Shown here one piece after another: positions 1-64,000 of a stretch of 64,000 bases of DNA (within the stretch, counting starts at the first letter, position 1; every line of letters starts with the position of its first letter). Source of the stretch: Fulvivirga maritima (lineage in GTDB: Bacteria; Bacteroidota; Bacteroidia; Cytophagales; Cyclobacteriaceae). The notes below the pieces were generated by a model. The model made no database searches, had not been told where the DNA came from, and saw nothing but the letters and a program-made list of their open reading frames with translations. Both the position numbers and the translations under genes were made by a program. The stretch lies in contig NZ_CP089980.1 in NCBI RefSeq assembly GCF_021389955.1, positions 2,351,001-2,415,000 of the forward strand. The letters run 5' to 3'.

Positions 1-750
1 GCACTTACTTCTGATTATTACAGAACCTGGATTGAGGCCTACGGTGAAGATCCTCAAGGAATTGACCCAAGATTCCATAAGCACAATTTAGATACTACCA
101 TTACTTGTATTAATGGAGATGCCTTTGAAATTGACCGCGGTATTTTAAGAGGTCAGCAGTATGGGCTTCAGCATGATGCCAAGGGAGAGCCATTTGAAAG
201 ATGTGATGACGGTGGTTATGTAGTAGGTAAAATATATAATGTAACTCGCTCTGAGCCTGATGAACCCGTTATTTTTACAGAAAACATTGATTTCTCTCTA
301 GAGGGCAGCGACTATGCTACCGGCTATAGAGTAGAAAAATATGAATTTAGTAAGCAGTCAGATACAGGAAGAAACAGAGGCGAAGCGGACCTTGTAGTAC
401 TTCGTTTGGCTGATATGTACCTGATGAGAGCAGAAGCTTACTTGAGAAGAAGCAATAATACAGCTGCTGCTTTGGAAGATGTAAACACTATTCGTGGTGC
501 CAGAACTGCCAGATTTACTGCCCCTGATTTAAATTCAATTGATCTTGAGACACTTTACAGAGAAAGAGGTTTCGAGCTTTACTGGGAGCACCAAAGAAGA
601 ACTGATATGATCCGTTTTGGAAAGTATGAAGACACATGGACAGAAAAAAATAATTCTGATGTTACAAAAAGACTTTTCCCAATTCCTCAGTCTGCGATAG
701 ATGCTGCGTCTGATAGACCTGGATATTTGGTTCAAAACGAGGGTTATTAA
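1..750 (+). CDS. RagB/SusD-family outer-membrane nutrient-binding lipoprotein (C-terminal part)
   Basis: The frame is open from base 1, so the start lies upstream and about 249 C-terminal residues are visible. The family is surface lipoproteins that bind glycans or other oligomers and cap a SusC TonB-dependent channel. The typical C-terminal pattern is present: LRLADMYLMRAEAYLR, then VNTIRGAR, then a YRERGFELYWEHQRRTDMIRFGKY block, then LFPIPQSAID near the end. A SusC partner would be expected upstream, outside the window. The substrate cannot be told from this fragment. A strong hairpin terminator follows 25 bases after the stop. Family assignment is confident. Confidence 0.9.
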   Translation, partial: ALTSDYYRTWIEAYGEDPQGIDPRFHKHNLDTTITCINGDAFEIDRGILRGQQYGLQHDAKGEPFERCDDGGYVVGKIYNVTRSEPDEPVIFTENIDFSLEGSDYATGYRVEKYEFSKQSDTGRNRGEADLVVLRLADMYLMRAEAYLRRSNNTAAALEDVNTIRGARTARFTAPDLNSIDLETLYRERGFELYWEHQRRTDMIRFGKYEDTWTEKNNSDVTKRLFPIPQSAIDAASDRPGYLVQNEGY

Positions 751-774
751 TCTTCAATAACTCATTTTTTTCAA

Positions 775-813
775 GGATACCCGATGCTGTTTCGGGTATC
801 CTTTCTGTTTTTT
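775..813 (+). terminator. Rho-independent terminator after the SusD-like gene
   Basis: A perfect 10-bp stem, GGATACCCGA / TCGGGTATCC, has a 7-base loop and is followed by TTTCTGTTTTTT. It closes the SusD transcript just before the next gene. Confidence 0.88.
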
Positions 814-830
814 AATTATTTTAATTTTAT

Positions 831-2648
831 ATGAAAAGTACTTTAATATTATTGCTGATGAGCTTCTCTTCTGTGGTTTTTGCTCAGAAATATGCTACCT
901 CTATTATTTTTGCGCATAATGATTATCAGCAGGCTATACCGTTATATGCGGCTTATCAGCAAAGAGTAGGTTATATAGAAGCAGATGTCTTTTTGGTGGA
1001 TGGAGAGCTTATGGTGGCCCATACTAAGGAGGAGGTGAATCCTGGTCGAACTTTGGCAGTGCTTTACCTGGAGCCATTACATGAGCTGGTAGCTAAAAAT
1101 AGAGGGCTGGCCTATGGTGAATCTCAGCAGAAACTCACTTTGATGATCGACCTGAAAACGGATGGTTTAGCTACCATAAAGGCAATAGTTAAGGAGCTGG
1201 AAAAATTTCCTGCATTGCTCAAGAGTCCTACCTTTAAAATAATGGTTAGTGGTAATGTGCCTGATCCGGCACAATGGGATCAGGTGCCTGAGTATATTCA
1301 TTTTGATGGCCACTTGTCAGTAAATTATACTCCCACTCAGCTACAGCGCGTGGAGATGATCAGTGCAGATTTTACAAAATACACCCAGTGGAATGGTAAA
1401 GGCGTACTTACCACTCAGGATGCTAAGAAAGTGAAGGAGGCGATAGCCAAAGCACACGATTTAGATAAAAAAATAAGGTTTTGGGCTGCTCCAGATTTCA
1501 TCAATGCCTGGATAGAACTGCGCAAGGCTGGGGTAGATATATTGAATTCTGATCATGTAGAGGAGCTAGCCGCTTTTATTAATGGTGCTGAAAAGAACTT
1601 TTATGTAAATGAAGATCTACATGAAGTATATACTCCCAAAAATGAGTTTAAAAAGAAAAGTCCAAAAAATGTAATTCTCCTGATAGGTGACGGAACAGGA
1701 TTAGCACAGTGGTATGCTGGCTACACTGCTAATGGAGGTGCATTGAGCGTATTCAATATTAAGCACCTTGGCTACTCTAAAACTGATGCCAGTGATAGTT
1801 ATATTACTGATTCTGCTGCCGGAGGTTCAGCTATGGCAGGAGGTAAGAAAACCAAGAATAGGTATATTGGGGTGGATCCTGCAGGTAATCCATTGCCTCT
1901 TATTACCGAAATACTGAAGAAAAATGATTTCAATACGGCTATTATTTCAGATGGTAATGTTACAGATGCTACGCCAGCATCTTTCTATGCTCATGTGCCG
2001 GAAAGAGGTATGAGTGAAGAAATAGCAGCTGATTTTCTAAAAAGTGATAATGATATACTCATTGGCGGCGGCTATAAAACTTTTACGCAAAGAAAAGATG
2101 AGAGAAATCTGGTAGAAGAACTGAAGGAGAAAGGATATTATGTTTCTACTTCATTTGAAGATATTCATAAGCAAGAGGCCAAGACTGTTTTGTTAGATGA
2201 GAAAGTTACCGCATCTATTAAGGATGGTAGAGGAGATTTTCTTACGCAGGCACTCATGGGGTCAATAGAAATATTAGAAAAGCAAAAGAAGCCATTTTTC
2301 ATTATGGAAGAGTCTGCTCAGATAGATTGGGGTGGGCACGGAAATGATGTGAGCTTTTTAGTGAAAGAAGTGCTTGATTTTGACATTGCCATTGGTGAAG
2401 CTATGAAGTATGTAGATGAAAATCAGGAAACACTCCTTATTATAACGGCGGACCATGAAACTGGCGGGTTGGCTATAGTAGGAGGTGATTTCTCAGAGCG
2501 TTCGGTAAGGTCAACTTTTACTACTAATGACCATACAGGGGTGATGGTTCCAGTATTTGCTTATGGTCCGGGCTCTGAACTTTTCCAAGGAATATATGAC
2601 AATACAGAGATTTATTCTAAAATACTATCTTTGTTAAAAGTAAAATAA
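831..2648 (+). CDS. Secreted GDPD-like / alkaline phosphatase fusion protein
   Basis: A 605-residue protein with a signal peptide (residues 1-19, ending VVFAQ). Residues ~25-255 resemble the PI-PLC/glycerophosphodiester phosphodiesterase TIM barrel (HND at 29-31, IEADV near 49-53, VAHTKEE near 62-68). Residues ~276-605 are an alkaline phosphatase: metal-binding Asp in LIGDGTG (284-290), nucleophile Ser328 in TDSAAGG, EESAQIDWGGHGND (493-506) and ADHETGG (540-546). All core catalytic motifs of the phosphatase half are present. A plausible role is to cleave glycerophosphodiesters and then strip the phosphate in the periplasm; that coupling is inference. The GDPD half is the more divergent and may be only partly active. 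Confidence 0.88.
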   Translation: MKSTLILLLMSFSSVVFAQKYATSIIFAHNDYQQAIPLYAAYQQRVGYIEADVFLVDGELMVAHTKEEVNPGRTLAVLYLEPLHELVAKNRGLAYGESQQKLTLMIDLKTDGLATIKAIVKELEKFPALLKSPTFKIMVSGNVPDPAQWDQVPEYIHFDGHLSVNYTPTQLQRVEMISADFTKYTQWNGKGVLTTQDAKKVKEAIAKAHDLDKKIRFWAAPDFINAWIELRKAGVDILNSDHVEELAAFINGAEKNFYVNEDLHEVYTPKNEFKKKSPKNVILLIGDGTGLAQWYAGYTANGGALSVFNIKHLGYSKTDASDSYITDSAAGGSAMAGGKKTKNRYIGVDPAGNPLPLITEILKKNDFNTAIISDGNVTDATPASFYAHVPERGMSEEIAADFLKSDNDILIGGGYKTFTQRKDERNLVEELKEKGYYVSTSFEDIHKQEAKTVLLDEKVTASIKDGRGDFLTQALMGSIEILEKQKKPFFIMEESAQIDWGGHGNDVSFLVKEVLDFDIAIGEAMKYVDENQETLLIITADHETGGLAIVGGDFSERSVRSTFTTNDHTGVMVPVFAYGPGSELFQGIYDNTEIYSKILSLLKVK

Positions 2649-2667
2649 TTTGTGCCTTGTTTGTAAT

Positions 2668-2720
2668 AAGGAGGTTGCATCAAATCTAGCTACTTAAGTA
2701 ACTGATGATACAACCTCCTT
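2668..2720. terminator. Inverted repeat between convergent genes
   Basis: AAGGAGGTTG (2668-2677) pairs with CAACCTCCTT (2711-2720) across a 33-base loop. It lies between the convergent phosphatase and amtB genes, so it may end transcripts from both sides. The long loop and missing T-tract make this uncertain. Confidence 0.4.
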
Positions 2721-2742
2721 GCATTGCTATGGTTAGGGATTA

Positions 2743-4326
2743 TTATTTTTCAGCTTCACTATCCGAAATAATAGCACTTGGACCGGTAGATTCAAATAAG
2801 AAACCTCCATATGCCAGGTTGCCATGTTCGCTTAAGTCCATACCTTCCATTTGTTCGGCATCACTAGCTCTTAGGCCAACCGTCTTTTTAATAATAAAGA
2901 ATACGATAAACATGGCTACGAAGGTGTAGATCATAACAGATACAATACCTACTAGCTGGATCCAGGTCTGGCCGAAGCCTCCGCCCATGAAAAGGCCGTC
3001 TTGTATGGTTGAGGTGTCATCCCAATACTGAACGTCTATGGCTCTTTCTCCAAAAAGGCCTACAGCTAAGGTGCCCCAGGCTCCACAAATACCGTGTACA
3101 CTAATGGCGCCTACAGGATCATCTATTTTTAAAGTTCTCTCAAAGAATAAGCAAGAGAAGAATACAATAATACCGGCAATTAATCCAATGATTACTGCGC
3201 TGCTGGCGCTTACTGAAGCGCAAGGAGCGGTAATACCTACCAAGCCGGCCAACGTACCGTTTAAGGTCATAGACAGATCAGGTTTTTTAAATTTTATCCA
3301 TGAAACTATTAAAGCTCCAATGGCGCCTGCGGCAGCAGCTAAAGTGGTAGTCACCGCCACATGAGAAATGCCTCCTATAGCTAAAAGGGTAGATCCCGGG
3401 TTGAAGCCGTACCAGCCAAACCAAAGGATGAAAACACCTAATGCAGCTAATGGCATGTTGTGCGCAGGTATAGCATTTACTTTTCCGCTCTTAGAATATT
3501 TGCCTAGTCGAGGGCCTACTAATATGGCTCCGGCCAAAGCGGCCCAGCCACCTACTGAGTGCACTACCGTAGAGCCGGCAAAATCACGGATACCCATGTC
3601 TGCTAACCAGCCGCCACCCCAGATCCAGTGGCCACTGATAGGGTATACTATAGCAGATAGTATGCAAGAGTACATGATGTATGAAATAAGTTTTGTTCTT
3701 TCGGCCATCGCTCCTGACACGATGGTGGCAGCAGTGGCAGCAAAAACTACTTGAAAGAGCCAGCCGGCACTAAGGCCATAGCCAGCATTGTCAGTAGGGG
3801 CGTTGGCTGAGCTTAAAAAGGCAAAGCTCGTGTCAAATCCAAGGAAGTTGGCATCTCCGCTACAGTACATAATAGCGTAACCTACCGCCCAGAATAATAT
3901 GGCTCCGAAAGAAAAATCCAGTAAGTTTTTCATCATAATGTTTACTGAATTCTTGGCTCGGGTCAGGCCGGACTCTACCATGGCGAATCCTGCCTGCATG
4001 AAGAAAACTAAGAATGCTGCAAGGCATAGCCACATAATATCGGCTACCTCTTGCGGAAGATAAGCCACCTCTTCTACAGCGGGGGCTTCTTCTTCAATAA
4101 CTTCAGTTACAGGTTCTGCTGAGGCTATGTTTTCTTCTGTTAATGTCGTGGTACTATCAGTGCTGGCGGCAGTGCTATCTTGAGCTTGTGTGCTTTGCGC
4201 AGCAAGTAATAAGGAAAGAGTGATAATTAAATATAGAAAATATGATATTGCCTTTTTAGTACTGGCAGGAATGATCCATCTGGAAGGAGATACCCACAGA
4301 TGAGTAACTAATGATATGCTTTTCAT
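2743..4326 (-). CDS. amtB: Ammonium transporter, Amt family
   Basis: A 527-residue inner-membrane ammonium channel. It begins with a long signal-like N-terminus (hydrophobic stretch ~28-45, then AQ) followed by a Thr/Ser/Glu-rich acidic stretch of about 45 residues before the first Amt helix (EVADIMWLCLAAFLVFFMQ). Core Amt signatures follow: AGFAMVESGLTRAKN, SGHWIWGGGWLADMG, VHSVGGWAALAGA, WFGWYGFNPGS and HGICGAWGTLAVGLFG. It is longer than the ~400-430 residues common for Amt proteins, mainly because of the N-terminal extension. It lies 61 bases downstream of glnK on the same strand, the classic glnK-amtB pair controlled by nitrogen status. Function is confident; the exact N-terminus is less so. 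Confidence 0.95.
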   Translation of the reverse strand: MKSISLVTHLWVSPSRWIIPASTKKAISYFLYLIITLSLLLAAQSTQAQDSTAASTDSTTTLTEENIASAEPVTEVIEEEAPAVEEVAYLPQEVADIMWLCLAAFLVFFMQAGFAMVESGLTRAKNSVNIMMKNLLDFSFGAILFWAVGYAIMYCSGDANFLGFDTSFAFLSSANAPTDNAGYGLSAGWLFQVVFAATAATIVSGAMAERTKLISYIMYSCILSAIVYPISGHWIWGGGWLADMGIRDFAGSTVVHSVGGWAALAGAILVGPRLGKYSKSGKVNAIPAHNMPLAALGVFILWFGWYGFNPGSTLLAIGGISHVAVTTTLAAAAGAIGALIVSWIKFKKPDLSMTLNGTLAGLVGITAPCASVSASSAVIIGLIAGIIVFFSCLFFERTLKIDDPVGAISVHGICGAWGTLAVGLFGERAIDVQYWDDTSTIQDGLFMGGGFGQTWIQLVGIVSVMIYTFVAMFIVFFIIKKTVGLRASDAEQMEGMDLSEHGNLAYGGFLFESTGPSAIISDSEAEK

Positions 4327-4387
4327 TTACATTAGATTTTAGGGTTAAAAATTAGTTATGTCAGATAATTACAGGTAGGATAGGGTT

Positions 4388-4726
4388 TTAGAGAGCATCC
4401 TTGCCTTTATCTTTACTTCTGATTCTGTATAGTTCCAGCACCTCAGTAACTATGATTTTTCCATCACCTACGTTACCAGTGTATGCGGTTTCTAATATAC
4501 AGTTGATCAGGTCGTCCAGAGTTTCGTCGGTGACTACTATTTCCAGACGTGTTCTGGGGATGAACCCCATGTCATAAGAGGTGCCTCGGTATTGCTGCTT
4601 GGCAGCATGTTCGGTACCAATGCCTTTAACTTCCGAATAGGTCATAAAGCCTATGCCTATTTTCGCAAGTTCAGCGTGAACTTCTTCAAATTTGGAAGTT
4701 CTAATGATTGCTTCTACTTTTTTCAT
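4388..4726 (-). CDS. glnK: P-II family nitrogen regulatory protein
   Basis: A 112-residue P-II protein, the usual size. It starts MKKVEAIIRTSKFEEV, the normal first strand and helix. The T-loop is present with Tyr51 in YRGTSY, the residue uridylylated in enterobacteria, and the C-terminal part has GNVGDGKIIV. P-II trimers bind ATP/ADP and 2-oxoglutarate and plug the Amt channel when nitrogen is sufficient. Placement directly upstream of amtB supports the GlnK-type role. Whether Tyr51 is modified in this lineage cannot be told. Confidence 0.96.
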   Translation of the reverse strand: MKKVEAIIRTSKFEEVHAELAKIGIGFMTYSEVKGIGTEHAAKQQYRGTSYDMGFIPRTRLEIVVTDETLDDLINCILETAYTGNVGDGKIIVTEVLELYRIRSKDKGKDAL

Positions 4727-5043
4727 GTTGGCATAATATTAATGTTACATCTACGAAATTTAGTTTATTTTTTTACCTAAATCTTCTTATTCAATGAATA
4801 ATTTTTAAAAAATGAGTTAAAATTTATCCTTTTAGTCTTGATTTTAACAAAAATTAACCCGTGTTAACCTGCTTTTTATACCCGTAAGGCAGTGCTTTTC
4901 GTTTAAACATCATATATGGGCTGAGAAAGTAGCGTAGGAAGTAAGGCTGCTATGTGGAAGATAAGAGTATAAAGCAGTCTGAAAAGCAGGCCCATTTTAA
5001 CGTAAGCTAATAGCTGTGTTATTAAAATTTAAAAAAGAAAAGT
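4727..5043. other. Divergent intergenic region, glnK / AhpD-like gene
   Basis: About 317 AT-rich bases that must carry the promoters of glnK-amtB (leftward) and of the gene at 5044 (rightward). An inverted pair CCTGCTTTT (4868-4876) / AAAAGCAGG (4982-4990) flanks a central block and could fold in an RNA leader. I see no clear TAnnTTTG promoter, no coding potential and no recognised riboswitch. Confidence 0.5.
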
Positions 5044-5604
5044 ATGAATGTGCAAACAATATCACCCGACGAGGCTACCGAAACACTGCATGAGGTGTAT
5101 GGTACGCTAAAAAAGAATAGAGGAAAAGTGGCTCGGTTATATGAGGCTCAAAGCCTTAACCCGAAAACCATGCAGCGAAGTGTTGATTTTAACATAGAGC
5201 TCATGTTTGGCCCTTCTCCTTTAAAGAGGTATCAAAAAGAAATGCTGGCGGTAGTAGTCTCAGTTTTTACAGACTGCAATTATTCACTGGCGCATCATAG
5301 AGAGGCATTATCGTATTATTGGAAAGCAGACCACAGGGTAACATCACTAATAGAAGATTATAATACGGCCGAAATAGGAAGAGCAAACCGGGCACTTTGT
5401 GCTTATGCAGAGGCGCTTACTAAAAACTTTGATGCCGCAAAGGTGAAGGAGGTAGTGCATAGGATGAAAGAGTTGGGAATGTCTGACAGAGAAGTGTTAG
5501 ACGCCGCCACGATCATTAGTTATACCAATTTCCAGGTGAAGATGGTAAAGGGACTGGGAGTGGAGCTGGAGCCTGATGGAGGAGTAGGTTATTGGTATGA
5601 TTAA
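5044..5604 (+). CDS. AhpD-like / carboxymuconolactone-decarboxylase-family protein with a CxxS site
   Basis: A 186-residue, mostly helical protein of the peroxidase-related AhpD/CMD superfamily, whose members use a CxxC...H motif as a thiol peroxidase or disulfide reductase. Here the motif reads DCNYSLAHH: Cys78 is kept, the second Cys is Ser81, and His84/His85 are present. CxxS proteins usually favour isomerase or mixed-disulfide chemistry over full redox cycling, so classical AhpD activity is doubtful. LAVVVSVFTDC before the motif and VLDAATIISYTNFQVKMV near the end match the family. Start codon ATG, preceded by AAAGAAAAGT. It is monocistronic, with a terminator right behind it. Confidence 0.8.
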   Translation: MNVQTISPDEATETLHEVYGTLKKNRGKVARLYEAQSLNPKTMQRSVDFNIELMFGPSPLKRYQKEMLAVVVSVFTDCNYSLAHHREALSYYWKADHRVTSLIEDYNTAEIGRANRALCAYAEALTKNFDAAKVKEVVHRMKELGMSDREVLDAATIISYTNFQVKMVKGLGVELEPDGGVGYWYD

Positions 5605-5609
5605 AAAAA

Positions 5610-5656
5610 AGAGGGCTGCCTCAAAAGAAGTTAATCTCGAGGCAGCCTCTTTTTTA
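5610..5656. terminator. Bidirectional terminator between convergent genes
   Basis: The arms AGAGGGCTGCCTC and GAGGCAGCCTCT pair with one bulged G. The hairpin has an A-tract before it and a T-tract after it, so it can terminate the + gene ending at 5604 and the - gene ending at 5700. Confidence 0.85.
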
Positions 5657-5699
5657 ATAACGAATATAACTAGTCTATTGAATTTGCTTTAAGCAAAAA

Positions 5700-6191
5700 T
5701 CACATTAACCCTTTTTTGGTAAGTAGCTTGCCGTTTGCATCAAAAGTGAGCAGCGTAGTTTCAGGCGCTTCAGCTTCCATGCTGTCATCTTCTTCTCCTT
5801 CCATATCTTCTTCATAGATTTCATCGGCCTGAATAGTAACAAGGTATAGGTTTTCATTTTTGCTGGTAGTGCGGTGCTCAGCAGCTATTATGCTGGAATC
5901 TAAAAAGTCATTAGAAATTTTATCAGCAATTTTTTCAGGTAAGTCGCTCTCATCTATCATTTGTGAGGTGTATAACCAGGTGCCATTAGCATCAAAGGCC
6001 ACATTTTGCTCTGCTTCATCCATATAGAAATTGGCAACATAATGCTGAGCATCGTCTTTATCCCAGCTTACATCTTCAGCCTTGCTAAATTTGGTTTTGA
6101 ATGTTTTCTGAACTTTTTCAGGAACTTTCACTGATTGCGCATTAGCCCAAATGGTGCATAGGACTAATAACATGGTTAGTAGATTTTTCAT
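5700..6191 (-). CDS. Secreted PepSY-like protein
   Basis: A 163-residue exported protein with a signal peptide (residues 1-18, LLVLCTIWANAQ). Two PepSY-like units follow: VQKTFKTKFSKAEDVSWDKD with a V(A/L)FDANGTWLYT strand, then IADKISNDFLDSSIIAAEH with a LLTFDANGKLL strand. Proteins of this type are common, small and periplasmic in Bacteroidota, and their role is not established. An acidic insert (EDMEGEEDDSMEAEAPE) sits between the last two strands. No operon partner is visible. Confidence 0.7.
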   Translation of the reverse strand: MKNLLTMLLVLCTIWANAQSVKVPEKVQKTFKTKFSKAEDVSWDKDDAQHYVANFYMDEAEQNVAFDANGTWLYTSQMIDESDLPEKIADKISNDFLDSSIIAAEHRTTSKNENLYLVTIQADEIYEEDMEGEEDDSMEAEAPETTLLTFDANGKLLTKKGLM

Positions 6192-6425
6192 TGTTTTTGT
6201 TTTTTAATGGTTTTAAGATTTTTTTCAGTAGCCTTTTTTTCTTCGCATATCACTGCATGGTCAATGATTTGCTCTTCGCCAGGGGCATGGTCTATAGACG
6301 AGTACATCTGTTTAATTTTTTTCATATAGATGAAAATTTCAGATATGACGCAGACTCCTATTTGAAGTCACCTTCTTAAATCAGAAATATTTATAGTGAC
6401 GTTTCAGGCAGCTTGCCGTCTAATA

Positions 6426-7232
6426 ATGGATATGAAAAAAAGTATGCAGGATTTTATAGAATACAAGTTAAAAGCTTATCACTTTAAGCATAATATAGAC
6501 GTAGCGGAGTGCCGTAAGCAGCTGATAGATATGGAGATTGCAGGCAGCAAAGGAGAGGTCTTTTATCAGTACGAAGCTGAAAAATATGCTTTTGTATTTA
6601 ATTATGGGGTAGTAGTATTTTATAATTTCAGAAAGGAAGAGGTAAATCAGGAGCTGCAGCGCTTATTCCCTGAAGAGGAAAGAGAAGGTATGCTTAAAGA
6701 TGATTTTGCCCTTTTGCTAAATGCTGAAGATGATATGAATATAAAGTTCAATCATTTGTCTTTAGCCAATATTAATGAAGGGGTGATAAAAATGGTGATG
6801 CTTAACCTGGCTCAAAGTCTGGCGCTTAGTTATTATGATCAGGTATCTCAGGAGCTGCTGGTAAAAATAAAAGTATTTACCAATCAGATGGAGGAGGAAG
6901 GTAAGCTGGAAATTGGTCGAAAAAACATTCAAAAATTTATAGGCAGGGCGTTAAACACCCAAAATAAAATAGCAGAGAACCTGTATATTTTTGATGCACC
7001 GCCTGTAACCTGGGAGAATGAATACCTGGAGCAGGTAAACAGAGTACTTTCCAGGCATTTTGATAGTGGGCCACGTTTCAGATCAATTGAAAATACTTTT
7101 AAAATAGTAGAGGCTAATCTTCAGGCTTTTATGGAGCTTTCTCATCATAAAGAGAGCAGTAAGCTTGAGTGGATTATCATTATTCTCATTTTGGTGGAAA
7201 TAATGGATACTTTCATTACTAAGTTATTATAG
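6426..7232 (+). CDS. RMD1/DUF155-family membrane-anchored protein
   Basis: About 268 residues from the preferred ATG at 6426 (MDMKKSMQDF); a GTG at 6396 would add ten residues but lacks a better context. The core FVFNYGVVVFYNF, FNHLSLANINEGVIKMVMLNLAQSLALSYYDQ and the long helical segment ending in a hydrophobic tail (WIIIILILVEIMDTFITKLL) match the RMD1/DUF155 family, whose best-studied members are fungal mitochondrial proteins. The bacterial function is unknown. The C-terminal tail predicts a tail-anchored inner-membrane protein. It converges on the ECF sigma factor gene, only 2 bases apart. Confidence 0.75.
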   Translation: MDMKKSMQDFIEYKLKAYHFKHNIDVAECRKQLIDMEIAGSKGEVFYQYEAEKYAFVFNYGVVVFYNFRKEEVNQELQRLFPEEEREGMLKDDFALLLNAEDDMNIKFNHLSLANINEGVIKMVMLNLAQSLALSYYDQVSQELLVKIKVFTNQMEEEGKLEIGRKNIQKFIGRALNTQNKIAENLYIFDAPPVTWENEYLEQVNRVLSRHFDSGPRFRSIENTFKIVEANLQAFMELSHHKESSKLEWIIIILILVEIMDTFITKLL

Positions 7233-7234
7233 GC

Positions 7235-7804
7235 TTAGGTAGATTTTTGTCTTTGTTTCATATAGAGTTTATTCAGCTTTTCTTTAGCTCTTTTTAATCG
7301 CATTTTTACCGCGCTTTCAGAGAGCCCCAAGGTAAGCTGTATATCTTTTATATGGTGCTTCTCTTTATACTTCATAAGTAACAGCAGTTTTTCTTCAGGC
7401 GAAATTTCTTCCAGCAGCTGGTTGAGAATGGTCATGGAAATTTCTTCTGGCACTTCGTCTACCCCTTCAATCATCTCAGAAATTTCATCCGCCATTTTTT
7501 CGGTAATTACCTGGGTAACATTTTTTTTGCTCTTCCTCAAATGGTCTATGCAGGTGTTATGAATAATAGAGAAAAGCCAGGTAGAGAATTTCGCTTGCCC
7601 TTTGAAGTCATTAACCTTTAGAAATAGCTTAATAAGTATTTCCTGACACAGGTCTTCGGCTTCGTCATCATCTTTTACATAACTGGTGCATTTTTTTAAA
7701 ATATATTTTTCATGGCGCTCTGCTAAAAGCGTGAAATATGGCCCATTACCCCCTTTTTGGAGTAATAGTATCAGTTCTTCATCAGAAATTTTTTTATCAA
7801 TCAT
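7235..7804 (-). CDS. ECF-type RNA polymerase sigma factor
   Basis: A 189-residue sigma-70-family protein with the two-domain ECF layout: region 2 at ~15-90 (DEAEDLCQEILIKLFLKV, then FSTWLFSIIHNTCIDHLRK) and region 4 at ~125-185 (LLLLMKYKEKHHIKDIQLTLGLSESAVKMRLKRAKEKL). No anti-sigma gene is adjacent on the same strand, unlike many Bacteroidota ECF loci. It is transcribed away from the C39/ATP-grasp/GCS2 cluster across a 155-base gap, so it is a possible but unproven regulator of that cluster. Confidence 0.93.
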   Translation of the reverse strand: MIDKKISDEELILLLQKGGNGPYFTLLAERHEKYILKKCTSYVKDDDEAEDLCQEILIKLFLKVNDFKGQAKFSTWLFSIIHNTCIDHLRKSKKNVTQVITEKMADEISEMIEGVDEVPEEISMTILNQLLEEISPEEKLLLLMKYKEKHHIKDIQLTLGLSESAVKMRLKRAKEKLNKLYMKQRQKST

Positions 7805-7959
7805 AGTCTTACTGTGACTTTATTAAAGCCTTGCCGTCATATGGTGAAACAAATAAAACCATATTTCTAATCACCTCTGAGCATCCTGAAAAGGGCCTGA
7901 GATTCGGTCTGGTTTTAAGCGTGCTATTTTAATTTAATGATAATGATTTACACAGTAAA

Positions 7960-8679
7960 ATGTTGCTTAAACTGAAAGAGAAAATTTTAGATCTGAATAT
8001 AAAAGCACAGCCAGATGATGTAACCTGTGGGCCTACATGTTTGCATGGTGTGTATCAGTTCTATAAAGATGTGGTGCCTCTTAAGGAGGTGATTAATGAG
8101 GTGAAGCAGCTGTCATCAGGAGGTACGCTGGCTGTGGTATTGGCTAATCATGCGCTAAAGAAGGGCTATAAGGCTATTATTTATACTTATAACCTCAGCA
8201 CATTTGATCTTTCATGGTTTAAGAATAAGGTAGACCTAAAGGAAAAGCTCAGGGCTCAGCTCGCTGTGAAAGGTGGTGACCCCAGGCTCAAGGTGGCTAC
8301 TGATGAGTATTTGCAATTTTTAGAAAATGGTGGTCAGATTCGATTTGAAGAATTAACGCCTACGCTAATAAAAACTTTCTTAACTAAAGGCAGACCTATA
8401 CTAACAGGTCTTAGCGCTACCTATTTGTATGAAAGCCCCAGAGAAACCGGAGAAGTGGTGATCCGCTATGACGATGTAGTGGGTGAGCCAGCAGGCCATT
8501 TTGTGATTATAAATGGCTTTAATCAGGAGGAAAGAATGGCTTATATAGCTGATCCATTAGATCCTAACCCTATAAGTGAAAAACAATATTATAAAGTGAG
8601 CTTTCAAAAACTTATTAACTCTATTATGCTTGGTGTAATGACTTATGACGCCAATCTTTTAATTATTTACCCTAAATAA
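7960..8679 (+). CDS. C39-like cysteine peptidase/acyltransferase-fold protein
   Basis: A 239-residue cytosolic protein (no signal peptide) resembling the C39 papain-fold family. Catalytic candidates are Cys23 in DDVTCGPTCLHG, the His in EPAGHFVIINGF, and the Asp in YIADPLDPN. C39-like enzymes cleave double-glycine leaders or transfer acyl groups. It is the first gene of a tight four-gene unit, with the next start 3 bases after its stop, followed by two ATP-dependent amide ligases and an amidohydrolase. Processing or recycling of the ligated product is a reasonable inference; the substrate is unknown. Confidence 0.72.
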   Translation: MLLKLKEKILDLNIKAQPDDVTCGPTCLHGVYQFYKDVVPLKEVINEVKQLSSGGTLAVVLANHALKKGYKAIIYTYNLSTFDLSWFKNKVDLKEKLRAQLAVKGGDPRLKVATDEYLQFLENGGQIRFEELTPTLIKTFLTKGRPILTGLSATYLYESPRETGEVVIRYDDVVGEPAGHFVIINGFNQEERMAYIADPLDPNPISEKQYYKVSFQKLINSIMLGVMTYDANLLIIYPK

Positions 8680-8682
8680 ATC

Positions 8683-10134
8683 ATGCCTAAACTAATTATT
8701 ACAGAAAATCCGGAGAAGTGGAATTTGAATTTTGAAGGGGTGGATGTTATCTCTCCGTCAGAATATTTTAGTAAGCCAGAGTATCAGGAAACCAAGAGAT
8801 TTAAAATCATTAACCTTTGTCGCTCTCATCAATATCAGAGTTTAGGATATTATGTGTCACTGTTGGCGGAAGCTCGTGGTCATAAAGTAATACCTGAAAT
8901 TGGTACGCTGCAGGATTTTAGGTTTCCTTCTCTTATAAAAGATGATGCAGAAGAGTTTGACGTACTTATTCAGAATAGCCTTAAAAAGGTTACTGAAGAG
9001 AAGGCGGTTATCAATATTTTCTTCGGACAGGTAGAAAACCCAGCTTATGCTAACCTGGGAGTTATGCTGTTTAACCTTTTTCAGATACCTATTATTCAGG
9101 CTGTATTTGTGAAAAAGGAGAAAAATAAATGGCAGCTGCACAGCCTTAAGCCATTGCACTTAAAGGAATTGGCTGCAGGTGATATTAGCAAGTTGCAAGA
9201 GGCACTTTATTATTATGCTACGGGTAAAAAAGTAGTACGTAAAAAATATAGCCGTAAAAAATATGACCTGGCTATAATGATGAGCCCTGATGATCCTAAC
9301 CCGCCATCTAATGCTAAAGCGCTACAAAAATTTATAGCTGCAGCAGATAAGTTGGGATTTAATGCAGAGGTGATCACTAAGAATGATTTTGGTAAGCTGG
9401 TACAGTTCGATGCGTTGTTTATCAGAGAAACTACCAACGTAAACCACTATACTTATCGTTTTGCTAAAAAGGCAGAATCAGAAGGCTTGGCAGTGATTGA
9501 TGATTCTAACTCAATACTTAAATGTACTAATAAAGTGTATTTGCATGAGCTGCTGGTGGCTCACAAAATAGCAGTGCCTAAGTCACATATTATTAGAAAA
9601 GATGATCACCAGATTCCTCCTGATTTTAACTATCCGTTGGTGATAAAACAGCCAGACGGTTCTTTCTCTAAAGGAGTGAAAAAAGTGGCCGATGAAGCGC
9701 AGCTCAAAGAAACGCTCAAAACATTATTTCAAAAATCAGAGCTACTCATTATTCAAGAGTTTGTGCCTACAGCCTATGACTGGCGTGTGGGGGTAATTAA
9801 TAATGCGGCTTTATATGTGTGTAAATACTATATGGCGCAAAACCATTGGCAGATAGTAGATTGGAAAAAGAACGGAGAACACCGCGAAGGTAAAAGCGAA
9901 ACGCTGGCGGTAGAAGATGCGCCCAAGGCTTTAATAGATACAGCCTTGAAAGCTACTTCTTTAATAGGAAGTGGACTCTATGGGGTGGATATTAAAGAGA
10001 TCAATGGCAAGTTTTATGTCATTGAGATTAATGATAATCCCAATATTGATGCAGGTGTAGAAGATAAAGTAATTAAGAATGGCTTATACATGAAGGTAAT
10101 GGAGACTTTCGTGGAGCGCCTCCATAAACGATGA
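8683..10134 (+). CDS. RimK-type ATP-grasp ligase with N-terminal RLAN domain
   Basis: A 483-residue protein. The N-terminal ~170 residues (MPKLIITENPEKWNL, INLCRSHQYQSLGYYVSLLAEARGH) match the RLAN domain that precedes some RimK-like ATP-grasps. The C-terminal ATP-grasp has FNYPLVIKQPDGSFSKGV, LLIIQEFVPTAYDWRVGVI and the metal-binding YVIEINDNPNID. RimK-type enzymes form amide or peptide bonds through an acyl-phosphate. The stop overlaps the next start by 4 bases (ATGA), so the two ligases are probably translationally coupled. The substrate is unknown; RimK's own target is ribosomal protein S6, but the context here points elsewhere. Confidence 0.88.
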   Translation: MPKLIITENPEKWNLNFEGVDVISPSEYFSKPEYQETKRFKIINLCRSHQYQSLGYYVSLLAEARGHKVIPEIGTLQDFRFPSLIKDDAEEFDVLIQNSLKKVTEEKAVINIFFGQVENPAYANLGVMLFNLFQIPIIQAVFVKKEKNKWQLHSLKPLHLKELAAGDISKLQEALYYYATGKKVVRKKYSRKKYDLAIMMSPDDPNPPSNAKALQKFIAAADKLGFNAEVITKNDFGKLVQFDALFIRETTNVNHYTYRFAKKAESEGLAVIDDSNSILKCTNKVYLHELLVAHKIAVPKSHIIRKDDHQIPPDFNYPLVIKQPDGSFSKGVKKVADEAQLKETLKTLFQKSELLIIQEFVPTAYDWRVGVINNAALYVCKYYMAQNHWQIVDWKKNGEHREGKSETLAVEDAPKALIDTALKATSLIGSGLYGVDIKEINGKFYVIEINDNPNIDAGVEDKVIKNGLYMKVMETFVERLHKR

Positions 10135-11387
10135 ATAACAGATTACATTTGTTCCAAGCCTATGGTGTAGAGCTGGAATATATGATTGTAGACAAAGAAT
10201 CATTAGCCGTAAAGCCGGTTACTGATTTGCTTTTCAAAAAAATCACAGGAGAATTTGTAGGTGATATTGAGAACGGAGTCATTACCTGGTGTAATGAATT
10301 GGTGCTGCATGTGGTGGAACTTAAATGTACTGAACCTGAGCATAATCTTTCCCGGCTATTAGTGGAGTTTCAGGAAAACGTAGCTCAAATTAATGCTCAT
10401 TTAGCTGATTTGGGAGCTATGCTGCTACCTACAGCGGCTCACCCGCTAATGGATCCGGCAAAGAACACTTTTTTATGGCCTCATGATAATAATGATATTT
10501 ACGCGGCTTATAATAAGATTTTCAACTGCCACGGCCACGGGTGGTCTAACCTGCAAAGTACACACCTCAACCTGCCTTTTTATGATGATGAGGAGTTTGC
10601 CAGGTTGCATGCGGCTATTAGGTTAGTGCTGCCCATTCTTCCGGCTTTGGCGGCCAGCTCGCCCATTCTTGGAGGTAAGGACACCGGCTTTTTAGATAAG
10701 CGGCTAGACTATTATCAGAAAAACCAAAAGGTAGTGCCTTCTATTACTGGTAAGGTAATCCCTGAAAGAGCTTTTTCTAAGCGACAATATCATAAGCTTA
10801 TTTATGATAGAATAGCTCACGACATAGCACCGCATGATACTACTAATATTTTGCAGCCTGTTTGGTTAAATTCTCGCGGAGCCATCGCTCGTTTTGATAG
10901 AGGCTCTATAGAAATAAGGCTGTTAGATATTCAGGAATGTCCGCAAGCAGATATGGCTATTGTGGGATTGATAATAGTGCTGTTAAAGATGCTAGTGAAT
11001 GAAGAACTGATATCAGCTCATGAGCAGCAGCAGTGGGAAGTGCAGCCGCTTAATGATATTTTTCAGGAAACAGTAAAGTATGCTGAAAATACCATTATTA
11101 CCAATCAGGAGTATTTAAAAATATTTGGAATAGAGAGCCAGTCAGCATCGGGCAAAAAGGTATGGGATAAAATTATTGCTTTGGCAGCGAAATCTTATCC
11201 TGAAGAGATGGAGCCATTATTGCCCTCTTTAAAGGTGATTTCAGAGCAAGGAACATTGGCAACAAGAATACTACATTCATTGAGTGGTGAGTATTCTACT
11301 GAAAACATCAAATTGGTTTATAGAGAGCTTTCAGACTGTTTGAAGTACAATGAAATGTTCCAGGTATGGATAAAAGAACAATCATAA
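10131..11387 (+). CDS. GCS2-type carboxylate-amine ligase (glutamate-cysteine-ligase-like)
   Basis: A 418-residue member of the GCS2 / glutamine-synthetase-fold ligase family. Visible motifs are YGVELEYMIVD (glutamate and metal binding), THLNLPF, PALAASSPILGG, KRLDYYQKNQ and ARFDRGSIEIRLLDIQECPQ. Such enzymes join an amino group to glutamate's gamma-carboxylate or to a related acid. It starts inside the stop of the ATP-grasp gene and its end overlaps the next gene by 22 bases. Glutathione synthesis is possible, but the C39-like and amidohydrolase neighbours make a different glutamyl-type conjugate more likely. Confidence 0.88.
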   Translation: MNNRLHLFQAYGVELEYMIVDKESLAVKPVTDLLFKKITGEFVGDIENGVITWCNELVLHVVELKCTEPEHNLSRLLVEFQENVAQINAHLADLGAMLLPTAAHPLMDPAKNTFLWPHDNNDIYAAYNKIFNCHGHGWSNLQSTHLNLPFYDDEEFARLHAAIRLVLPILPALAASSPILGGKDTGFLDKRLDYYQKNQKVVPSITGKVIPERAFSKRQYHKLIYDRIAHDIAPHDTTNILQPVWLNSRGAIARFDRGSIEIRLLDIQECPQADMAIVGLIIVLLKMLVNEELISAHEQQQWEVQPLNDIFQETVKYAENTIITNQEYLKIFGIESQSASGKKVWDKIIALAAKSYPEEMEPLLPSLKVISEQGTLATRILHSLSGEYSTENIKLVYRELSDCLKYNEMFQVWIKEQS

Positions 11388-12064
11388 TTACCTGCGAACA
11401 TGCAGGCAACTATATTCCGAGAGACTATCGTTTTTTGTTTAGTCACCAGGAAGAAGTATTGGAAAGTCACCGGGGCTGGGATCCTGGTGCACTCCCTATT
11501 GCCAAGTATTTAGCCAGGCAGCTGGAGGCACCGCTATTTTACCAGAAAATATCCAGACTGTTATTAGAAACTAACCGATCACTGCATAACTCAGAGTTGT
11601 TTTCTATTTATGTGCAAATGTTAGGCAGTGGTGTAAAGCAATACCTTTTAGAGAAGTATTATCACCCCTATAGAAATATGGTGGAGGAGAAAATTCAAAG
11701 GGAAATAGATCAAGGAAATACCGTGCTGCATATTTCTATGCATACTTTTACGCCTGTGCTCAATGGAGTGGTGCGTGCGGTTGATGTAGGTATTCTTTTC
11801 GATGAACGCTGCAGCGCCGAACTAGCCTTTTCGAAGGAATGGAAAAGCAGGCTCGATGAGCAACTCAAAGATTTCACAGTAATGCTCAATGTGCCTTATA
11901 ATGGAGCTGATGATGGATTTACTACGTATTTACGTACTCGTTTTCCTGAACAAAAATATCTGGGTATAGAAGTGGAGGTAAATCAGAAGTTTGTTGATAG
12001 TGCAGAAATGAAATTGATAAAAGAAGCCCTTGTGGCCGGTTTAAATGAAAATGTGGTATACTAA
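11366..12064 (+). CDS. N-formylglutamate-amidohydrolase-like zinc hydrolase
   Basis: A 232-residue protein of the N-formylglutamate amidohydrolase (HutG/FGase) family, a zinc peptidase-like fold. Motifs: ITCEHAGNYIP (metal ligands), ESHRGWDPGALPIAKYL, LLLETNRSLHN, LHISMHTFTP and VDVGILFDERC. No histidine-degradation genes are nearby; it instead ends the two-ligase cluster, overlapping the GCS2 gene by 22 bases. It probably hydrolyses an N-acyl or amide bond on a glutamate-like product of the pathway (inference). A strong terminator follows. Confidence 0.88.
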   Translation: MDKRTIIITCEHAGNYIPRDYRFLFSHQEEVLESHRGWDPGALPIAKYLARQLEAPLFYQKISRLLLETNRSLHNSELFSIYVQMLGSGVKQYLLEKYYHPYRNMVEEKIQREIDQGNTVLHISMHTFTPVLNGVVRAVDVGILFDERCSAELAFSKEWKSRLDEQLKDFTVMLNVPYNGADDGFTTYLRTRFPEQKYLGIEVEVNQKFVDSAEMKLIKEALVAGLNENVVY

Positions 12065-12075
12065 TATTTAAAAAT

Positions 12076-12118
12076 GAAACCACCCGTAACAGTGCAATCG
12101 GGTGGTTTCGGCTTTTAT
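12076..12118. terminator. Terminator between the ligase cluster and the chitinase gene
   Basis: GAAACCACCCG pairs perfectly with CGGGTGGTTTC (11 bp, 12-base loop). It lies between convergent genes and may serve both. Confidence 0.8.
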
Positions 12119-12124
12119 GAGAAT

Positions 12125-15100
12125 TTAATTTTTAATCAACTTAACTGTTTTTATCTCATTGCCTGTAGAAATTTCTGAGAAGTAGATACCATTAGGTAAA
12201 TCTTCGGTTGAAAACTCTATTCTGTGTTGTCCTGCTTTTAGGCTTTCTGAAAGAACCACCTGTACTTGTTTGCCCAATTGGTTATAAAGTATAATGGAAG
12301 TGAAAGTCTCATTAGGTAATGAAAGTTCTATGGTTCCATTATTTTTAACCGGGTTAGGATATACCTTTATTTCAGTATTGATTGCAGTTAAACCGGAAGC
12401 TTGTCTGGCTGAAGCGCTTGAGTTACATGGGCCAATTACTCTCCATGCATCTGTTGGATTCACTTCAGGATTTTCTCCCTGAGTCCACCATTTAGCTTCA
12501 TATTCTACACCGTTATAAGATACTCGTGTGCCTCCTACATAAGCTGTAGAATTATCCCAGGCTGGTGCATTACATGTACCACCTTCATTGCCTCCGTCAT
12601 CATCTCCACATGGGCCTATTTCTAGCCATACTCCTGAAGTATTAGAGGCAGGGTTCTCTCCTTGGGTCCACCATTTGGCTTCGTATTCTACACCATTATA
12701 TGATACATGGTCACCACTAACATATACGTTAGTTGATCCCCAGGCAGGAACGTTACATTCTGTGCCGTCTGTAATGGAAATAGTTACCTCTCTACTAGTG
12801 CTTAAGCCTTCGTTATCAGTAGCAGTAACCGTTATGGCATAAGAACCAGTAGTGCTGCTGCTCCAGGTAGCAGAATATGTGCTTCCATTGGCACCGGCAG
12901 TTATGTTTTGTCCATTTACATTGAATACTACGCTGGTAATACTTCCATCGCTATCAGAAGCTGTAGCGGTAAGGTTAATAGTGGTGTTCACCATAAAGCT
13001 GGCGCCGTTAGCCGGACTAGTAAAGCTTACGGTAGGTGCATTAGGATTTTGTTCACAATCACCTAATGCAGCATCAATTGCAGTAAGAAGGGAAGTTTCA
13101 TCTTGAGTGTCCTGAGAGATTTCCCAGATCATAATTCCTGATCCTCTTTCTAGGGCTAAGTTAGTCTTATCCTGAATGGTGTTGATTCCATTATAGTAAA
13201 CTCCATTAAATTCATCGGCATAAGGATCAGCACCCTGAGAAATAAGCGCACTGTAAGTTTGCCAGCTGGGTCTGCCGTAAAAAGGAACTCCCAATACAGC
13301 TTTAGAAGCAGGCAAGCCTCTTCCTAACCAATAATCAAGAGAAGAAGAAGCATAACTATAAGGGGAGTGAGCTGCTCCGTTTCCTCCATCATAGGCCATT
13401 AGGTTTAAGAAGTCTACGTCATCAAAAACACCATCAAGAATACCGTCAGCATTCCAGCCAGAAGCTACTACTGCAGCGGTAAGAATTTTGCCTTCTGCAT
13501 GGAGTGCTGCGCCTAATTCCTGCATTAAGGTTTCAAAATCTTGTGGTTCATTGCCCTCTCTTGGGAACTCCCAGTCCATGTCTACGCCATCAAGATTATA
13601 TTGGCTTACAAAACTCAAAACATTATTAACGAAAGCATTTCTGGTGGAAGTATTAGAAGCCAAAGCGGTAAAGTTGGAGTCGTTTCCATCATTCCAGCCA
13701 CCAATGGCTATTTGTACTTTTACACCTGCCGCATGGGCAAGGCTTACTATTTGCTGTAGTTTGCTGGCATTTTCTATAGATTGAAGGCTTCCATCAGCAT
13801 TAGGCAATAAAAATGAGTAGTTAATGTGTGTTAGCTTATCATATTGAATAGCCTGTGCAGTACCTGCCCAGCTAGGCATGTAGCCTACTACTCTAAAGTC
13901 TGCATTAGGGCAGTTGCCTTCGCCTCCGCCGTCATCTTCAGATTCTACAGTTATTGATATTGATGATGATGAAGTAGCTCCTTCGTTATCTATTGCTCTT
14001 GCCGAAAGAGAATAACTTCCAACTTGTGCGCCCGACCAGCTATAACTATATGGACTTGTAGCATCTTCACCTAACTTCACATTGCCATTGTAAAATTCCA
14101 CTCTTGCAACAGAACCGTCACTATCGGAGGCACTCGCTTGTAAAGTGATGGCTGATCCTTCAGTAAAAGTAGCGCCATTAGCCGGAGAGGTGAAAGATAT
14201 ACTTGGAGGGGTGTTGGTGTTGCCGCCATCACCGCCATCAGCAAATTCTTCATTGATCAAATTGATTAGAGGAGAGCTTACATTAGACCATCTTTTCAGC
14301 TTAGTGCCATAACTGGTTGAGCTTCCGCTAAACTCTAAGTCGCCAAATACTGTCCAGATGATGGTTCCTCCTAACTGATGATCATTAATGTAATTGGCTT
14401 TTATTTCAATAGACTCTTCATCATCATAGCTTAAGAAATATTTGCCATTAGTCATATAAGGCACCTTAGCCTGATCATCCCAATGTCTGGTCCAGCCAGA
14501 AGTGGTTTTTTGTTTAATGAAGAAATAATTTGGAGTGCCATCGTATACATCTAATGGCCAGTTAGTATAATCTGCGCAAGTAGAAATTGGTCCATCAGGC
14601 TGTACAGTAACGCTGGTTTTTTGCGTAGCAGCATTTAGGGCGGCATTGCCTTGAGTTACCACACCTCTGCCGTAGAACGGTATACCAAAGTTGATCATGT
14701 CAGAAGGTATTCCCAGTGCCATTAGAGCGTTGTAGGTAGACTGCCAGTTAAAGGTAGGCTCTTCTGCGTCATCATAAGGGTAGACAGGCGCATTATGACC
14801 GGCTTTGTTAGACCAACCGCCATTATAGTCATAGGTCATCATATTGAAATAATCCATCACATTGGTCATAACACTCCAGTTAAAACCTTGAAGTTTTACA
14901 GGATCTCCAGACATGGCAGCGGTGATTAATTTATCAGGGCCAATAGCATTACGAAGTTCTGTTACCAATGTGGCATAATTAGCAAAATCTGCTTCCGAGC
15001 CAGTAAAATTCATTCCGGAGTAAGGGCCTGGATACTCCCAGTCAAGGTCGATACCATCAAAGCCAGTAGCAATTAACTTTTGACAGTCGGCAATGAATCG

Positions 15101-15784
15101 TGCTCGTTTGGTGGGGTCTGCTGCCATCTCAGGGAAATGTTTACACATACTCCAGCCTCCTATGGAAGCCACTACTTTTACGCCGTTGTTGTGCGCCATT
15201 TCAAGGAGTCCGGCAGCTCCGTCTTCTTTATGTAAGGGTAGCGGCAGGCTGCCACTTAAACCCCAGTTAGTGTTGGTCCAGGTGGTGCCACCTACTTCTA
15301 CTTGGAAGCCTTGAGCTTGAGCACGGGCTTGCACTTGCTCATTAACCCATTGAATAGGCTCAATTTCTCCAAAAAGAATGTGCATATCCCAGCTGCTGTA
15401 AACATCAGTATAAAATATATCACCTGGTTGCTGTACTGCACCTTCCTGATATATGTTTTTGTTTCTTAAATCACCACTGTGAAGCGAACCATCATTAGCT
15501 ACGCCAAAAAAGGAATAGTTTAAGATGGTATACTTAGAGTAATCGATATTCATGTGAGTTAATGCTCCGGCAGAGGGTAGACCTGCTGCATTACTTTTCC
15601 AGGCGTCCCAGTTGGTGATGTAACCGATCACTTGCTTTTGGTGATCAGACGTAGTAGCGTTTCCTCCTGTATTTACTTGTGCTATAGCTAACCATGGGGT
15701 GATCATTAGCAGTGTGAGTAACAGGTTTTTGTAAAGCAGGCGAGGCTTTTTTAAGAATGTACTTAGGTAGAATGGTAGGTACAT
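12125..15784 (-). CDS. Secreted two-domain GH18 chitinase with chitin-binding modules and T9SS sorting domain
   Basis: A 1219-residue exported enzyme. Order: signal peptide (~1-36, ending LAIAQ); GH18 domain 1 (~50-500) with DGIDLDWE at 243-250, catalytic Glu250; Ig-like domain (~526-613); GH18 domain 2 (~628-908) with DGVDMDWE at 732-739, catalytic Glu739; second Ig-like domain (~916-1006); two CBM5/12 chitin-binding repeats (~1010-1059, ~1071-1120) sharing NGVEYEAKWWTQGENP; and a T9SS type A sorting domain (~1138-1219, IKVYPNPVKNNG). Both active sites are intact, so an exo/endo division of labour on chitin is plausible. It is monocistronic, with a long upstream region holding a perfect palindrome. 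Confidence 0.95.
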   Translation of the reverse strand: MYLPFYLSTFLKKPRLLYKNLLLTLLMITPWLAIAQVNTGGNATTSDHQKQVIGYITNWDAWKSNAAGLPSAGALTHMNIDYSKYTILNYSFFGVANDGSLHSGDLRNKNIYQEGAVQQPGDIFYTDVYSSWDMHILFGEIEPIQWVNEQVQARAQAQGFQVEVGGTTWTNTNWGLSGSLPLPLHKEDGAAGLLEMAHNNGVKVVASIGGWSMCKHFPEMAADPTKRARFIADCQKLIATGFDGIDLDWEYPGPYSGMNFTGSEADFANYATLVTELRNAIGPDKLITAAMSGDPVKLQGFNWSVMTNVMDYFNMMTYDYNGGWSNKAGHNAPVYPYDDAEEPTFNWQSTYNALMALGIPSDMINFGIPFYGRGVVTQGNAALNAATQKTSVTVQPDGPISTCADYTNWPLDVYDGTPNYFFIKQKTTSGWTRHWDDQAKVPYMTNGKYFLSYDDEESIEIKANYINDHQLGGTIIWTVFGDLEFSGSSTSYGTKLKRWSNVSSPLINLINEEFADGGDGGNTNTPPSISFTSPANGATFTEGSAITLQASASDSDGSVARVEFYNGNVKLGEDATSPYSYSWSGAQVGSYSLSARAIDNEGATSSSSISITVESEDDGGGEGNCPNADFRVVGYMPSWAGTAQAIQYDKLTHINYSFLLPNADGSLQSIENASKLQQIVSLAHAAGVKVQIAIGGWNDGNDSNFTALASNTSTRNAFVNNVLSFVSQYNLDGVDMDWEFPREGNEPQDFETLMQELGAALHAEGKILTAAVVASGWNADGILDGVFDDVDFLNLMAYDGGNGAAHSPYSYASSSLDYWLGRGLPASKAVLGVPFYGRPSWQTYSALISQGADPYADEFNGVYYNGINTIQDKTNLALERGSGIMIWEISQDTQDETSLLTAIDAALGDCEQNPNAPTVSFTSPANGASFMVNTTINLTATASDSDGSITSVVFNVNGQNITAGANGSTYSATWSSSTTGSYAITVTATDNEGLSTSREVTISITDGTECNVPAWGSTNVYVSGDHVSYNGVEYEAKWWTQGENPASNTSGVWLEIGPCGDDDGGNEGGTCNAPAWDNSTAYVGGTRVSYNGVEYEAKWWTQGENPEVNPTDAWRVIGPCNSSASARQASGLTAINTEIKVYPNPVKNNGTIELSLPNETFTSIILYNQLGKQVQVVLSESLKAGQHRIEFSTEDLPNGIYFSEISTGNEIKTVKLIKN

Positions 15785-16132
15785 GGTTTTAGGTTGTTTG
15801 GTATAAAATGAATTAAAAATAGCATGATTTCTTTTTTGAAAACATCTGCGTGTGCGCGCACACCACGAGACGTGCTATTTGTTTCGAATTTAGCGATAGC
15901 ATGAGTTTTTGGATACTAATTTAGTTGAACTGCATTTATAATCTTTGAAATGCATTAAATGAAGGTTGAATGATTTCGTGTGTTTGTGTATTTTGAATTT
16001 AATGCTGTATTATTTAGTGTTTTCATATCTGGATTATGGGTGTAGATTTGAAATTGTATAATTCCAATTTATGTGCAAACATTAGTTAAGAGCTCAGAGT
16101 TTTAAATAGCTTTGTATTAAAGAGTTAATCAT
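15785..16132. promoter_or_regulatory. Divergent control region of the chitinase and threonine aldolase genes
   Basis: About 348 bases with no gene. It holds a perfect 14-base palindrome, GTGTGCGCGCACAC (15850-15863), the only strongly GC stretch in an AT-rich spacer, about 66 bases upstream of the chitinase start. It is a good candidate operator. Near the aldolase, TAGCTTTG at 16107-16114 fits the Bacteroidota -7 box (TAnnTTTG), but I see no well-spaced -33 TTTG. Confidence 0.5.
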
Positions 16133-17155
16133 ATGAAAGTAGATCTACGAAGTGATACGGTAACCAAGCCTTCTCAGGCTATGTTAGATGCCATGTTTTC
16201 TGCCAGGGTTGGCGATGATGTGTACGGAGAAGATGAGGAGGTGAATCAGCTAGAGGCTATAGCTGCAGAAATGCTGGGTATGGAGGCTGCACTGTTTTGC
16301 CCGACTGGCACTATGACTAATCAAATAGGTTTAAAGGTGCTATCGCAGCCTTATGAGGAGGTTATTTGCTATGAGGCCGCCCATATATACAAATATGAGG
16401 GTGGAGGGCTGGCCGGTACTAGTGGACTTTCTACTAAGTTATTAAAGGGAGATAGAGGCCGACTTTCTTTGAAGGACATAGAAGATGCTATCAACCCTGA
16501 TGATATTCATGCGCCTGCTACTTCTATAGTAGCTTTAGAAAATACAGTGAATAAGGGTGGAGGTAGTTATTATACGCTTCAGGAAATAGCGCCGATATCA
16601 GATTTATGCCTTAGTCATAATATTTCGAGACATTTAGATGGTGCCAGGTTGTTTAATGCATTAGTAGAAACAGGTGATGCTGCTAGTCATTATGGACAGT
16701 ATTTTGATACTATCTCAATTTGTTTATCAAAAGGACTTGGGGCGCCAGTAGGCTCGTTGCTGTTAGGAAGTAAGCAGGTGGTTCATCAGGCACGAAGAGT
16801 GCGCAAATATATGGGAGGCGGAATGCGACAAGCAGGGTATTTAGCAGCTGCAGGTATTTATGCTTTACAGAATAATGTAAATCGCCTTAAAGAAGATCAT
16901 GCCAGAGCTAAAAAGCTGGAAGAAATCCTTGAAAAAAGGACATACGTTAAGCAGGTACTCCCCGTAGATACTAATATCGTAATCTTTGAATTAGCTGATG
17001 GAGTAGATACAATGAAGGTGTTAAATGAACTGAAAGAGCACCAAATCCATGCTGTCCGCTTTGGTAATAATGAGATTAGGTTAGTTACTCATCTTGATTT
17101 TACCGATCAAATGCTGGAGTATACAGAAGAGGTGCTGCTGAAGCTAAAATTTTAA
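16133..17155 (+). CDS. ltaE: Low-specificity L-threonine aldolase
   Basis: A 340-residue PLP-dependent beta-eliminating lyase-family enzyme of normal length; it cleaves threonine and allo-threonine to glycine and acetaldehyde. The N-terminus VDLRSDTVTKPSQAML with VGDDVYGEDEEVNQLE is the family hallmark. Other markers are CPTGTMTNQIGLKVL, RHLDGARLFNA (cofactor-binding Asp) and ICLSKGLGAPVGSLL, which carries the PLP lysine. Its stop overlaps by 4 bases the stop of a small convergent gene. Confidence 0.93.
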   Translation: MKVDLRSDTVTKPSQAMLDAMFSARVGDDVYGEDEEVNQLEAIAAEMLGMEAALFCPTGTMTNQIGLKVLSQPYEEVICYEAAHIYKYEGGGLAGTSGLSTKLLKGDRGRLSLKDIEDAINPDDIHAPATSIVALENTVNKGGGSYYTLQEIAPISDLCLSHNISRHLDGARLFNALVETGDAASHYGQYFDTISICLSKGLGAPVGSLLLGSKQVVHQARRVRKYMGGGMRQAGYLAAAGIYALQNNVNRLKEDHARAKKLEEILEKRTYVKQVLPVDTNIVIFELADGVDTMKVLNELKEHQIHAVRFGNNEIRLVTHLDFTDQMLEYTEEVLLKLKF

Positions 17156-17331
17156 ATAGCTCTTTTTTTGTGTACGAAATAATAAATAATAGCCGTTAAG
17201 AAATTAGCTATTACAGCCAAAATAGTCCATAAAACTTTTGAAGTTTCATCCATTGACTTATTTACAACCCATACGTCATAAATCACCCATATTGCACATA
17301 TGAGTCCGATTAAATAAAGAATTCCGCCCAT
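17152..17331 (-). CDS. Small PLDc_N-like membrane protein
   Basis: A 59-residue reading frame on the minus strand, starting MGGILYLIGLICAIWVIYDV and ending YYFVHKKRAI. Two hydrophobic helices flank a short loop (VVNKSMDETSK). The W-x-x-Y-D-V-W and KVLWTILAVIANFLTAIIYYF pattern matches small membrane proteins with the phospholipase D N-terminal-like (PLDc_N) motif; there is no catalytic domain. Its last 4 bases overlap the end of the convergent threonine aldolase gene. Function unknown. Confidence 0.7.
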   Translation of the reverse strand: MGGILYLIGLICAIWVIYDVWVVNKSMDETSKVLWTILAVIANFLTAIIYYFVHKKRAI

Positions 17332-17462
17332 TGGTTCTAGAGGTTAGGTTCGAATTGTGATTAGTTTCTTAATAACAATAGTAATCAAATTTAGTTGAAT
17401 GTAATTGGCACCTTTGAAATAATATTGAAATTTACTGTAAAACAAACGTAAAAAATAAAATC

Positions 17463-18731
17463 ATGTTTGATCTTAATTTACCACTGGCAGAGCGAATGAG
17501 GCCTACTCAATTAGAAGATTTGATAGGACAGGAGCACTTGGTGGGACCGAATGGTATATTAAGGAAGACTATTAAATCAGGAGTTATTCCTTCCATGATA
17601 CTTTGGGGCCCTCCGGGAGTAGGGAAAACTACTATAGCCAATATAATTGCCAACGAAATAAATTCTCCTTTTTACACGCTTAGTGCTATTAGCTCTGGTG
17701 TGAAGGATGTGAGAGAAGTAATAGATAAGGCCAAGAGACAATCAAAGGCGATTTTATTTATTGATGAGATTCACCGGTTTAATAAAGCCCAGCAAGATGC
17801 CCTTTTAGGAGCGGTAGAAAAAGGAACCATTACCCTAATTGGTGCTACTACAGAAAACCCTTCTTTTGAAGTCAATTCGGCTTTGCTGAGTAGGAGTCAG
17901 GTGTACACTCTAAAGTCATTAACAGAGCAGGATCAGTTAAATCTCATTGATCATGTGCTGCACAAAGATGAAAAGCTAAAGAAGAAAACCGTTAACCTGG
18001 ATGAGCACGGAGCACTACTCAGCATAGCAGGAGGAGATGCCAGAAAGTTACTGAACCTGCTGGATCTGGTTTGCGAATCTATTCCTGGTGATGAGATCAG
18101 TATTACTGATCAGCAAGTAATGGATATAGCACAGCAAAGAGTGGCTATTTATGATAAAACGGGGGAACAGCATTATGATATTATTTCTGCCTTTATCAAA
18201 TCCATAAGAGGAAGTGATCCTAATGCTGCAGTTTACTACCTGGCTCGTATGATTGAAGGAGGCGAAGACGTTAAGTACATTGCCCGTAGATTGCTAATCC
18301 TGGCATCAGAAGATATTGGTAATGCTAACCCTACAGCTTTGGTTATAGCTAACAATACTTTTCAGGCTATTACGGTAATAGGTTACCCTGAGGCTCAGAT
18401 TGTACTTTCTCAATGTACCACCTATTTAGCTTGTTCTGCTAAAAGTAATGCCAGTTATAATGCCATTAATAGAGCAAGAGCTATAGTGAAACAAACAGGT
18501 GACCTGAAAGTGCCTATGGCTATTAGAAATGCTCCAACCAAATTAATGAAAGATTCCGGCTATGGTCAAGGCTATAAATATGCTCATGACTATCCTAATA
18601 GCTTTGCTCATATGGAGTTTTTGCCTGATGAAATTAAAAATTCTGTTTTTTATGATCCAGGAAAAAATGCCAGAGAAGAAGAAATGCGGAAGCGTTTACG
18701 CGCACTTTGGAAGGACAAATACGGGTACTAA
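17463..18731 (+). CDS. rarA: Replication-associated recombination protein RarA (MgsA/WRNIP1 family)
   Basis: A 422-residue AAA+ ATPase acting at stalled replication forks and single-strand/double-strand junctions. It starts with the family signature [19 protein letters not shown], then Walker A GPPGVGKT (49-56), Walker [20 protein letters not shown], sensor 1 [13 protein letters not shown] and the C-terminal RarA region ([51 protein letters not shown]). Full-length with all motifs; monocistronic. Confidence 0.96.
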
Positions 18732-18920
18732 TGGAGAACCAAAATTCCGCAATCGATTGCCGTTAAATTTATTCATTTTATAATAATAATTAAAAAAGTT
18801 TTTTCATTCAAGTTTTAGGTAAAGTTTAAAATAATATTTTGACATATTGATAAATACAGAATAATATTCTTTATTGTTTTGATTAATCAAAATATTAAAC
18901 CTTACCTAAACCTTAATTCA

Positions 18921-21875
18921 ATGAAAAAAATTGTACTTGCGTTAAGTGTCATTATTTTATTTTGTGGTAAAATAATGGCACAAAGCACTATTACGGTTTC
19001 AGGAAAAGTTATTTCCGGAACTGATAATAAGCCAATCCCAGGTGTGAATATCGTAGTGCAAGGGACGTCTAACGGAACCCTTACGGCTATGGATGGCTCC
19101 TATTCTATTAAGGCTCCTTCTGATGCTACTCTTTCCTTTTCGTTTATCGGCTATGAAACTATGGATATTAAAGTTTCAGGAAAGAGTACTGTTGACGTAC
19201 AATTGGAAGAAACTACCTCTCAGCTTTCAGAAGTGGTGGTGGTAGGCTCCAGGTCACAAGGGCGAACCAAACTGGAAACTCCGGCACCGGTAGATATAAT
19301 CAAAATTGATGAGTTGAGCACTAATATGCCTCAGGTGGGGCTGGCGGATATGCTGGTAGCTACAGCTCCTTCATTTAATGCTGTCCGTTCTCAAGGCTCT
19401 GACCTTTCTTCGCATGTAGATCCGCCTACTTTGAGAGGGTTGGCTCCTAACCAGATGCTGGTGCTCATTAATGGTAAAAGAAGGCATACATCAGCTTTGT
19501 TAAATGCTTCTCAAACGGGTACTATGGCTAATGCTGTAGACATGAGCTTTATTCCCACCGCCTCCATTGAGCGAGTAGAAATATTAAGAGACGGAGCTGC
19601 GGCTCAGTACGGATCTGATGCCATTGCTGGTGTAATGAATATTGTATTGAAACAAGGAACAGGGCGTTTTTCTGGTAGCTTTACCGCTGGTGGGTACCCG
19701 AATATGGCGCCAGATTTCAGTGACACAGATCTCACTCCAGAAGAATTAGCGCTGTCAAGAGAAACAGATCCTGATGGGTTTAGCTACCAGTTTCAGGCCA
19801 ATTATGGTTTTCAGTTTAAAAATGATGGTTACTTAAATCTAACAACATCCATCAGGCAAGATAAACGAAGTGTTAGGCCTACAGTACTTGCTTTAGATAG
19901 AGCCCCCCTTTATAATAGTAGCTATTTAAATAACGAAAGAACGGACATCAATGGAATGCCTATTATCACTAATCCAGAGCTGGTTCAAGCTTTGGCGGCA
20001 GGAGATATGGCTTTGGCAGATGAGCTCCGAACCGTAGATGGCTTAATGAATGCCCGTGGTATAGATCAGCTAGATGTAGCTACTTATGCAGGGCAGCCCG
20101 CTATTAATTTAGGTTCCATGTCCTATAATTTTGGTATGCCTATAGGAGAAAACGCAGACTTTTATTCTTATGGAGATATAGGCTTTAAATATACAGAAGG
20201 GTTCAGCTGCTTTTATAGAAGGGCGGCGCAGACAGATAGATTTAACTATGATTTGTATCCTAATGGATTCAGGCCGCAGATGTATTCTAATCAGGTCAAC
20301 GTTTACTTCACAAATGGTGTAGATGGCAAAATCGGAGAATTCAACTTTGATGTAAGTAATACCTTTGGCAGTAATTCTATGAACATAGGTATGTTCAATA
20401 CCTATAATGCCAGTATAGGGCCAGATTCACCAATTGATATGGATTTGGGTAAGCATTCGTTTTTCCAAAATACAACTAATATTGATGTAAGTAGGTACCT
20501 GAATGATGTACTGGAAGGCCTAAATATAGCCGGAGGAACAGAAATGCGTATTGAAAACTACCAGATAGAAAGAGGACAAGAAGAAAGCTGGACAGCAGGT
20601 AATTATGGTATAAAAACGGCATCATCAGATAATCAAGAGCTAGTAGGGCCTGATGGCTTTCCTTTGGAAAATTTGTTGGGCGAACCATTGGTAGATGCTA
20701 ATGGTAATCCTGTCACTCTTCCATATGCTGGTTACAGTCAAACAATCGTGAAAGGGTATTCACTCAATTGCCAATGTTTTAGAGGCTTCGGGCCAGAAAA
20801 TGAAGGTAATGAGTACAGAACGGTCATGGCGGCCTATCTGGATTTAGAACTGGATGTAACTAAAAAATGGATGGTTGGAACTGCTGCCAGAGCAGAAAAT
20901 TATTCTGATTTTGGAAGTGTAGTGACTGGTAAGGTTGCTTCCAGGTACTCTATAACTGATGATTTTGCTGTGAGAGGATCTTTTAGCACTGGCTTTAGAG
21001 CTCCCTCACTACAGGAACTGAACTACTCTCATACTTATACCTTCTTCGTAGACTTAGTTCCTTATGATGGTACTGTTTATCCTAATACCAGTACTGCAGC
21101 AAGAACTCTCGGTATTAAAGCACTTACTGAAGAGCGGTCTACTAACTTTAGTGTGGGATTTGCCGCTAAGCTTTTTGACAAATTGGATATTACCGTAGAT
21201 GCTTACAAAATAGATATTAAGGACAGAATATTTGAAACCAGCGAATTTGATAAGGATGATGCGCCGGTATTACAACCCGTAATTGGAGAGGGTTTAGGAA
21301 GCTTTAGGATTAACGGTGGAGATGTAAGCACACAGGGAATAGAAGTGGTGGCTAATTATAGCACCAATCTGGGGCGCGGAATATTAACCACTACTTTATC
21401 AGGTACTTTCAGGGAAAATAAATTTGAAGGCGCAGATGTGCCAGACCTTAATGTGGAGCTTACAGAACAAGAGTTAGTAGATAAATATGTTGACAGGGGA
21501 GATGTAGGGCAGTTTGAGACAGGAACCCCTAGAACTAATATTATAGGCTCTTTAACCTATGGTATTGGCAAATTCTCCTTTATGGTAAGAGGGCACTACT
21601 ATGGAGAAGTTACAGATAGAGATAATCAAATGAGAACTTTGTACAATGAACAAATAGGATTTGCTGATCAAACGTTCTCTGCTCAAACTACGGTTGATCT
21701 TGGAGCTACTTATAAGATTATTCCACAGCTCATGCTTACAGTAGGCGGTAATAATATCTTTAATAACTACCCGGATATTATCAGATATGAGAAAAGAGAT
21801 TTTTATATCTATTCAAACTATCAGCAAGGCTCAGCCGGTGCTTATTATTTCGGACGGTTAAGTTTCAATTTCTAA
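18921..21875 (+). CDS. TonB-dependent outer-membrane receptor
   Basis: About 984 residues from the preferred ATG at 18921 (MKKIVLALSVIILFCGKIMAQ, a good signal peptide); an upstream non-ATG start at 18879 would spoil it. After the signal come a carboxypeptidase-regulatory-like domain (VSGKVISGTDNKPIPGVNI), a TonB-box/linker (LSEVVVVGSRSQGR), a plug (VDIIKIDELSTNMPQVGLADML, LRGLAPNQMLVLINGKRRH, IERVEILRDGAAAQYGSDAI) and a 22-strand-type barrel ending in FGRLSFNF. A CQC motif (SLNCQCF) lies in an extracellular-loop region. It leads a likely operon with a lipoprotein (13 bases on) and a Tat-exported aminotransferase. Ligand unknown. Confidence 0.93.
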   Translation: MKKIVLALSVIILFCGKIMAQSTITVSGKVISGTDNKPIPGVNIVVQGTSNGTLTAMDGSYSIKAPSDATLSFSFIGYETMDIKVSGKSTVDVQLEETTSQLSEVVVVGSRSQGRTKLETPAPVDIIKIDELSTNMPQVGLADMLVATAPSFNAVRSQGSDLSSHVDPPTLRGLAPNQMLVLINGKRRHTSALLNASQTGTMANAVDMSFIPTASIERVEILRDGAAAQYGSDAIAGVMNIVLKQGTGRFSGSFTAGGYPNMAPDFSDTDLTPEELALSRETDPDGFSYQFQANYGFQFKNDGYLNLTTSIRQDKRSVRPTVLALDRAPLYNSSYLNNERTDINGMPIITNPELVQALAAGDMALADELRTVDGLMNARGIDQLDVATYAGQPAINLGSMSYNFGMPIGENADFYSYGDIGFKYTEGFSCFYRRAAQTDRFNYDLYPNGFRPQMYSNQVNVYFTNGVDGKIGEFNFDVSNTFGSNSMNIGMFNTYNASIGPDSPIDMDLGKHSFFQNTTNIDVSRYLNDVLEGLNIAGGTEMRIENYQIERGQEESWTAGNYGIKTASSDNQELVGPDGFPLENLLGEPLVDANGNPVTLPYAGYSQTIVKGYSLNCQCFRGFGPENEGNEYRTVMAAYLDLELDVTKKWMVGTAARAENYSDFGSVVTGKVASRYSITDDFAVRGSFSTGFRAPSLQELNYSHTYTFFVDLVPYDGTVYPNTSTAARTLGIKALTEERSTNFSVGFAAKLFDKLDITVDAYKIDIKDRIFETSEFDKDDAPVLQPVIGEGLGSFRINGGDVSTQGIEVVANYSTNLGRGILTTTLSGTFRENKFEGADVPDLNVELTEQELVDKYVDRGDVGQFETGTPRTNIIGSLTYGIGKFSFMVRGHYYGEVTDRDNQMRTLYNEQIGFADQTFSAQTTVDLGATYKIIPQLMLTVGGNNIFNNYPDIIRYEKRDFYIYSNYQQGSAGAYYFGRLSFNF

Positions 21876-21888
21876 AATCACTTAAATC

Positions 21889-22392
21889 ATGAGGATTAAT
21901 TCATTAACAATTGCTATATTTATTGTAGCTACTACTATTATTTTCTCTTCATGTGAGCAAGAGAGACTGGAGCCCATAACCACTGCTGCCAATGGTGGAG
22001 GTGCCGTAGAATCATACTATGCCTATGAAATAGATAGCATGGTTGGTCAAGGTACTAATGTCTACGGAAGAATAGTTTTCTGGAAAGATCAAGGCGGCAA
22101 TACCCTCATACAAGTGGCTCTTCATAATACGATTGATGATACGGACTATCCAACAAGCATATTGGCTGGAAGTAAAGGTTCTGATACGGAAGAAATTTTA
22201 TCTCTATATGAGGTGAATGGAAATTCCGGAGAATTTAGAGAATCCAAATTTTATGTAATAGGTGACTCAGAATACTTTGATAATATTTTGCTTATGAATG
22301 CCCATATAAATATTTATTTGACCGAGGATAAAAATACAATTGTTGCTTCCGGAAATTTAGGCGTAAATAACACCCCCGTAGGATCAGAATAA
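21889..22392 (+). CDS. Uncharacterised lipoprotein, partner of the TonB receptor
   Basis: A 167-residue protein with a lipoprotein signal (IIFSSCEQE, lipobox Cys at ~24). The mature part looks like a beta-rich domain (YYAYEIDSMVGQGTNVYGRIVFWKD; NTLIQVALHNTIDDTDYPTSI). I do not recognise the family. It sits 13 bases after the TonB receptor and 35 before the aminotransferase, so it is probably co-expressed and surface-exposed or periplasmic with the receptor; a ligand-handling role is inference. Confidence 0.6.
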   Translation: MRINSLTIAIFIVATTIIFSSCEQERLEPITTAANGGGAVESYYAYEIDSMVGQGTNVYGRIVFWKDQGGNTLIQVALHNTIDDTDYPTSILAGSKGSDTEEILSLYEVNGNSGEFRESKFYVIGDSEYFDNILLMNAHINIYLTEDKNTIVASGNLGVNNTPVGSE

Positions 22393-22427
22393 ATTAAAAA
22401 AAGAAACAATCTAACTAAACACAAACC

Positions 22428-23615
22428 ATGAACTCAATAAATAGAAGAACTTGGCTTCGTAGTAGCCTTATGACTGTGGGAGGAGCCGCCCTGCTTCCGC
22501 ACTTATCATTTGGAGAAACAGCAAAGGCGCCGGTAATGCTTGATAAAGAAGGAAGAGCATTATACAGTCCTTTTTTCAAAGAATACATTCCTAAGAATGT
22601 GCATGAAGTAGCGCTTAAAGCCAAGCTCAATGCTAATGAAAATCCTTATGGTCCATCACCTAAGGCCGTTGCTGCTTTTCGTGAGAAAGCGGACTTGGGT
22701 AATAGATATGCCTGGAAAGAATTATTCGATCTTATAGATAAAATTGCAGAAAAAGAAGGCGTTTCTCGCCAGCATATCATTATGGGTCCCGGTTCTTCTG
22801 ATCTATTGGAGAAATTCGGAATGGTATTGTTTTTTGAAAATGGAGGGAATGTGGTATCAGCTGACCCTTCATATATGTCATTAATGAAAGTGGCGGAGGC
22901 TACTGGCGCAGAATGGAAGCCGGTGCCTTTAAAAGAAGATTGGTCTCACGATCTTGATGCTATGGAGAAGGCCATAGACAGCAAAACCAAACTGGTGTAT
23001 ATCTGTAACCCTAACAACCCTACAGGTACCATTACTGATGGAGATGCCTTGTATGATTTCTGTTCCAGAGTTTCAGAGAAAGTGCCAGTATTTGTAGATG
23101 AAGCATACCTGGATTTCCTTCCTGAAAAGGATCAGAAAAGCATGGTATCTTTAGTAAGTAAGGGGAAAAATGTAATAGTAGCTCGTACATTTTCTAAAAT
23201 ACACGGTATGGCTGGTATTAGAGTAGGTTATGCAATAGGCTTACCAGAAACACTTAATCAAATTAATAAAATTACTAGAGGTGGAATGGGTATTACTTTA
23301 CCTTCTGTATATGCAGCACAGGCTAGTATGGATGATCTGGAATTTCAAAAGAAAACCAGAAAACTTAATAATGAAACTAAAGATTACGTGTACAAAAGCC
23401 TTAAAAAAATGGGCTTTGAGTATGTGCCCAGCTATACCAATTTCATGATTTTCCCTATAGCTATGGAAGGGCAAGCTTTCTTGGATAAGATGTATGCTCA
23501 GGGAGTTGGCGTACGGTCTTTTAATATACTGGGTAAGAATTGGTGCCGCGTAAGTATGGGTACTATGGATGAAATGAAAATGTTTACTGCCGCACTGCAA
23601 GATGTAGCAGGTTAA
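22428..23615 (+). CDS. Tat-exported class I/II aminotransferase (histidinol-phosphate-aminotransferase-like)
   Basis: A 395-residue fold-type I PLP enzyme. The N-terminus, INRRTWLRSSLMTVGGAALL, is a twin-arginine signal, so the folded holoenzyme is likely exported to the periplasm. Core motifs follow: KLNANENPYGPSPKAV, GPGSSDLLEKF, VYICNPNNPTGTI, FVDEAYLDF, and the PLP-lysine region ARTFSKIHGMAGIRVGYA. Cytosolic HisC normally lacks a signal. No other his genes are near, and its partners are a TonB receptor and a lipoprotein, so a role on an imported or external amino compound is more likely than histidine synthesis. Confidence 0.85.
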   Translation: MNSINRRTWLRSSLMTVGGAALLPHLSFGETAKAPVMLDKEGRALYSPFFKEYIPKNVHEVALKAKLNANENPYGPSPKAVAAFREKADLGNRYAWKELFDLIDKIAEKEGVSRQHIIMGPGSSDLLEKFGMVLFFENGGNVVSADPSYMSLMKVAEATGAEWKPVPLKEDWSHDLDAMEKAIDSKTKLVYICNPNNPTGTITDGDALYDFCSRVSEKVPVFVDEAYLDFLPEKDQKSMVSLVSKGKNVIVARTFSKIHGMAGIRVGYAIGLPETLNQINKITRGGMGITLPSVYAAQASMDDLEFQKKTRKLNNETKDYVYKSLKKMGFEYVPSYTNFMIFPIAMEGQAFLDKMYAQGVGVRSFNILGKNWCRVSMGTMDEMKMFTAALQDVAG

Positions 23616-23633
23616 TTAAACTTAGTCAATTAT

Positions 23634-23668
23634 AATAGCTTGCTCTCAAATTCGTAGAGCAAGCTATT
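23634..23668 (+). terminator. Hairpin after the TonB receptor operon
   Basis: AATAGCTTGCTCT pairs perfectly with AGAGCAAGCTATT (13 bp, 9-base loop) and is followed by a T-rich but interrupted tract. It separates the receptor operon from the permease gene. Confidence 0.7.
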
Positions 23669-23701
23669 CCTATTTATTTCTTCTTATTATTTAATATCTC
23701 A

Positions 23702-24820
23702 ATGGGATTAGCCTTACAAAAAACCATAACCCTAGTCTTGTTTATAGGAATCGGTCTGGCCTTAAAAGCGAAATTTTCTAATAAGGATCAGGTTACAGGG
23801 ATAAAGAACATCATCCTTACAATTGCATTGCCGGCTACTATTTTTGTAGCATTAATGGGGGTGAATATTAAGTTTTCTCTTCTAATATTGCCTTTGCTTG
23901 CCTTGGTGTTTAATGTTGTCATTTTTCTATTGACTCCAGTAATACTAAAGTTTTTTAGCATTCCCAGTGATTCAGCTAAGAGCAGAACCATTAGAATGTT
24001 ATTACCTTCTCTGGCTCCGGGGCTTTCATGTTTTCCTTTTATTTTAGAATACCTAGGAGATAAGCCTTTGGCAGATGCAGCCTTGGCCGATGTAGGAAAT
24101 AAAATATTCGGTCTTATATTTCTTTATATAGTAGCAATGAACTGGTACTACAAAAGAAATCAGACTGATCACTCATCTTCATCAGGAAAAATCAAGAGCT
24201 TATTAGGTTCACTGCTAAAGGAGCCTATCAATATTGTTATCATCGTAGCCATTGTATTGCTCAGCTTTAACTTTACTATGGATGATTTGCCTGACTTTTT
24301 GTCTAATGCCTTTGTGAGAATGAGCGCGCTAATGACACCATTGGTGCTGATGTTCATCGGTTTAGCAGTGAAGGTGAAAAAAGGTGGAATTGCCTTGGTA
24401 GTTTCAATGCTTTGCTGCAGAGCCGGTATAACTTTATTGCTAAGCGCTGCACTTATATTTGGGTTAGGACTTACAGGACCTACCGCGTTATTGGCCATTG
24501 TTTTTCCCCTTAGCTCATGTAGTTTTTGGCCGTTTGCTCACATGTCAGCATTCTCTTTAAAAGAAGAGCTCAAAGATGTTCCGGAAGAAAACAGAACCTT
24601 TGATTCAGAATTGGCAGTATTGGTATTAGCATGTTCATTGCCTTTTTCCACTATACTCATACTATCTATTTTATCATCAGGGGCGTTGTTTGTTCATTTG
24701 CCAGTGCTTATTATTTCAGGCGTAGCATTAGTCGCTATGGGCATTTTACCTCGTTGGGTTAAAAAGCTTTTTGGTAGTGATTATAAGGCGCAGGGAGAGA
24801 TGGTGGAACAACGAGATTAA
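23702..24820 (+). CDS. AEC-type (auxin-efflux-carrier family) permease
   Basis: A 372-residue inner-membrane protein with about ten hydrophobic segments in two halves, split by a charged loop (RNQTDHSSSSGKIKS). The first half (NIILTIALPATIFVALMGVNIKF) and the second (LLKEPINIVIIVAIVLLSF; SALMTPLVLMFIGLAVKV) match the AEC layout, in which half-repeats carry N- and P-containing helices. Members export or import organic acids, amino-acid-like compounds or auxin. The nearest upstream gene is the Tat aminotransferase, but a hairpin intervenes. Substrate unknown. Confidence 0.65.
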   Translation: MGLALQKTITLVLFIGIGLALKAKFSNKDQVTGIKNIILTIALPATIFVALMGVNIKFSLLILPLLALVFNVVIFLLTPVILKFFSIPSDSAKSRTIRMLLPSLAPGLSCFPFILEYLGDKPLADAALADVGNKIFGLIFLYIVAMNWYYKRNQTDHSSSSGKIKSLLGSLLKEPINIVIIVAIVLLSFNFTMDDLPDFLSNAFVRMSALMTPLVLMFIGLAVKVKKGGIALVVSMLCCRAGITLLLSAALIFGLGLTGPTALLAIVFPLSSCSFWPFAHMSAFSLKEELKDVPEENRTFDSELAVLVLACSLPFSTILILSILSSGALFVHLPVLIISGVALVAMGILPRWVKKLFGSDYKAQGEMVEQRD

Positions 24821-24903
24821 GAGCAGTTCCAATTTATGTAAAACATCGTTTTTACCTTAGTTGAATATACCTTAATTTGCACTACATCGTTTAAAGCTAT
24901 GTG

Positions 24904-27003
24904 ATGCAGAAACCAGCGTTAATTTTTGAAAGCTCGCCTTGGTTCATTTTACTATGTGTATTAGCAGGTGTAGGTTATGCCTATTTGCTGTATAGTAAAA
25001 ATGGGCCATGGTCTATACAAACCAAAAGAGTATTATTTGCACTTAGAGCGTTCGCAGTAGCGGCTTTGGCTGCTTTATTAGTTTCTCCTGTTTTGAAGCA
25101 GGTAATTAATAATGTTGAAGAGCCCACTATTGTAGTGGCTATTGATAACTCTGGCTCTATTCCTGAAGTGAATGATAGCTATATGCTGGTTCAGGTAAAA
25201 AACAAACTTAGCGAATTAGGGCAGGAAGTGTCTGACGGGCAGCGTATAGAATACCGAACGCTCTCAGGAGAAGTTTCCCCAAAATTACCAGAGCAGATAG
25301 CGTATTCTGAGCAGGTTACTGATCTTAATTCATTCCTTGATAAAATAAAATCGGATTATGAAGGTCGGAACTTGGGTTCGGTAGTATTAGTTTCTGATGG
25401 CATCTATAATCAGGGCATCTCACCTACCTTTTCTGACTATAGCTTTAAAATTCACACCATCGGGCTGGGAGATACTATTCCTAAATCAGATATATCTATA
25501 TCTTCACTGCTGTATAATAAGGTGTCTTACCAAGGAAATAAATTTCCTCTTGCAGTTCAGGTAGATCAAAAGAATTTTGATAATCAGACGGTGGCCGTCT
25601 CAGTAAGCAAGAGCGGAAAGCTGATAGATAGAAAGGAAGTAGTACTGGGCAGATCAGGAGAACCTAAAGAGGTATCATTTCTGGTTGATGCTGAGAATAG
25701 TGGTTTTCAGCGCTACCAAGTGGCTGTAGAGCGCAAGGAAGGTGAATTCACCTATTCTAATAATATAAAGCAGGCCTATGTGGAAGTAATAGAAGGGAAG
25801 GAGCAAATAGCTATTGTGGCTGCGGCACCTCACCCAGATATTAAAGCTATTAAGGCGGCCATAGAAAGTAATGCCAATTATAGCATTGATGAATATATAA
25901 TGAGTATCCCTAAAGATATTACCAGCCTAAATGCAGCTACCAAAAAATATGATTTAGTTATTTTTCATCAATTGCCAGATGGTAGAAATATAGATAACAG
26001 GTTTAGGCAAAAAATGGCTAAAGAGGAGATTTCTACCTTATATGTGTATGGGGGCAATACTAGAATGTCGTCTTTTAACCAGGTTAATGGAATTCTTTCC
26101 ATGCAAGCCGTGCCTAATGAATTCGATAATGTGGAGGCCTCGTTTAATCAGGGTTTTTCCAGTTTTAAGCTAACTGATGAATTGCAACAGGCTTTTAAAA
26201 ATTGGCCACCAATTGTAGTGCCGTTCGGTAGAATTAATCAGGATCAAGGAGTTGAAGTGATGCTTAATCAGAAGGTGGGCAGCATTGTTACTGCTAAGCC
26301 GCTGATAGCTGTGAGTGCAGAAGGAAGCATGAAAAAAGGCCTCATTCTAGCTGATGGAATCTGGAAATGGAGGATGTTTGACTATGCTAATGAAGGTAAT
26401 AATGATCTTTTTAATGAGCTAATTACTAAGCTGGTGCAGTACCTTTCTTCTAAAGAAGATAAGAGGAAGTTTAAAGTTTATCCGATAAAGAATGAATTTC
26501 TGACTAATGAAAAAGTCGTTTTTGACACTGAAGTGTATAACGAACTTTATGAACGCGTTTACGGAAATAAAATAGATTTGGTCCTTGAAAACTCAGAAGG
26601 AGATACCTTCAGTTATTCCTACGTGACCAATGAAAATAATACCAGTTATGTGATAAGTGGCCTGGCTGAAGGGGTATATCAATACAGAGCTACTACCTTG
26701 TTGGGCAATGATAGGAGAGAGGTAAAAGGAGAGTTTTTGGTGAAAGAATTGCAGCTGGAAAATATTAACCTGACCGCTGATTTTAATTTATTACGTAAAC
26801 TCTCAGGTCAGTCTGGTGGCGAGTTTTATAAATCATCTGAATTAGATGAGCTGGAGAGTCATTTGGTTGAAAATAAAGCTAAGGGAATTATCCATAGTCA
26901 AGAGAAATATTTGCCTTTTATACAGTTAAAATGGCTTTTCTTTTTGCTCTTAGGGCTTCTGTCTGTGGAGTGGTTTATAAGAAAGTATAGTGGGTCTTAT
27001 TGA
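24904..27003 (+). CDS. Membrane-anchored VWA-domain protein
   Basis: About 699 residues from ATG 24904; a GTG one codon upstream is also possible. Two N-terminal helices (FILLCVLAGVGYAYLLY; ALRAFAVAALAALLVSPVL) lead to a von Willebrand A domain with MIDAS motif AIDNSGSIPEVND and VVLVSDGIYNQG. A large beta-rich extracytoplasmic region follows, then a C-terminal helix (WLFFLLLGLLSVEWFI). The layout resembles BatA/BatB-like membrane proteins but is longer, and no MoxR gene is adjacent. Function unknown; protein-complex assembly or envelope maintenance is the usual suggestion. Confidence 0.72.
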   Translation: MQKPALIFESSPWFILLCVLAGVGYAYLLYSKNGPWSIQTKRVLFALRAFAVAALAALLVSPVLKQVINNVEEPTIVVAIDNSGSIPEVNDSYMLVQVKNKLSELGQEVSDGQRIEYRTLSGEVSPKLPEQIAYSEQVTDLNSFLDKIKSDYEGRNLGSVVLVSDGIYNQGISPTFSDYSFKIHTIGLGDTIPKSDISISSLLYNKVSYQGNKFPLAVQVDQKNFDNQTVAVSVSKSGKLIDRKEVVLGRSGEPKEVSFLVDAENSGFQRYQVAVERKEGEFTYSNNIKQAYVEVIEGKEQIAIVAAAPHPDIKAIKAAIESNANYSIDEYIMSIPKDITSLNAATKKYDLVIFHQLPDGRNIDNRFRQKMAKEEISTLYVYGGNTRMSSFNQVNGILSMQAVPNEFDNVEASFNQGFSSFKLTDELQQAFKNWPPIVVPFGRINQDQGVEVMLNQKVGSIVTAKPLIAVSAEGSMKKGLILADGIWKWRMFDYANEGNNDLFNELITKLVQYLSSKEDKRKFKVYPIKNEFLTNEKVVFDTEVYNELYERVYGNKIDLVLENSEGDTFSYSYVTNENNTSYVISGLAEGVYQYRATTLLGNDRREVKGEFLVKELQLENINLTADFNLLRKLSGQSGGEFYKSSELDELESHLVENKAKGIIHSQEKYLPFIQLKWLFFLLLGLLSVEWFIRKYSGSY

Positions 27004-27012
27004 TCTTATAAA

Positions 27013-27040
27013 GGAGTTACTCTTGTTGAAGAGTAACTCC
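27013..27040. terminator. Hairpin between convergent genes
   Basis: GGAGTTACTCT pairs perfectly with AGAGTAACTCC around a 6-base loop. It separates the VWA gene (+) from the beta-propeller gene (-). There is no long T-tract on either side. Confidence 0.6.
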
Positions 27041-27048
27041 AAGTGCAT

Positions 27049-28920
27049 TTATAGCTCGTAGCAAGTTAATTCTTGATTGTTTTCGTTTACGAAAACTCTT
27101 TTATCAACTTCATCTACAATATAGCTAGGTGTTTTATCTATTAGCTCTATTTTATAGTCAATTTCTCCAGTGCTTTTGTTTATAGCAAAGATGAAATTAC
27201 GGCCACTATCTTCGTTTTTTTGTTTGGTTAAAATGAACTTGTGGTCCTTAGAGTTTTTAGAGTTGAAATATCTCGTTTTGGTAATTTCAAACACGGGTGA
27301 CATATGCTCAGAATCTGGTCCTACATATAAACCTGCAACTACATTAGTTGATGAAGTACCTTCATTTTGGTCTCCAGCAGTTCTATAAGCACCATTACCT
27401 AGGCTTTTAAGAGTTTTAAGGTTATTTAATGAACCTTCTATGTCTATATCTATGCCAGCCATAGCTAAACCAGTTTGAGCCAAGTTAGTTAATCCTCCAA
27501 CTGAAGTAACAGGAGGGAAATACTTAGTGTATATTATCTCACCCTTAGGGCTAAGAAGAGAAGCGTGTTGATCTGCAGAGATAAAGTATCCTGTTGTTAA
27601 ATATTCCGCTTCTAATGGCGTTGATCTTTTTACTTCTTCCAATTCAACATCCTCAGCAAATAATGTGATCACGCCAGTTTCTAAGTCAAATTTATAGGCA
27701 TTTTCATTTTCAAAAAGGACTACTTTGTTTTCTTTTTCGTCAAAAGTTACAGCTGGGATAGACTTGAATTTAACGTCTTTATCCCAAACGTCTTTTCCAT
27801 CTTTGTAGCTAAGAATATTAGATCTTTGAGTTGAAATATATAGAACTCCAGCTTTTGTTGGTGTTGCGTAGTAAGCATAACCTTTCACTTTGCTGTCCCA
27901 AACTTTTTTTCCGTCTTTGTCAACAAATGAGATAGATCCATTTTTTTCGTCTTTACCAATTGCTATAAAACCATCTTTGTAGGGGATAACTTCATCAAGA
28001 AATTCGATTTTATAACTTTTTTTCCAAATTAGTTCACCGCTTTTAGGGTCTATTAAGTTGAATCCTTCTGTTTCTACTAATACAAGATGTCCTGCTTCAT
28101 CTTCAACAATGTCCAGCATGGTGCCTTTTAACTTCAGTTTACCTGGAGTAATGTCTTTACCTGTAGAAGGATCTAATACGGTTAGTCTATTGCTCTTTTT
28201 TACACCTAGGTATAAGCTGTTGTTAAGGTCTGAATATACCAAAGCAGTTATTGGTTTGTCCGCTTCAAATTCCCAGCTAAGTTCACCTGTATTTTTGTTT
28301 ATAGTATAAATGTCTGATTTTATGGCTATAATAAGTTCGTCTTTTTGAGTGAATATTGGGCCTTGTGTAATAAAGCTCATTCCGGCCAAGTTATTTAACT
28401 TATTAGTTAGGCCTTTAATTTTACCTAGATTAACGGTCCATTCTTCTTCCCAGGTTTTAAGGCTAAACTTCATAAGGTTTCTTTCCCCTTCACTAACTAG
28501 TTCAAAAAGAATACAAGCCTCTTGAGGTATAATGTGATATGTTTTAATGCTGTAGCCATCCGTTTTAGTGCTATAAACTATGTCACCGGTAGCTGCATTA
28601 ATGATTAAGGCTCTTTTCTTTCCTGCCAGCGGAAAATACTCTGCGAAAAATAGAGGTAAACCTTCAATGTTTTGAAATGAATTACGATCAACCGCTTTTA
28701 ATTCGCTGTTAAACCATATTTCTTCTCCTGTGGTGTTGTTTAAAGCCATAAGTCCCTTGTCTCCAGCGGCTATAATTACTCCATTATTTGCTTGCTCTAT
28801 CCAGCTTACGCTATTAAGCTTAGATTTTAGGTTGACTTTCCACAATTTTTCTTGAGAATAAGTTATTGATGATATGAATAACATCAATAATGATAATGTA
28901 AAAAATAAAGTCTTTTTCAT
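27049..28920 (-). CDS. Secreted PQQ-like beta-propeller repeat protein
   Basis: About 623 residues from the internal ATG at 28920 (MKKTLFFTLSLLMLFISSITYSQ, a clean signal peptide); the longer frame starting at 28953 adds 11 unlikely residues. Repeated blades have the PQQ-like pattern of alternating strands and GE(L/I)xW motifs: NNTTGEEIWF, NKNTGELSWEFEA, DPKSGELIWKK, DGKKVWDSKV, NKSTGEIDYK. No dehydrogenase active-site residues stand out, so it is probably a binding or scaffold propeller. Monocistronic; substrate unknown. Confidence 0.75.
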   Translation of the reverse strand: MKKTLFFTLSLLMLFISSITYSQEKLWKVNLKSKLNSVSWIEQANNGVIIAAGDKGLMALNNTTGEEIWFNSELKAVDRNSFQNIEGLPLFFAEYFPLAGKKRALIINAATGDIVYSTKTDGYSIKTYHIIPQEACILFELVSEGERNLMKFSLKTWEEEWTVNLGKIKGLTNKLNNLAGMSFITQGPIFTQKDELIIAIKSDIYTINKNTGELSWEFEADKPITALVYSDLNNSLYLGVKKSNRLTVLDPSTGKDITPGKLKLKGTMLDIVEDEAGHLVLVETEGFNLIDPKSGELIWKKSYKIEFLDEVIPYKDGFIAIGKDEKNGSISFVDKDGKKVWDSKVKGYAYYATPTKAGVLYISTQRSNILSYKDGKDVWDKDVKFKSIPAVTFDEKENKVVLFENENAYKFDLETGVITLFAEDVELEEVKRSTPLEAEYLTTGYFISADQHASLLSPKGEIIYTKYFPPVTSVGGLTNLAQTGLAMAGIDIDIEGSLNNLKTLKSLGNGAYRTAGDQNEGTSSTNVVAGLYVGPDSEHMSPVFEITKTRYFNSKNSKDHKFILTKQKNEDSGRNFIFAINKSTGEIDYKIELIDKTPSYIVDEVDKRVFVNENNQELTCYEL

Positions 28921-29035
28921 GTAAAAAATGTTAATGTATAATTCGGGCGGCAAGTTATGATTTAAAAGTTACTTTAAAAATAAAAAAGATTCTATTTGTG
29001 AGGTGTATGGATTTATTCGATTCTGGTATAAACAC

Positions 29036-29070
29036 AAAAAAAGCCTTTCCAAATACATGGAAAGGCTTTT
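29036..29070 (-). terminator. Terminator of clpC
   Basis: Read on the minus strand, AAAAGCCTTTCC pairs with GGAAAGGCTTTT around an 8-base loop and is followed by a run of seven T. It lies 21 bases after the clpC stop. Confidence 0.88.
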
Positions 29071-29090
29071 CTATTATAGCTTATTAGAAA

Positions 29091-31634
29091 TTATTCTTCT
29101 TTTCCTTCTTTCTTAGAGGTTTTTGGCTTTTTTGATTTGAGTTTCAATTCTTCGCCTTTGCCATCATAGTCTGCTAAAATTATAGCTCCTTCTTCCAGCT
29201 CACCTTTAAGGATTTCTTCTGCTACAGGATCTTCAAGATACTTTTGTATCGCTCTGTTTAAAGGTCTTGCTCCGTATTGAGGATCATATCCTTTTTCAGA
29301 TAAGAAGTCTTTAGCAGCTGTAGTTAATTCTACTTCATAACCCAAAGCTTTGATTCTTTGGAAAAGCTTATCTAACGTAATATCAATGATCTTGTGAATA
29401 TCTTCTCTTTGTAGAGAGTTAAACACGATTACATCATCAAGTCTGTTTAAGAACTCTGGACTAAATGCCTTTTTAAGTGCACTTTGAATAGTCGCTTTCA
29501 TTACCTCATCTTCGCTGTTTTTACGAGATGCAGGGGCAAAACCGATACCCGCTCCAAAGTCTTTAAGGTCTCTTACTCCGATATTAGAAGTCATGATGAT
29601 GATAGTATTTCTAAAATCAACTCTTCTTCCAAGTCCATCAGTAAGTATACCATCGTCTAACACCTGAAGTAATAAATTAAATACATCAGGGTGAGCTTTT
29701 TCAATTTCATCAAGCAATACTACACTGTAAGGTTTTCTTCTTACTTTCTCTGTAAGCTGACCACCTTCTTCGTAGCCTACATATCCCGGAGGCGCTCCTA
29801 CTAGTCTTGATACAGAGAATTTCTCCATATACTCACTCATATCTATTCGCACCAGACTGTCTTCTTTATCGAAGAGGTAAGTGGATAGCATTTTGGCTAA
29901 CTCTGTTTTACCTACACCAGTAGGGCCTAAGAATATGAAAGAACCAATAGGCTTTTTAGGATCTTTTAATCCTACGCGTGTCCTTTGAATAGCCTTAGTA
30001 AGCTTTTTGATGGCTTCATCCTGGCCTATCACTTTGCCGCTAAGCTCAGTATTCATGCCTAGAAGCTTGTTGCTTTCTTTTTGAGCTATTCGTTTTGTAG
30101 GTATTCCGGTCATCATAGCTATAACATCAGCTACGTGATCTTCATCTACAGTATAACGCTTGCTTTTAGTTTCTTCTTCCCAGCGTACTTTAGCTTGCTC
30201 TAATTGCTCTAAGAGTTTTTTCTCTTTATCTCTCAGTTGAGCAGCTTCTTCGTACTTCTGACTTTTAACTACTTTATTCTTTTCATCCTTGATGTCCTCG
30301 ATAGCAGCTTCAAGCTTCACTATATCGTCAGGCACATGGATATTGTTTATATGAACACGAGCACCAGCTTCATCAAGTACGTCAATGGCTTTATCTGGAA
30401 GATAACGATCACTGATATACCTGTCAGATAGATTTACACAAGCCTCGATGGCTTCTGGTGTATAATCTACATGGTGGTGACTCTCATATTTTTCTTTAAT
30501 GTTGTCCAAGATTTGGATGGTTTCCTCAGGGGTAGTGGCATCTACCATTACCATTTGGAAACGTCTGGCCAAAGCGCCATCTTTTTCAATGTATTGGCGA
30601 TACTCGTCAAGCGTGGTAGCACCGATGCATTGGATTTCTCCTCTTGCCAAGGCTGGTTTGAACATATTAGAGGCATCTAATGATCCTGAAGCGCCACCGG
30701 CACCCACGATCGTATGAAGCTCATCAATGAAAAGGATCACTTCAGGTGACTTTTCAAGCTCGTTCATAACGGCCTTCATTCTTTCTTCGAACTGACCTCT
30801 ATATTTAGTGCCAGCTACAAGAGACGCCAAGTCAAGAGTAACTACTCTTTTACCGAAAAGTACTCTGGATACTTTCTTTTGAACGATCCTTAAAGCAAGT
30901 CCTTCTGCAATAGCAGTTTTACCTACTCCGGGCTCACCTATTAATATAGGATTGTTTTTCTTTCTCCTACTTAAGATTTGAGCTACACGTTCAATCTCTT
31001 TTTCACGGCCTACAATAGGGTCCATTTTATTTTCTTCGGCTAGCTTGGTAAGGTCGCGTCCGAAATTATCCAAAACTGGTGTTCGGGATTTTTCAGAACC
31101 TTTCTTCTCCTTACCTGCTCCGGCGCTTGAGCCTCCTCCAAATATTTTAGAAGAATCTTCGTCAGGATCATCTGTGTCTGAAGAGGCCATTGGGTTCTCT
31201 GCTTGATACTCCAATAGTTCTTTCACCACATCATAGTTGACGTCAAATTTCTCCAAAATCTGAGTGGCAATGTTATCATCATCTCTAAGGATGCTTAATA
31301 ACAAGTGCTCAGTGCCAATAAGCTGGCTTTTGAAAATTTTAGCTTCCAGATATGTTATTTTTAATACTTTCTCTGACTGACGAGTCAAAGGAATGTTTGC
31401 CAAGTTCTTTACGTCATGAGAAGCGGTTCCTTTTGAAACTTTTTCTACAGCCGTCCTAAGATCTTCCAGCGATATCCCTAGCTTTTTCAACAGACCTACA
31501 GCTACACCCTCCCCTTCTCTTATCATGCCAAGTAGAAGATGCTCAGTACCTATATAGTCATGCCCAAGCCTCAACGCCTCTTCCCTGCTAAGGGAAATTA
31601 CTTCTTTAACTCTATTTGAAAATTTTGCTTCCAT
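29091..31634 (-). CDS. clpC: Clp protease ATP-binding subunit ClpC
   Basis: An 847-residue HSP100 unfoldase that feeds proteins to ClpP. It has the ClpN double repeat ([48 protein letters not shown]), a first AAA module ([28 protein letters not shown]), a UVR-like coiled middle ([20 protein letters not shown]) and a second AAA module ([30 protein letters not shown]), then a Lys-rich tail ([16 protein letters not shown]). Length and domain order are standard for ClpC. The linker after ClpN (~155-185) is Gly/Ser-rich. It is transcribed alone with its own terminator. Confidence 0.97.
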
Positions 31635-31734
31635 ATTTGAGCAATTCTAGTGACTAGTGTAAATGTATAATAACTAAAATATAAATACCACGATACATGT
31701 GATAATTTATCCTTGTAAAAACGAAATATTAATT

Positions 31735-32373
31735 CTAAATGTTCACTTTCAGTCTGGTAGACTGGTTTATGATATTTTTAGAATTAGGTCCTTCACAAAA
31801 CAATAAATCAATAATACTTAAATTTTCTGCAAAACTCACGCCAAACACCTGAGGATATTCCTGAGGCTGATATATGGAGTTCGTTTTGTAGTCCTTTTTT
31901 GGGTGCACTACCGACCTATAATCCTTTATATTTGCTTCAGAGTATTTAATATACGAATTTGTAAACGTAATCGGTTTATCTATTTGAAGAAATTTAAGGC
32001 AGATTTTTAATAAATTCAAGTTAAGGTCAAATAAGAATTTGTCTCTTTTTTGGAAAATTTCCTCAAAGTGATCAATAAAGTATTCATAAAACGGCGCCTT
32101 TCCATAAGCAGATTGTATAGCTCTGAGATGATTAAGTAGCCATTTTTGAGAATAATCTATCTGTATATCCTTAACTTTTATCTTTTTTCTGCCGCCTATT
32201 ACTGGTACTATAAGTCTTTCTGCCTTATTGGCAGATAAGATGTGACAGCGGTTTCTGTAGGATTGCTTTTCGAAGTATTCTTCCTGCTCTATAATTATAT
32301 TATCAAACTGATTGATACAACAAAAATATTCCAAGGAAGGTAAATAATGTAGATCTAATACTACTGAGCTCAT
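31735..32373 (-). CDS. WbqC-family protein
   Basis: A 212-residue protein of the WbqC family, often found in O-antigen or surface-polysaccharide loci and predicted to act in amino-sugar modification. Typical motifs: LHYLPSLEYFCCINQFD, SYRNRCHILSANKAERLIVPV, QKWLLNHLRAIQSAYGKAPFYEYF. No polysaccharide genes are near in this window. It is 23 bases downstream of the Sua5/YrdC gene on the same strand, so the two are probably cotranscribed. Confidence 0.85.
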   Translation of the reverse strand: MSSVVLDLHYLPSLEYFCCINQFDNIIIEQEEYFEKQSYRNRCHILSANKAERLIVPVIGGRKKIKVKDIQIDYSQKWLLNHLRAIQSAYGKAPFYEYFIDHFEEIFQKRDKFLFDLNLNLLKICLKFLQIDKPITFTNSYIKYSEANIKDYRSVVHPKKDYKTNSIYQPQEYPQVFGVSFAENLSIIDLLFCEGPNSKNIINQSTRLKVNI

Positions 32374-32396
32374 TCAATAATGTGTGTCAGATTTTA

Positions 32397-33026
32397 TTAT
32401 ACGTAATCATTAATGTTTCCGAGCCCTTCTCTTATTATTTCAAATTCGTTTTGTGTGCAGTCTACCACGGTAGAGGGGATATTGCCTCCAAAACCACCGT
32501 CTATGATAATATCTACATGATGCTTAAAGTCTTCGTAAATAAGCTCTGGGTCAGTGGTGTATTCCAAAATTTCATCGTCATCTTTTATAGATGAGGTGAT
32601 GATTGGGTTTCCTAATATACCTACGATGCTCCGGGTTATATTGTTGTCAGGAATACGGATTCCTACTGTTTTTTTATTGACATCTAATATTTTAGGAACA
32701 TTACTGTTAGACTCCATGATAAACGTAAACGGACCAGGGAGGGCTTTTTTCAGTACTTTAAAGGTAGGGGTGTCCATTCTTTTTACATAGTTAGAGATAT
32801 CACTGATATCATAACATATAAAAGAAAGGTTGAGGTTTTTGGGTTTGATAGACTTGATTTTGCATAGCCGATCAATGGCCTTGCGGTTAAAGAGATCACA
32901 ACCTATACCGTAAACGGTGTCTGTGGGGTAAACTATAACCCCTCCTGATTTTAATACTTCTACGATCTGCTCTATTTTATGGCGCTCAGGGTTTTCTTCG
33001 TAGAGCTTTATGAATTCTGCGGGCAT
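32397..33026 (-). CDS. L-threonylcarbamoyladenylate synthase (Sua5/YciO/YrdC family)
   Basis: A 209-residue YrdC-fold enzyme. Members make threonylcarbamoyl-AMP from threonine, bicarbonate and ATP for the t6A modification of ANN-decoding tRNAs. Visible motifs: [62 protein letters not shown]. The signature SxPLS/SKRP region is altered (KPKNLNLSF), so it could be the YciO paralogue, which is less active. Length is that of the short TsaC-type form. Confidence 0.85.
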
Positions 33027-33116
33027 ATCACAAAATTAAAAAAAAATAACGCTAAGACTGCGATATCTGGCGGGATTATGGTTTATTTGAGCTAATAGTA
33101 ATATTAAAAAAACCAA

Positions 33117-34490
33117 ATGAAAGCATTTTCTAAAGAGACTTATATCAAAAGAAGAGATATTCTAAAAAAGAATGTAGAATCAGGCATTATTGTGCTCATG
33201 GGAAACCAGGAAAGCAGTGCAAACTTTAAGGATAACTGGTATCCTTTCAGGCAGGATAGTACATTTTTATATTATATAGGAGTAGACTTACCCGATGTGA
33301 TAGCCATTATAGATGTAGATTCTGGAGAAGAAGTGTTATTTGGAGATGATTTGAGCATTGACCATATCGTTTGGACGGGTCCACAACCTACCATTCAGGA
33401 GCTGGCAAGTGAAGTGGGGATAAGCAAGAGCTTGCCCTTGTCTAAGATAGAGGATTATATAAAAGCAGCTAGCTCTAGAAATGTTCACATATTACCTCCG
33501 TACAGACCTGAAAATACTGTGAGATTACAATCATGGGTGGGAAAAGTAGCTCCTTCAGAAGAATTGATCAGAGCAGTAGTAAAGCAGCGATCAATTAAAT
33601 CTAAAGAGGAGGTGGCAGAAATAGATAAAGCCGTAACTATCAGTGCTCAAATGCACCTTGAAATTATCAGGAATGCACGCCCAGGCATGAAAGAACATGA
33701 GTTGGTAGGTATGGTGCAAGGTACAGCGGTTGGTGCTGGTGGTAATCTGGCATACCCGGTGATACTAACCGTTAATGGTCAGATTTTGCATAACCATTAT
33801 TATGGAAATACTCTGAAAGAAGGGGATATGGTGCTTTGTGACACAGGAGCAGAAGCCGCCAGTCATTATGCGGGCGATCTTACCAGAACCTTCCCCGTAA
33901 GTAAGCAGTTCACTGCAGAGCAAAGAGATTTATATCAGATAGTGCTGGATTCTCAATATGCAGCTATTGAAATGCTTAAGCCAGGTGTGAAATTTAAAGA
34001 TGTACACCTAAAAGCTTGTGCTACTCTGGTAGATGGCTTGAAAACAGTAGGCCTTATGAAAGGAGACACTGCTGAGGCTGTAAACGCTGGAGCGCATGCC
34101 ATGTTTTTCCAATGTGGATTAGGTCACTTAATGGGACTTGATGTCCATGACATGGAAGATCTAGGGGAGCAATTCGTTGGGTATGATGAGCCTAAGAGTA
34201 CACAGTTTGGCTTAAAATCTTTGAGATTAGGTAAAGAGCTGGAAGCTGGAAATATCGTGACTATTGAGCCTGGTATTTATATTATCCCTGAGCTGATCGA
34301 CCTTTGGGGTAAAGAGAAGAAATTTGATCAATTCATTAATTATGACAAACTAAATGACTTCAGAGACTTTGGAGGAATAAGAGTTGAAGATGATTTTGTG
34401 ATTGATGACAATGGATATACCTTATTAGGTGAACCTTTAGTGAAAGAGATTAAAGATTTAGAGGCTATAAGAGAGGCTTCACTTTCGTGA
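33117..34490 (+). CDS. Aminopeptidase P-family metallopeptidase (M24B)
   Basis: A 457-residue cytosolic pita-bread-fold peptidase that removes N-terminal residues preceding proline. The N-terminal creatinase-like domain (SSANFKDNWYPFRQDSTFLYYIG) is followed by the catalytic domain with all five metal ligands in order: the two Asp in LCDTGAEAASHYAGDLTRTF, His in CGLGHLMGLDVHD, Glu in VTIEPGIYI, and Glu in GGIRVEDDFV. Length is standard for PepP/PepQ-like enzymes. Monocistronic, with a terminator downstream. Confidence 0.92.
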   Translation: MKAFSKETYIKRRDILKKNVESGIIVLMGNQESSANFKDNWYPFRQDSTFLYYIGVDLPDVIAIIDVDSGEEVLFGDDLSIDHIVWTGPQPTIQELASEVGISKSLPLSKIEDYIKAASSRNVHILPPYRPENTVRLQSWVGKVAPSEELIRAVVKQRSIKSKEEVAEIDKAVTISAQMHLEIIRNARPGMKEHELVGMVQGTAVGAGGNLAYPVILTVNGQILHNHYYGNTLKEGDMVLCDTGAEAASHYAGDLTRTFPVSKQFTAEQRDLYQIVLDSQYAAIEMLKPGVKFKDVHLKACATLVDGLKTVGLMKGDTAEAVNAGAHAMFFQCGLGHLMGLDVHDMEDLGEQFVGYDEPKSTQFGLKSLRLGKELEAGNIVTIEPGIYIIPELIDLWGKEKKFDQFINYDKLNDFRDFGGIRVEDDFVIDDNGYTLLGEPLVKEIKDLEAIREASLS

Positions 34491-34518
34491 GAAGGTAATA
34501 GATGAAAATTTCAAAAAA

Positions 34519-34547
34519 GGGGATAGTGCGAGCTGTTCCCTTTTTTT
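34519..34547 (+). terminator. Terminator after the aminopeptidase gene
   Basis: GGGGATAG pairs with CTGTTCCC (two G-T wobbles), followed by seven T. Confidence 0.75.
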
Positions 34548-34640
34548 GTGCCTAGATTTTATATTACAGGAAACTATTTTGACTTTATAAAAGTAGTTCA
34601 TGTAGCTCTGGCTAAATGGATTTATGATTTTAATTATGTA

Positions 34641-34669
34641 TTTGGGTTAGGGTAATTTGGGTATCTTTG
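34641..34669 (+). promoter_or_regulatory. Candidate Bacteroidota promoter for the mltG operon
   Basis: TTTG at 34641-34644 and TATCTTTG at 34662-34669 match the TTTG / TAnnTTTG boxes, with a 17-base spacer (19 is typical), 30 bases before the mltG start. Confidence 0.55.
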
Positions 34670-34699
34670 AAGTTTGAAATAGTAATGCAATAGATAGAG

Positions 34700-35752
34700 A
34701 TGAGAAATAAAAAAATATTTGTAATCTTCCTGCTCATATTTACGGTGCTGTTATCATCGTTTACATTTTATGCGTATCAGGTTATTTACACACCTAATAT
34801 TTTAGTGGAGAAGGATGATCGTATATTTATTGTGAGTGAAGATGAGACCTTTAAAAGCTTGCAAGATAAATTACATAATCACAAGTATGTAAGTGATATG
34901 GTCTCCTTTAGTCTGGTGGCTAAGCTCATGAAATATGACAAAAATATTAAACCAGGTAGATATCTTTTAGAAGGTAACATGACTAATCTTGCTGCTGTGA
35001 GACTGCTCAGGTCTGGGAAGCAGGCACCCATAAATCTTACCTTTACTAACATTCGTTTAAAAAGTGAGTTGGCTGAGCGATTGACCTCTCATTTAGCTAT
35101 TGGGGAAGAAGAGTTTAACCAGGCTTTAGAGAAATTTATCGATAATAATAAAGAGGGTTTTAACTCTAATAATATTATCAGCCTTTTTATACCTAATACC
35201 TATCAGGTGTATTATGATATTTCTGGCGAAGGCCTTATTGATAGAATGCTTTATGAATATAAGCAGTTTTGGAATGAGGACCGTAAGGCTAAGGCCAAAA
35301 GCATAGGGCTTACTCCGTTGGAGGTGTCTACTTTAGCTTCTATTGTGCAAGCTGAGAGTGTGAAAAGAGACGAAAGTCGGAAAATTGCCGGGCTATATAT
35401 GAACCGATTAAAAAGGGGAATAGCACTACAGGCAGATCCTACTCTTGTATTTGCTTCTGGTGATTATGGTTTGAAAAGAGTGCTTAATGAGCATAAAGAA
35501 ATAGACTCTCCTTATAATACCTATATGTATGCAGGCTTGCCTCCGGGCCCTATTAATATGCCCACCATTCATTCTTTAGATGCAGTGCTTAATTATGAAA
35601 AGCACGATTATATTTATATGTGTGCTAAGGAAGACTTTTCCGGGTATCATAATTTTGCGGCTACTTATAGCGAGCATATGAAAAATGCAAGGAGATATCA
35701 GAGGCAATTATCCATTGAGCAAAGAAAAGCAAGACTTAATAACCAGAATTAA
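34700..35752 (+). CDS. mltG: Endolytic murein transglycosylase MltG (YceG-like)
   Basis: A 350-residue single-pass inner-membrane enzyme that cuts nascent glycan strands. N-terminal helix (FVIFLLIFTVLLSSFTFYAY), a LysM-like stretch, then the YceG core: LASIVQAESVKRDESRKIAGLYMNRL contains the catalytic Glu (QAES), followed by LQADPTLVFASGD, SPYNTYMYAGLPPGPINMP and FSGYHNFAATYSEH. First gene of a run with no gap: the next start follows its stop codon directly. Confidence 0.95.
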   Translation: MRNKKIFVIFLLIFTVLLSSFTFYAYQVIYTPNILVEKDDRIFIVSEDETFKSLQDKLHNHKYVSDMVSFSLVAKLMKYDKNIKPGRYLLEGNMTNLAAVRLLRSGKQAPINLTFTNIRLKSELAERLTSHLAIGEEEFNQALEKFIDNNKEGFNSNNIISLFIPNTYQVYYDISGEGLIDRMLYEYKQFWNEDRKAKAKSIGLTPLEVSTLASIVQAESVKRDESRKIAGLYMNRLKRGIALQADPTLVFASGDYGLKRVLNEHKEIDSPYNTYMYAGLPPGPINMPTIHSLDAVLNYEKHDYIYMCAKEDFSGYHNFAATYSEHMKNARRYQRQLSIEQRKARLNNQN

Positions 35753-36160
35753 ATGTTTGAGCACAGCACTACAGTACGTGTAAGGTACGCAGAAACAGAC
35801 CAAATGGGGTATGTGTATTATGGTAACTACGCCACTTATTATGAAGTGGGGCGGGTAGAATGTTTAAGAAGTCTGGGGTTGAGTTACAAAGAGCTGGAAG
35901 ATCAGGGGGTAATGATGCCCGTGCTGGAGTGTCATTCTAAATATATAGCTCCTGGTAAATATGATGAGCAGCTGACTATAAAAACTACTATCAGACAAAA
36001 GCCTACTGCCAGAATTACCTTTCATTATGAAATCTCTAATGAGTCAGGTAAATTAATACATGAAGGAGAAACTACATTGGTTTTTGTTAACATGGAATCT
36101 GGCAGGCCTTGCAGAATGCCTGAGGCTATGGATAAGTTATTAAGCCCATTTTTTGATTAG
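35753..36160 (+). CDS. YbgC-type acyl-CoA thioesterase (hot-dog fold)
   Basis: A 135-residue 4-hydroxybenzoyl-CoA thioesterase-like protein. The family motif VRYAETDQMGYVYYGNYATYYEVGR includes the catalytic Asp, and the central hot-dog helix is intact. Members hydrolyse short- to medium-chain acyl-CoA; YbgC is linked to the Tol-Pal envelope system. Its start immediately follows the mltG stop, and the next gene likewise follows its own stop. Confidence 0.9.
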   Translation: MFEHSTTVRVRYAETDQMGYVYYGNYATYYEVGRVECLRSLGLSYKELEDQGVMMPVLECHSKYIAPGKYDEQLTIKTTIRQKPTARITFHYEISNESGKLIHEGETTLVFVNMESGRPCRMPEAMDKLLSPFFD

Positions 36161-37120
36161 ATGAAGAAACGAATTACCAGATTAATAGTCAGATCTCATA
36201 CTTATAAAACCTTTATTGAGTTTCTTAAGAGGATAAAATTTAAGAGGTATGAGGGGCTGAGCTTGTATGAGGTAATTATTGTTTTTATAGAGAAAATATC
36301 TAAAGATGAAGTCATAGAACGGGCCAATGGAGTGGCTTTTAATTTTACTATGGCAGTGTTTCCGGGTATTATATTTCTCTTTACACTCACACCTTATTTG
36401 CATGAGATAATACCAGGGGTGAGCAGAGTCAATATCATGCAGTTTATTGGTGATGTTATACCACCAAACATGTATGAGACGGTTTATACTACGGTAGATG
36501 ATATAGTAGTGAACACCAGGGGTGGACTATTAACATTTGGTGTGCTCTTTTCATTATGGTTGGCTACTAATGGTATGATGTCTTTAATGAAGGCTTTTAA
36601 CTCATGTTATAAAACCATAGATAAAAGAGGTTATTTTAAAATGAGGCTGGTTGCTACTGCACTTACGCTTATGTTGGCCATAGTGCTGATTTTAGCGAGT
36701 GTGCTTCTGGTAATAGGTAATTTTATTTTAGATATGGTTAATAATGTACAGTGGCTGGATATTGAGGAATTCATGATTTACGTATTCTTTTTTATCAGGT
36801 TTTTAGTGCTCTTCATTGTCTTTTTCCTCGCCATTTCATTTATGTATTATTTTGGGCCTTCAGTACATTATAATTGGCGTTTTTTTAGTGTAGGATCTTT
36901 TGTTGCTACATTTTTATGCATAGCCGTTACCTACGGTTTTTCTTTTTATGTTTCAAATTTTGCTAATTACAATAAATTATACGGATCCCTCGGGGTGCTT
37001 ATAGCGCTGATGATCTGGCAAGAGTTGCTAGCTGTAGTCCTTTTGGTGGGCTATGAGGTAAATGCCAGTATACATCATGCTTACAGAATAGCAGGCATAG
37101 ATGCCTCTAAGATCCAGTGA
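36161..37120 (+). CDS. YihY/BrkB-family integral membrane protein
   Basis: A 319-residue inner-membrane protein with about six helices. Family markers: ERANGVAFNFTMAVFPGIIFLFTL, LTFGVLFSLWLATNGMMSLMKAFNSCY, and FANYNKLYGSLGVLIALMIWQELLAVVLLVGYEVNASI, the conserved C-terminal signature. The protein was once called ribonuclease BN; its real function is unclear. Third gene of the mltG run, with no intergenic bases. Confidence 0.92.
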   Translation: MKKRITRLIVRSHTYKTFIEFLKRIKFKRYEGLSLYEVIIVFIEKISKDEVIERANGVAFNFTMAVFPGIIFLFTLTPYLHEIIPGVSRVNIMQFIGDVIPPNMYETVYTTVDDIVVNTRGGLLTFGVLFSLWLATNGMMSLMKAFNSCYKTIDKRGYFKMRLVATALTLMLAIVLILASVLLVIGNFILDMVNNVQWLDIEEFMIYVFFFIRFLVLFIVFFLAISFMYYFGPSVHYNWRFFSVGSFVATFLCIAVTYGFSFYVSNFANYNKLYGSLGVLIALMIWQELLAVVLLVGYEVNASIHHAYRIAGIDASKIQ

Positions 37121-37137
37121 AGCAAAATTAGAAACCT

Positions 37138-38880
37138 ATGATTTCAATAAAAACTCCTAATGTAAAGGAGACCATGACAATGGTGTATTCTACCATTGAG
37201 CGTTTTCCTTTGGCTGTGATAAGCGGCTGTATTGCGGTTTTTGCTTCTTGTTACTTTATAGACCTGGACTATAGTGATGAGGAACTTAAAAACACTATTT
37301 TGAGATTGATCATGGTGTCATCTCTCGGTATTGCTTTCTTTACGGCCCTTAAGCTCTTCGCAGAAAGTCTGCAGCAAGCTTTTTGGAGGTATGTATTAGG
37401 CGGAATAGGGGTAGCTGCCCTTGCTGTATATTATTATGGTATGCCTGCTGATTTGAAGGTGGTTGAATGGGTACGCTATATTTTATTTGGAATTATAGCT
37501 CATTTAATGGTTTCATTTGCGCCCTTTTTGCCTGGCAAATCCAAAGAAGGTTTTTGGAGGTATAATAAAAACCTTTTTCTGCAGATAGTTACGGCCTTCT
37601 TCTTTGCTATGGTTATTTATATGGGTTTGGCCTTAGCGCTATTAGCTCTTGATAAGCTATTCGATATCAATTTTAATTCTAAGCTCTATTTAAAGCTCTT
37701 TTACATAGTTTCTGGGATATTCTCTATGCTTTATTTTCTGGGAGGAATGCCCAGGCAGCAAGAGTTGTATGCTGATGATGAGGAGTTCTCTAAAGGACTT
37801 TCTGTATTTACTCAATACATACTTATACCCTTGGTAGGTATCTATAATCTGATTCTGTACATCTACACCATAAAAATTGCTATCAGCTGGGATTGGCCTA
37901 GAGGATGGTTGGGATATCTTTTTATTAGTTATTCTGCTCTGGGTATACTTTCTTATTTGCTCATATATCCGTTGGCAAAATCTGGTAAAAGAGCTTTGTT
38001 AAGGATATTTTCAAAATGGTTTTTCTTTTCTTTAATACCTCTGGTGGTAGTTTTGTTTTTAGCGATTTACCGTAGAGTAGATGAATATGGACTCACTGAG
38101 AATAGATATTTTCTCTATTTATTAGATTTTTGGCTGTTGGGAATTGCTGTCTATTTTTCGTTTTTCAAAAGTAAAAATATTAAGCTGGTTCCTATAAGCT
38201 TAGCTGTAGTCATATTGCTATCCTCATTTGGCCCTTGGGGAGCATTTGGTTGGTCTGCCAGAAATCAGGCAAATAGATTTGAAGAATTAATTAAAAAGGC
38301 AAAAGTAGGAGGGCTATCATTCGAAGAAAGGAAAGATGTGTCTTCGGTTATACAATACCTGGGTAGACGTAAAAAGTTAAGCCATTTACAACCCTATTTT
38401 AAAGCAGATATTGATTCACTTTATGAACATAATAGCAGTAGTTATGCGCAGGTTCTGCTTAATGAGTATAATATTAATTATGTGAACTCATGGCAGCGAG
38501 ATAGTACTGCAGGGAGTTCTTTTGCTTATTACAGTATTAAAGAAAACTATTACCTTAATGTAGGGAGCTATGATCAGTTTTTAAGCTACAGTTATGGTGG
38601 GCAGTCAGATATGCTTAAGGCAGGTGATGGGCAAGCGCTTATAATAGACTCCTTAAATACTTCAATAGACTTAAAGCCTTTTATTTCACATTTGAGAAAG
38701 GAGCACCCGGGAGGTGATTATGAAATGCAGCCCGACCAGCTCATGATAGAGGGAAATAATGACGAGATTAGTTATAAAATATATTTCCTTTCATTGAGCC
38801 TTAGGAGAGATTCTGACAATAATTACCAGGCGCAGAGCTTACGATTTAATATGTTTTTCAATAAAAAAGCAAAAAAATAA
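37138..38880 (+). CDS. DUF4153-family membrane protein
   Basis: A 580-residue protein. Residues ~20-375 carry about ten or eleven hydrophobic helices (e.g. FPLAVISGCIAVFASCYFI; VTAFFFAMVIYMGLALALLAL; FFSLIPLVVVLFLAIYR), with the DUF4153 stretch LFYIVSGIFSMLYFLGGMP. The last ~200 residues are soluble. Its function is unknown. It follows the BrkB gene by 17 bases and probably ends the same operon. Confidence 0.8.
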   Translation: MISIKTPNVKETMTMVYSTIERFPLAVISGCIAVFASCYFIDLDYSDEELKNTILRLIMVSSLGIAFFTALKLFAESLQQAFWRYVLGGIGVAALAVYYYGMPADLKVVEWVRYILFGIIAHLMVSFAPFLPGKSKEGFWRYNKNLFLQIVTAFFFAMVIYMGLALALLALDKLFDINFNSKLYLKLFYIVSGIFSMLYFLGGMPRQQELYADDEEFSKGLSVFTQYILIPLVGIYNLILYIYTIKIAISWDWPRGWLGYLFISYSALGILSYLLIYPLAKSGKRALLRIFSKWFFFSLIPLVVVLFLAIYRRVDEYGLTENRYFLYLLDFWLLGIAVYFSFFKSKNIKLVPISLAVVILLSSFGPWGAFGWSARNQANRFEELIKKAKVGGLSFEERKDVSSVIQYLGRRKKLSHLQPYFKADIDSLYEHNSSSYAQVLLNEYNINYVNSWQRDSTAGSSFAYYSIKENYYLNVGSYDQFLSYSYGGQSDMLKAGDGQALIIDSLNTSIDLKPFISHLRKEHPGGDYEMQPDQLMIEGNNDEISYKIYFLSLSLRRDSDNNYQAQSLRFNMFFNKKAKK

Positions 38881-38888
38881 TCGAACAG

Positions 38889-38919
38889 TTTGTGTAATTA
38901 AAAATATAGTATACATTTG
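38889..38919 (+). promoter_or_regulatory. Promoter of the tRNA-Ser gene
   Basis: TTTG (38889-38892), a spacer of exactly 19 bases, then TACATTTG (38912-38919): a textbook Bacteroidota promoter, 35 bases before the tRNA. Confidence 0.85.
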
Positions 38920-38954
38920 CAGTCCTGTTGGAAATCAGTTCCAGCAAAACAGAT

Positions 38955-39039
38955 AGAGGAGTGGCAGAGTGGTCGAATGCGGCGGTCTTGAAAACCGTTG
39001 TACCGCGAGGTACCGGGGGTTCGAATCCCTCCTCCTCTG
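38955..39039 (+). tRNA. tRNA-Ser (anticodon TGA)
   Basis: An 85-base type II tRNA. The acceptor stem AGAGGAG pairs perfectly with CTCCTCT (39032-39038), with discriminator G39039. The anticodon loop is CTTGAAA (anticodon TGA, reading UCA/UCG), followed by a long variable arm (GTACCGCGAGGTAC region) and a T-arm GGGGG TTCGAAT CCCTC. No CCA is encoded. It sits immediately before an integrase gene and is the likely integration site. Confidence 0.95.
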
Positions 39040-39062
39040 CTTAGAAGAAACCAAACAACAAC

Positions 39063-39097
39063 AAAACCCTTCAAACGCTATGTTTGAAGGGTTTTTT
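39063..39097 (+). terminator. Terminator after tRNA-Ser
   Basis: AAAACCCTTCAAAC pairs with GTTTGAAGGGTTTT (14 bp, 5-base loop), running into TTTTTT. Confidence 0.9.
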
Positions 39098-39138
39098 CAT
39101 TTAGCACCATTCGCAATAAACAAATAATTTTCGTAAAA

Positions 39139-39256
39139 TCGGTTAGCAATTCGGTCTCCTAAAAAGTAGCTAACCGAATAGATTATTCCTGTCTAAATTG
39201 ACCGATTTTTGGTTTGATTTGGTTTCCACGTACCCAAGGATTGAGACCCAATCCTT
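39139..39256. repeat. Inverted repeats between tRNA-Ser and the integrase gene
   Basis: TCGGTTAGC (39139-39147) is inverted as GCTAACCGA (39169-39177), and AAGGATTG (39236-39243) is inverted as CAATCCTT (39249-39256). They lie in the spacer where attachment-core and arm-type integrase sites, or an excision-protein site, would be expected. I could not identify a repeated tRNA 3' end (attR) elsewhere in the window. Confidence 0.5.
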
Positions 39257-39298
39257 AACCGTTAGTTTCCTTTTCTATCAACAAAAAAGACATTGCTC

Positions 39299-40522
39299 AT
39301 GTCTCATACCTTTAATGTGCTATTTTGGTTACAGAATTATAAGTTAAATAATGATACAGGAAAAGTTCCGGTTTCTGTGCGTATAACGGTGGATGGTAAA
39401 AGGGCTGAGATTGCCACAGGCAAAAAGGTGCCTGCTGATAAATGGAACTCTTCTTCCGGGTTGATGCGTGGGCAGAGTGTGGAGGCTCGTAGTATTAATA
39501 AGCATTTGAGGGATATTGATTATCGGTTACACGAAATCTATGATGAACTTGAGAGGAATGGAGAGTATGTTTCAGCGCAGGCGATAAAGAGCGTTTTTCA
39601 AGGTAAGAATATTAAACAGCATTCTGTGATAGAACTGTTTAAGTATCATAATAATCAGATAAAGAGTCAGCTGGGAAAAGGGTATTCAAAAGGGACTTTG
39701 GAGAGGTATCAGACTACATTGAAACATACATTAGGATTTATACAGCATCATTATAAAGCGGATGACTTTTTATTTAGAGATATGAAGTTTTCCTTCATAA
39801 CGGAATTTGAGTTCTATTTGAAGGCGGTATGTGGTATTGGTCATAATACAGTGGTGAAATATCTTAGAAATTTTAAGAAGATAATCCTAATAGCTGTTAA
39901 AAACGATTATTTAAGCCGTGATCCGTTTGTTGGATATAAGATGTCTCTCAAAGAAGTGAAAAAGGATTATTTAACAAAAGATGAAATAGAAGCCTTGGTT
40001 AATAAAGAATTTACAATTGATAGGCTTGAGCATATTAGAGATATATTCCTTTTTTGCTGTTATACCGGCTTAGCTTATGCAGATGTTAAAAGACTTACTG
40101 CTGCCAATATATCTATAGGGTTGGATGGTGAATATTGGATTTTTATTAATAGGAAAAAGACAGGCTCCGAATCTAATGTGCCACTGCTACAGCCTGCTGT
40201 CGATATAATTGAGAAATATGAAGATTGTCCTATCACATCACATTCAGGTTATTTATTGCCTGTAATTTCCAACCAGAAAATGAATGCATATTTAAAAGAA
40301 GTTGGAACCTTGTGTGGTATAAATAAAACAATAACCTTTCATATGGCGCGTCATACATTTGCGACAACAGTTACTTTGGCTAATGGGGTTTCTATAGAAA
40401 CGGTAAGTTCTATGCTAGGGCATAAAAATATAAGAACTACTCAGATTTATGCTAAAGTAGTTCAGGAAAAAGTAAGTGCAGATATGAGAAAATTGAAATC
40501 GCTAATGAGTAAAAGTAATTGA
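39299..40522 (+). CDS. Tyrosine site-specific recombinase (integrase)
   Basis: About 407 residues from the ATG at 39299 (MSHTFNVLFWLQNYKLN); a TTG two codons upstream is less likely. The N-terminal arm-binding and SAM-like domains (DTGKVPVSVRITVDGKRAEI; SKGTLERYQTTLKHTLGFI) are typical of Bacteroidota integrases. The catalytic domain has FCCYTGLAYADVKRLT, where the first catalytic Arg is replaced as in many Bacteroidota integrases, then HMARHTFAT, MLGHKNIRTTQIYAKV with the nucleophile Tyr. It sits 260 bases past tRNA-Ser and points away from it. Likely the mover of the downstream accessory region, though the island's far end is not visible. Confidence 0.93.
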   Translation: MSHTFNVLFWLQNYKLNNDTGKVPVSVRITVDGKRAEIATGKKVPADKWNSSSGLMRGQSVEARSINKHLRDIDYRLHEIYDELERNGEYVSAQAIKSVFQGKNIKQHSVIELFKYHNNQIKSQLGKGYSKGTLERYQTTLKHTLGFIQHHYKADDFLFRDMKFSFITEFEFYLKAVCGIGHNTVVKYLRNFKKIILIAVKNDYLSRDPFVGYKMSLKEVKKDYLTKDEIEALVNKEFTIDRLEHIRDIFLFCCYTGLAYADVKRLTAANISIGLDGEYWIFINRKKTGSESNVPLLQPAVDIIEKYEDCPITSHSGYLLPVISNQKMNAYLKEVGTLCGINKTITFHMARHTFATTVTLANGVSIETVSSMLGHKNIRTTQIYAKVVQEKVSADMRKLKSLMSKSN

Positions 40523-40855
40523 TGGGTATTTTGTGATATTTTAAGCACTACCATTTCCCGAGGTAGACCGATGTTTAACCTCTTTGCCTCCTTTGCCGAG
40601 TTTGAAAGAGAAATGATCAGTGAGCGTACAAAGGCCGGATTAGCACATGCGAGAAAGTATGGTAGAAAAGGAGGTAGGAAGCCAGGTATATCAAAAGAAG
40701 GTAAAATAAAGGCCTGGGCAGCATTGAAGCGTGCCAGAGATTCAGATACACCTATTGCTCAGATTCAAAAGGAGCTGGGGCTTTCTAAAGCTACATATTA
40801 TCGGTATCTTCAGTGGGCTGAAGGAGAAGAGAAGAAGAAATTAATATCAGAGTAA
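40523..40855 (+). pseudogene. Serine recombinase (resolvase/invertase) C-terminal remnant
   Basis: The readable frame begins right after the integrase stop and encodes about 110 residues. The last ~94 (from ATG 40571) are the E-helix FASFAEFEREMISERTKAGL plus the HTH_7 DNA-binding domain (PIAQIQKELGLSKATYYRYL). The upstream bases still read as recombinase (STTISRGRPMFNLF) but the catalytic N-terminal domain with its nucleophilic Ser is absent. It could still bind DNA and might act as a regulator. It looks like a fusion scar next to the integrase. Confidence 0.75.
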
Positions 40856-41030
40856 ACGCTGTACTCATTTTTTATAATGTAGATGAAAAATGTTTGAGGC
40901 CACTCAAAAGAAGTTCTTCTAATTAAGTAAATTATAAGACGAGTCCTCACACCTTGTTGCTTTCATAATGAAAAAGTGGCAAGATAAAAATTAATTTATA
41001 AAAAGTAAATTTGTTGTGTACAAAATTAAA

Positions 41031-41300
41031 ATGGATATACAGGTAATATCAATAATTAATTCAACAGAAGAAGATTTACTTGATCAATCAATAATTAAAA
41101 GATTAGATTTAGGCCTAACCCAAATTGGAGTATTAAATAAGAGCATTATTAATAATGGAACTGATTCAATTGATATAAAGTTTTGGGTTGACTCGAGTGA
41201 GAAGGTCAAAATAGCTGAAAATCTAATCAGGGAAATTTATAATAAGGATCACTTTCACCTTGAATTTATTTTTAAAACCTCTTCTTCTGGGGATTTTTAA
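41031..41300 (+). CDS. Hypothetical protein
   Basis: An 89-residue protein from ATG 41031 (MDIQVISIINSTEEDLL); a GTG at 41016 would add five residues. It alternates short strands and amphipathic helices (DSSEKVKIAENLIREIYNKD). No signal or membrane segment. I do not recognise a family. AT-rich, single gene between the recombinase remnant and a secreted protein. Confidence 0.45.
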   Translation: MDIQVISIINSTEEDLLDQSIIKRLDLGLTQIGVLNKSIINNGTDSIDIKFWVDSSEKVKIAENLIREIYNKDHFHLEFIFKTSSSGDF

Positions 41301-41509
41301 GTTTAGTGTTAGAGCTCCTTTGTTGCCGTGCTCAGCATGGTGAAAATTACCTTAGCTCTTTTAAAAGACTGAACCAGTTTTATCATAGACATCAAAAGTC
41401 TCAGAAAACGCTTCTATCATTTTAATATTAAATTAATTAGATTGACTCCATAAAGGAAATAAGGGAATGTCTTTCCCTTATACAAATGTTAGCTCCAATA
41501 ATCACCGTC

Positions 41510-42094
41510 ATGAAAAACATTATTTTAACCTTCTTACTGTTAATCTCCTTCTTAACGAGTACTGCACAGGTTTATGTCAACGGTTATTATAGAAAGGATG
41601 GAACCTATGTCAAACCTCATTACAGATCAAATCCTGATGGAAATCCTTATAATAATTGGAGTTATCCTGGAAATGTTAATCCGTATACGGGCAAAGTAGC
41701 AACAGGAAACCCTTCAACTTATCTTCGCAACTATTACAAGATATACCCAAACAGCGGAACATCAAGTTCAGACTATTTCAATTATACCTCATGTCTTGTC
41801 TACACGAACTACAAAGGACTAAAAACAGGTTACTCGTACACTTTAACCAGCAATAATGCTTCAACTACTGGATACGTAAAGCATTACCAGAACAATAAAT
41901 TCAAGATATACGATACTTCGAACAAACATATTGGATATGTCTACACCCGAAAGAAAGGAAGGCGTTATGAGGTTTACGATTTATATGGATACGAAGTAAC
42001 ATCCAACAGGTTTAGAATAAACTGGTCAACTGTAGGTTCTATATTTCTTGGAGGGGCATTAGTCTATTTATTGGTTGAAGCAACATCCTATTAA
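41510..42094 (+). CDS. Secreted protein with an N-terminal YRKDGTYVxPH motif
   Basis: About 194 residues from ATG 41510 (MKNIILTFLLLISFLTSTAQ, signal peptide); an ATG at 41486 would bury it. The mature N-terminus has the widespread pattern NGYYRKDGTYVKPHYRS, then NPYNNWSYPGNVNPYTG. Next come Tyr/Thr-rich strands and a C-terminal hydrophobic helix (VGSIFLGGALVYLLVEATSY). The motif occurs in many bacterial exported proteins of unknown function. Orphan within the accessory region. Confidence 0.6.
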   Translation: MKNIILTFLLLISFLTSTAQVYVNGYYRKDGTYVKPHYRSNPDGNPYNNWSYPGNVNPYTGKVATGNPSTYLRNYYKIYPNSGTSSSDYFNYTSCLVYTNYKGLKTGYSYTLTSNNASTTGYVKHYQNNKFKIYDTSNKHIGYVYTRKKGRRYEVYDLYGYEVTSNRFRINWSTVGSIFLGGALVYLLVEATSY

Positions 42095-42210
42095 CAAAAA
42101 CTGGAGTAACAAACGTTTTTAATAGATCAATATTTTAAAGAAAGGGAGGTGCTTGTATTTGATTTTCTCAATAATTTCAGGTATTCTTTATTAATTCAAA
42201 ATTAACCCAC

Positions 42211-42858
42211 TTGAAAATAAGGCCTAAAATAACACCGCCTTTCAATAGTGAAAGGCTTTTAAAATCAACACTATCTAATTCTATGTTGTCAGATGCAAAT
42301 GACTTTTTATGGAGGGTAGATATTGTGAAAAGTAACTCGGATTTTTTTGGGATATCCTTTATTAGCAAAATTTATGTAGAACTACTTATGGCTGTTGAAT
42401 CAGACTTAAAGTCACTAATTATTTCATTGTCTTTGAGAAAAGAAACGCCAGAAGACGCATATATGGTTGCTAGAAACTGTGGACATGATATTTCAAAATT
42501 GTACAGTGAGGTTGAAAAAAGAGCTAAGAATAGAATTACACTTTTAAAACTAAAAGATAAGAATGAATTGCTTGAAAAAGCTACCCAAATTAAAGTTTCA
42601 AATAGATACAAACTTATAAGTTTATTAAAAATAAAAACTGATGATCCTTTAGATAGACTATTCGGAGTTGGTAAATATTCATCACTGTTAACGTATGAAT
42701 ATATTTCTGATCTAGAGAAAATCGCATTAAAGTTACATCAAATATCATCGAAGTCATCTAAAAGGTATTTAGATATGGTTGCTATGAATGGAAGGAATAT
42801 TGGAAAATATGAAAGGAGAGTTAACCAGTTTAAAGAAAAATTGGGTAAAAAATTATAG
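42211..42858 (+). CDS. Hypothetical helical protein
   Basis: Up to 215 residues if the TTG at 42211 is used; the first in-frame ATG is at 42283 (MLSDANDFLW). Predominantly helical and Lys/Ser/Leu-rich (MAVESDLKSLIISLSLRK; GHDISKLYSEVEKRAKNRI; YEYISDLEKIALKLHQI). No signal peptide, membrane segment or recognised motif. AT-rich codon use like other genes of the accessory region. The uncertain start leaves the N-terminus open. Confidence 0.45.
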   Translation: MKIRPKITPPFNSERLLKSTLSNSMLSDANDFLWRVDIVKSNSDFFGISFISKIYVELLMAVESDLKSLIISLSLRKETPEDAYMVARNCGHDISKLYSEVEKRAKNRITLLKLKDKNELLEKATQIKVSNRYKLISLLKIKTDDPLDRLFGVGKYSSLLTYEYISDLEKIALKLHQISSKSSKRYLDMVAMNGRNIGKYERRVNQFKEKLGKKL

Positions 42859-42933
42859 GAAGATGGCTGTATGATTACATAGAGTTCATTTTCTGCTAGC
42901 CCTATTTTGTATTGAAATGAAAAATCCTAAGTT

Positions 42934-42956
42934 GTTCGTAGTCTGCGACTACGAAC
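42934..42956. repeat. Perfect hairpin upstream of the RAYT gene
   Basis: GTTCGTAGTC / TGC / GACTACGAAC, a perfect 10-bp stem with a 3-base loop, 85 bases before the transposase start. A REP-type element likely recognised by the adjacent transposase. Confidence 0.7.
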
Positions 42957-42972
42957 TTTCCAATGGTAACTA

Positions 42973-42987
42973 GTGTCTCTGACACGG
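42973..42987. repeat. REP-like hairpin, left copy
   Basis: GTGTCTCTGACACGG: a GTGTC/GACAC stem. The exact reverse complement recurs 620 bases away on the other side of the transposase gene. Confidence 0.75.
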
Positions 42988-43040
42988 TATTAAGCGATAA
43001 ATTCTTGTCGTTTTAAGCAATTATTGTTTAGATTCATAAC

Positions 43041-43586
43041 ATGTCCGGTGGTTATAAAATAAGAAATCAGTCAGGCATTCATTTTCTTTCCTTTGCTGTA
43101 GTAGAATGGATTGATGTTTTTACTCGAAGAGTATATTGTGAGCTTATAGTGGAGAGCTTAAACCATTGCGTAAAGCAAAAGGGGTTAATTGTATATGCCT
43201 GGGTAATTATGAGTAATCATTTACATTTAATTGTGGCAGCCAAAAATGATAATCTTTCTGATGTGCTCCGTGATTTTAAAAAATTTACAGCCAGAGAGAT
43301 TTTAAAATCTATTCATAGTGAAAATGTAGAGAGCCGAAAGAATTGGATGCTATGGCTTTTTCGATCAGCGGGTGCAAATAATAATAGAAATAAGGGATAT
43401 CAATTTTGGAGACAAGATAATCATCCTGAAGAATTAGAAACCAATAATTTTAAGGATCAAAAATTAGACTATATTCACAGTAATCCAGTTAAAGCTGGAA
43501 TTGTTGATGAGCCAGAGCAATATTGTTGGTCAAGCGCAAGAGACTATGCTGGAATGCAAGGGCTTGTGAAAATTGAATTTTTGTAA
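43041..43586 (+). CDS. REP-associated tyrosine transposase (RAYT, Y1/IS200-like)
   Basis: A 181-residue HUH-type single-strand nuclease. Motifs: IHFLSFAVVEWIDVFTR, the metal-binding NHLHLIVAA (HUH), DVLRDFKKFTAREI, FWRQDNHPEEL, and the C-terminal KLDYIHSNPVKAGIV...YCWSSARDYAG that defines the RAYT subclass; the nucleophile Tyr is probably the one in KLDYIH. RAYTs are single-copy domesticated transposases that move short palindromic REP sequences. Palindromes on both flanks support this. Confidence 0.9.
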   Translation: MSGGYKIRNQSGIHFLSFAVVEWIDVFTRRVYCELIVESLNHCVKQKGLIVYAWVIMSNHLHLIVAAKNDNLSDVLRDFKKFTAREILKSIHSENVESRKNWMLWLFRSAGANNNRNKGYQFWRQDNHPEELETNNFKDQKLDYIHSNPVKAGIVDEPEQYCWSSARDYAGMQGLVKIEFL

Positions 43587-43607
43587 ATGAAAGAAGTGTC
43601 AAATTTG

Positions 43608-43622
43608 CCGTGTCAGAGACAC
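43608..43622. repeat. REP-like hairpin, right copy
   Basis: CCGTGTCAGAGACAC, the exact 15-base reverse complement of 42973-42987, 21 bases after the transposase stop. The two form an inverted pair around the gene. Confidence 0.75.
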
Positions 43623-43638
43623 TCGTGATCATTACAAA

Positions 43639-43668
43639 TCCTTAGTCGCCCTTCGGTAAGACTAAGGA
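43639..43668. repeat. Hairpin downstream of the RAYT gene
   Basis: TCCTTAGTC pairs with GACTAAGGA around a 12-base loop that itself contains GCC/GGT pairing. No T-tract, so more likely a REP-like unit than a terminator. Confidence 0.55.
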
Positions 43669-43853
43669 TAGCGGGGTAGCGAAGCAATACGCGTGCTCAC
43701 TACAACACCGCTCCCACCATACTCCACATGGCGTCCCACCTCCAACATCTCTCACCAATCAACAAAGCCCAAAACCCCATCAACATACCTCAATCCCTTT
43801 GCTCTTAAAACAAAAACTTGTAAGTTAACGCTCCTTATAATTAACCTACTATC

Positions 43854-45179
43854 TTGAGTTTTTCGGAAGAACAAATCCAGTCTATTGCTCCCAATGCGTC
43901 AGCTTTTAGTGCTGGTAAAAAATTAAGTGGAAACAGTAAGTGGGAGTCGTTTGGTAAAAGTGATCGGGTGATCTGGGGTGCTATTAGAGGTAGTGGCAAA
44001 AATCCATATCTCACCCAAATTGATCTTAATGATATCGCTTTTAAATGCTCCTGTCCTTCTCGTCAGTTTCCTTGTAAGCATGCCATAGCGTTAATGCTTT
44101 TATACGGCAGTCAGGAGCAAAATTTCTCGACACAGGAGGAGCCGGAATGGGTGAGCACCTGGATGGATAGTCGTAAGGCAAGGCAGGAAAAGGCGGCAGA
44201 AGCCCCTAAGAAAACTAAAGCTAAAAGTGCCGCTAAGGATACTGTTGCTAAACGATTAGAGCAGGTACAGGCAGGCGCCGCTGAGCTGGAACTTTGGCTC
44301 AAAGACCTGGTAAGGATGGGCTTGCTAGAGCTCTCTTTTAAATCTGCCAAAGACTTTAAAAAAGTAGCGGCGCGCATGGTAGATGCCAAGGCTCCCGGAC
44401 TCGCTTTTTGGGTGAGAGAACTCGGGCAGCTGAATTATAAAGACGGCAGCGTTTGGCAAGATGAATCTTTAAAGCTCATCTCTAAGCTTTTTCTACTGAT
44501 CCAGGCCATTAAGAATTATGATCAATATGACGCACAGTGGCAATACACCATAAGAACACTTGCCGGCTGGAGCCAATCCAGTAAAGAATTATTGGCTGAT
44601 GCCAATGCTGAAGTGGTAGATGATCATTGGCTGGTAGTAGGGCAGCTGGAAGAAACCAATGATGATATTGTAACGCAAAGAAACTGGCTGATAGGTAAAA
44701 GAAGCAATAGAAAAGCATTAGTGCTTAATTTCTCTACACGCTTTTCTTCTTTTGAATCTATCATATTACCAGGCAGTTATATAGAAGGGCAGTTGGCCTT
44801 TTTCCCTTCGGTGCAGCCACAGCGGGCAGTAATAAAAACACAAACCAATGCAGCTGATAAGTTTGATGTTGATTTTACTTTCACTGAAAACTGGTTAGAA
44901 GTACACCGTAAAAAGACTGAACTGATAAAGGAAAATCCATGGTCTAATGATCATTTGTTTATTTTAAATAACAGTAAATTGATCTTAAAAAATGATACCT
45001 GGTTCATGGCAGATCATGATCACTATCTTATGCCGCTCATGAAAGGCTATGACATAGACAAGTGCCTTAAAAGTTTGGCCATATGCGGCACTGCTTCCCA
45101 CCCTATGGCGGTAGTAATTCGCAATGGAGAAGCCATTCCGTTAGGCATATTTCAAAATAACCAATATACCATTTTGTAG
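43854..45179 (+). CDS. SWIM zinc-finger protein
   Basis: A 441-residue protein starting at TTG (SFSEEQIQSIAPNASAFSAGKKL); no ATG fits the conserved N-terminus, so the TTG start is likely real. The SWIM motif FKCSCPSRQFPCKHAIALMLLY (CxC...CxH) lies at ~62-84; SWIM fingers bind DNA or proteins. A Lys/Ala-rich linker (KAAEAPKKTKAKSAAKD) and a larger uncharacterised domain follow. First gene of a five-gene unit with DUF5691, MoxR-type AAA, DUF5682 and VWA proteins; the next gene starts 2 bases after its stop. By architecture it corresponds to E. coli YehQ (from memory). Biochemical role unknown. Confidence 0.85.
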   Translation: MSFSEEQIQSIAPNASAFSAGKKLSGNSKWESFGKSDRVIWGAIRGSGKNPYLTQIDLNDIAFKCSCPSRQFPCKHAIALMLLYGSQEQNFSTQEEPEWVSTWMDSRKARQEKAAEAPKKTKAKSAAKDTVAKRLEQVQAGAAELELWLKDLVRMGLLELSFKSAKDFKKVAARMVDAKAPGLAFWVRELGQLNYKDGSVWQDESLKLISKLFLLIQAIKNYDQYDAQWQYTIRTLAGWSQSSKELLADANAEVVDDHWLVVGQLEETNDDIVTQRNWLIGKRSNRKALVLNFSTRFSSFESIILPGSYIEGQLAFFPSVQPQRAVIKTQTNAADKFDVDFTFTENWLEVHRKKTELIKENPWSNDHLFILNNSKLILKNDTWFMADHDHYLMPLMKGYDIDKCLKSLAICGTASHPMAVVIRNGEAIPLGIFQNNQYTIL

Positions 45180-45181
45180 CT

Positions 45182-46753
45182 ATGTGGGAGTCGTTAAGAA
45201 ATATAGCTTTAATAGGCACGGAGAAAAAGCCGTTGGAAGCGAGTTTGCTGCCTTCTTCGATACAGGAAGCGCTGAAAGATACCGCTGAAACGCCTGAAGA
45301 GCATTTACTGCAGGCTGCTGCATACTTAACTTATTACCAGGAGGCAGGAGCGCTGCCGCCTTATGAGAAAGTAGAAGATAAAGCTGCTATTGAGGAAACA
45401 TTAGCAGAAGCCCCTGAGCTACCGATGCGGGTTTTTCAGGCTATAAAAAATGCAGGGATTCAGTTGAGCGATTACCTGCTAGGTGATTGGCTAGACTGGC
45501 TGATTTCAAAACAGTGGAAAGTAGCTGGTAGTGAGAGTGTTAATTTAGTAAATCTTGCCCAAAGTATGCGCCTGGAGCTGCGTGAGAAAGCCGTAAAGGT
45601 GCTGGGCAACAAAGGTCGGTGGATGCTCTCTCATCATCCTAAAAAAGAGCTTTTCTCTGATTTTGAAAAATCAGATATATGGGAAGAAGGCACTGCCGCA
45701 CAGCGAAAAAGCTTTTGGGCTGAACTGCACGCCACTGATCCTGAGACTGCAATACGGCTGTTGAAAAACACATGGGATACCGAGGCTATTATAACCAAAA
45801 AGGGTTTTCTGGAAGTTATGAACAGTAACCTGAGCAGGCTGGATCAAGATTTTCTCACCTATATTTATAATAATGAATTCGCCTATAAGGCAAAGGAGAA
45901 AAAAACAGAGAAGGAATGTAGAGCACTTGTAGCGGCCATGCTTTTAAGAATACCGGAAAGCGACCTGTATAAGGCCACGGCTCAAAAGCTATCTGCCTAC
46001 CTAAAGACTTCTAAAAAGTCAGCCCTCATGGGGTTGATTTCATCCGATGCTGTCACCATCTCGGTGCCTGATGAAAGTCATCCGGATGACTTTTGGAATG
46101 ATGAAAATATGCTTATTAGCTATGGCTTTGATCATCAATATGACATTGAATGGTTTAATGATAAACATCAATACTATTTGTCATATTTTCTTAGAGTAAT
46201 ACCTCTCTCTTTTTGGATACACCATTTCACGAAAGGTACAGCGGCTTTTGTTGATTATGTTTTAGGCAAAGATTTTCAAATGAATGCGGGTAAGAAAGTG
46301 CATGCTATGCATCAGGCAGCTCTTATTAAAAATGTCTCGTTAAACCATGACTCAGCGCTGGCCGAATATTTAATCAATAAACTACCTGCAGATCAAAATG
46401 CCTCTTTGTTATCTTATGTTAGTCAGGATGCTTTTGAGACTTATGTGAAAGAGAAAAAGCTTTGGACCTCCCATAATATTTTAGAGCAGACTCCGGGAAG
46501 AACCTGGTCATTACCTTTTTCAAATTATGTTTTAAAAGGACTATTTGAGTCCTACGGACAGCAGTATCATAGCATGCATAATCATGGTCAGGTATTATGT
46601 AAGTACCTGCATATTGATAGTGGTGATGAACTGCGCAGGCTTAATGAAAAAGCCCAAAGTGTCACTTATTATAAAAGCTGGGAGAAGAACGTATTTACTC
46701 CTGCTAAACTTGGATTAACCTTAAAAAAAGCAATCGCTTCATCTAATGAATAA
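45182..46753 (+). CDS. DUF5691-type protein of the SWIM/MoxR/VWA cluster
   Basis: A 523-residue, largely helical cytosolic protein without signal peptide. It begins MWESLRNIALIGTEKKPLE and contains regular helical pairs (SMRLELREKAVKVLGNKGRWMLSHHP; LHATDPETAIRLLKNTW) resembling HEAT/ARM-like repeats, a common protein-binding scaffold. I place it in DUF5691 mainly from its constant position between the SWIM and AAA genes and this N-terminal pattern. Its end overlaps the AAA gene by 8 bases, implying coupled translation. Confidence 0.72.
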   Translation: MWESLRNIALIGTEKKPLEASLLPSSIQEALKDTAETPEEHLLQAAAYLTYYQEAGALPPYEKVEDKAAIEETLAEAPELPMRVFQAIKNAGIQLSDYLLGDWLDWLISKQWKVAGSESVNLVNLAQSMRLELREKAVKVLGNKGRWMLSHHPKKELFSDFEKSDIWEEGTAAQRKSFWAELHATDPETAIRLLKNTWDTEAIITKKGFLEVMNSNLSRLDQDFLTYIYNNEFAYKAKEKKTEKECRALVAAMLLRIPESDLYKATAQKLSAYLKTSKKSALMGLISSDAVTISVPDESHPDDFWNDENMLISYGFDHQYDIEWFNDKHQYYLSYFLRVIPLSFWIHHFTKGTAAFVDYVLGKDFQMNAGKKVHAMHQAALIKNVSLNHDSALAEYLINKLPADQNASLLSYVSQDAFETYVKEKKLWTSHNILEQTPGRTWSLPFSNYVLKGLFESYGQQYHSMHNHGQVLCKYLHIDSGDELRRLNEKAQSVTYYKSWEKNVFTPAKLGLTLKKAIASSNE

Positions 46754-47837
46754 AAGTATGGATATACTTAGACAAAATGCCGCCCTGCAGTTTGAAGAAG
46801 AACTGGAAAACCTGAAAAAACAAGACACTGGTGCTGTGCCTACAGGCTGGCAAATGTCGCCTCTGTCTGTAGTGACCTACCTGATGGGGGGTACCCTTAA
46901 AAATAAATTTGAAGTGACCCCGAAATACATCGGTAACAGAAGGTTAATGGAAATAGCCGTGGCCACGCTTACTACTGATAGAGCATTATTGCTATACGGT
47001 ATACCGGGAACAGGTAAATCCTGGGTGTCGGAGCACCTTACGGCAGCCATCACTGGAGATCCTTCACTACTTATTCAGGGGACAGCCGGCACCGGCGAAG
47101 AAGCCATTCGCTATGGTTGGAACTACGCTAAGCTTTTGGCCGAAGGGCCTACAGAAGGAGCCCTGGTAGAAACCCCCATGATGCGAGGCATGAAACAGGG
47201 TAAAATAGTTAGAATAGAAGAGCTTACCCGTATTTCTGCTGATGTGCAGGATACCCTCATTACTATTCTTAGTGAGAAAATTATGCCTATTCCTGAGCTG
47301 TCTGCAGAAGTGCAAGCAGTGAAAGGGTTTAATGTAATTGCCACTGCCAATAACCGTGATAAAGGGGTGAATGACCTGTCATCTGCCTTAAAAAGACGTT
47401 TTAATACCGTTATTCTTCCTGTTCCTAACACGCCAGAAGAAGAAATAAACATAGTGCAGACCAGAGTGGCCAGTCAGATGAAAGCCCTGGAGTTGCCGGC
47501 AGAATTACCGGGACTGGAAGAAATTAAGCGCGTGGTGCAAATTTTCAGAGAGCTTAGAAATGGCGTTACCGAAGACGGCCGTACTAAGCTGAAGACACCG
47601 AGTAGCACGGTAAGCACGGCAGAAGCTATTTCGGTGGTGAACAGTGGACTATCATTAGCTGCTCATTTCGGAAATGGAAAGCTTTCGGCTCATGACATGG
47701 CTTCAGGCTTGGTAGGAGCCATAGTGAAAGACCCTGTTCAGGATACCGTAGTTTGGAATGAATACCTGGAGACCGTAGTAAAAACCAGAGAAAACTGGAA
47801 AGATATTTACAGGGCGTGCAAAGAAATCACTTTCTAA
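46746..47837 (+). CDS. MoxR-type AAA+ ATPase (YehL-like)
   Basis: A 363-residue AAA+ ATPase. Walker A is LLYGIPGTGKSWVSEHL, the Walker B region is GKIVRIEELTRIS (with Glu-Glu), and the sensor-1 segment is FNVIATANNRDKGVNDLSSALKRRFN, with the MoxR-type arginine finger. MoxR ATPases pair with VWA proteins to remodel or load metal centres in target complexes. Length and neighbours match the YehL subfamily. It overlaps DUF5691 upstream by 8 bases and is 3 bases from DUF5682 downstream. Confidence 0.9.
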   Translation: MNKSMDILRQNAALQFEEELENLKKQDTGAVPTGWQMSPLSVVTYLMGGTLKNKFEVTPKYIGNRRLMEIAVATLTTDRALLLYGIPGTGKSWVSEHLTAAITGDPSLLIQGTAGTGEEAIRYGWNYAKLLAEGPTEGALVETPMMRGMKQGKIVRIEELTRISADVQDTLITILSEKIMPIPELSAEVQAVKGFNVIATANNRDKGVNDLSSALKRRFNTVILPVPNTPEEEINIVQTRVASQMKALELPAELPGLEEIKRVVQIFRELRNGVTEDGRTKLKTPSSTVSTAEAISVVNSGLSLAAHFGNGKLSAHDMASGLVGAIVKDPVQDTVVWNEYLETVVKTRENWKDIYRACKEITF

Positions 47838-47840
47838 TTT

Positions 47841-50060
47841 ATGGCCATTCACGTTTTAGGCATACGGCATCATGGAGTTGGGTCAGCGCGACAGGTCAAA
47901 AAAGAACTGGAACGCTTGCAGCCTGACATCGTATTGGTAGAGGGACCACCTGAAATAGCCGAGGTTTTTGAATATGTGGGACATCCTGACCTAAAACCTC
48001 CTGTGGCCATAATGGTGTACAATAGCAATGTGCCTCAAGAGTCTACCTTTTATCCTTTTGCTGAATATTCACCGGAATGGGTAGCCATAGCTTATGCTAA
48101 TGAGCATAAAATACCCGTTAAGGCCATTGACCTTCCGGCTAGTATTAGCTTTACCATGAGAAGGAAAGAGGCTAAAAATGAGCCATCCACACCTCCGCCG
48201 GAAGATCCACTTACACTCGTAGCCCAATCGGCCGGGTTTAAAAGTGGAGAAAGGTTCTGGGAACATCATTTTGAGCAATCTGCTGGCAATGAGCATTTTG
48301 AAAGTGTAATGCACGTGATGCAATCGCTACGTGAAGATGGCCTGGAGAGTGCCATGGATGCTGAGAACACACATCGTGAAGCGTATATGCGTATGCTTAT
48401 TCAGGATAGTGTTAATGAAATGTATACCAACATTGCCATTGTATGTGGTGCCTGGCATGCTCCTACTTTGGTAGATCCTGCAGGGTATGCAAAAGAAGAT
48501 AAGAAGGTGCTCAAAAAGCTGCCTAAAACTAAAACCAAGATCACCAGCACCTGGATTCCCTGGACTAATGACAGGCTCAGCATGCATTCAGGGTACGGAG
48601 CAGGTATATTCTCACCAGGATGGTATTCACATCTATGGCATAATACTGCCGAATATGAAATTCCCTGGCTCATTAAAGTGGCCAGCATGTTTCGGGAAAA
48701 GGGCATGGACATGTCTACCGCGCATGCTATTGAAGCTTTCCGCCTTGCTCGCAGTCTGGCTATTCTTAGGAATAATCATTATGTGTCGTTAGATGACTTA
48801 AATGATGCTGTGCTCTCCGTTATGTGTATGGGAGATGGCATATTGCTGGAACTGGTTAAAGACCAGCTCATTATTGGTGATGGCTTGGGAGAAGTGCCTG
48901 AAGACATGCCAAAAATGCCTCTTCAGGAAGACTTTGAACAGTCAGTAAAAAAGCTAAGACTTAAGCTTACAGCTGATCCTAAAGAGGTAAACCTCGATCT
49001 CAGAAAGCCCAACGATCTTGAGAAAAGCAAGCTCTTTCATCGGTTAGCCATTTTAGAAATTCATTGGGCCACACCCAGCTACTCCAGAGGTAAAGGTACC
49101 TTCAAAGAATCATGGCGACTGGAGTGGACAGTGGGCATGATGATAGAACTCATTGATAAAGCGTTTTTAGGAAACACCATTGCTTCGGCAGCTCAGGCAG
49201 TGCTGATCAAAAAAAGTAATGCAGCGCAAAAGGTAGATGATGTAGCTAAACTCATAGACCTGTGCATACCAGCGGCCTTGTTTGATGAACTGGATCATCT
49301 GTTAAACAAGGTGAATGAGCTGTCTAGTATTTCATCTGACATATTGGATCTGATGAAATCCTTACCACAATTGATCAATGTAGCTCGCTATGGCGATGTG
49401 CGAAATTCGGATATGGATGTGCTTGATCAGATCATACACCAGTTATTGATTAAGGTAAATGTTGGTTTGCCCAATGCAGTATATGGTTTAGATGAGGATA
49501 ATGCTCTGGAAATGTTCGGCCAGATCACTGCGCTGCACCAGGCTATAAAAATCTACTCCAAACCGGAGGAAGAAGAACCCTGGTATTTTACCTTGCATCA
49601 GGTGCTCAATAAAGAAGATGTGCACAGTGTGATACTGGGCTGTGTTTGCCGGCTTTTGTTGGATAGTCAGCAGCTTAGTGAAGATGAAGCCGATATGTAT
49701 ATTTCCTATGCGCTCTCAGTTAACAATGATCCTATGGACGTGGCAGCCTGGATTGAAGGTTTCCTCAAAGGTAGCGGCTCTATTTTAATTTATGATAATC
49801 GTCTCTGGAACCTGGTTTTTGAGTGGGTAGAGTCCTTAGATAAGGATACATTCATTCAGCTGGTGCCCATGCTCAGAAGAACATTTTCAAAGTTTGAATA
49901 TGCAGAAAGGCGTCAGCTAGGGCAGAAAGCCCGACAGGGACTCGCCAGTGATGAGCCGGCTACGACCTATAATACAGAGCAATTTGATGGTGAACTGGCC
50001 GATTCAGTGATACCTTATATTAGCAAATTCTTAACACCAAACAGCACTCACCATGAATAA
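47841..50060 (+). CDS. DUF5682-family protein (YehM-like)
   Basis: A 739-residue cytosolic protein. The N-terminal ~280 residues resemble the TraB/TIKI/EreA-like fold: VLGIRHHGVGSARQVKKEL, LQPDIVLVEGPPEIAE, and a later NIAIVCGAWHAPTL; His and Glu in these motifs could form a metal site. A helical middle follows (AHAIEAFRLARSLAILRNNHYVSLDDLNDAVLSVMCMGDG), then a long helical C-terminus. Length is close to E. coli YehM. It overlaps the VWA gene by 8 bases. A hydrolase role is inference. Confidence 0.82.
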   Translation: MAIHVLGIRHHGVGSARQVKKELERLQPDIVLVEGPPEIAEVFEYVGHPDLKPPVAIMVYNSNVPQESTFYPFAEYSPEWVAIAYANEHKIPVKAIDLPASISFTMRRKEAKNEPSTPPPEDPLTLVAQSAGFKSGERFWEHHFEQSAGNEHFESVMHVMQSLREDGLESAMDAENTHREAYMRMLIQDSVNEMYTNIAIVCGAWHAPTLVDPAGYAKEDKKVLKKLPKTKTKITSTWIPWTNDRLSMHSGYGAGIFSPGWYSHLWHNTAEYEIPWLIKVASMFREKGMDMSTAHAIEAFRLARSLAILRNNHYVSLDDLNDAVLSVMCMGDGILLELVKDQLIIGDGLGEVPEDMPKMPLQEDFEQSVKKLRLKLTADPKEVNLDLRKPNDLEKSKLFHRLAILEIHWATPSYSRGKGTFKESWRLEWTVGMMIELIDKAFLGNTIASAAQAVLIKKSNAAQKVDDVAKLIDLCIPAALFDELDHLLNKVNELSSISSDILDLMKSLPQLINVARYGDVRNSDMDVLDQIIHQLLIKVNVGLPNAVYGLDEDNALEMFGQITALHQAIKIYSKPEEEEPWYFTLHQVLNKEDVHSVILGCVCRLLLDSQQLSEDEADMYISYALSVNNDPMDVAAWIEGFLKGSGSILIYDNRLWNLVFEWVESLDKDTFIQLVPMLRRTFSKFEYAERRQLGQKARQGLASDEPATTYNTEQFDGELADSVIPYISKFLTPNSTHHE

Positions 50061-51237
50061 TGATGAATTAGAAATCCTGGAAAAATGGAGATTGATACTT
50101 GGTGGCGACGAGGCCGATGGTACGGAGGTAAAGCTCTCTGACCAAATGGATGGATTGGACCAGACGCTCTCTGCGCTGTATGAGTTTGAGCGCACTAAAA
50201 GCTTTGACTATGGAGCAGAAAAAGGTGCCGGAGGACAGGATAAATCGAACCCGGGAGTGGCCAGATGGCTGGGAGATATTCGTAAGTATTTTCCTAACTC
50301 CGTAGTTCAGGTGATGCAGAATGATGCTTTGAAATATCCTGATTTACAGAAGAAACTGATTTTTGAACCGGAAATACTGGAACAGGCAGAAGCCGATATT
50401 CATCTGGTGGCTACACTGATGCAACTGGGCAAGCTAATTCCTGCCAAAACCAAAGATACCGCCAAGAGAGTGGTTCAAAAAGTGGTAGATGAACTTATGG
50501 CCAAGCTAGAGCAAAAAACCGTTTCAGCTTTAAGTGGAGCTCTCAATAAATCAGCTAAGAAGTTTCACCCAAGGTATAATGAGATCAACTGGGATGCTAC
50601 CATTCGGAAGAATCTTAAGCACTATCAGCCTGATTATAAAACCATTATACCTGAGGTGAGAATAGGATATGGAAGGAAGTCCAAAAGGTCATTAAAAGAT
50701 ATTGTGCTTTGCATAGATCAAAGTGGTTCCATGGGTACTTCCATTGTTTACTCTGGAATATTTGGCGCTGTAATGGCCTCCGTGCCGACTGTTAAAACAA
50801 AAATGGTGCTTTTTGATACTGATGTTGCCGATCTTACTGAAGACCTGAAAGACCCTGTAGATCTACTTTTTGGTGTGCAGATGGGTGGAGGCACAGACAT
50901 TAACCTTGCCTTAAAATACTGTCAGGAACTAATAACAAAAGCTGATGACACTATTCTGGTGCTCATTACAGATTTGTATGAAGGCGGTAATGCCAAAGAA
51001 ATGCTAAAAAGAGCACGGGACATGATAGAGTCAGGGATTCAGTTTATTTGTCTGTTAGCGCTAAACGATGAAGGCAGCCCCAGTTATGATAGCAATATGG
51101 CATCCAAACTATCGCAGATGGGCGCTCCGGTATTTGCCTGCACCCCAGATCAGTTTCCAGACCTCATGGCCGCAGCCATTCAAAAGCAAGACTTAAAGCA
51201 ATGGGCCGGAGAGCATGAAATTGTATTGAAGGGGTAG
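50053..51237 (+). CDS. VWA-domain protein (YehP-like)
   Basis: A 394-residue soluble protein. The N-terminal ~210 residues are helical (ILEKWRLILGGDEADG; MDGLDQTLSALYEFE). The C-terminal VWA domain has a complete MIDAS: IVLCIDQSGSMGTS (DxSGS), a Thr-containing GGGTDINLALKYC loop, and VLITDLYEGG (Asp). VWA partners of MoxR ATPases recruit the client protein. Last gene of the cluster, overlapping DUF5682 by 8 bases. Confidence 0.9.
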   Translation: MNNDELEILEKWRLILGGDEADGTEVKLSDQMDGLDQTLSALYEFERTKSFDYGAEKGAGGQDKSNPGVARWLGDIRKYFPNSVVQVMQNDALKYPDLQKKLIFEPEILEQAEADIHLVATLMQLGKLIPAKTKDTAKRVVQKVVDELMAKLEQKTVSALSGALNKSAKKFHPRYNEINWDATIRKNLKHYQPDYKTIIPEVRIGYGRKSKRSLKDIVLCIDQSGSMGTSIVYSGIFGAVMASVPTVKTKMVLFDTDVADLTEDLKDPVDLLFGVQMGGGTDINLALKYCQELITKADDTILVLITDLYEGGNAKEMLKRARDMIESGIQFICLLALNDEGSPSYDSNMASKLSQMGAPVFACTPDQFPDLMAAAIQKQDLKQWAGEHEIVLKG

Positions 51238-51388
51238 GAGTGGTGAAGAATCGACGAGCTATTTTTGAGATCAAATGTCTGAACGGTTTTGCCTATGTCC
51301 TTATCTCCTATGCAAATGCCCAAACTTAGGTATTGAATATTACTAAATAAACTTACTCTTTAATAGAAGTACATAACATTAAAAACAA

Positions 51389-52177
51389 ATGAAAAAATTA
51401 AACCTGCTATTACTAATAACACTATCCCTTCTGTTTTCTTGTAAGGATGATGATAGTACACCTGATGATGCCAGTGAGAAAGAAGCCATTAGTGCAAAAT
51501 GGGTCGTAAATGATAATGACACATATCAATCATTTGAATTCAATAAAAGCTACACTTATATTGTTGTCAAAGTAGACCAAGTCAATGGTGCCCCGATAGT
51601 CTTGTTTGGCAACTATAATATTGTTGATAGTAAAACTGTCGAATTAGAGGATTTTGGAACCATTGAGATTGATGAGATCGATGATAATTCGATAAGTTTT
51701 GCACTTCAGGTAGATGGTGAAGATAAAGTTAATATCAGCGCTGCCAAGCAAGCTGAAATGAATAATTCCACCAGAACTGAATTATTATGCCGCACATGGC
51801 AAATGGTAACAGTTAATGGGGAAGAAGTGACAGGCACTGAATTTGATTTAACTGTATTATTTTCACAGGCAGGCACCTATTTTGTGGAGCTAGCAAATCC
51901 TGACGATGAAAATGAAGGAGGGCTAGCCAGTTGGAAATGGTATGATGACACTGAGACTCACTTTTTATATTCTTGGGGAGATCCTGCAGTATGGGATGAA
52001 GAGGATATCGTAGAGGTTGTTGAGCTAACAGACAATTCACTTAAAATACTAGAAATATATAGTAATGGCGATGAAGAGCTTTATGAAATGGCACCCGCTA
52101 ATTCAAAATCGTCAAGGATAATGAGTAATGCTAGTGACAATAATATTAAGTTAAAAAGGGGATTTCTTAAACATTAA
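51389..52177 (+). CDS. Lipoprotein with two lipocalin-like domains
   Basis: A 262-residue lipoprotein (LLLLITLSLLFSCKDDD; lipobox Cys18, then acidic residues). Two beta-rich halves look like lipocalin-type sheets common in Bacteroidota: ISAKWVVNDNDTYQSFEFNK...DFGTIEIDEIDDNSI, then LLCRTWQMVTVNGEEVTG...EIYSNGDEELYEMAP. Function unknown; probably outer-membrane attached. It starts the repeat-rich stretch and is followed by a perfect hairpin. Confidence 0.6.
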   Translation: MKKLNLLLLITLSLLFSCKDDDSTPDDASEKEAISAKWVVNDNDTYQSFEFNKSYTYIVVKVDQVNGAPIVLFGNYNIVDSKTVELEDFGTIEIDEIDDNSISFALQVDGEDKVNISAAKQAEMNNSTRTELLCRTWQMVTVNGEEVTGTEFDLTVLFSQAGTYFVELANPDDENEGGLASWKWYDDTETHFLYSWGDPAVWDEEDIVEVVELTDNSLKILEIYSNGDEELYEMAPANSKSSRIMSNASDNNIKLKRGFLKH

Positions 52178-52195
52178 GAAAAACTCAAACAGTCG

Positions 52196-52245
52196 CTCGA
52201 TTTCAACAGTCACCCGGTATGAGCCGGGCGACTGTTGAAATCGAG
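52196..52245. repeat. Long perfect inverted repeat
   Basis: CTCGATTTCAACAGTC (52196-52211) pairs with GACTGTTGAAATCGAG (52230-52245), 16 bp perfect, continued inside by CCCGG/CCGGG with one mismatch. No T-tract follows. It abuts a MITE-like repeat at 52247. Confidence 0.75.
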
Positions 52246-52246
52246 G

Positions 52247-52418
52247 CCTCTGGCCGGTTAGGTAAGGGTGAACAATATAGGATGTCAATTATTAATTAAA
52301 TTTAAATTTTACCGGCATAGCCCATTTCAGATGGCTAATGATATTACTAATGCTAAGTCAGTAATGAAAATTAAAGCTTTTCAATTATCATAAGTCAGTG
52401 CAATTCCGGGTAGAGGTC
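52247..52418. repeat. MITE-like element, copy A
   Basis: About 172 bases bounded by GCCTCTGGCCGGTTA on the left and a degenerate inverted end CCGGGTAGAGGTC on the right. It shares both end sequences (GTCAGTGCAAT..., then TCTAAAGCA...ATGATCA) with a second copy at 59585-60977. The middle looks diverged by eye. No coding capacity. Confidence 0.55.
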
Positions 52419-52649
52419 TAAAGCAAAATGATCAAGTACTTCTCCTCCAAATAAGATAAGGAGATTTCTAAATTCACGATGTATGGTCAATGTTTCGTGA
52501 TTGAGGTTGTAGGTGCTCCGATTAGGCTGGCTATTTTTATTAATAAATAATTGTATCTTGGGCTGCTATACTCAATCGCTCCCACTCAGTAGAGTCATAT
52601 TTCATCTTAATTTTAATTTGTTGTGTAACATTATGAACTTCTCAGAAAT

Positions 52650-53510
52650 ATGTCATCTGTCAATCTTAGATTTTTCTTTGAAATCATTTCTTCTGAATTA
52701 GAAAGAATCGACACATCGGATCCTGATTCGAAACTTGTACTTAACCTTTCGCCTACTGACCAAAGTATTGTTTTAATAGCGGGGCTTGATTCGGAAACTT
52801 TAATTGATAAAGTTCAATTCGAAAGATACCTCAAATGTCGAATAAAAAAAGGAGACAAAATACCTTTCTTGAAATCATTAATTCAAAATGATATATCAAG
52901 TATCCTAGATACATTAAAAAACACACTTCTAGAAAGCATTGACCTATATTATCATTTTGAAGAGCTTCTTGACAGTACAAACCTTTTGGTCAATAACAAT
53001 GATTGTGGCAATAAGGTAATTATCTCCAAAACTCCTAAAACCTCTCTAATAATTGGTCTTTTAAGTTCTTCAATCATAAAAATGATGTCCTCACTAGATA
53101 TCGTTGTCAAATATTGTTACGCCCTTGAGGAGAAAGAAAACTTTAATTATAGTAAATATCATAAAATCAATAACAAAATTCTATTTGGAGACGCTAAACA
53201 CTTGAAAAAAATTAAAGGAGTAACGGAAAGCATAAGCAACGTATCTAATGACATTCGCTTATTGGAAAACTTACGTAACGACTTTATACACAATAATTCC
53301 ATAAATTCATTTAACAGAATCTATGTTAAAATTTTCAACAATAAAGTGATTGACAAATATATTTTAATTCCAGATTCTCAAGATGGACATTTCCTTAAAT
53401 CGACGAATAGAAACCGTTTCTTCTCAAACGAAAATAAACTGAATGAGTTTGTTCCAAATGTTTACGAAGAGGTACTTAAAAAAGTGATTAACACTCTAAA
53501 GCAATATTAA
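52650..53510 (+). CDS. HEPN-like protein (possible RNase effector)
   Basis: A 286-residue, AT-rich, mostly helical protein without a signal peptide. The C-terminal half contains LENLRNDFIHNNS (R209-x4-H214), matching the R-x(4-6)-H active-site motif of HEPN ribonucleases, with an upstream helix (IIKMMSSLDIVVKYCYALEE) as expected for that fold. HEPN proteins are common effectors in toxin-antitoxin and phage-defence systems. No antitoxin is adjacent; a hairpin repeat lies 38 bases after the stop. One motif in a helical protein is not conclusive. Confidence 0.55.
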   Translation: MSSVNLRFFFEIISSELERIDTSDPDSKLVLNLSPTDQSIVLIAGLDSETLIDKVQFERYLKCRIKKGDKIPFLKSLIQNDISSILDTLKNTLLESIDLYYHFEELLDSTNLLVNNNDCGNKVIISKTPKTSLIIGLLSSSIIKMMSSLDIVVKYCYALEEKENFNYSKYHKINNKILFGDAKHLKKIKGVTESISNVSNDIRLLENLRNDFIHNNSINSFNRIYVKIFNNKVIDKYILIPDSQDGHFLKSTNRNRFFSNENKLNEFVPNVYEEVLKKVINTLKQY

Positions 53511-53928
53511 ACTTTACACTATGATTAGTACCAAACATTCGCTAGGACCCAACCTGGTCCAAGGTTTAATCTCTGGCGCAAGTGTCCACTTGTGCCTTTA
53601 CTAATAGCCAACTGCTCCTACATTTAACTTCCGTTGCATAATACCAGCCCACTAACCTGCATATCTACAGCAATGCTCCTACTATTTGATTATTGACAGA
53701 ATTGATCATGGTGGAATAGGTATAATTAAATGATTAAATATATTATTACCTGATAAGTCAATTATATTTAAAAATATCACTAAATTATATAAAGGCCCTT
53801 TGGCACTGAGTAGGTGTGATTTTACTATGGTGTTTAGAGGAGTTAAGCACAGCATTGAAATGAATCATAACATTAAAAATTAATACTATGTCATTAAATT
53901 AAATTTAAACCTAAATCAACTTAAACTC
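53511..53928. other. Gene-free, AT-rich spacer before the pectate lyase
   Basis: 418 bases with no credible gene. It holds hairpin repeat copy 1 near its start. The last ~230 bases are very AT-rich and probably contain the lyase promoter; I could not place a TAnnTTTG box. Confidence 0.5.
53548..53602 (+). repeat. Dispersed hairpin repeat, copy 1
   Basis: Core arms GGCGCAAGTG / CACTTGTGCC around TC (53575-53596), preceded by AACCTGGTCCAAG. One of five copies in the window, all in the same orientation. Confidence 0.8.
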
Positions 53929-54798
53929 ATGAAAAAAGTATTCACATTAATTTGTCTAGCAAGTGTATTGCTATTCAATTGTTCAGAAGAGAATGTTTCT
54001 CCTGATACTAAAGAAGTGTCTGCTGCAGGCGCTACTTATAATGTATCCTCTGAATCCGCACTACGGTCTGCTGTGGCTAATGCGCAGCCTGGAGATCAAA
54101 TTAACGTTACTGGTACTATTTACTTAACCCAGACTCTGGAGCTTGCCAATAGTGGTACATCAAGTGCTAAGATCAACCTTACAGGAAATGGAACTTACCG
54201 AACCATTAACTGCTCGGGCGTAAGTGGCTGGGGTATTAAGTGCAATGCCAGCTACTGGAATATTTCCTGGCTAAATATAGAATACGCCGGTGATTGCGGA
54301 TTGGTATTTCAATACGGAGGCTACAACTGGGTTAATAAATTACGAACCCGTGGTTGTGGAGATTCCGGTCTACAAATCTATAACAGCTCTCATCATAACA
54401 GTATTAATTATTCCACTTCATATGATAACTATGATGCAGGTAATGGTGGTGAAAATGCTGATGGTTTTGCTTGTAAACTTTCTGCCGGCCAAGGCAACCA
54501 GTTCTACAAATGTAACGCTTATAATAACTCAGATGATGGCTGGGATCTTTACGGTCAGCCTTATACTGTAGTTATGAATCACTGCCTGGCCAGAGATAAT
54601 GGTTATGGATCTAATGGAGATGGCAACGGTTTTAAATTAGGTAGTGCTGGACAAAACGTGCCACATACCGTGACTAATTGTACTTCAAATAACAACCTTT
54701 CTTGGGGGTATGATGGTAATGGAAATACAGGCCACATTACATTAACTAATAGCGGTGGCTCAGGTAACGGTAAAGGCTTGTTTACAAGAATTTATTAA
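53929..54798 (+). CDS. PL9-like pectate lyase lipoprotein (parallel beta-helix)
   Basis: A 289-residue lipoprotein (SVLLFNCSEE lipobox). The mature part is a right-handed parallel beta-helix: short repeating coils such as GDCGLVFQYGGYNWVNKLRTRGCGDSGLQIYNSSHHNSI. The segment NADGFACKLSAGQGNQFYKC followed by AYNNSDDGWDLYG is characteristic of family 9 pectate lyases, including the region carrying the catalytic Lys and Ca-binding Asp residues. Predicted to cleave polygalacturonate at the cell surface. Shorter than many PL9 enzymes but apparently complete. Confidence 0.85.
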   Translation: MKKVFTLICLASVLLFNCSEENVSPDTKEVSAAGATYNVSSESALRSAVANAQPGDQINVTGTIYLTQTLELANSGTSSAKINLTGNGTYRTINCSGVSGWGIKCNASYWNISWLNIEYAGDCGLVFQYGGYNWVNKLRTRGCGDSGLQIYNSSHHNSINYSTSYDNYDAGNGGENADGFACKLSAGQGNQFYKCNAYNNSDDGWDLYGQPYTVVMNHCLARDNGYGSNGDGNGFKLGSAGQNVPHTVTNCTSNNNLSWGYDGNGNTGHITLTNSGGSGNGKGLFTRIY

Positions 54799-54806
54799 AA
54801 TCATTT

Positions 54807-54878
54807 AAGTCAGATTGAGGTTTCTCGAAATCTTCGTTTTTTGAGTAGGGAGGTATTTCGAGTACCTCAATGTGACTT
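54807..54878. repeat. Nested inverted repeat between convergent genes
   Basis: The outer arms AAGTCAGATTGAGGT and ACCTCAATGTGACTT (one mismatch) enclose inner arms CTCGAAAT / ATTTCGAG. It forms a 72-base cruciform after the pectate lyase. It may end transcription or be a mobile REP-type element. Confidence 0.65.
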
Positions 54879-54952
54879 TTCTTTAGTTAATAAACCAGTT
54901 CAAAGTGACAGGCATTAATCAAGTAGACAGTCTTCCTTTTAGAGATCAACCT

Positions 54953-55795
54953 TCATTTGTGTTGTTTAAATACTTCGATTATTTCCTCGTTTTCAAGGTT
55001 GATAGCAATTTCATAAGCCGATTGTTCTTCAGGAATATTAGGATCAGCCCCTGATTCTAAAAGGAGTTTTACCATATCAGTATGCCTGTTTCTGCATGCC
55101 GCTATAAGAGGTGTGTTCTTATATTTATTGATATAATTCACATCTGCACCTTTGGAAATGAGAAGTTGACTGATGCTGTCTTTTCCTTGAATGGACATCA
55201 TGAGGAGAATGCAATCATCCTCTGAGGTTTTGTAGTTGACATCGGCCCCTTGGTTAATCAGGGTTTTAGTGATTTCATAATTACCCCTTAATGCAGCATA
55301 GGCGAGAGGAGTGAGTCCTTCTTTGCTGGTGTCCTGCAAATGGGCTCCAGCTTCCGCATACATTTTGGCCAGTTCTGTAAACCCATAGCTGCTAGCATAC
55401 ATCAGTGGCGTTACATTTTCATCGTTTTTTACATTTACTGAGGCCCCTTTTTCCAGTAAATATTGTGCTACTTTCGGCCTGTTTTGCATAGATGCCATTA
55501 GCAATGCATTTTCACCATGACCTTCGCGTAAGTCTATATTAGCACCTTTATCAATCAGCCATATTGCCAAATCATCATGACCATAATAAATGGCCCATAA
55601 CAATGGCGTATAACCGTGTGAGTCTGTTTTGTCAATCGTTTCTTGGGCAGTGGCGATATACTGTTGAATACAATCCATATCGTTTGACTTCGCATCTTCA
55701 ATAATATCTCCACTGCAGGTGTGTGAACAGGATGATAAGTTGATCCATAATAAGGGCAGAAGTAAAAGTAAGGAAGTAATTTTTTCGGTATTCAT
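54953..55795 (-). CDS. Ankyrin-repeat lipoprotein
   Basis: A 280-residue lipoprotein (WINLSSCSHTC lipobox). Six to seven ankyrin repeats, e.g. HGYTPLLWAIYYGHDDLAIW, VTPLMYASSYGFTELAKMYA, KNTPLIAACRNRHTDMVKLL, each ending in an (A/S)xxN-type turn. Ankyrin repeats mediate protein-protein contacts; bacterial exported forms are often inhibitors or scaffolds. It is 21 bases downstream of the metalloprotease gene on the same strand, so it may be its cotranscribed partner (inference). Confidence 0.85.
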   Translation of the reverse strand: MNTEKITSLLLLLPLLWINLSSCSHTCSGDIIEDAKSNDMDCIQQYIATAQETIDKTDSHGYTPLLWAIYYGHDDLAIWLIDKGANIDLREGHGENALLMASMQNRPKVAQYLLEKGASVNVKNDENVTPLMYASSYGFTELAKMYAEAGAHLQDTSKEGLTPLAYAALRGNYEITKTLINQGADVNYKTSEDDCILLMMSIQGKDSISQLLISKGADVNYINKYKNTPLIAACRNRHTDMVKLLLESGADPNIPEEQSAYEIAINLENEEIIEVFKQHK

Positions 55796-55816
55796 ATAAT
55801 AAGGTAATTAGGTTGA

Positions 55817-56992
55817 TTAATCTGTAATAATGATTTTTATAATTTTATTCACCCGAAAATCAGCACTCTGCACATGCATAAAATACATACCTTGATCTAA
55901 TAATGATACTTGCACAGTGGCCTTTTCATGGGGGGTATTATTTAATTTTTGAGAAAGAATGAGTAATCCTTGAGAGTTGTATATTTTTAAATCTATTTTA
56001 TCCAGATAAGGAGGCCACTTTAAGTTTATTACATCATTTGCGGGGTTGGGAAAGGCGGTGATAAGACTGCTTTCCGTTTGATCCCAACCAATACTTTTTA
56101 AGACATGATTAGTTCTTTCATCTATTTCATGAAAATAAGTGCCTGGATCAAAAAAAGGCCTCATTAGCGTGTTCGAAGTGTTTTCATCATGATCCCAATG
56201 GCTCAGGCTTACGCCTGAAGAAAAAGTGATCGGGCTATAGCATTTCCAATAGGAATCATTATCGGAAGTGTTACTAATGAAAATGTCACCCTCAGAAAGA
56301 AGGTCTTCCAGTAATTGTGGCGATTCGTAATTGATTAAACGAGTATGGTCCCCGGTCATCAGTAGGCGATCGAATACACTGAAACTTTCGTCAGTAGAAA
56401 ATATCACGCCCTCAGGAGTTTGCTCTGCACTGGAAATGAAGCCCATGCCGTGGGTGATTTCATGGAGCAAAATAGTGTAGAGATCGATTTGGTTAGAATC
56501 ACATTTACCATCAATTCCGAAATACCAGTTAATACCTGCGTTGAGCTTAATCTCAATTTCAAAATCATCTGGATTATTAAGTTCTTTTCCAGCTAATTTT
56601 TCAGCTAAAGCAATGGGATACCATATGTTGTTGGGAGTGTTGGTGCTGAAATTTCTAATAAATGAAGATGGCCTTGTCAGAGCCATGAAATTACCTGTTT
56701 CTGCCCACTCAAGGCTTATCTTGATGGGGGTGTTGGTAGTTACCTGAGCGTTCCATTTTGAGAGAACACTTTTAATTGCCGGCAGTGCCTCTGCTGGGCT
56801 ATAGAGGGTAACTGCCCTGAAATTACCAACGGTTATTTCCTCTGAAACCGCAGTAGAAGGCTTTCTATTAACAGTTTGCACTTTGGAGCAGCTTATCCAT
56901 TCACCAACACGCGAATTCTGAGCCGCTGTCCATTGCGGCAGCAGTATAATCAATAATAAAATCACCCCTATGGAGCTAACTCGTAATGGCAT
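55817..56992 (-). CDS. Secreted zinc metalloprotease with T9SS sorting domain
   Basis: A 391-residue exported protein with a signal peptide (VILLLIILLPQWTAAQ). The catalytic motif is LLHEITHGMGFIS (HExxHxxGF), a zincin pattern. The C-terminal ~80 residues form a T9SS type A sorting domain: LITAFPNPANDVINLKWP, a strand-rich middle, and a final FRVNKIIKIIITD. Predicted secreted or surface-attached protease. Transcribed with the ankyrin lipoprotein downstream. Confidence 0.85.
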   Translation of the reverse strand: MPLRVSSIGVILLLIILLPQWTAAQNSRVGEWISCSKVQTVNRKPSTAVSEEITVGNFRAVTLYSPAEALPAIKSVLSKWNAQVTTNTPIKISLEWAETGNFMALTRPSSFIRNFSTNTPNNIWYPIALAEKLAGKELNNPDDFEIEIKLNAGINWYFGIDGKCDSNQIDLYTILLHEITHGMGFISSAEQTPEGVIFSTDESFSVFDRLLMTGDHTRLINYESPQLLEDLLSEGDIFISNTSDNDSYWKCYSPITFSSGVSLSHWDHDENTSNTLMRPFFDPGTYFHEIDERTNHVLKSIGWDQTESSLITAFPNPANDVINLKWPPYLDKIDLKIYNSQGLLILSQKLNNTPHEKATVQVSLLDQGMYFMHVQSADFRVNKIIKIIITD

Positions 56993-57316
56993 AATTAGGT
57001 TGAATAATGCTGTTGGGAGTTTTACTACTAGAAAAAATCAAAAATATTCCCCTATTAAAGATAATGAATTAACCCGGACTCTACGATTATTAAGTGGGTT
57101 GTTTGAGTGGTGTTGAGAGTATGGTATGATTCACGCAAATTGCTTTAATTCATCAGCGGTTCCTCATAAGGAGCTTCCGCTATATATTTTGCGGAAGCAA
57201 GTTTTACTACTTAATCATATAAATGAAAAGTATAAATTTGAGCCATTCTAAATGGTAGGTCTTCAGGTATAACTTATCAATACGTTTTTGTGTAATGGGG
57301 GATTTTCGAATATAGA
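56993..57316. other. Gene-free spacer with a perfect hairpin
   Basis: 324 bases. A perfect 8-bp hairpin GCTTCCGC / GCGGAAGC with a 10-base loop lies at 57173-57198, overlapping a second weaker pairing (AGCGG...CCGCT). No gene is visible; the leftward metalloprotease promoter should be here. Confidence 0.5.
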
Positions 57317-57730
57317 ATGAAGAATATCGTTTTAATAAAAAGCCTTTTGAAGCTTATGGCAGTGAGTGGATTTATCTGTAGTTGTAATAACTGCAGCTGC
57401 CCAGAAGTATCAAGTGCGCTGATAGGAAGGTACGAGCAGATAGAACGTGATTAAAGTAAAGAAGAAAGCGGAAAAGAGGAATACATTGATATCATTAACG
57501 ATTGTACTTATGTTCATATCCTCCAAAAGGATACAATAGACTATAAGTTTAAGGCGTCATGGGACTATGATCCTATAAAGTGCAAAGTCTATTTATATAA
57601 TTTTAATTATGTATATGAGAGATATCCAGGTCAGACAGCTTATGGAACCGAGGGATTAACCAAATATCATTATTGCAATAGCTATTTACGAATATCAAAT
57701 GAGTATTTAGAATATAGAAAAATGAATTGA
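57317..57730 (+). pseudogene. Lipoprotein gene broken by an in-frame stop
   Basis: The frame runs 138 codons from ATG 57317 (MKNIVLIKSLLKLMAVSG) with a lipobox-like FICSCNNCSC. A TAA at 57452-57454 (codon 46) interrupts it, after which the same frame stays open for 91 codons to TGA at 57728 (EEYIDIINDCTYVHILQKD; YKFKASWDYDPIKCKVYLY). The pattern suggests one mutation in a small lipoprotein gene. A sequencing error cannot be excluded. I do not recognise the family. Confidence 0.6.
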
Positions 57731-57733
57731 CGA

Positions 57734-57794
57734 TTAACCCTAATCTGGTCCAAGACTTAAACTCTGGCGCAAGTGTCCACTTGTGCCTTCTACG
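57734..57794 (+). repeat. Dispersed hairpin repeat, copy 2
   Basis: Core hairpin at 57766-57787, identical to copy 1 in its 22-base core. It begins 4 bases after the stop of the broken lipoprotein gene. Confidence 0.8.
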
Positions 57795-57873
57795 TTGAGA
57801 AGGTCTTTTTTCATTTAGCAGGGCACGTCAGCTATCTAATACAGGAGTAGTCTTAGCATATTATTTTTAAAGT

Positions 57874-58065
57874 TTGGATATTAACCAGGCATTACAAATG
57901 CCTGGGGAGATGTGGTCGCAATGCAATTGCGACCTAGCTGGTATTGATGAATATTTAACGGACTATTATATATCTATGAGTGACTTGGGGTATACGGTTA
58001 ATGATTTTGAATTGTTGGTTAATAGTTTAAGTGAAGCAACTAATCAAAAAGAGGAAGAAGAATGA
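57874..58065 (+). CDS. Hypothetical small protein
   Basis: Up to 63 residues from TTG 57874, or 55 from ATG 57898 (MPGEMWSQCNCDLAGIDEYL). Acidic tail (NQKEEEE). No signal peptide. Its stop overlaps the start of the next gene (ATGA), implying coupled translation. I do not recognise it. Confidence 0.4.
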   Translation: MDINQALQMPGEMWSQCNCDLAGIDEYLTDYYISMSDLGYTVNDFELLVNSLSEATNQKEEEE

Positions 58066-58418
58066 GGATAACAATCAAAAAATATGAATTGAGCATTAGT
58101 AAAAGCTTTTTTTTTAAGTCATTAGATAATAAGCAATTGTTAGCGGTGCCTATAAAAGGAACAGAGAATTATAAGATAAAAGCTCAAAATATAGGAACAC
58201 CTGGTGTTTATCCCCTGGTTAATTTAAGGTGTGAAGGTGATAATTTGATTGTCACTTTTTATTACCCCTTAAGTAAAGTTTTAATATGGCTATTTTTAAA
58301 CTTTTTTTTGTTCATTTGTTTGTTGGCCTTCATCAAAGAGGTGATTTTCGCCTCTCTACTTCTATTCTGTTTTATTGTAGCATTGAATATGTTCAATTTT
58401 TTATATGATTATCCGTAA
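58062..58418 (+). pseudogene. Small membrane protein gene, 3' end replaced by an IS
   Basis: 118 residues with a short cytosolic part and two hydrophobic helices (VLIWLFLNFFLFICLLAFI; FASLLLFCFIVALNMF). The last four residues and stop (YDYP, TAA at 58416) are encoded by the left inverted repeat of the IS1595 element. Rejoining across the IS after one target-site copy continues the frame from 59389 with LLKAFFKGIKISER to TGA at 59431-59433. So the gene is interrupted rather than natural at its 3' end. A run of nine T near its start is another weak point. Confidence 0.6.
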
Positions 58419-59380
58419 TTAGTCATATGCTGTAATGTTAGCTATAACGAGCCTATCAAAGAGCTTATCACCAAAGTATCGTCTATTGAGTTTGTAAACA
58501 AACTCATCGAGATACAATTGAAGGTACTTTCCTTTAATCTTATGGTAGTTCCCTAGAAATGTTCTTTTGGCATTGCTAATGGTGATATGCACCCATTTAA
58601 GTGTCTCGTTAGTGGTTTGCTTATTAGATTTCTCAGTAATGTGAAGCTCTATATAATCAGCAATGTTAACATAGGAAGTGCTTTGGTCTGAAAAAACAAT
58701 ACTTTGTTCATCAATGGATGATTGTAATACATGATCTACTTCCTGTGAACTGTGGCCTTTAAGTACTTTAGCTTTGAAATAACGACATTGGCGTTCTTTT
58801 TTTCCTGTTTCCAAGTCTTCTAAAGGAGTAGATTCAGCCATTACTGCTACATTTTGTTTTCCTGCCGCTCCTCTACCTCTTTTCCCTTTATTCTTCTCGA
58901 TCTCAGTTGATTCCACTGTAAAATAGCCCTCATCCATCTCAATCATTCCCTCTAAAGTGTATCTGGAATCTCGATTTCCCATGGCTTTTCTCAGTTTATG
59001 AACCATTGCCCATACGGGCTCATATCGTTTCAATCCCAATTGCTTCTGAATCTCCTTGCTGGAAAAACCTTTTTTGGTAACACTCATTAAAAACATTGTT
59101 TTGTACCAAACCAGAAAAGAAAGGTTAGAGTCTTGCATGATCGTGCCGCTACGTAAAGAAGTTCTACTTCGGCAAGCTTTACACTCATAGCTCCATCGGC
59201 TTTTTATCCAATAATGCTGATCATGACCGCAACGGTGACATATAACTCCTAACTTGTCTCGTTCTCCTTTAAAATGCTCTCTGCATGATTGTTCATCACT
59301 GAAGTGGGTAGTGAAACTGAATATATCCATACACTAATTTAATACTTTTTTTACATTATGGGTAATTACGGATAATCATA
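58404..59380 (-). mobile_element. IS1595-family insertion sequence
   Basis: A 977-base element with perfect 18-base inverted repeats (TATGATTATCCGTAATTA at 58404-58421; reverse complement at 59363-59380). It is flanked by an exact 8-base target duplication, ATTTTTTA, at 58396-58403 and 59381-59388. Eight-base duplications are usual for this family. Intact ends and transposase suggest a recent, possibly active insertion. Confidence 0.93.
58419..59330 (-). CDS. IS1595-family (ISXO2-like) transposase
   Basis: A 303-residue transposase. N-terminal zinc ribbon with CHRCGHDQHYW and CKACRSRTSLRSGTIMQ, followed by the ISXO2-like DDE domain: MIEMDEGYFTVEST (first Asp/Glu), then SQEVDHVLQSSIDEQSIVFSDQSTSY (second Asp) and the C-terminal LDEFVYKLNRRYF region. 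It fills the IS1595 element. The frame is intact. Confidence 0.93.
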   Translation of the reverse strand: MDIFSFTTHFSDEQSCREHFKGERDKLGVICHRCGHDQHYWIKSRWSYECKACRSRTSLRSGTIMQDSNLSFLVWYKTMFLMSVTKKGFSSKEIQKQLGLKRYEPVWAMVHKLRKAMGNRDSRYTLEGMIEMDEGYFTVESTEIEKNKGKRGRGAAGKQNVAVMAESTPLEDLETGKKERQCRYFKAKVLKGHSSQEVDHVLQSSIDEQSIVFSDQSTSYVNIADYIELHITEKSNKQTTNETLKWVHITISNAKRTFLGNYHKIKGKYLQLYLDEFVYKLNRRYFGDKLFDRLVIANITAYD

Positions 59381-59433
59381 ATTTTTTATTGCTGAAAGCT
59401 TTTTTCAAAGGAATTAAAATTTCAGAAAGATGA

Positions 59434-59657
59434 TTTCCCGTAGTCCTCGTTCCCGCCATGCTTTGCATAGTGGTTTGCCCGTTGTTCCGCATATGTCCTT
59501 AACTGTTGGCGCGCTGTTTTCAACGCGTGCCATTCTCTAGCTGTTAAGTCGCTCGGTTCTTACCGCTTGACCACTATTTCTGAAGCCTCTGGCCGGTTAA
59601 GTAGAGATGCATTTGCATAACAAAGTCTAACAAATAGGTGGATTTGCAACAAAAAAC
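59434..59657. other. Spacer with coding-like remnant and MITE copy B left end
   Basis: The minus strand of ~59440-59560 reads as an ~45-residue open fragment (SDLTAREWHALKTARQQL...NHYAKHGGN) with stops on both ends and no start, probably a gene scrap. The left end of MITE-like copy B begins at 59585. Confidence 0.45.
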
Positions 59658-59668
59658 TGGACAATAAG

Positions 59669-60493
59669 TTAAGCACATTTTGAATAGTTATGGTTATTAA
59701 ATTGTTCAGGCGTCTTATATCCTAAGTACGAATGTTTTCTTTTTCTATTATACCATATTTCTATAAATTCGAACAGGTCATTCTTGGCCTGAAGAATACT
59801 ATAGAAATTGGTATGTTTGACCAGTTCTGACTTCAGTATCTTAAAGAAGTTTTCTGCCACAGCATTATCCCAGCAATTACCTTTTCTACTCATGCTTTGT
59901 TGTATACCCTTACTTTTGAGGTGATCTGAAAAAGAATAGGTGGCATACTGCACTCCCCGGTCGGAATGAAATATTAATTGGTTTGTTATTGGCCTATTAA
60001 TTAAAGCCATTCTCCAGGCTGGCCATATTGTATCATGGCACGCCATAGACCTACTCAATGACCATCCTATAATCTTTCGATCGTACAAATCCATAATGAT
60101 GGTTAAATACATCCAACCTTGACCAGTGGGGATGTATGTAATATCAGAGACCCATTTATGCCCCGGAAGGTTTGCCTGAAAATCTCTGTTTAATAGGTTT
60201 TTAGCTACTGGATAGTTGTGTCTTGATTGGGTGGTAGTTCCTCTGAACTTTCTGCAAATAATACTTCTAATGCCCTGGTTACGCATGATCCTGGCCACTC
60301 TGGGGCGAGAGATACGCCAACCCAGGTCTCGTAACTCCTCGGTGATCTTCGGGCTACCATACCTTCCTCTGCTATTGCTGTGTATAGTCCTGATATATGC
60401 GGATACCTTTTCATTCTCCAACTTTCTCATTGATGGCCTTCTGTTGCTCCAATTATAGAAACCACTTCTACTGACTTTAAGTACTTTACACAT
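59669..60493 (-). CDS. IS3-family transposase OrfB (DDE integrase domain)
   Basis: 274 residues from the first ATG, but the frame stays open upstream into the end of orfA (FIKEYNHRFGVERM), as expected for a product made by -1 frameshifting (OrfAB). The rve catalytic domain is complete: KWVSDITYIPTGQGW (Asp), IFHSDRGVQYA (Asp), GNCWDNAVAENFFKILKSEL (Glu). The N-terminus VSRSGFYNWSNRRPS is the usual HTH_21-type start. Apparently intact. Confidence 0.93.
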   Translation of the reverse strand: MCKVLKVSRSGFYNWSNRRPSMRKLENEKVSAYIRTIHSNSRGRYGSPKITEELRDLGWRISRPRVARIMRNQGIRSIICRKFRGTTTQSRHNYPVAKNLLNRDFQANLPGHKWVSDITYIPTGQGWMYLTIIMDLYDRKIIGWSLSRSMACHDTIWPAWRMALINRPITNQLIFHSDRGVQYATYSFSDHLKSKGIQQSMSRKGNCWDNAVAENFFKILKSELVKHTNFYSILQAKNDLFEFIEIWYNRKRKHSYLGYKTPEQFNNHNYSKCA

Positions 60494-60525
60494 CCTCTCA
60501 ACACCAAATCTGTGGTTGTATTCCT

Positions 60526-60840
60526 TTATGAACCGGAATATTTGTTGTCTCCCTTGGAGAAGATGCTTACTGCCTTTTTTAAAATATCCCTTTCTAGTTG
60601 GGCTTCACGCAGTTCTCGTTTTAAACGGGCTATCTCCTTTTGTTCTGAGGTTAAATTCTGATTACCATGACCTGAAAAACTACCTTCTTTGTACTCATTG
60701 TATTCACGTTTCCATCGGGTAACCAGCTCAGTCCTTAAACCAAGCTCATCAGCTACTTCTCTTGTACTTTTTCCTGACAGGCACAGGTTCACTGCCATCT
60801 GTTTAAACTCCTTGTCAAACTCTCTTCTTGCTCTTTTCAT
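60526..60840 (-). CDS. IS3-family transposase OrfA
   Basis: About 104 residues from ATG 60840 (MKRARREFDKEFKQMAVNL); a start 14 codons earlier lies in the terminal repeat and is unlikely. Helix-turn-helix (TREVADELGLRTELVTRWKREY) followed by a leucine-zipper-like coil (EIARLKRELREAQLERDILKKA), the classic OrfA layout. Its end overlaps the OrfB frame; the shift probably occurs near AACAAATATT. Confidence 0.92.
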   Translation of the reverse strand: MKRARREFDKEFKQMAVNLCLSGKSTREVADELGLRTELVTRWKREYNEYKEGSFSGHGNQNLTSEQKEIARLKRELREAQLERDILKKAVSIFSKGDNKYSGS

Positions 60841-61077
60841 ATTTAGTAAATTTAACTCAAAAGCGCTTAACTTACTGTCCAATCAAATGTAGCAGGTCCA
60901 AGGTTATGTCAAGTCAGTCTTTGCGCATTCCATTCAGTTACATGTTTTGAACGGTCAGTGCAATATCGGCCAGAGGCCTAAAGCATTATGATCACTCGTC
61001 TGGAGCCAAGCGATTGTTTTGGGTACGACGAGTTGGGAAAAGCAGGCTTTCACACATACGAATTGGCAAATAAAAGC

Positions 61078-61191
61078 CGTCATTCCTGAATTATGGAGCA
61101 TAGTGCAATGGTATCAGGAATCTCACTGTTCGGTTAGTGCTACCTGAACAGTGAGATCCCGGCTCTTCACTTCGTTGCGGCCGGGATGACG
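61078..61191. repeat. 114-base palindromic unit
   Basis: Outer ends CGTCATTCC / GGGATGACG enclose two hairpins: ATCTCACTGTTC / GAACAGTGAGAT (61120-61157) and CCCGGC / GCCGGG (61158-61185). Likely a MITE or compound REP element. Confidence 0.65.
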
Positions 61192-61213
61192 TTATAGAGT
61201 TATGACTAATCAC

Positions 61214-61270
61214 TCAACCTGTTCCAAAGACCTAAACTTTGGCGCAAGTGTCCACTTGTGCCTTTCACGT
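61214..61270 (+). repeat. Dispersed hairpin repeat, copy 3
   Basis: Core hairpin at 61241-61262, preceded by CAACCTGTTCCAAAG. Same core as copies 1 and 2. Confidence 0.8.
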
Positions 61271-61533
61271 AAGCAATTGAGGAAAATCTTGATTATTTAA
61301 ACTTTGATCCTGTAGAATCGGGAGAAGTTGATGGGCCTTGTCGTTATCTTTATAGCTCAGCTAGCGACTGAGTAGGAGATTTGGCGTAAGTTTAATGAGA
61401 TGAAGCAGTACCACCATGCAGAGCATGGCGGGAACGGAGATATATGGATCATTGCCCATGCTAAAGGTCAGTTTGGACAGGAATAAGTGTTCCTGAAAGG
61501 TTGGCTCTAAACAAGATAGTATTAGATTAGGGC

Positions 61534-62076
61534 ATGAATTGTAAATATAAAATTAAGGAATTGATATTGTTATGCTTTTTGGCGCTTCAAGGGTGCTCTA
61601 ATGGGCAGCCAGATCAAAACGTATTAAATGACCATAAGTATTCTGTAATGATTTTACATGGCATTGAAAGAAGTGTTATAGAAAAAGAAATGAGTTTAGC
61701 TTCTGAAAAAGGCGCTAAAGAATTAGTAAGTACATTAAGTGATATCAATGAATTTAATGATAAGCTAATAGAACAGGCTGGAGGTATTAAATCAGAAGGA
61801 TATTTTCCTGCAATTAGTTATCCAAATAACAGAGGAAGTGTTGCTAAAAATCTAATGCAAACGTATAATTTCCAATTGCTTCTTGAAAATTATTTGTCAC
61901 TTCAGTTGTTGAACGGGCGAATTGATAAGGAGCAGCATAAGACATTGATAAGTGTGCTGCACAATTATTTAGATAAAAATAATGGTATTTTAAAACCAAG
62001 TACAATAGAAAAGGGAAAGATTAGTGATGTTATAGTACATATATTATTATTGGAAATGTGGCTTACTGATTTATAA
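61534..62076 (+). CDS. Uncharacterised lipoprotein
   Basis: A 180-residue lipoprotein (LILLCFLALQGCSNG lipobox). The mature part is mainly helical (EKEMSLASEKGAKELVSTLSDINEFNDKLIEQ; NFQLLLENYLSLQLLNGRIDKEQHKTLISVLHNYL). I do not recognise a family. It is followed after 5 bases by a degenerate hairpin repeat. Confidence 0.55.
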   Translation: MNCKYKIKELILLCFLALQGCSNGQPDQNVLNDHKYSVMILHGIERSVIEKEMSLASEKGAKELVSTLSDINEFNDKLIEQAGGIKSEGYFPAISYPNNRGSVAKNLMQTYNFQLLLENYLSLQLLNGRIDKEQHKTLISVLHNYLDKNNGILKPSTIEKGKISDVIVHILLLEMWLTDL

Positions 62077-62080
62077 TTTT

Positions 62081-62133
62081 ATTAACCCAATCTGGTTCAA
62101 GATCATCAACTCTGGGCAAGTGTCCTTTTCTGC
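62081..62133 (+). repeat. Dispersed hairpin repeat, copy 4 (degenerate)
   Basis: ATTAACCCAATCTGGTTCAAG, then CTCTGGGCAAGTGTCC and a lost right arm. Clearly related to copy 2 but no longer able to form the full stem. Confidence 0.6.
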
Positions 62134-62148
62134 TAATTGAAGTAAGTT

Positions 62149-62451
62149 TTATTTTTCCATTTTCCACTTTTTGGAGTCTTTTGACGTGTGAAATACCGCA
62201 AGGATAAGGATGGAATTTGTGGCTTCATTCACTCTAAAATGAATGCCAAATGGGAATTTTTTCAAGAAGAAAACCCGGATGCTGTCATACCGAATTTGAG
62301 TTTTAAAAGGGTTACTGCGGATGCTTTCTACGGCTTTTAAAATATGCTTTTCGAAACGAAGCCCTAGATTATCGTTTTTGTCTTGGTACCAAAGAAACGC
62401 TTCTCGGATATCTGCTTCAGCAGCCTCGGCAATAGAAACAGAGTAGTTCAC
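62149..62451 (-). CDS. RelE/ParE-family toxin
   Basis: A 100-residue protein with the ParE-type fold: SVSIAEAAEADIREAFLWYQDKN, LGLRFEKHILKAVESIRSNP and a C-terminal strand block YDSIRVFFLKKFPFGIHFRV...ILILAVFHTSKDSKKW. ParE toxins inhibit gyrase; RelE relatives cut mRNA. Which applies here cannot be told, but the wxxkFPFxixF pattern fits ParE-like. Its start overlaps the antitoxin's stop by 4 bases. Confidence 0.85.
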   Translation of the reverse strand: MNYSVSIAEAAEADIREAFLWYQDKNDNLGLRFEKHILKAVESIRSNPFKTQIRYDSIRVFFLKKFPFGIHFRVNEATNSILILAVFHTSKDSKKWKMEK

Positions 62452-62654
62452 TTTTCGAAGAGATCCTCTTTAGCATCTTTCCAATTCCGTGTTTTCATGT
62501 CTTGTTTATCAACTAGTTGCATTCTTCTGTGTACTTCATCTTTTTGCCATTGAGGTGTTCCATCTTCCTGATTAATAGAAACGTAATTCAATGTTTTGAT
62601 GAATTTAAGAAAAGTATCATACTTGCTGTCTTGTATATCTAGTGTGATCTTCAT
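62448..62654 (-). CDS. Antitoxin of the ParE-type pair
   Basis: A 68-residue acidic/basic small protein (MKITLDIQDSKYDTFLKFIKTL), placed just before and overlapping the toxin gene by 4 bases, as antitoxins usually are. The C-terminal half (DEVHRRMQLVDKQDMKTRNWKDAKEDLFEK) would wrap the toxin. Start ATG at 62654. Confidence 0.75.
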   Translation of the reverse strand: MKITLDIQDSKYDTFLKFIKTLNYVSINQEDGTPQWQKDEVHRRMQLVDKQDMKTRNWKDAKEDLFEK

Positions 62655-62865
62655 GATTAATAAATTATAGATTGTTATAAAATATAGATAAATATATTTT
62701 TAGCGGTTTCAACCTGGTGAAAAGTCTAATTTTAAGTAAATCAATGATTAAACTGTCTATGTACTTTTCCTTATTGTAATAATGAATGTTTTGTACAAAC
62801 AAATATATATAATTAATCGATCCCGATCATTTTTAATTGGCTTAGTAATGCATGCTTTGAAGTCG

Positions 62866-62920
62866 CAATCTTTTCCAAAGACCTAAACTCTGGCGCAAGT
62901 GTCCACTTGTGCTCTTTACG
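62866..62920 (+). repeat. Dispersed hairpin repeat, copy 5
   Basis: Core hairpin at 62892-62913 with one change at its last base. It lies between the toxin-antitoxin promoter region and the 3' end of the symporter gene. Confidence 0.78.
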
Positions 62921-62945
62921 ATCCACTCCTGCCTCATCCCACATT

Positions 62946-64000
62946 CTAACTTGATAATTTCTTCCACATATAAATCAGCCATCCGAAGCCGGCAGCAGAA
63001 ATTAGAGTGAGTATAATGGCTACGCTCGTTCTGCCATAGATAAAATAGCCAGTGGCGAACAGGGCACTAAATACGGCTATGGTTCCTATGAATACACTTA
63101 GAATCTCAAGGGTTAAACTGTGCTTTTCTTTTTCTATAATAATTCCTTCTTCAGCTACAGCTTTTTTTACTTTAGCCCAGCCCGGGCCTGCTGGCCGTAC
63201 TTTTACATAGAACTGAACCAGTTGTTTCATGTCAGTTTCTCTAGTTAGGAAAGTTACAATCAACCAGACCACAGTAGTTACGGCTACACCTATTATTAGT
63301 CTTTCCCAGCCAGCTAGTGGAGCAAAGCCAATGGCCTCATGAATAAGCTCAAAATAGATAGCCATAAAAAAGGATATAAACATGCCTGCTAGTTCGGTGA
63401 AGGCATTAATTCGCCACCAAAACCACCTTAAAATAAAGATGAGTCCCGTTCCTGCTCCTATGGTGAGCAATATTCTGAAAGCCTGAATGGCGTTTTCTAA
63501 ATAGAGCGCTAGTATGGCCGAAAATACCATCAGCACTACCGTAGATATTCTGCCTACGTTTACTAAAGCCTTATCTGAGCTCTCGGGGTTCACAAAGCGT
63601 TTATAAAAATCGTTAACCACATAACTGGAACCCCAGTTAAGGTGCGTGGATATGGTAGACATAAATGCAGCAATTAATGAAGCTATAACCACTCCCAGCA
63701 AGCCATGCGGCAGATAAGTGAGCATGGCAGGATAGGCCAAATCATTTTTAATGATGCCCGGTGCTACATTAGGAAATGCTGCCTGAATAGACTCCAGGTT
63801 AGGAAATACTATTAAAGAGGCCAGTGCTATCAATATCCAGGGCCACGGTCTTAGGGCGTAGTGTGCTACGTTAAAAAACAAAGTGGCACCGATAGCATTT
63901 TTCTCATCTTTGGCAGAAAGCATACGCTGTGCTATATAGCCACCACCGCCAGGTTCTGCTCCCGGGTACCAAACGCTCCACCACTGTACGGCTAGTGGTA
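62946..64000 (-). CDS. Sodium:solute symporter (SSS family), C-terminal part
   Basis: The frame stays open to the window edge beyond the internal Met at 63923, so about 351 C-terminal residues are visible and the start lies outside. Visible: VQWWSVWYPGAEPGGGGYIA, ALRPWPWILIALASLIVFP, MLTYLPHGLLGVVIASLIAAFMSTISTHLNWGSSYVVNDFYKRFV (the SSS sodium-site region) and several further helices. Members co-import sugars, amino acids or other solutes with sodium. Substrate unknown. It marks return to ordinary chromosomal genes. Confidence 0.93.
   Translation of the reverse strand, partial: PLAVQWWSVWYPGAEPGGGGYIAQRMLSAKDEKNAIGATLFFNVAHYALRPWPWILIALASLIVFPNLESIQAAFPNVAPGIIKNDLAYPAMLTYLPHGLLGVVIASLIAAFMSTISTHLNWGSSYVVNDFYKRFVNPESSDKALVNVGRISTVVLMVFSAILALYLENAIQAFRILLTIGAGTGLIFILRWFWWRINAFTELAGMFISFFMAIYFELIHEAIGFAPLAGWERLIIGVAVTTVVWLIVTFLTRETDMKQLVQFYVKVRPAGPGWAKVKKAVAEEGIIIEKEKHSLTLEILSVFIGTIAVFSALFATGYFIYGRTSVAIILTLISAAGFGWLIYMWKKLSS

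Follow-up and report, generated by a model that had tools for sequence, protein, structure and literature searches.

Five intact genes are arranged head to tail on the forward strand of the window, the 64,000-nucleotide stretch of the Fulvivirga maritima genome analysed here, between positions 43854 and 51237 (ORF list), and these five genes are a conserved unit. The most likely reading is that they encode a MoxR/VWA machine whose task is to activate or gate a TIKI-like hydrolase. For the fuller proposal, that all five proteins form one AAA+/VWA machine in which a DUF5682 protein with the fold of the TIKI hydrolases is both client and effector, we put the chances at about even. YehL, the subfamily of the ATPase, is one of seven named MoxR subfamilies (PMC3893208, available text), and no function for it was found among the matches listed from open-access PubMed Central (preprints excluded). 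A TIKI-type site in the constant partner of YehL would provide the subfamily with a candidate client, its first, and with an enzyme assay worth trying.

The first gene (43854-45179, + strand) has a TTG start and encodes a SWIM zinc-finger protein of 441 aa with a complete CxCx6CxH finger (Pfam SWIM, 27.5 bits, cut-off 19.6); no Pfam family was matched outside this finger. It is followed on the same strand by the genes of a 523-aa DUF5691 protein (45182-46753; 161 bits), a 363-aa YehL-type MoxR AAA+ ATPase (46746-47837; AAA_5, 117 bits), a 739-aa DUF5682 protein related to E. coli YehM (47841-50060; 776 bits, covering 727 of 727 profile positions) and a 394-aa VWA_CoxE protein related to E. coli YehP (50053-51237; 162 bits). 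The spacings are +2, -8, +3 and -8 bases, and the positions, the single strand, the TTG start and the gaps or overlaps of at most 8 bases given in the initial annotation were confirmed. Promoter and terminator sites found by scanning the locus were no more numerous than in shuffles. The 6.39-Mb genome, a single contig, holds one DUF5682 gene; among matches with a name, Fulvivirga sediminis ranks best, its DUF5682 protein being 98% identical.

Genome contigs were scanned for DUF5682 relatives with a four-sequence alignment; at least 589 stretches matched, at least 551 of which code for a relative. The top 80 of these made up the locus sample, and since they were selected for similarity to the window, the sample is mostly Bacteroidota. 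The order SWIM-DUF5691-AAA-DUF5682-VWA is kept in 67 of the 80 loci and in 64 of the 68 with long flanks, the exceptions among the latter being L017, L063 and L074 (DUF5682 alone) and L084 (SWIM not found). Rare adjacency had been named beforehand as the observation that would speak against a five-gene system, and the adjacency is common. The run ATPase-DUF5682-VWA is in order in 72 of the 80 loci. The same five-gene order is found in loci whose titles read Thiofilum, Leptolyngbya, Acidobacteria and Chthoniobacteraceae, and annotation places it also in Deinococcus, together with an additional small gene, and on Rhizobium plasmids. Among 148 genomes of the window's phylum, DUF5682, DUF5691 over its cut-off and the YehL-type ATPase (E 1e-60 or better) are found in the same four, and in one additional genome DUF5691 is matched weakly, below cut-off; by our own arithmetic, which ignores kinship, the chance of a second set of four coinciding is about 5e-8 if the two are independent. 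The distances among the five proteins are correlated (r 0.82 to 0.96, 68 sequences), which at the level of sequence would agree with joint inheritance, and which was given little weight because shared species history inflates r. The family alignments comprised 72 of the 80 loci (A2; L006, L022, L031, L040, L047 and L065-L067 left out as near copies or by choice), 58 of 70 listed loci (A3) and 53 of 66 listed loci (A4).

In four genomes (G037, G158, G183 and G188) DUF5682 stands alone, yet relatives of the other four components are present, outside the flanks taken around the lone gene, with identities of 62-70% for the ATPase and 45-63% for the VWA protein. The assemblies of these genomes are fragmented. 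In G037 the DUF5682, DUF5691, ATPase and VWA genes lie on four separate contigs, and on contig 16 of G158 there is apparently a clustered set as well. The SWIM matches are weak in G037 (26% identity) and partial in G183. Two annotated coding sequences, each a single case, are fusions. In Streptomyces atratus DUF5682 (33-823) is joined to VWA (900-1261) in a protein of 1255 aa as annotated, the domain positions being numbered in the 1267-aa open frame, and in Hymenobacter SWIM (3-461) is joined to DUF5691 (499-860) in a protein of 1009 aa. Because these natural fusions join them, VWA is paired with DUF5682 and SWIM with DUF5691.

The N-terminal domain of DUF5682, supported by fold and profile alignment (residues 1-219; 47841-48497, + strand), carries the invariants of TraB proteins, GxxH, E, R and GxxH, as G7xxH10, E34, R179 and G203xxH206 when the motifs are compared. 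H10, E34, R179, G203 and H206 are present in 98 of 98 distinct DUF5682 sequences (99 rows, of which L035 and L167 are identical) and G7 in 92 of the 98, and the motif holds down to 21% identity. In the structure model helices flank a beta-sheet in the domain, the arrangement seen in TraB proteins, and its best predicted-fold matches are TraB-family proteins, one of them a Tetrahymena chain in the PDB, listed as DQ or E with no name beside it, that we infer to be the TraB subunit. The PDB fold signal arose in the VIA second look; with Foldseek alone the Tetrahymena chain came fifth in the PDB (E 0.077, probability 0.91) and cohesin SA2 first (9.2e-3), neither library giving a match at E 0.001 or below. 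HHalign gave DUF5682 probabilities of 8.5%, 22.6%, 37% (local) and 57% (global), with modest profile P-values. Against erythromycin esterase (PF05139) the hhalign P-values were 0.052 and 0.036, close to the 0.057 and 0.065 of an unrelated VWA control, with no distinct signal of likeness to that family. One of the 30 TraB and one of the 16 erythromycin-esterase sequences were dropped from the comparison profiles as too short, and the TraB motif alignment (A7) covers 22 of 30 TraB loci, with one match per genome considered. Sequence searches of the PDB returned nothing at E up to 1 with the TraB profile and nothing usable with DUF5682 (best E 0.029, a HAD-like protein). No match to PF01963 (TraB_PrgY_gumN) was found by Pfam at E up to 0.01; because Pfam reports only DUF5682, we place the protein as a relative in the TraB superfamily outside that family.

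The proposal that the DUF5682 N-terminus is TraB/TIKI-like, against which a lack of homology to these folds would have spoken, thus holds up by motif, profile and predicted fold. The protein shares with the TraB/TIKI hydrolases the GxxH-E-R-GxxH pattern and its best fold matches, but it differs from them in its dedicated AAA+/VWA partners and in a long C-terminal helical part (about residues 360-702 by the secondary structure of the model; 48918-49946, + strand), whose helices give weak fold matches to many solenoids. The superfamily includes metal-dependent and metal-independent members, and DUF5682 itself would be a putative catalyst. An earlier notice of its TIKI likeness may exist in subscription papers or preprints; the open-access PubMed Central literature holds no mention of 'DUF5682'.

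In the window the ATPase has an intact Walker A (GIPGTGKS), Walker B (IVRIEE), sensor 1 (ATAN) and arginine finger (KRRF), and the VWA protein has complete MIDAS motifs (DQSGS, GGGTD and TD), as the initial annotation had noticed. Among relatives, the motif expressions for Walker A were matched in 72 of 76 and those for Walker B and the arginine finger in 67 of 76, the misses reflecting variation or cut ORFs. The nearest solved sequences of the ATPase are Midasin (1.2e-14) and NorQ (3.5e-5); the sequence search of the PDB with the VWA protein gave nothing usable. The ATPase combines MoxR/AAA_5 motifs with adjoining DUF5682 and VWA genes, which places it in the YehL subfamily, and E. coli YehL scores 452 bits with the family profile.

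The pair NorQ/NorD likewise consists of a MoxR-type AAA+ ATPase and a VWA protein with an intact MIDAS. As described in the available text of PMC13036017, the VWA protein inserts a finger into the AAA+ pore, and the use of ATP puts strain on a linker, admitting metal to the target, nitric oxide reductase; MIDAS residues are required for client activity and dispensable for ring binding (PMC9976466, available text). The NorQ/NorD system differs from the present one in this client, and partners of the SWIM, DUF5691 and DUF5682 types are not described in the available parts of these two papers. By analogy with NorQ/NorD, the VWA protein may couple the YehL-type ring to DUF5682. A presumably hexameric ring of the ATPase would hold and remodel DUF5682 via the VWA protein, whose MIDAS site would make the contact with DUF5682. 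Hydrolysis of ATP would switch the putative hydrolase on, either opening the active site or assisting in metal loading. Such ATP-driven gating or metal loading, argued from analogy, could as easily prove wrong as right. The SWIM protein and the DUF5691 solenoid could form a second sub-complex bringing substrate or signal, a role that DUF4132 might replace or supplement in loci of the E. coli type. More tentatively, and at somewhat less than even chances, we propose that DUF5682/YehM founds a new TIKI branch, switched on or metal-loaded by a MoxR AAA+/VWA pair, with SWIM-DUF5691 or DUF4132 choosing the substrate. If this is true, it would add AAA+-driven control to a hydrolase fold known from the TIKI proteins, which are Wnt-cutting hydrolases, and an ATP-gated TIKI-type hydrolase would be carried by almost every E. 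coli and occur here and there across many phyla.

Of the two proteins assigned to the second sub-complex, the SWIM protein has C65, C67, C74 and H76 among 26 invariant columns (54-row alignment), and DUF5691 is the fastest evolving of the five. The structure model of DUF5691 is a predicted alpha-solenoid, in line with its first description as HEAT-like. Its sequence search of the PDB gave nothing usable, and in Foldseek alone its model drew no match at E up to 0.001, families missing from the lists of either model not being excluded thereby.

The unit had been likened from the start to E. coli yehL/M/P/Q, and this comparison stands in part. The ATPase, DUF5682 and VWA protein of the window are relatives of YehL, YehM and YehP, in the same order, and a SWIM protein belongs to the same gene run; DUF5682 is 27-28% identical to eight E. 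coli records over 61% of the query (tblastn). The E. coli K-12 run differs in that SWIM (by annotation) comes last instead of first, DUF5691 had no match in the E. coli control, and yehI (DUF4132) lies upstream. We distinguish two architectures: class I has the gene order of the window, and class II (E. coli, Iodobacter and Allorhizobium) has ATPase-DUF5682-VWA-SWIM, with SWIM by annotation, DUF4132 before or inside the run and no DUF5691 detected. DUF5691 is not universal, since it was undetected in E. coli. The yehLMPQ run was matched in 5301 of 5426 E. coli genomes, 5162 of them with one place covering at least 80%, at a median of one place per genome, and 5320 of 5322 places are chromosomal. 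Because the E. coli form is near-universal, the system can be tested by gene removals and point mutants in K-12. All four yeh genes appear in a genome announcement and two in a strain collection; among the matches listed from open-access PubMed Central, YehP was the only term present, and DUF5691, PF18934, PF18944 and yehLMPQ were absent. The gene yehP stands in an expression list (PMC3589462, available text), and was not found in the main text of the ArcZ paper.

DUF5682 could instead be a structural or regulatory subunit, with the ATPase, VWA protein and DUF5682 acting together on another enzyme complex, in the way RavA-ViaA acts on respiratory complexes. The MoxR/VWA pairs studied to date serve separate clients (PMC3893208 and PMC13036017, available text), and both the C-terminal helices of DUF5682 and DUF5691 resemble binding scaffolds. 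A motif kept in every distinct sequence down to such low identity is nevertheless hard to square with a mere scaffold, and a natural fusion ties the VWA protein to DUF5682 itself. Also against this reading, DUF4132 is the commonest neighbour in the 80 loci and the others found in at least four loci (15 loci or fewer) are mostly further off or confined to one genus. We regard an external client as unlikely, at perhaps one chance in four.

A conflict or anti-phage system, with the TIKI-like hydrolase as a toxic effector released by an AAA+/VWA sensor, is improbable. The unit is patchy: of 148 genomes from the window's phylum 4 carry DUF5682, as do 12 of 299 from the phylum of genome G171, and the unit was found in 36 of 72,556 plasmid records, some of them chromosome-sized. 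The surroundings of the Fulvivirga block are variable as well. Mobile elements beside the cluster, reported in the initial annotation, were confirmed by profile: a tyrosine recombinase (39293-40522, Pfam), a REP-associated transposase (43041-43586; NF047646, 95 bits, cut-off 80) and IS1595-type and rve-type transposases between 58419 and 60493, the rve-type being read as IS3-like. The block from 43704 to 51237 is common to two Fulvivirga genomes at 95.6% identity, and the adjoining DNA differs on both sides save for two short similar upstream pieces. Because the block lies in a variable region of the window organism, some mobility is real. MoxR-vWA ternary systems have moreover been proposed as conflict systems (PMC7159879, available text); they share the MoxR and vWA core, but their third components are VMAP, iSTAND, FtsH and beta-propeller proteins, and in the window it is DUF5682. 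None of the five proteins had a Pfam match over cut-off to VMAP, inactive STAND, FtsH or beta-propeller families, the window ATPase scored 20.4 against a cut-off of 27 with the bpMoxR profile, and the available main text of that paper contains no YehL, SWIM, TraB or DUF5691. The fixed gene set would also lack the swapped effectors that the available text describes for ternary systems.

PADLOC 2.0.0 was run on the five proteins of the cluster and on five neighbours, ten in all. At E 0.01 it had no match for the SWIM, DUF5691, DUF5682 and VWA proteins and three short, weak, partial matches for the ATPase, the best at 20 bits. We also compared 140 flank proteins (from 322 dereplicated clusters of 486 ORFs shorter than 700 aa, lying no more than 6 kb from units that have four or more core matches) with 140 control proteins (from 174 clusters of 194 ORFs, drawn from 20 selected regions of 16 kb in those genomes). 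The control contigs carried a DUF4132 match and were often the unit's own contig away from the unit, which makes them an imperfect random draw. The flank proteins matched 25 families and the control proteins 57, a count of families each matched by one protein, with 25 of the 57 control families listed; where JetA (flanks) or Cas1 (control) fills several rows, one protein probably accounts for them in each case. Defence families are not enriched in the flanks, and a depletion is not shown. The flank matches include a JetA-like (DUF3375) protein, one of the 140, and the control includes Cas1 and Cas6. Near one locus on an Iodobacter plasmid there is a restriction-modification set. A defence role, proposed at the outset, was dropped as the main reading in view of the PADLOC results, the unenriched flanks and the near-universal, almost wholly chromosomal yehLMPQ of E. 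coli. Among viral contigs 30 stretches matched the patterns and 0 of 30 encode a relative. A phage origin was likewise rejected: the single match in a phage collection, an unverified record, looks bacterial, with a deacetylase and a RarA-like ATPase by reading. We read the set as moving between lineages as a block and staying stable once in place, which fits accessory physiology more than defence.

DUF4132 recurs as a sixth gene next to DUF5682 or VWA and shares their strand in every case; clustering finds it in 25 of the 80 loci and a profile in 26 of the 80. Two of these sixth genes were compared with Pfam and both were assigned to DUF4132, one of them with HEAT_2 over its cut-off. DUF4132 was found in 26 of 50 DUF5682-carrying genomes, and the window genome has a single DUF4132 gene, about 1.95 Mb from the block. 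The literature on DUF4132 and molR yields only hints. SWIM fingers often bind DNA, and the unit might serve DNA damage responses or genome maintenance, with SWIM and DUF4132/WGR as nucleic-acid-side partners. In Deinococcus radiodurans the operon drA0165-0166 (DUF4132) and dr2173 (WGR) are strongly upregulated on DdrO depletion (PMC8533742, available text). This reading is very doubtful, as no repair gene was recognised by reading among the neighbours found in at least four loci, one SRAP protein was found among the 140 flank proteins (among the families listed, 25 of 147), and DUF4132 is present in only about half of the genomes that carry DUF5682. Among the remaining neighbours, a SufS-like protein is common to nine Chitinophaga loci.

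Upstream of the cluster, the window carries a gene for a REP-associated transposase (43041-43586). In a comparison of the two genomes, Fulvivirga sediminis was found to lack most of this gene; in its counterpart region (positions 4356-4672 of the L006 locus), about 35 bases lie between the pieces that match the two sides of the transposase gene. Fulvivirga sediminis also has an extra 1.2 kb of differing DNA ahead of the shared block (window 43704-51237). On the downstream side, the approximately 9.7 kb that lie 3' of the cluster in the window (51238-60900), and that encode ankyrin-repeat, beta-helix and sorting-domain proteins as well as two transposases, correspond to only about 2.2 kb in Fulvivirga sediminis.

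The only match to DUF4132, a frequent sixth gene beside related clusters, in the window genome (L132, G000:C1:445418-445933) is located nearly 2 Mb from the cluster, within an open frame of 1690 codons. Among the related loci, an aminotransferase that reads as SufS-like was observed about 5 kb or more upstream in 11 loci (L013, L014, L044, L046, L052, L060, L062, L064, L065, L066, and L073), nine of which are from Chitinophaga, and a SufE match was present among the flank proteins scanned. Five loci (L029, L031, L032, L043, and L057) harbor an opposite-strand gene directly 3' of the VWA gene, with a product of up to 1563 aa that, by reading, looks like a DUF4011-type protein.

The ATPase, DUF5682, and VWA genes were also found in an unverified "Bacteriophage sp." record (L163, MT835988.1), where they are adjoined by a deacetylase and a RarA-like ATPase, both identified by reading. 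This record looks like a bacterial contig rather than a phage. Since several of the PLSDB records with DUF5682 (H1, H17, H18, and H23-H25) are the size of chromosomes, the count of 36 matched plasmid records includes likely chromosomes. In the cluster of a Methylosinus trichosporium plasmid (L159), four of the genes are annotated and the VWA gene, without annotation, lies in three ORF pieces (11220-12388).
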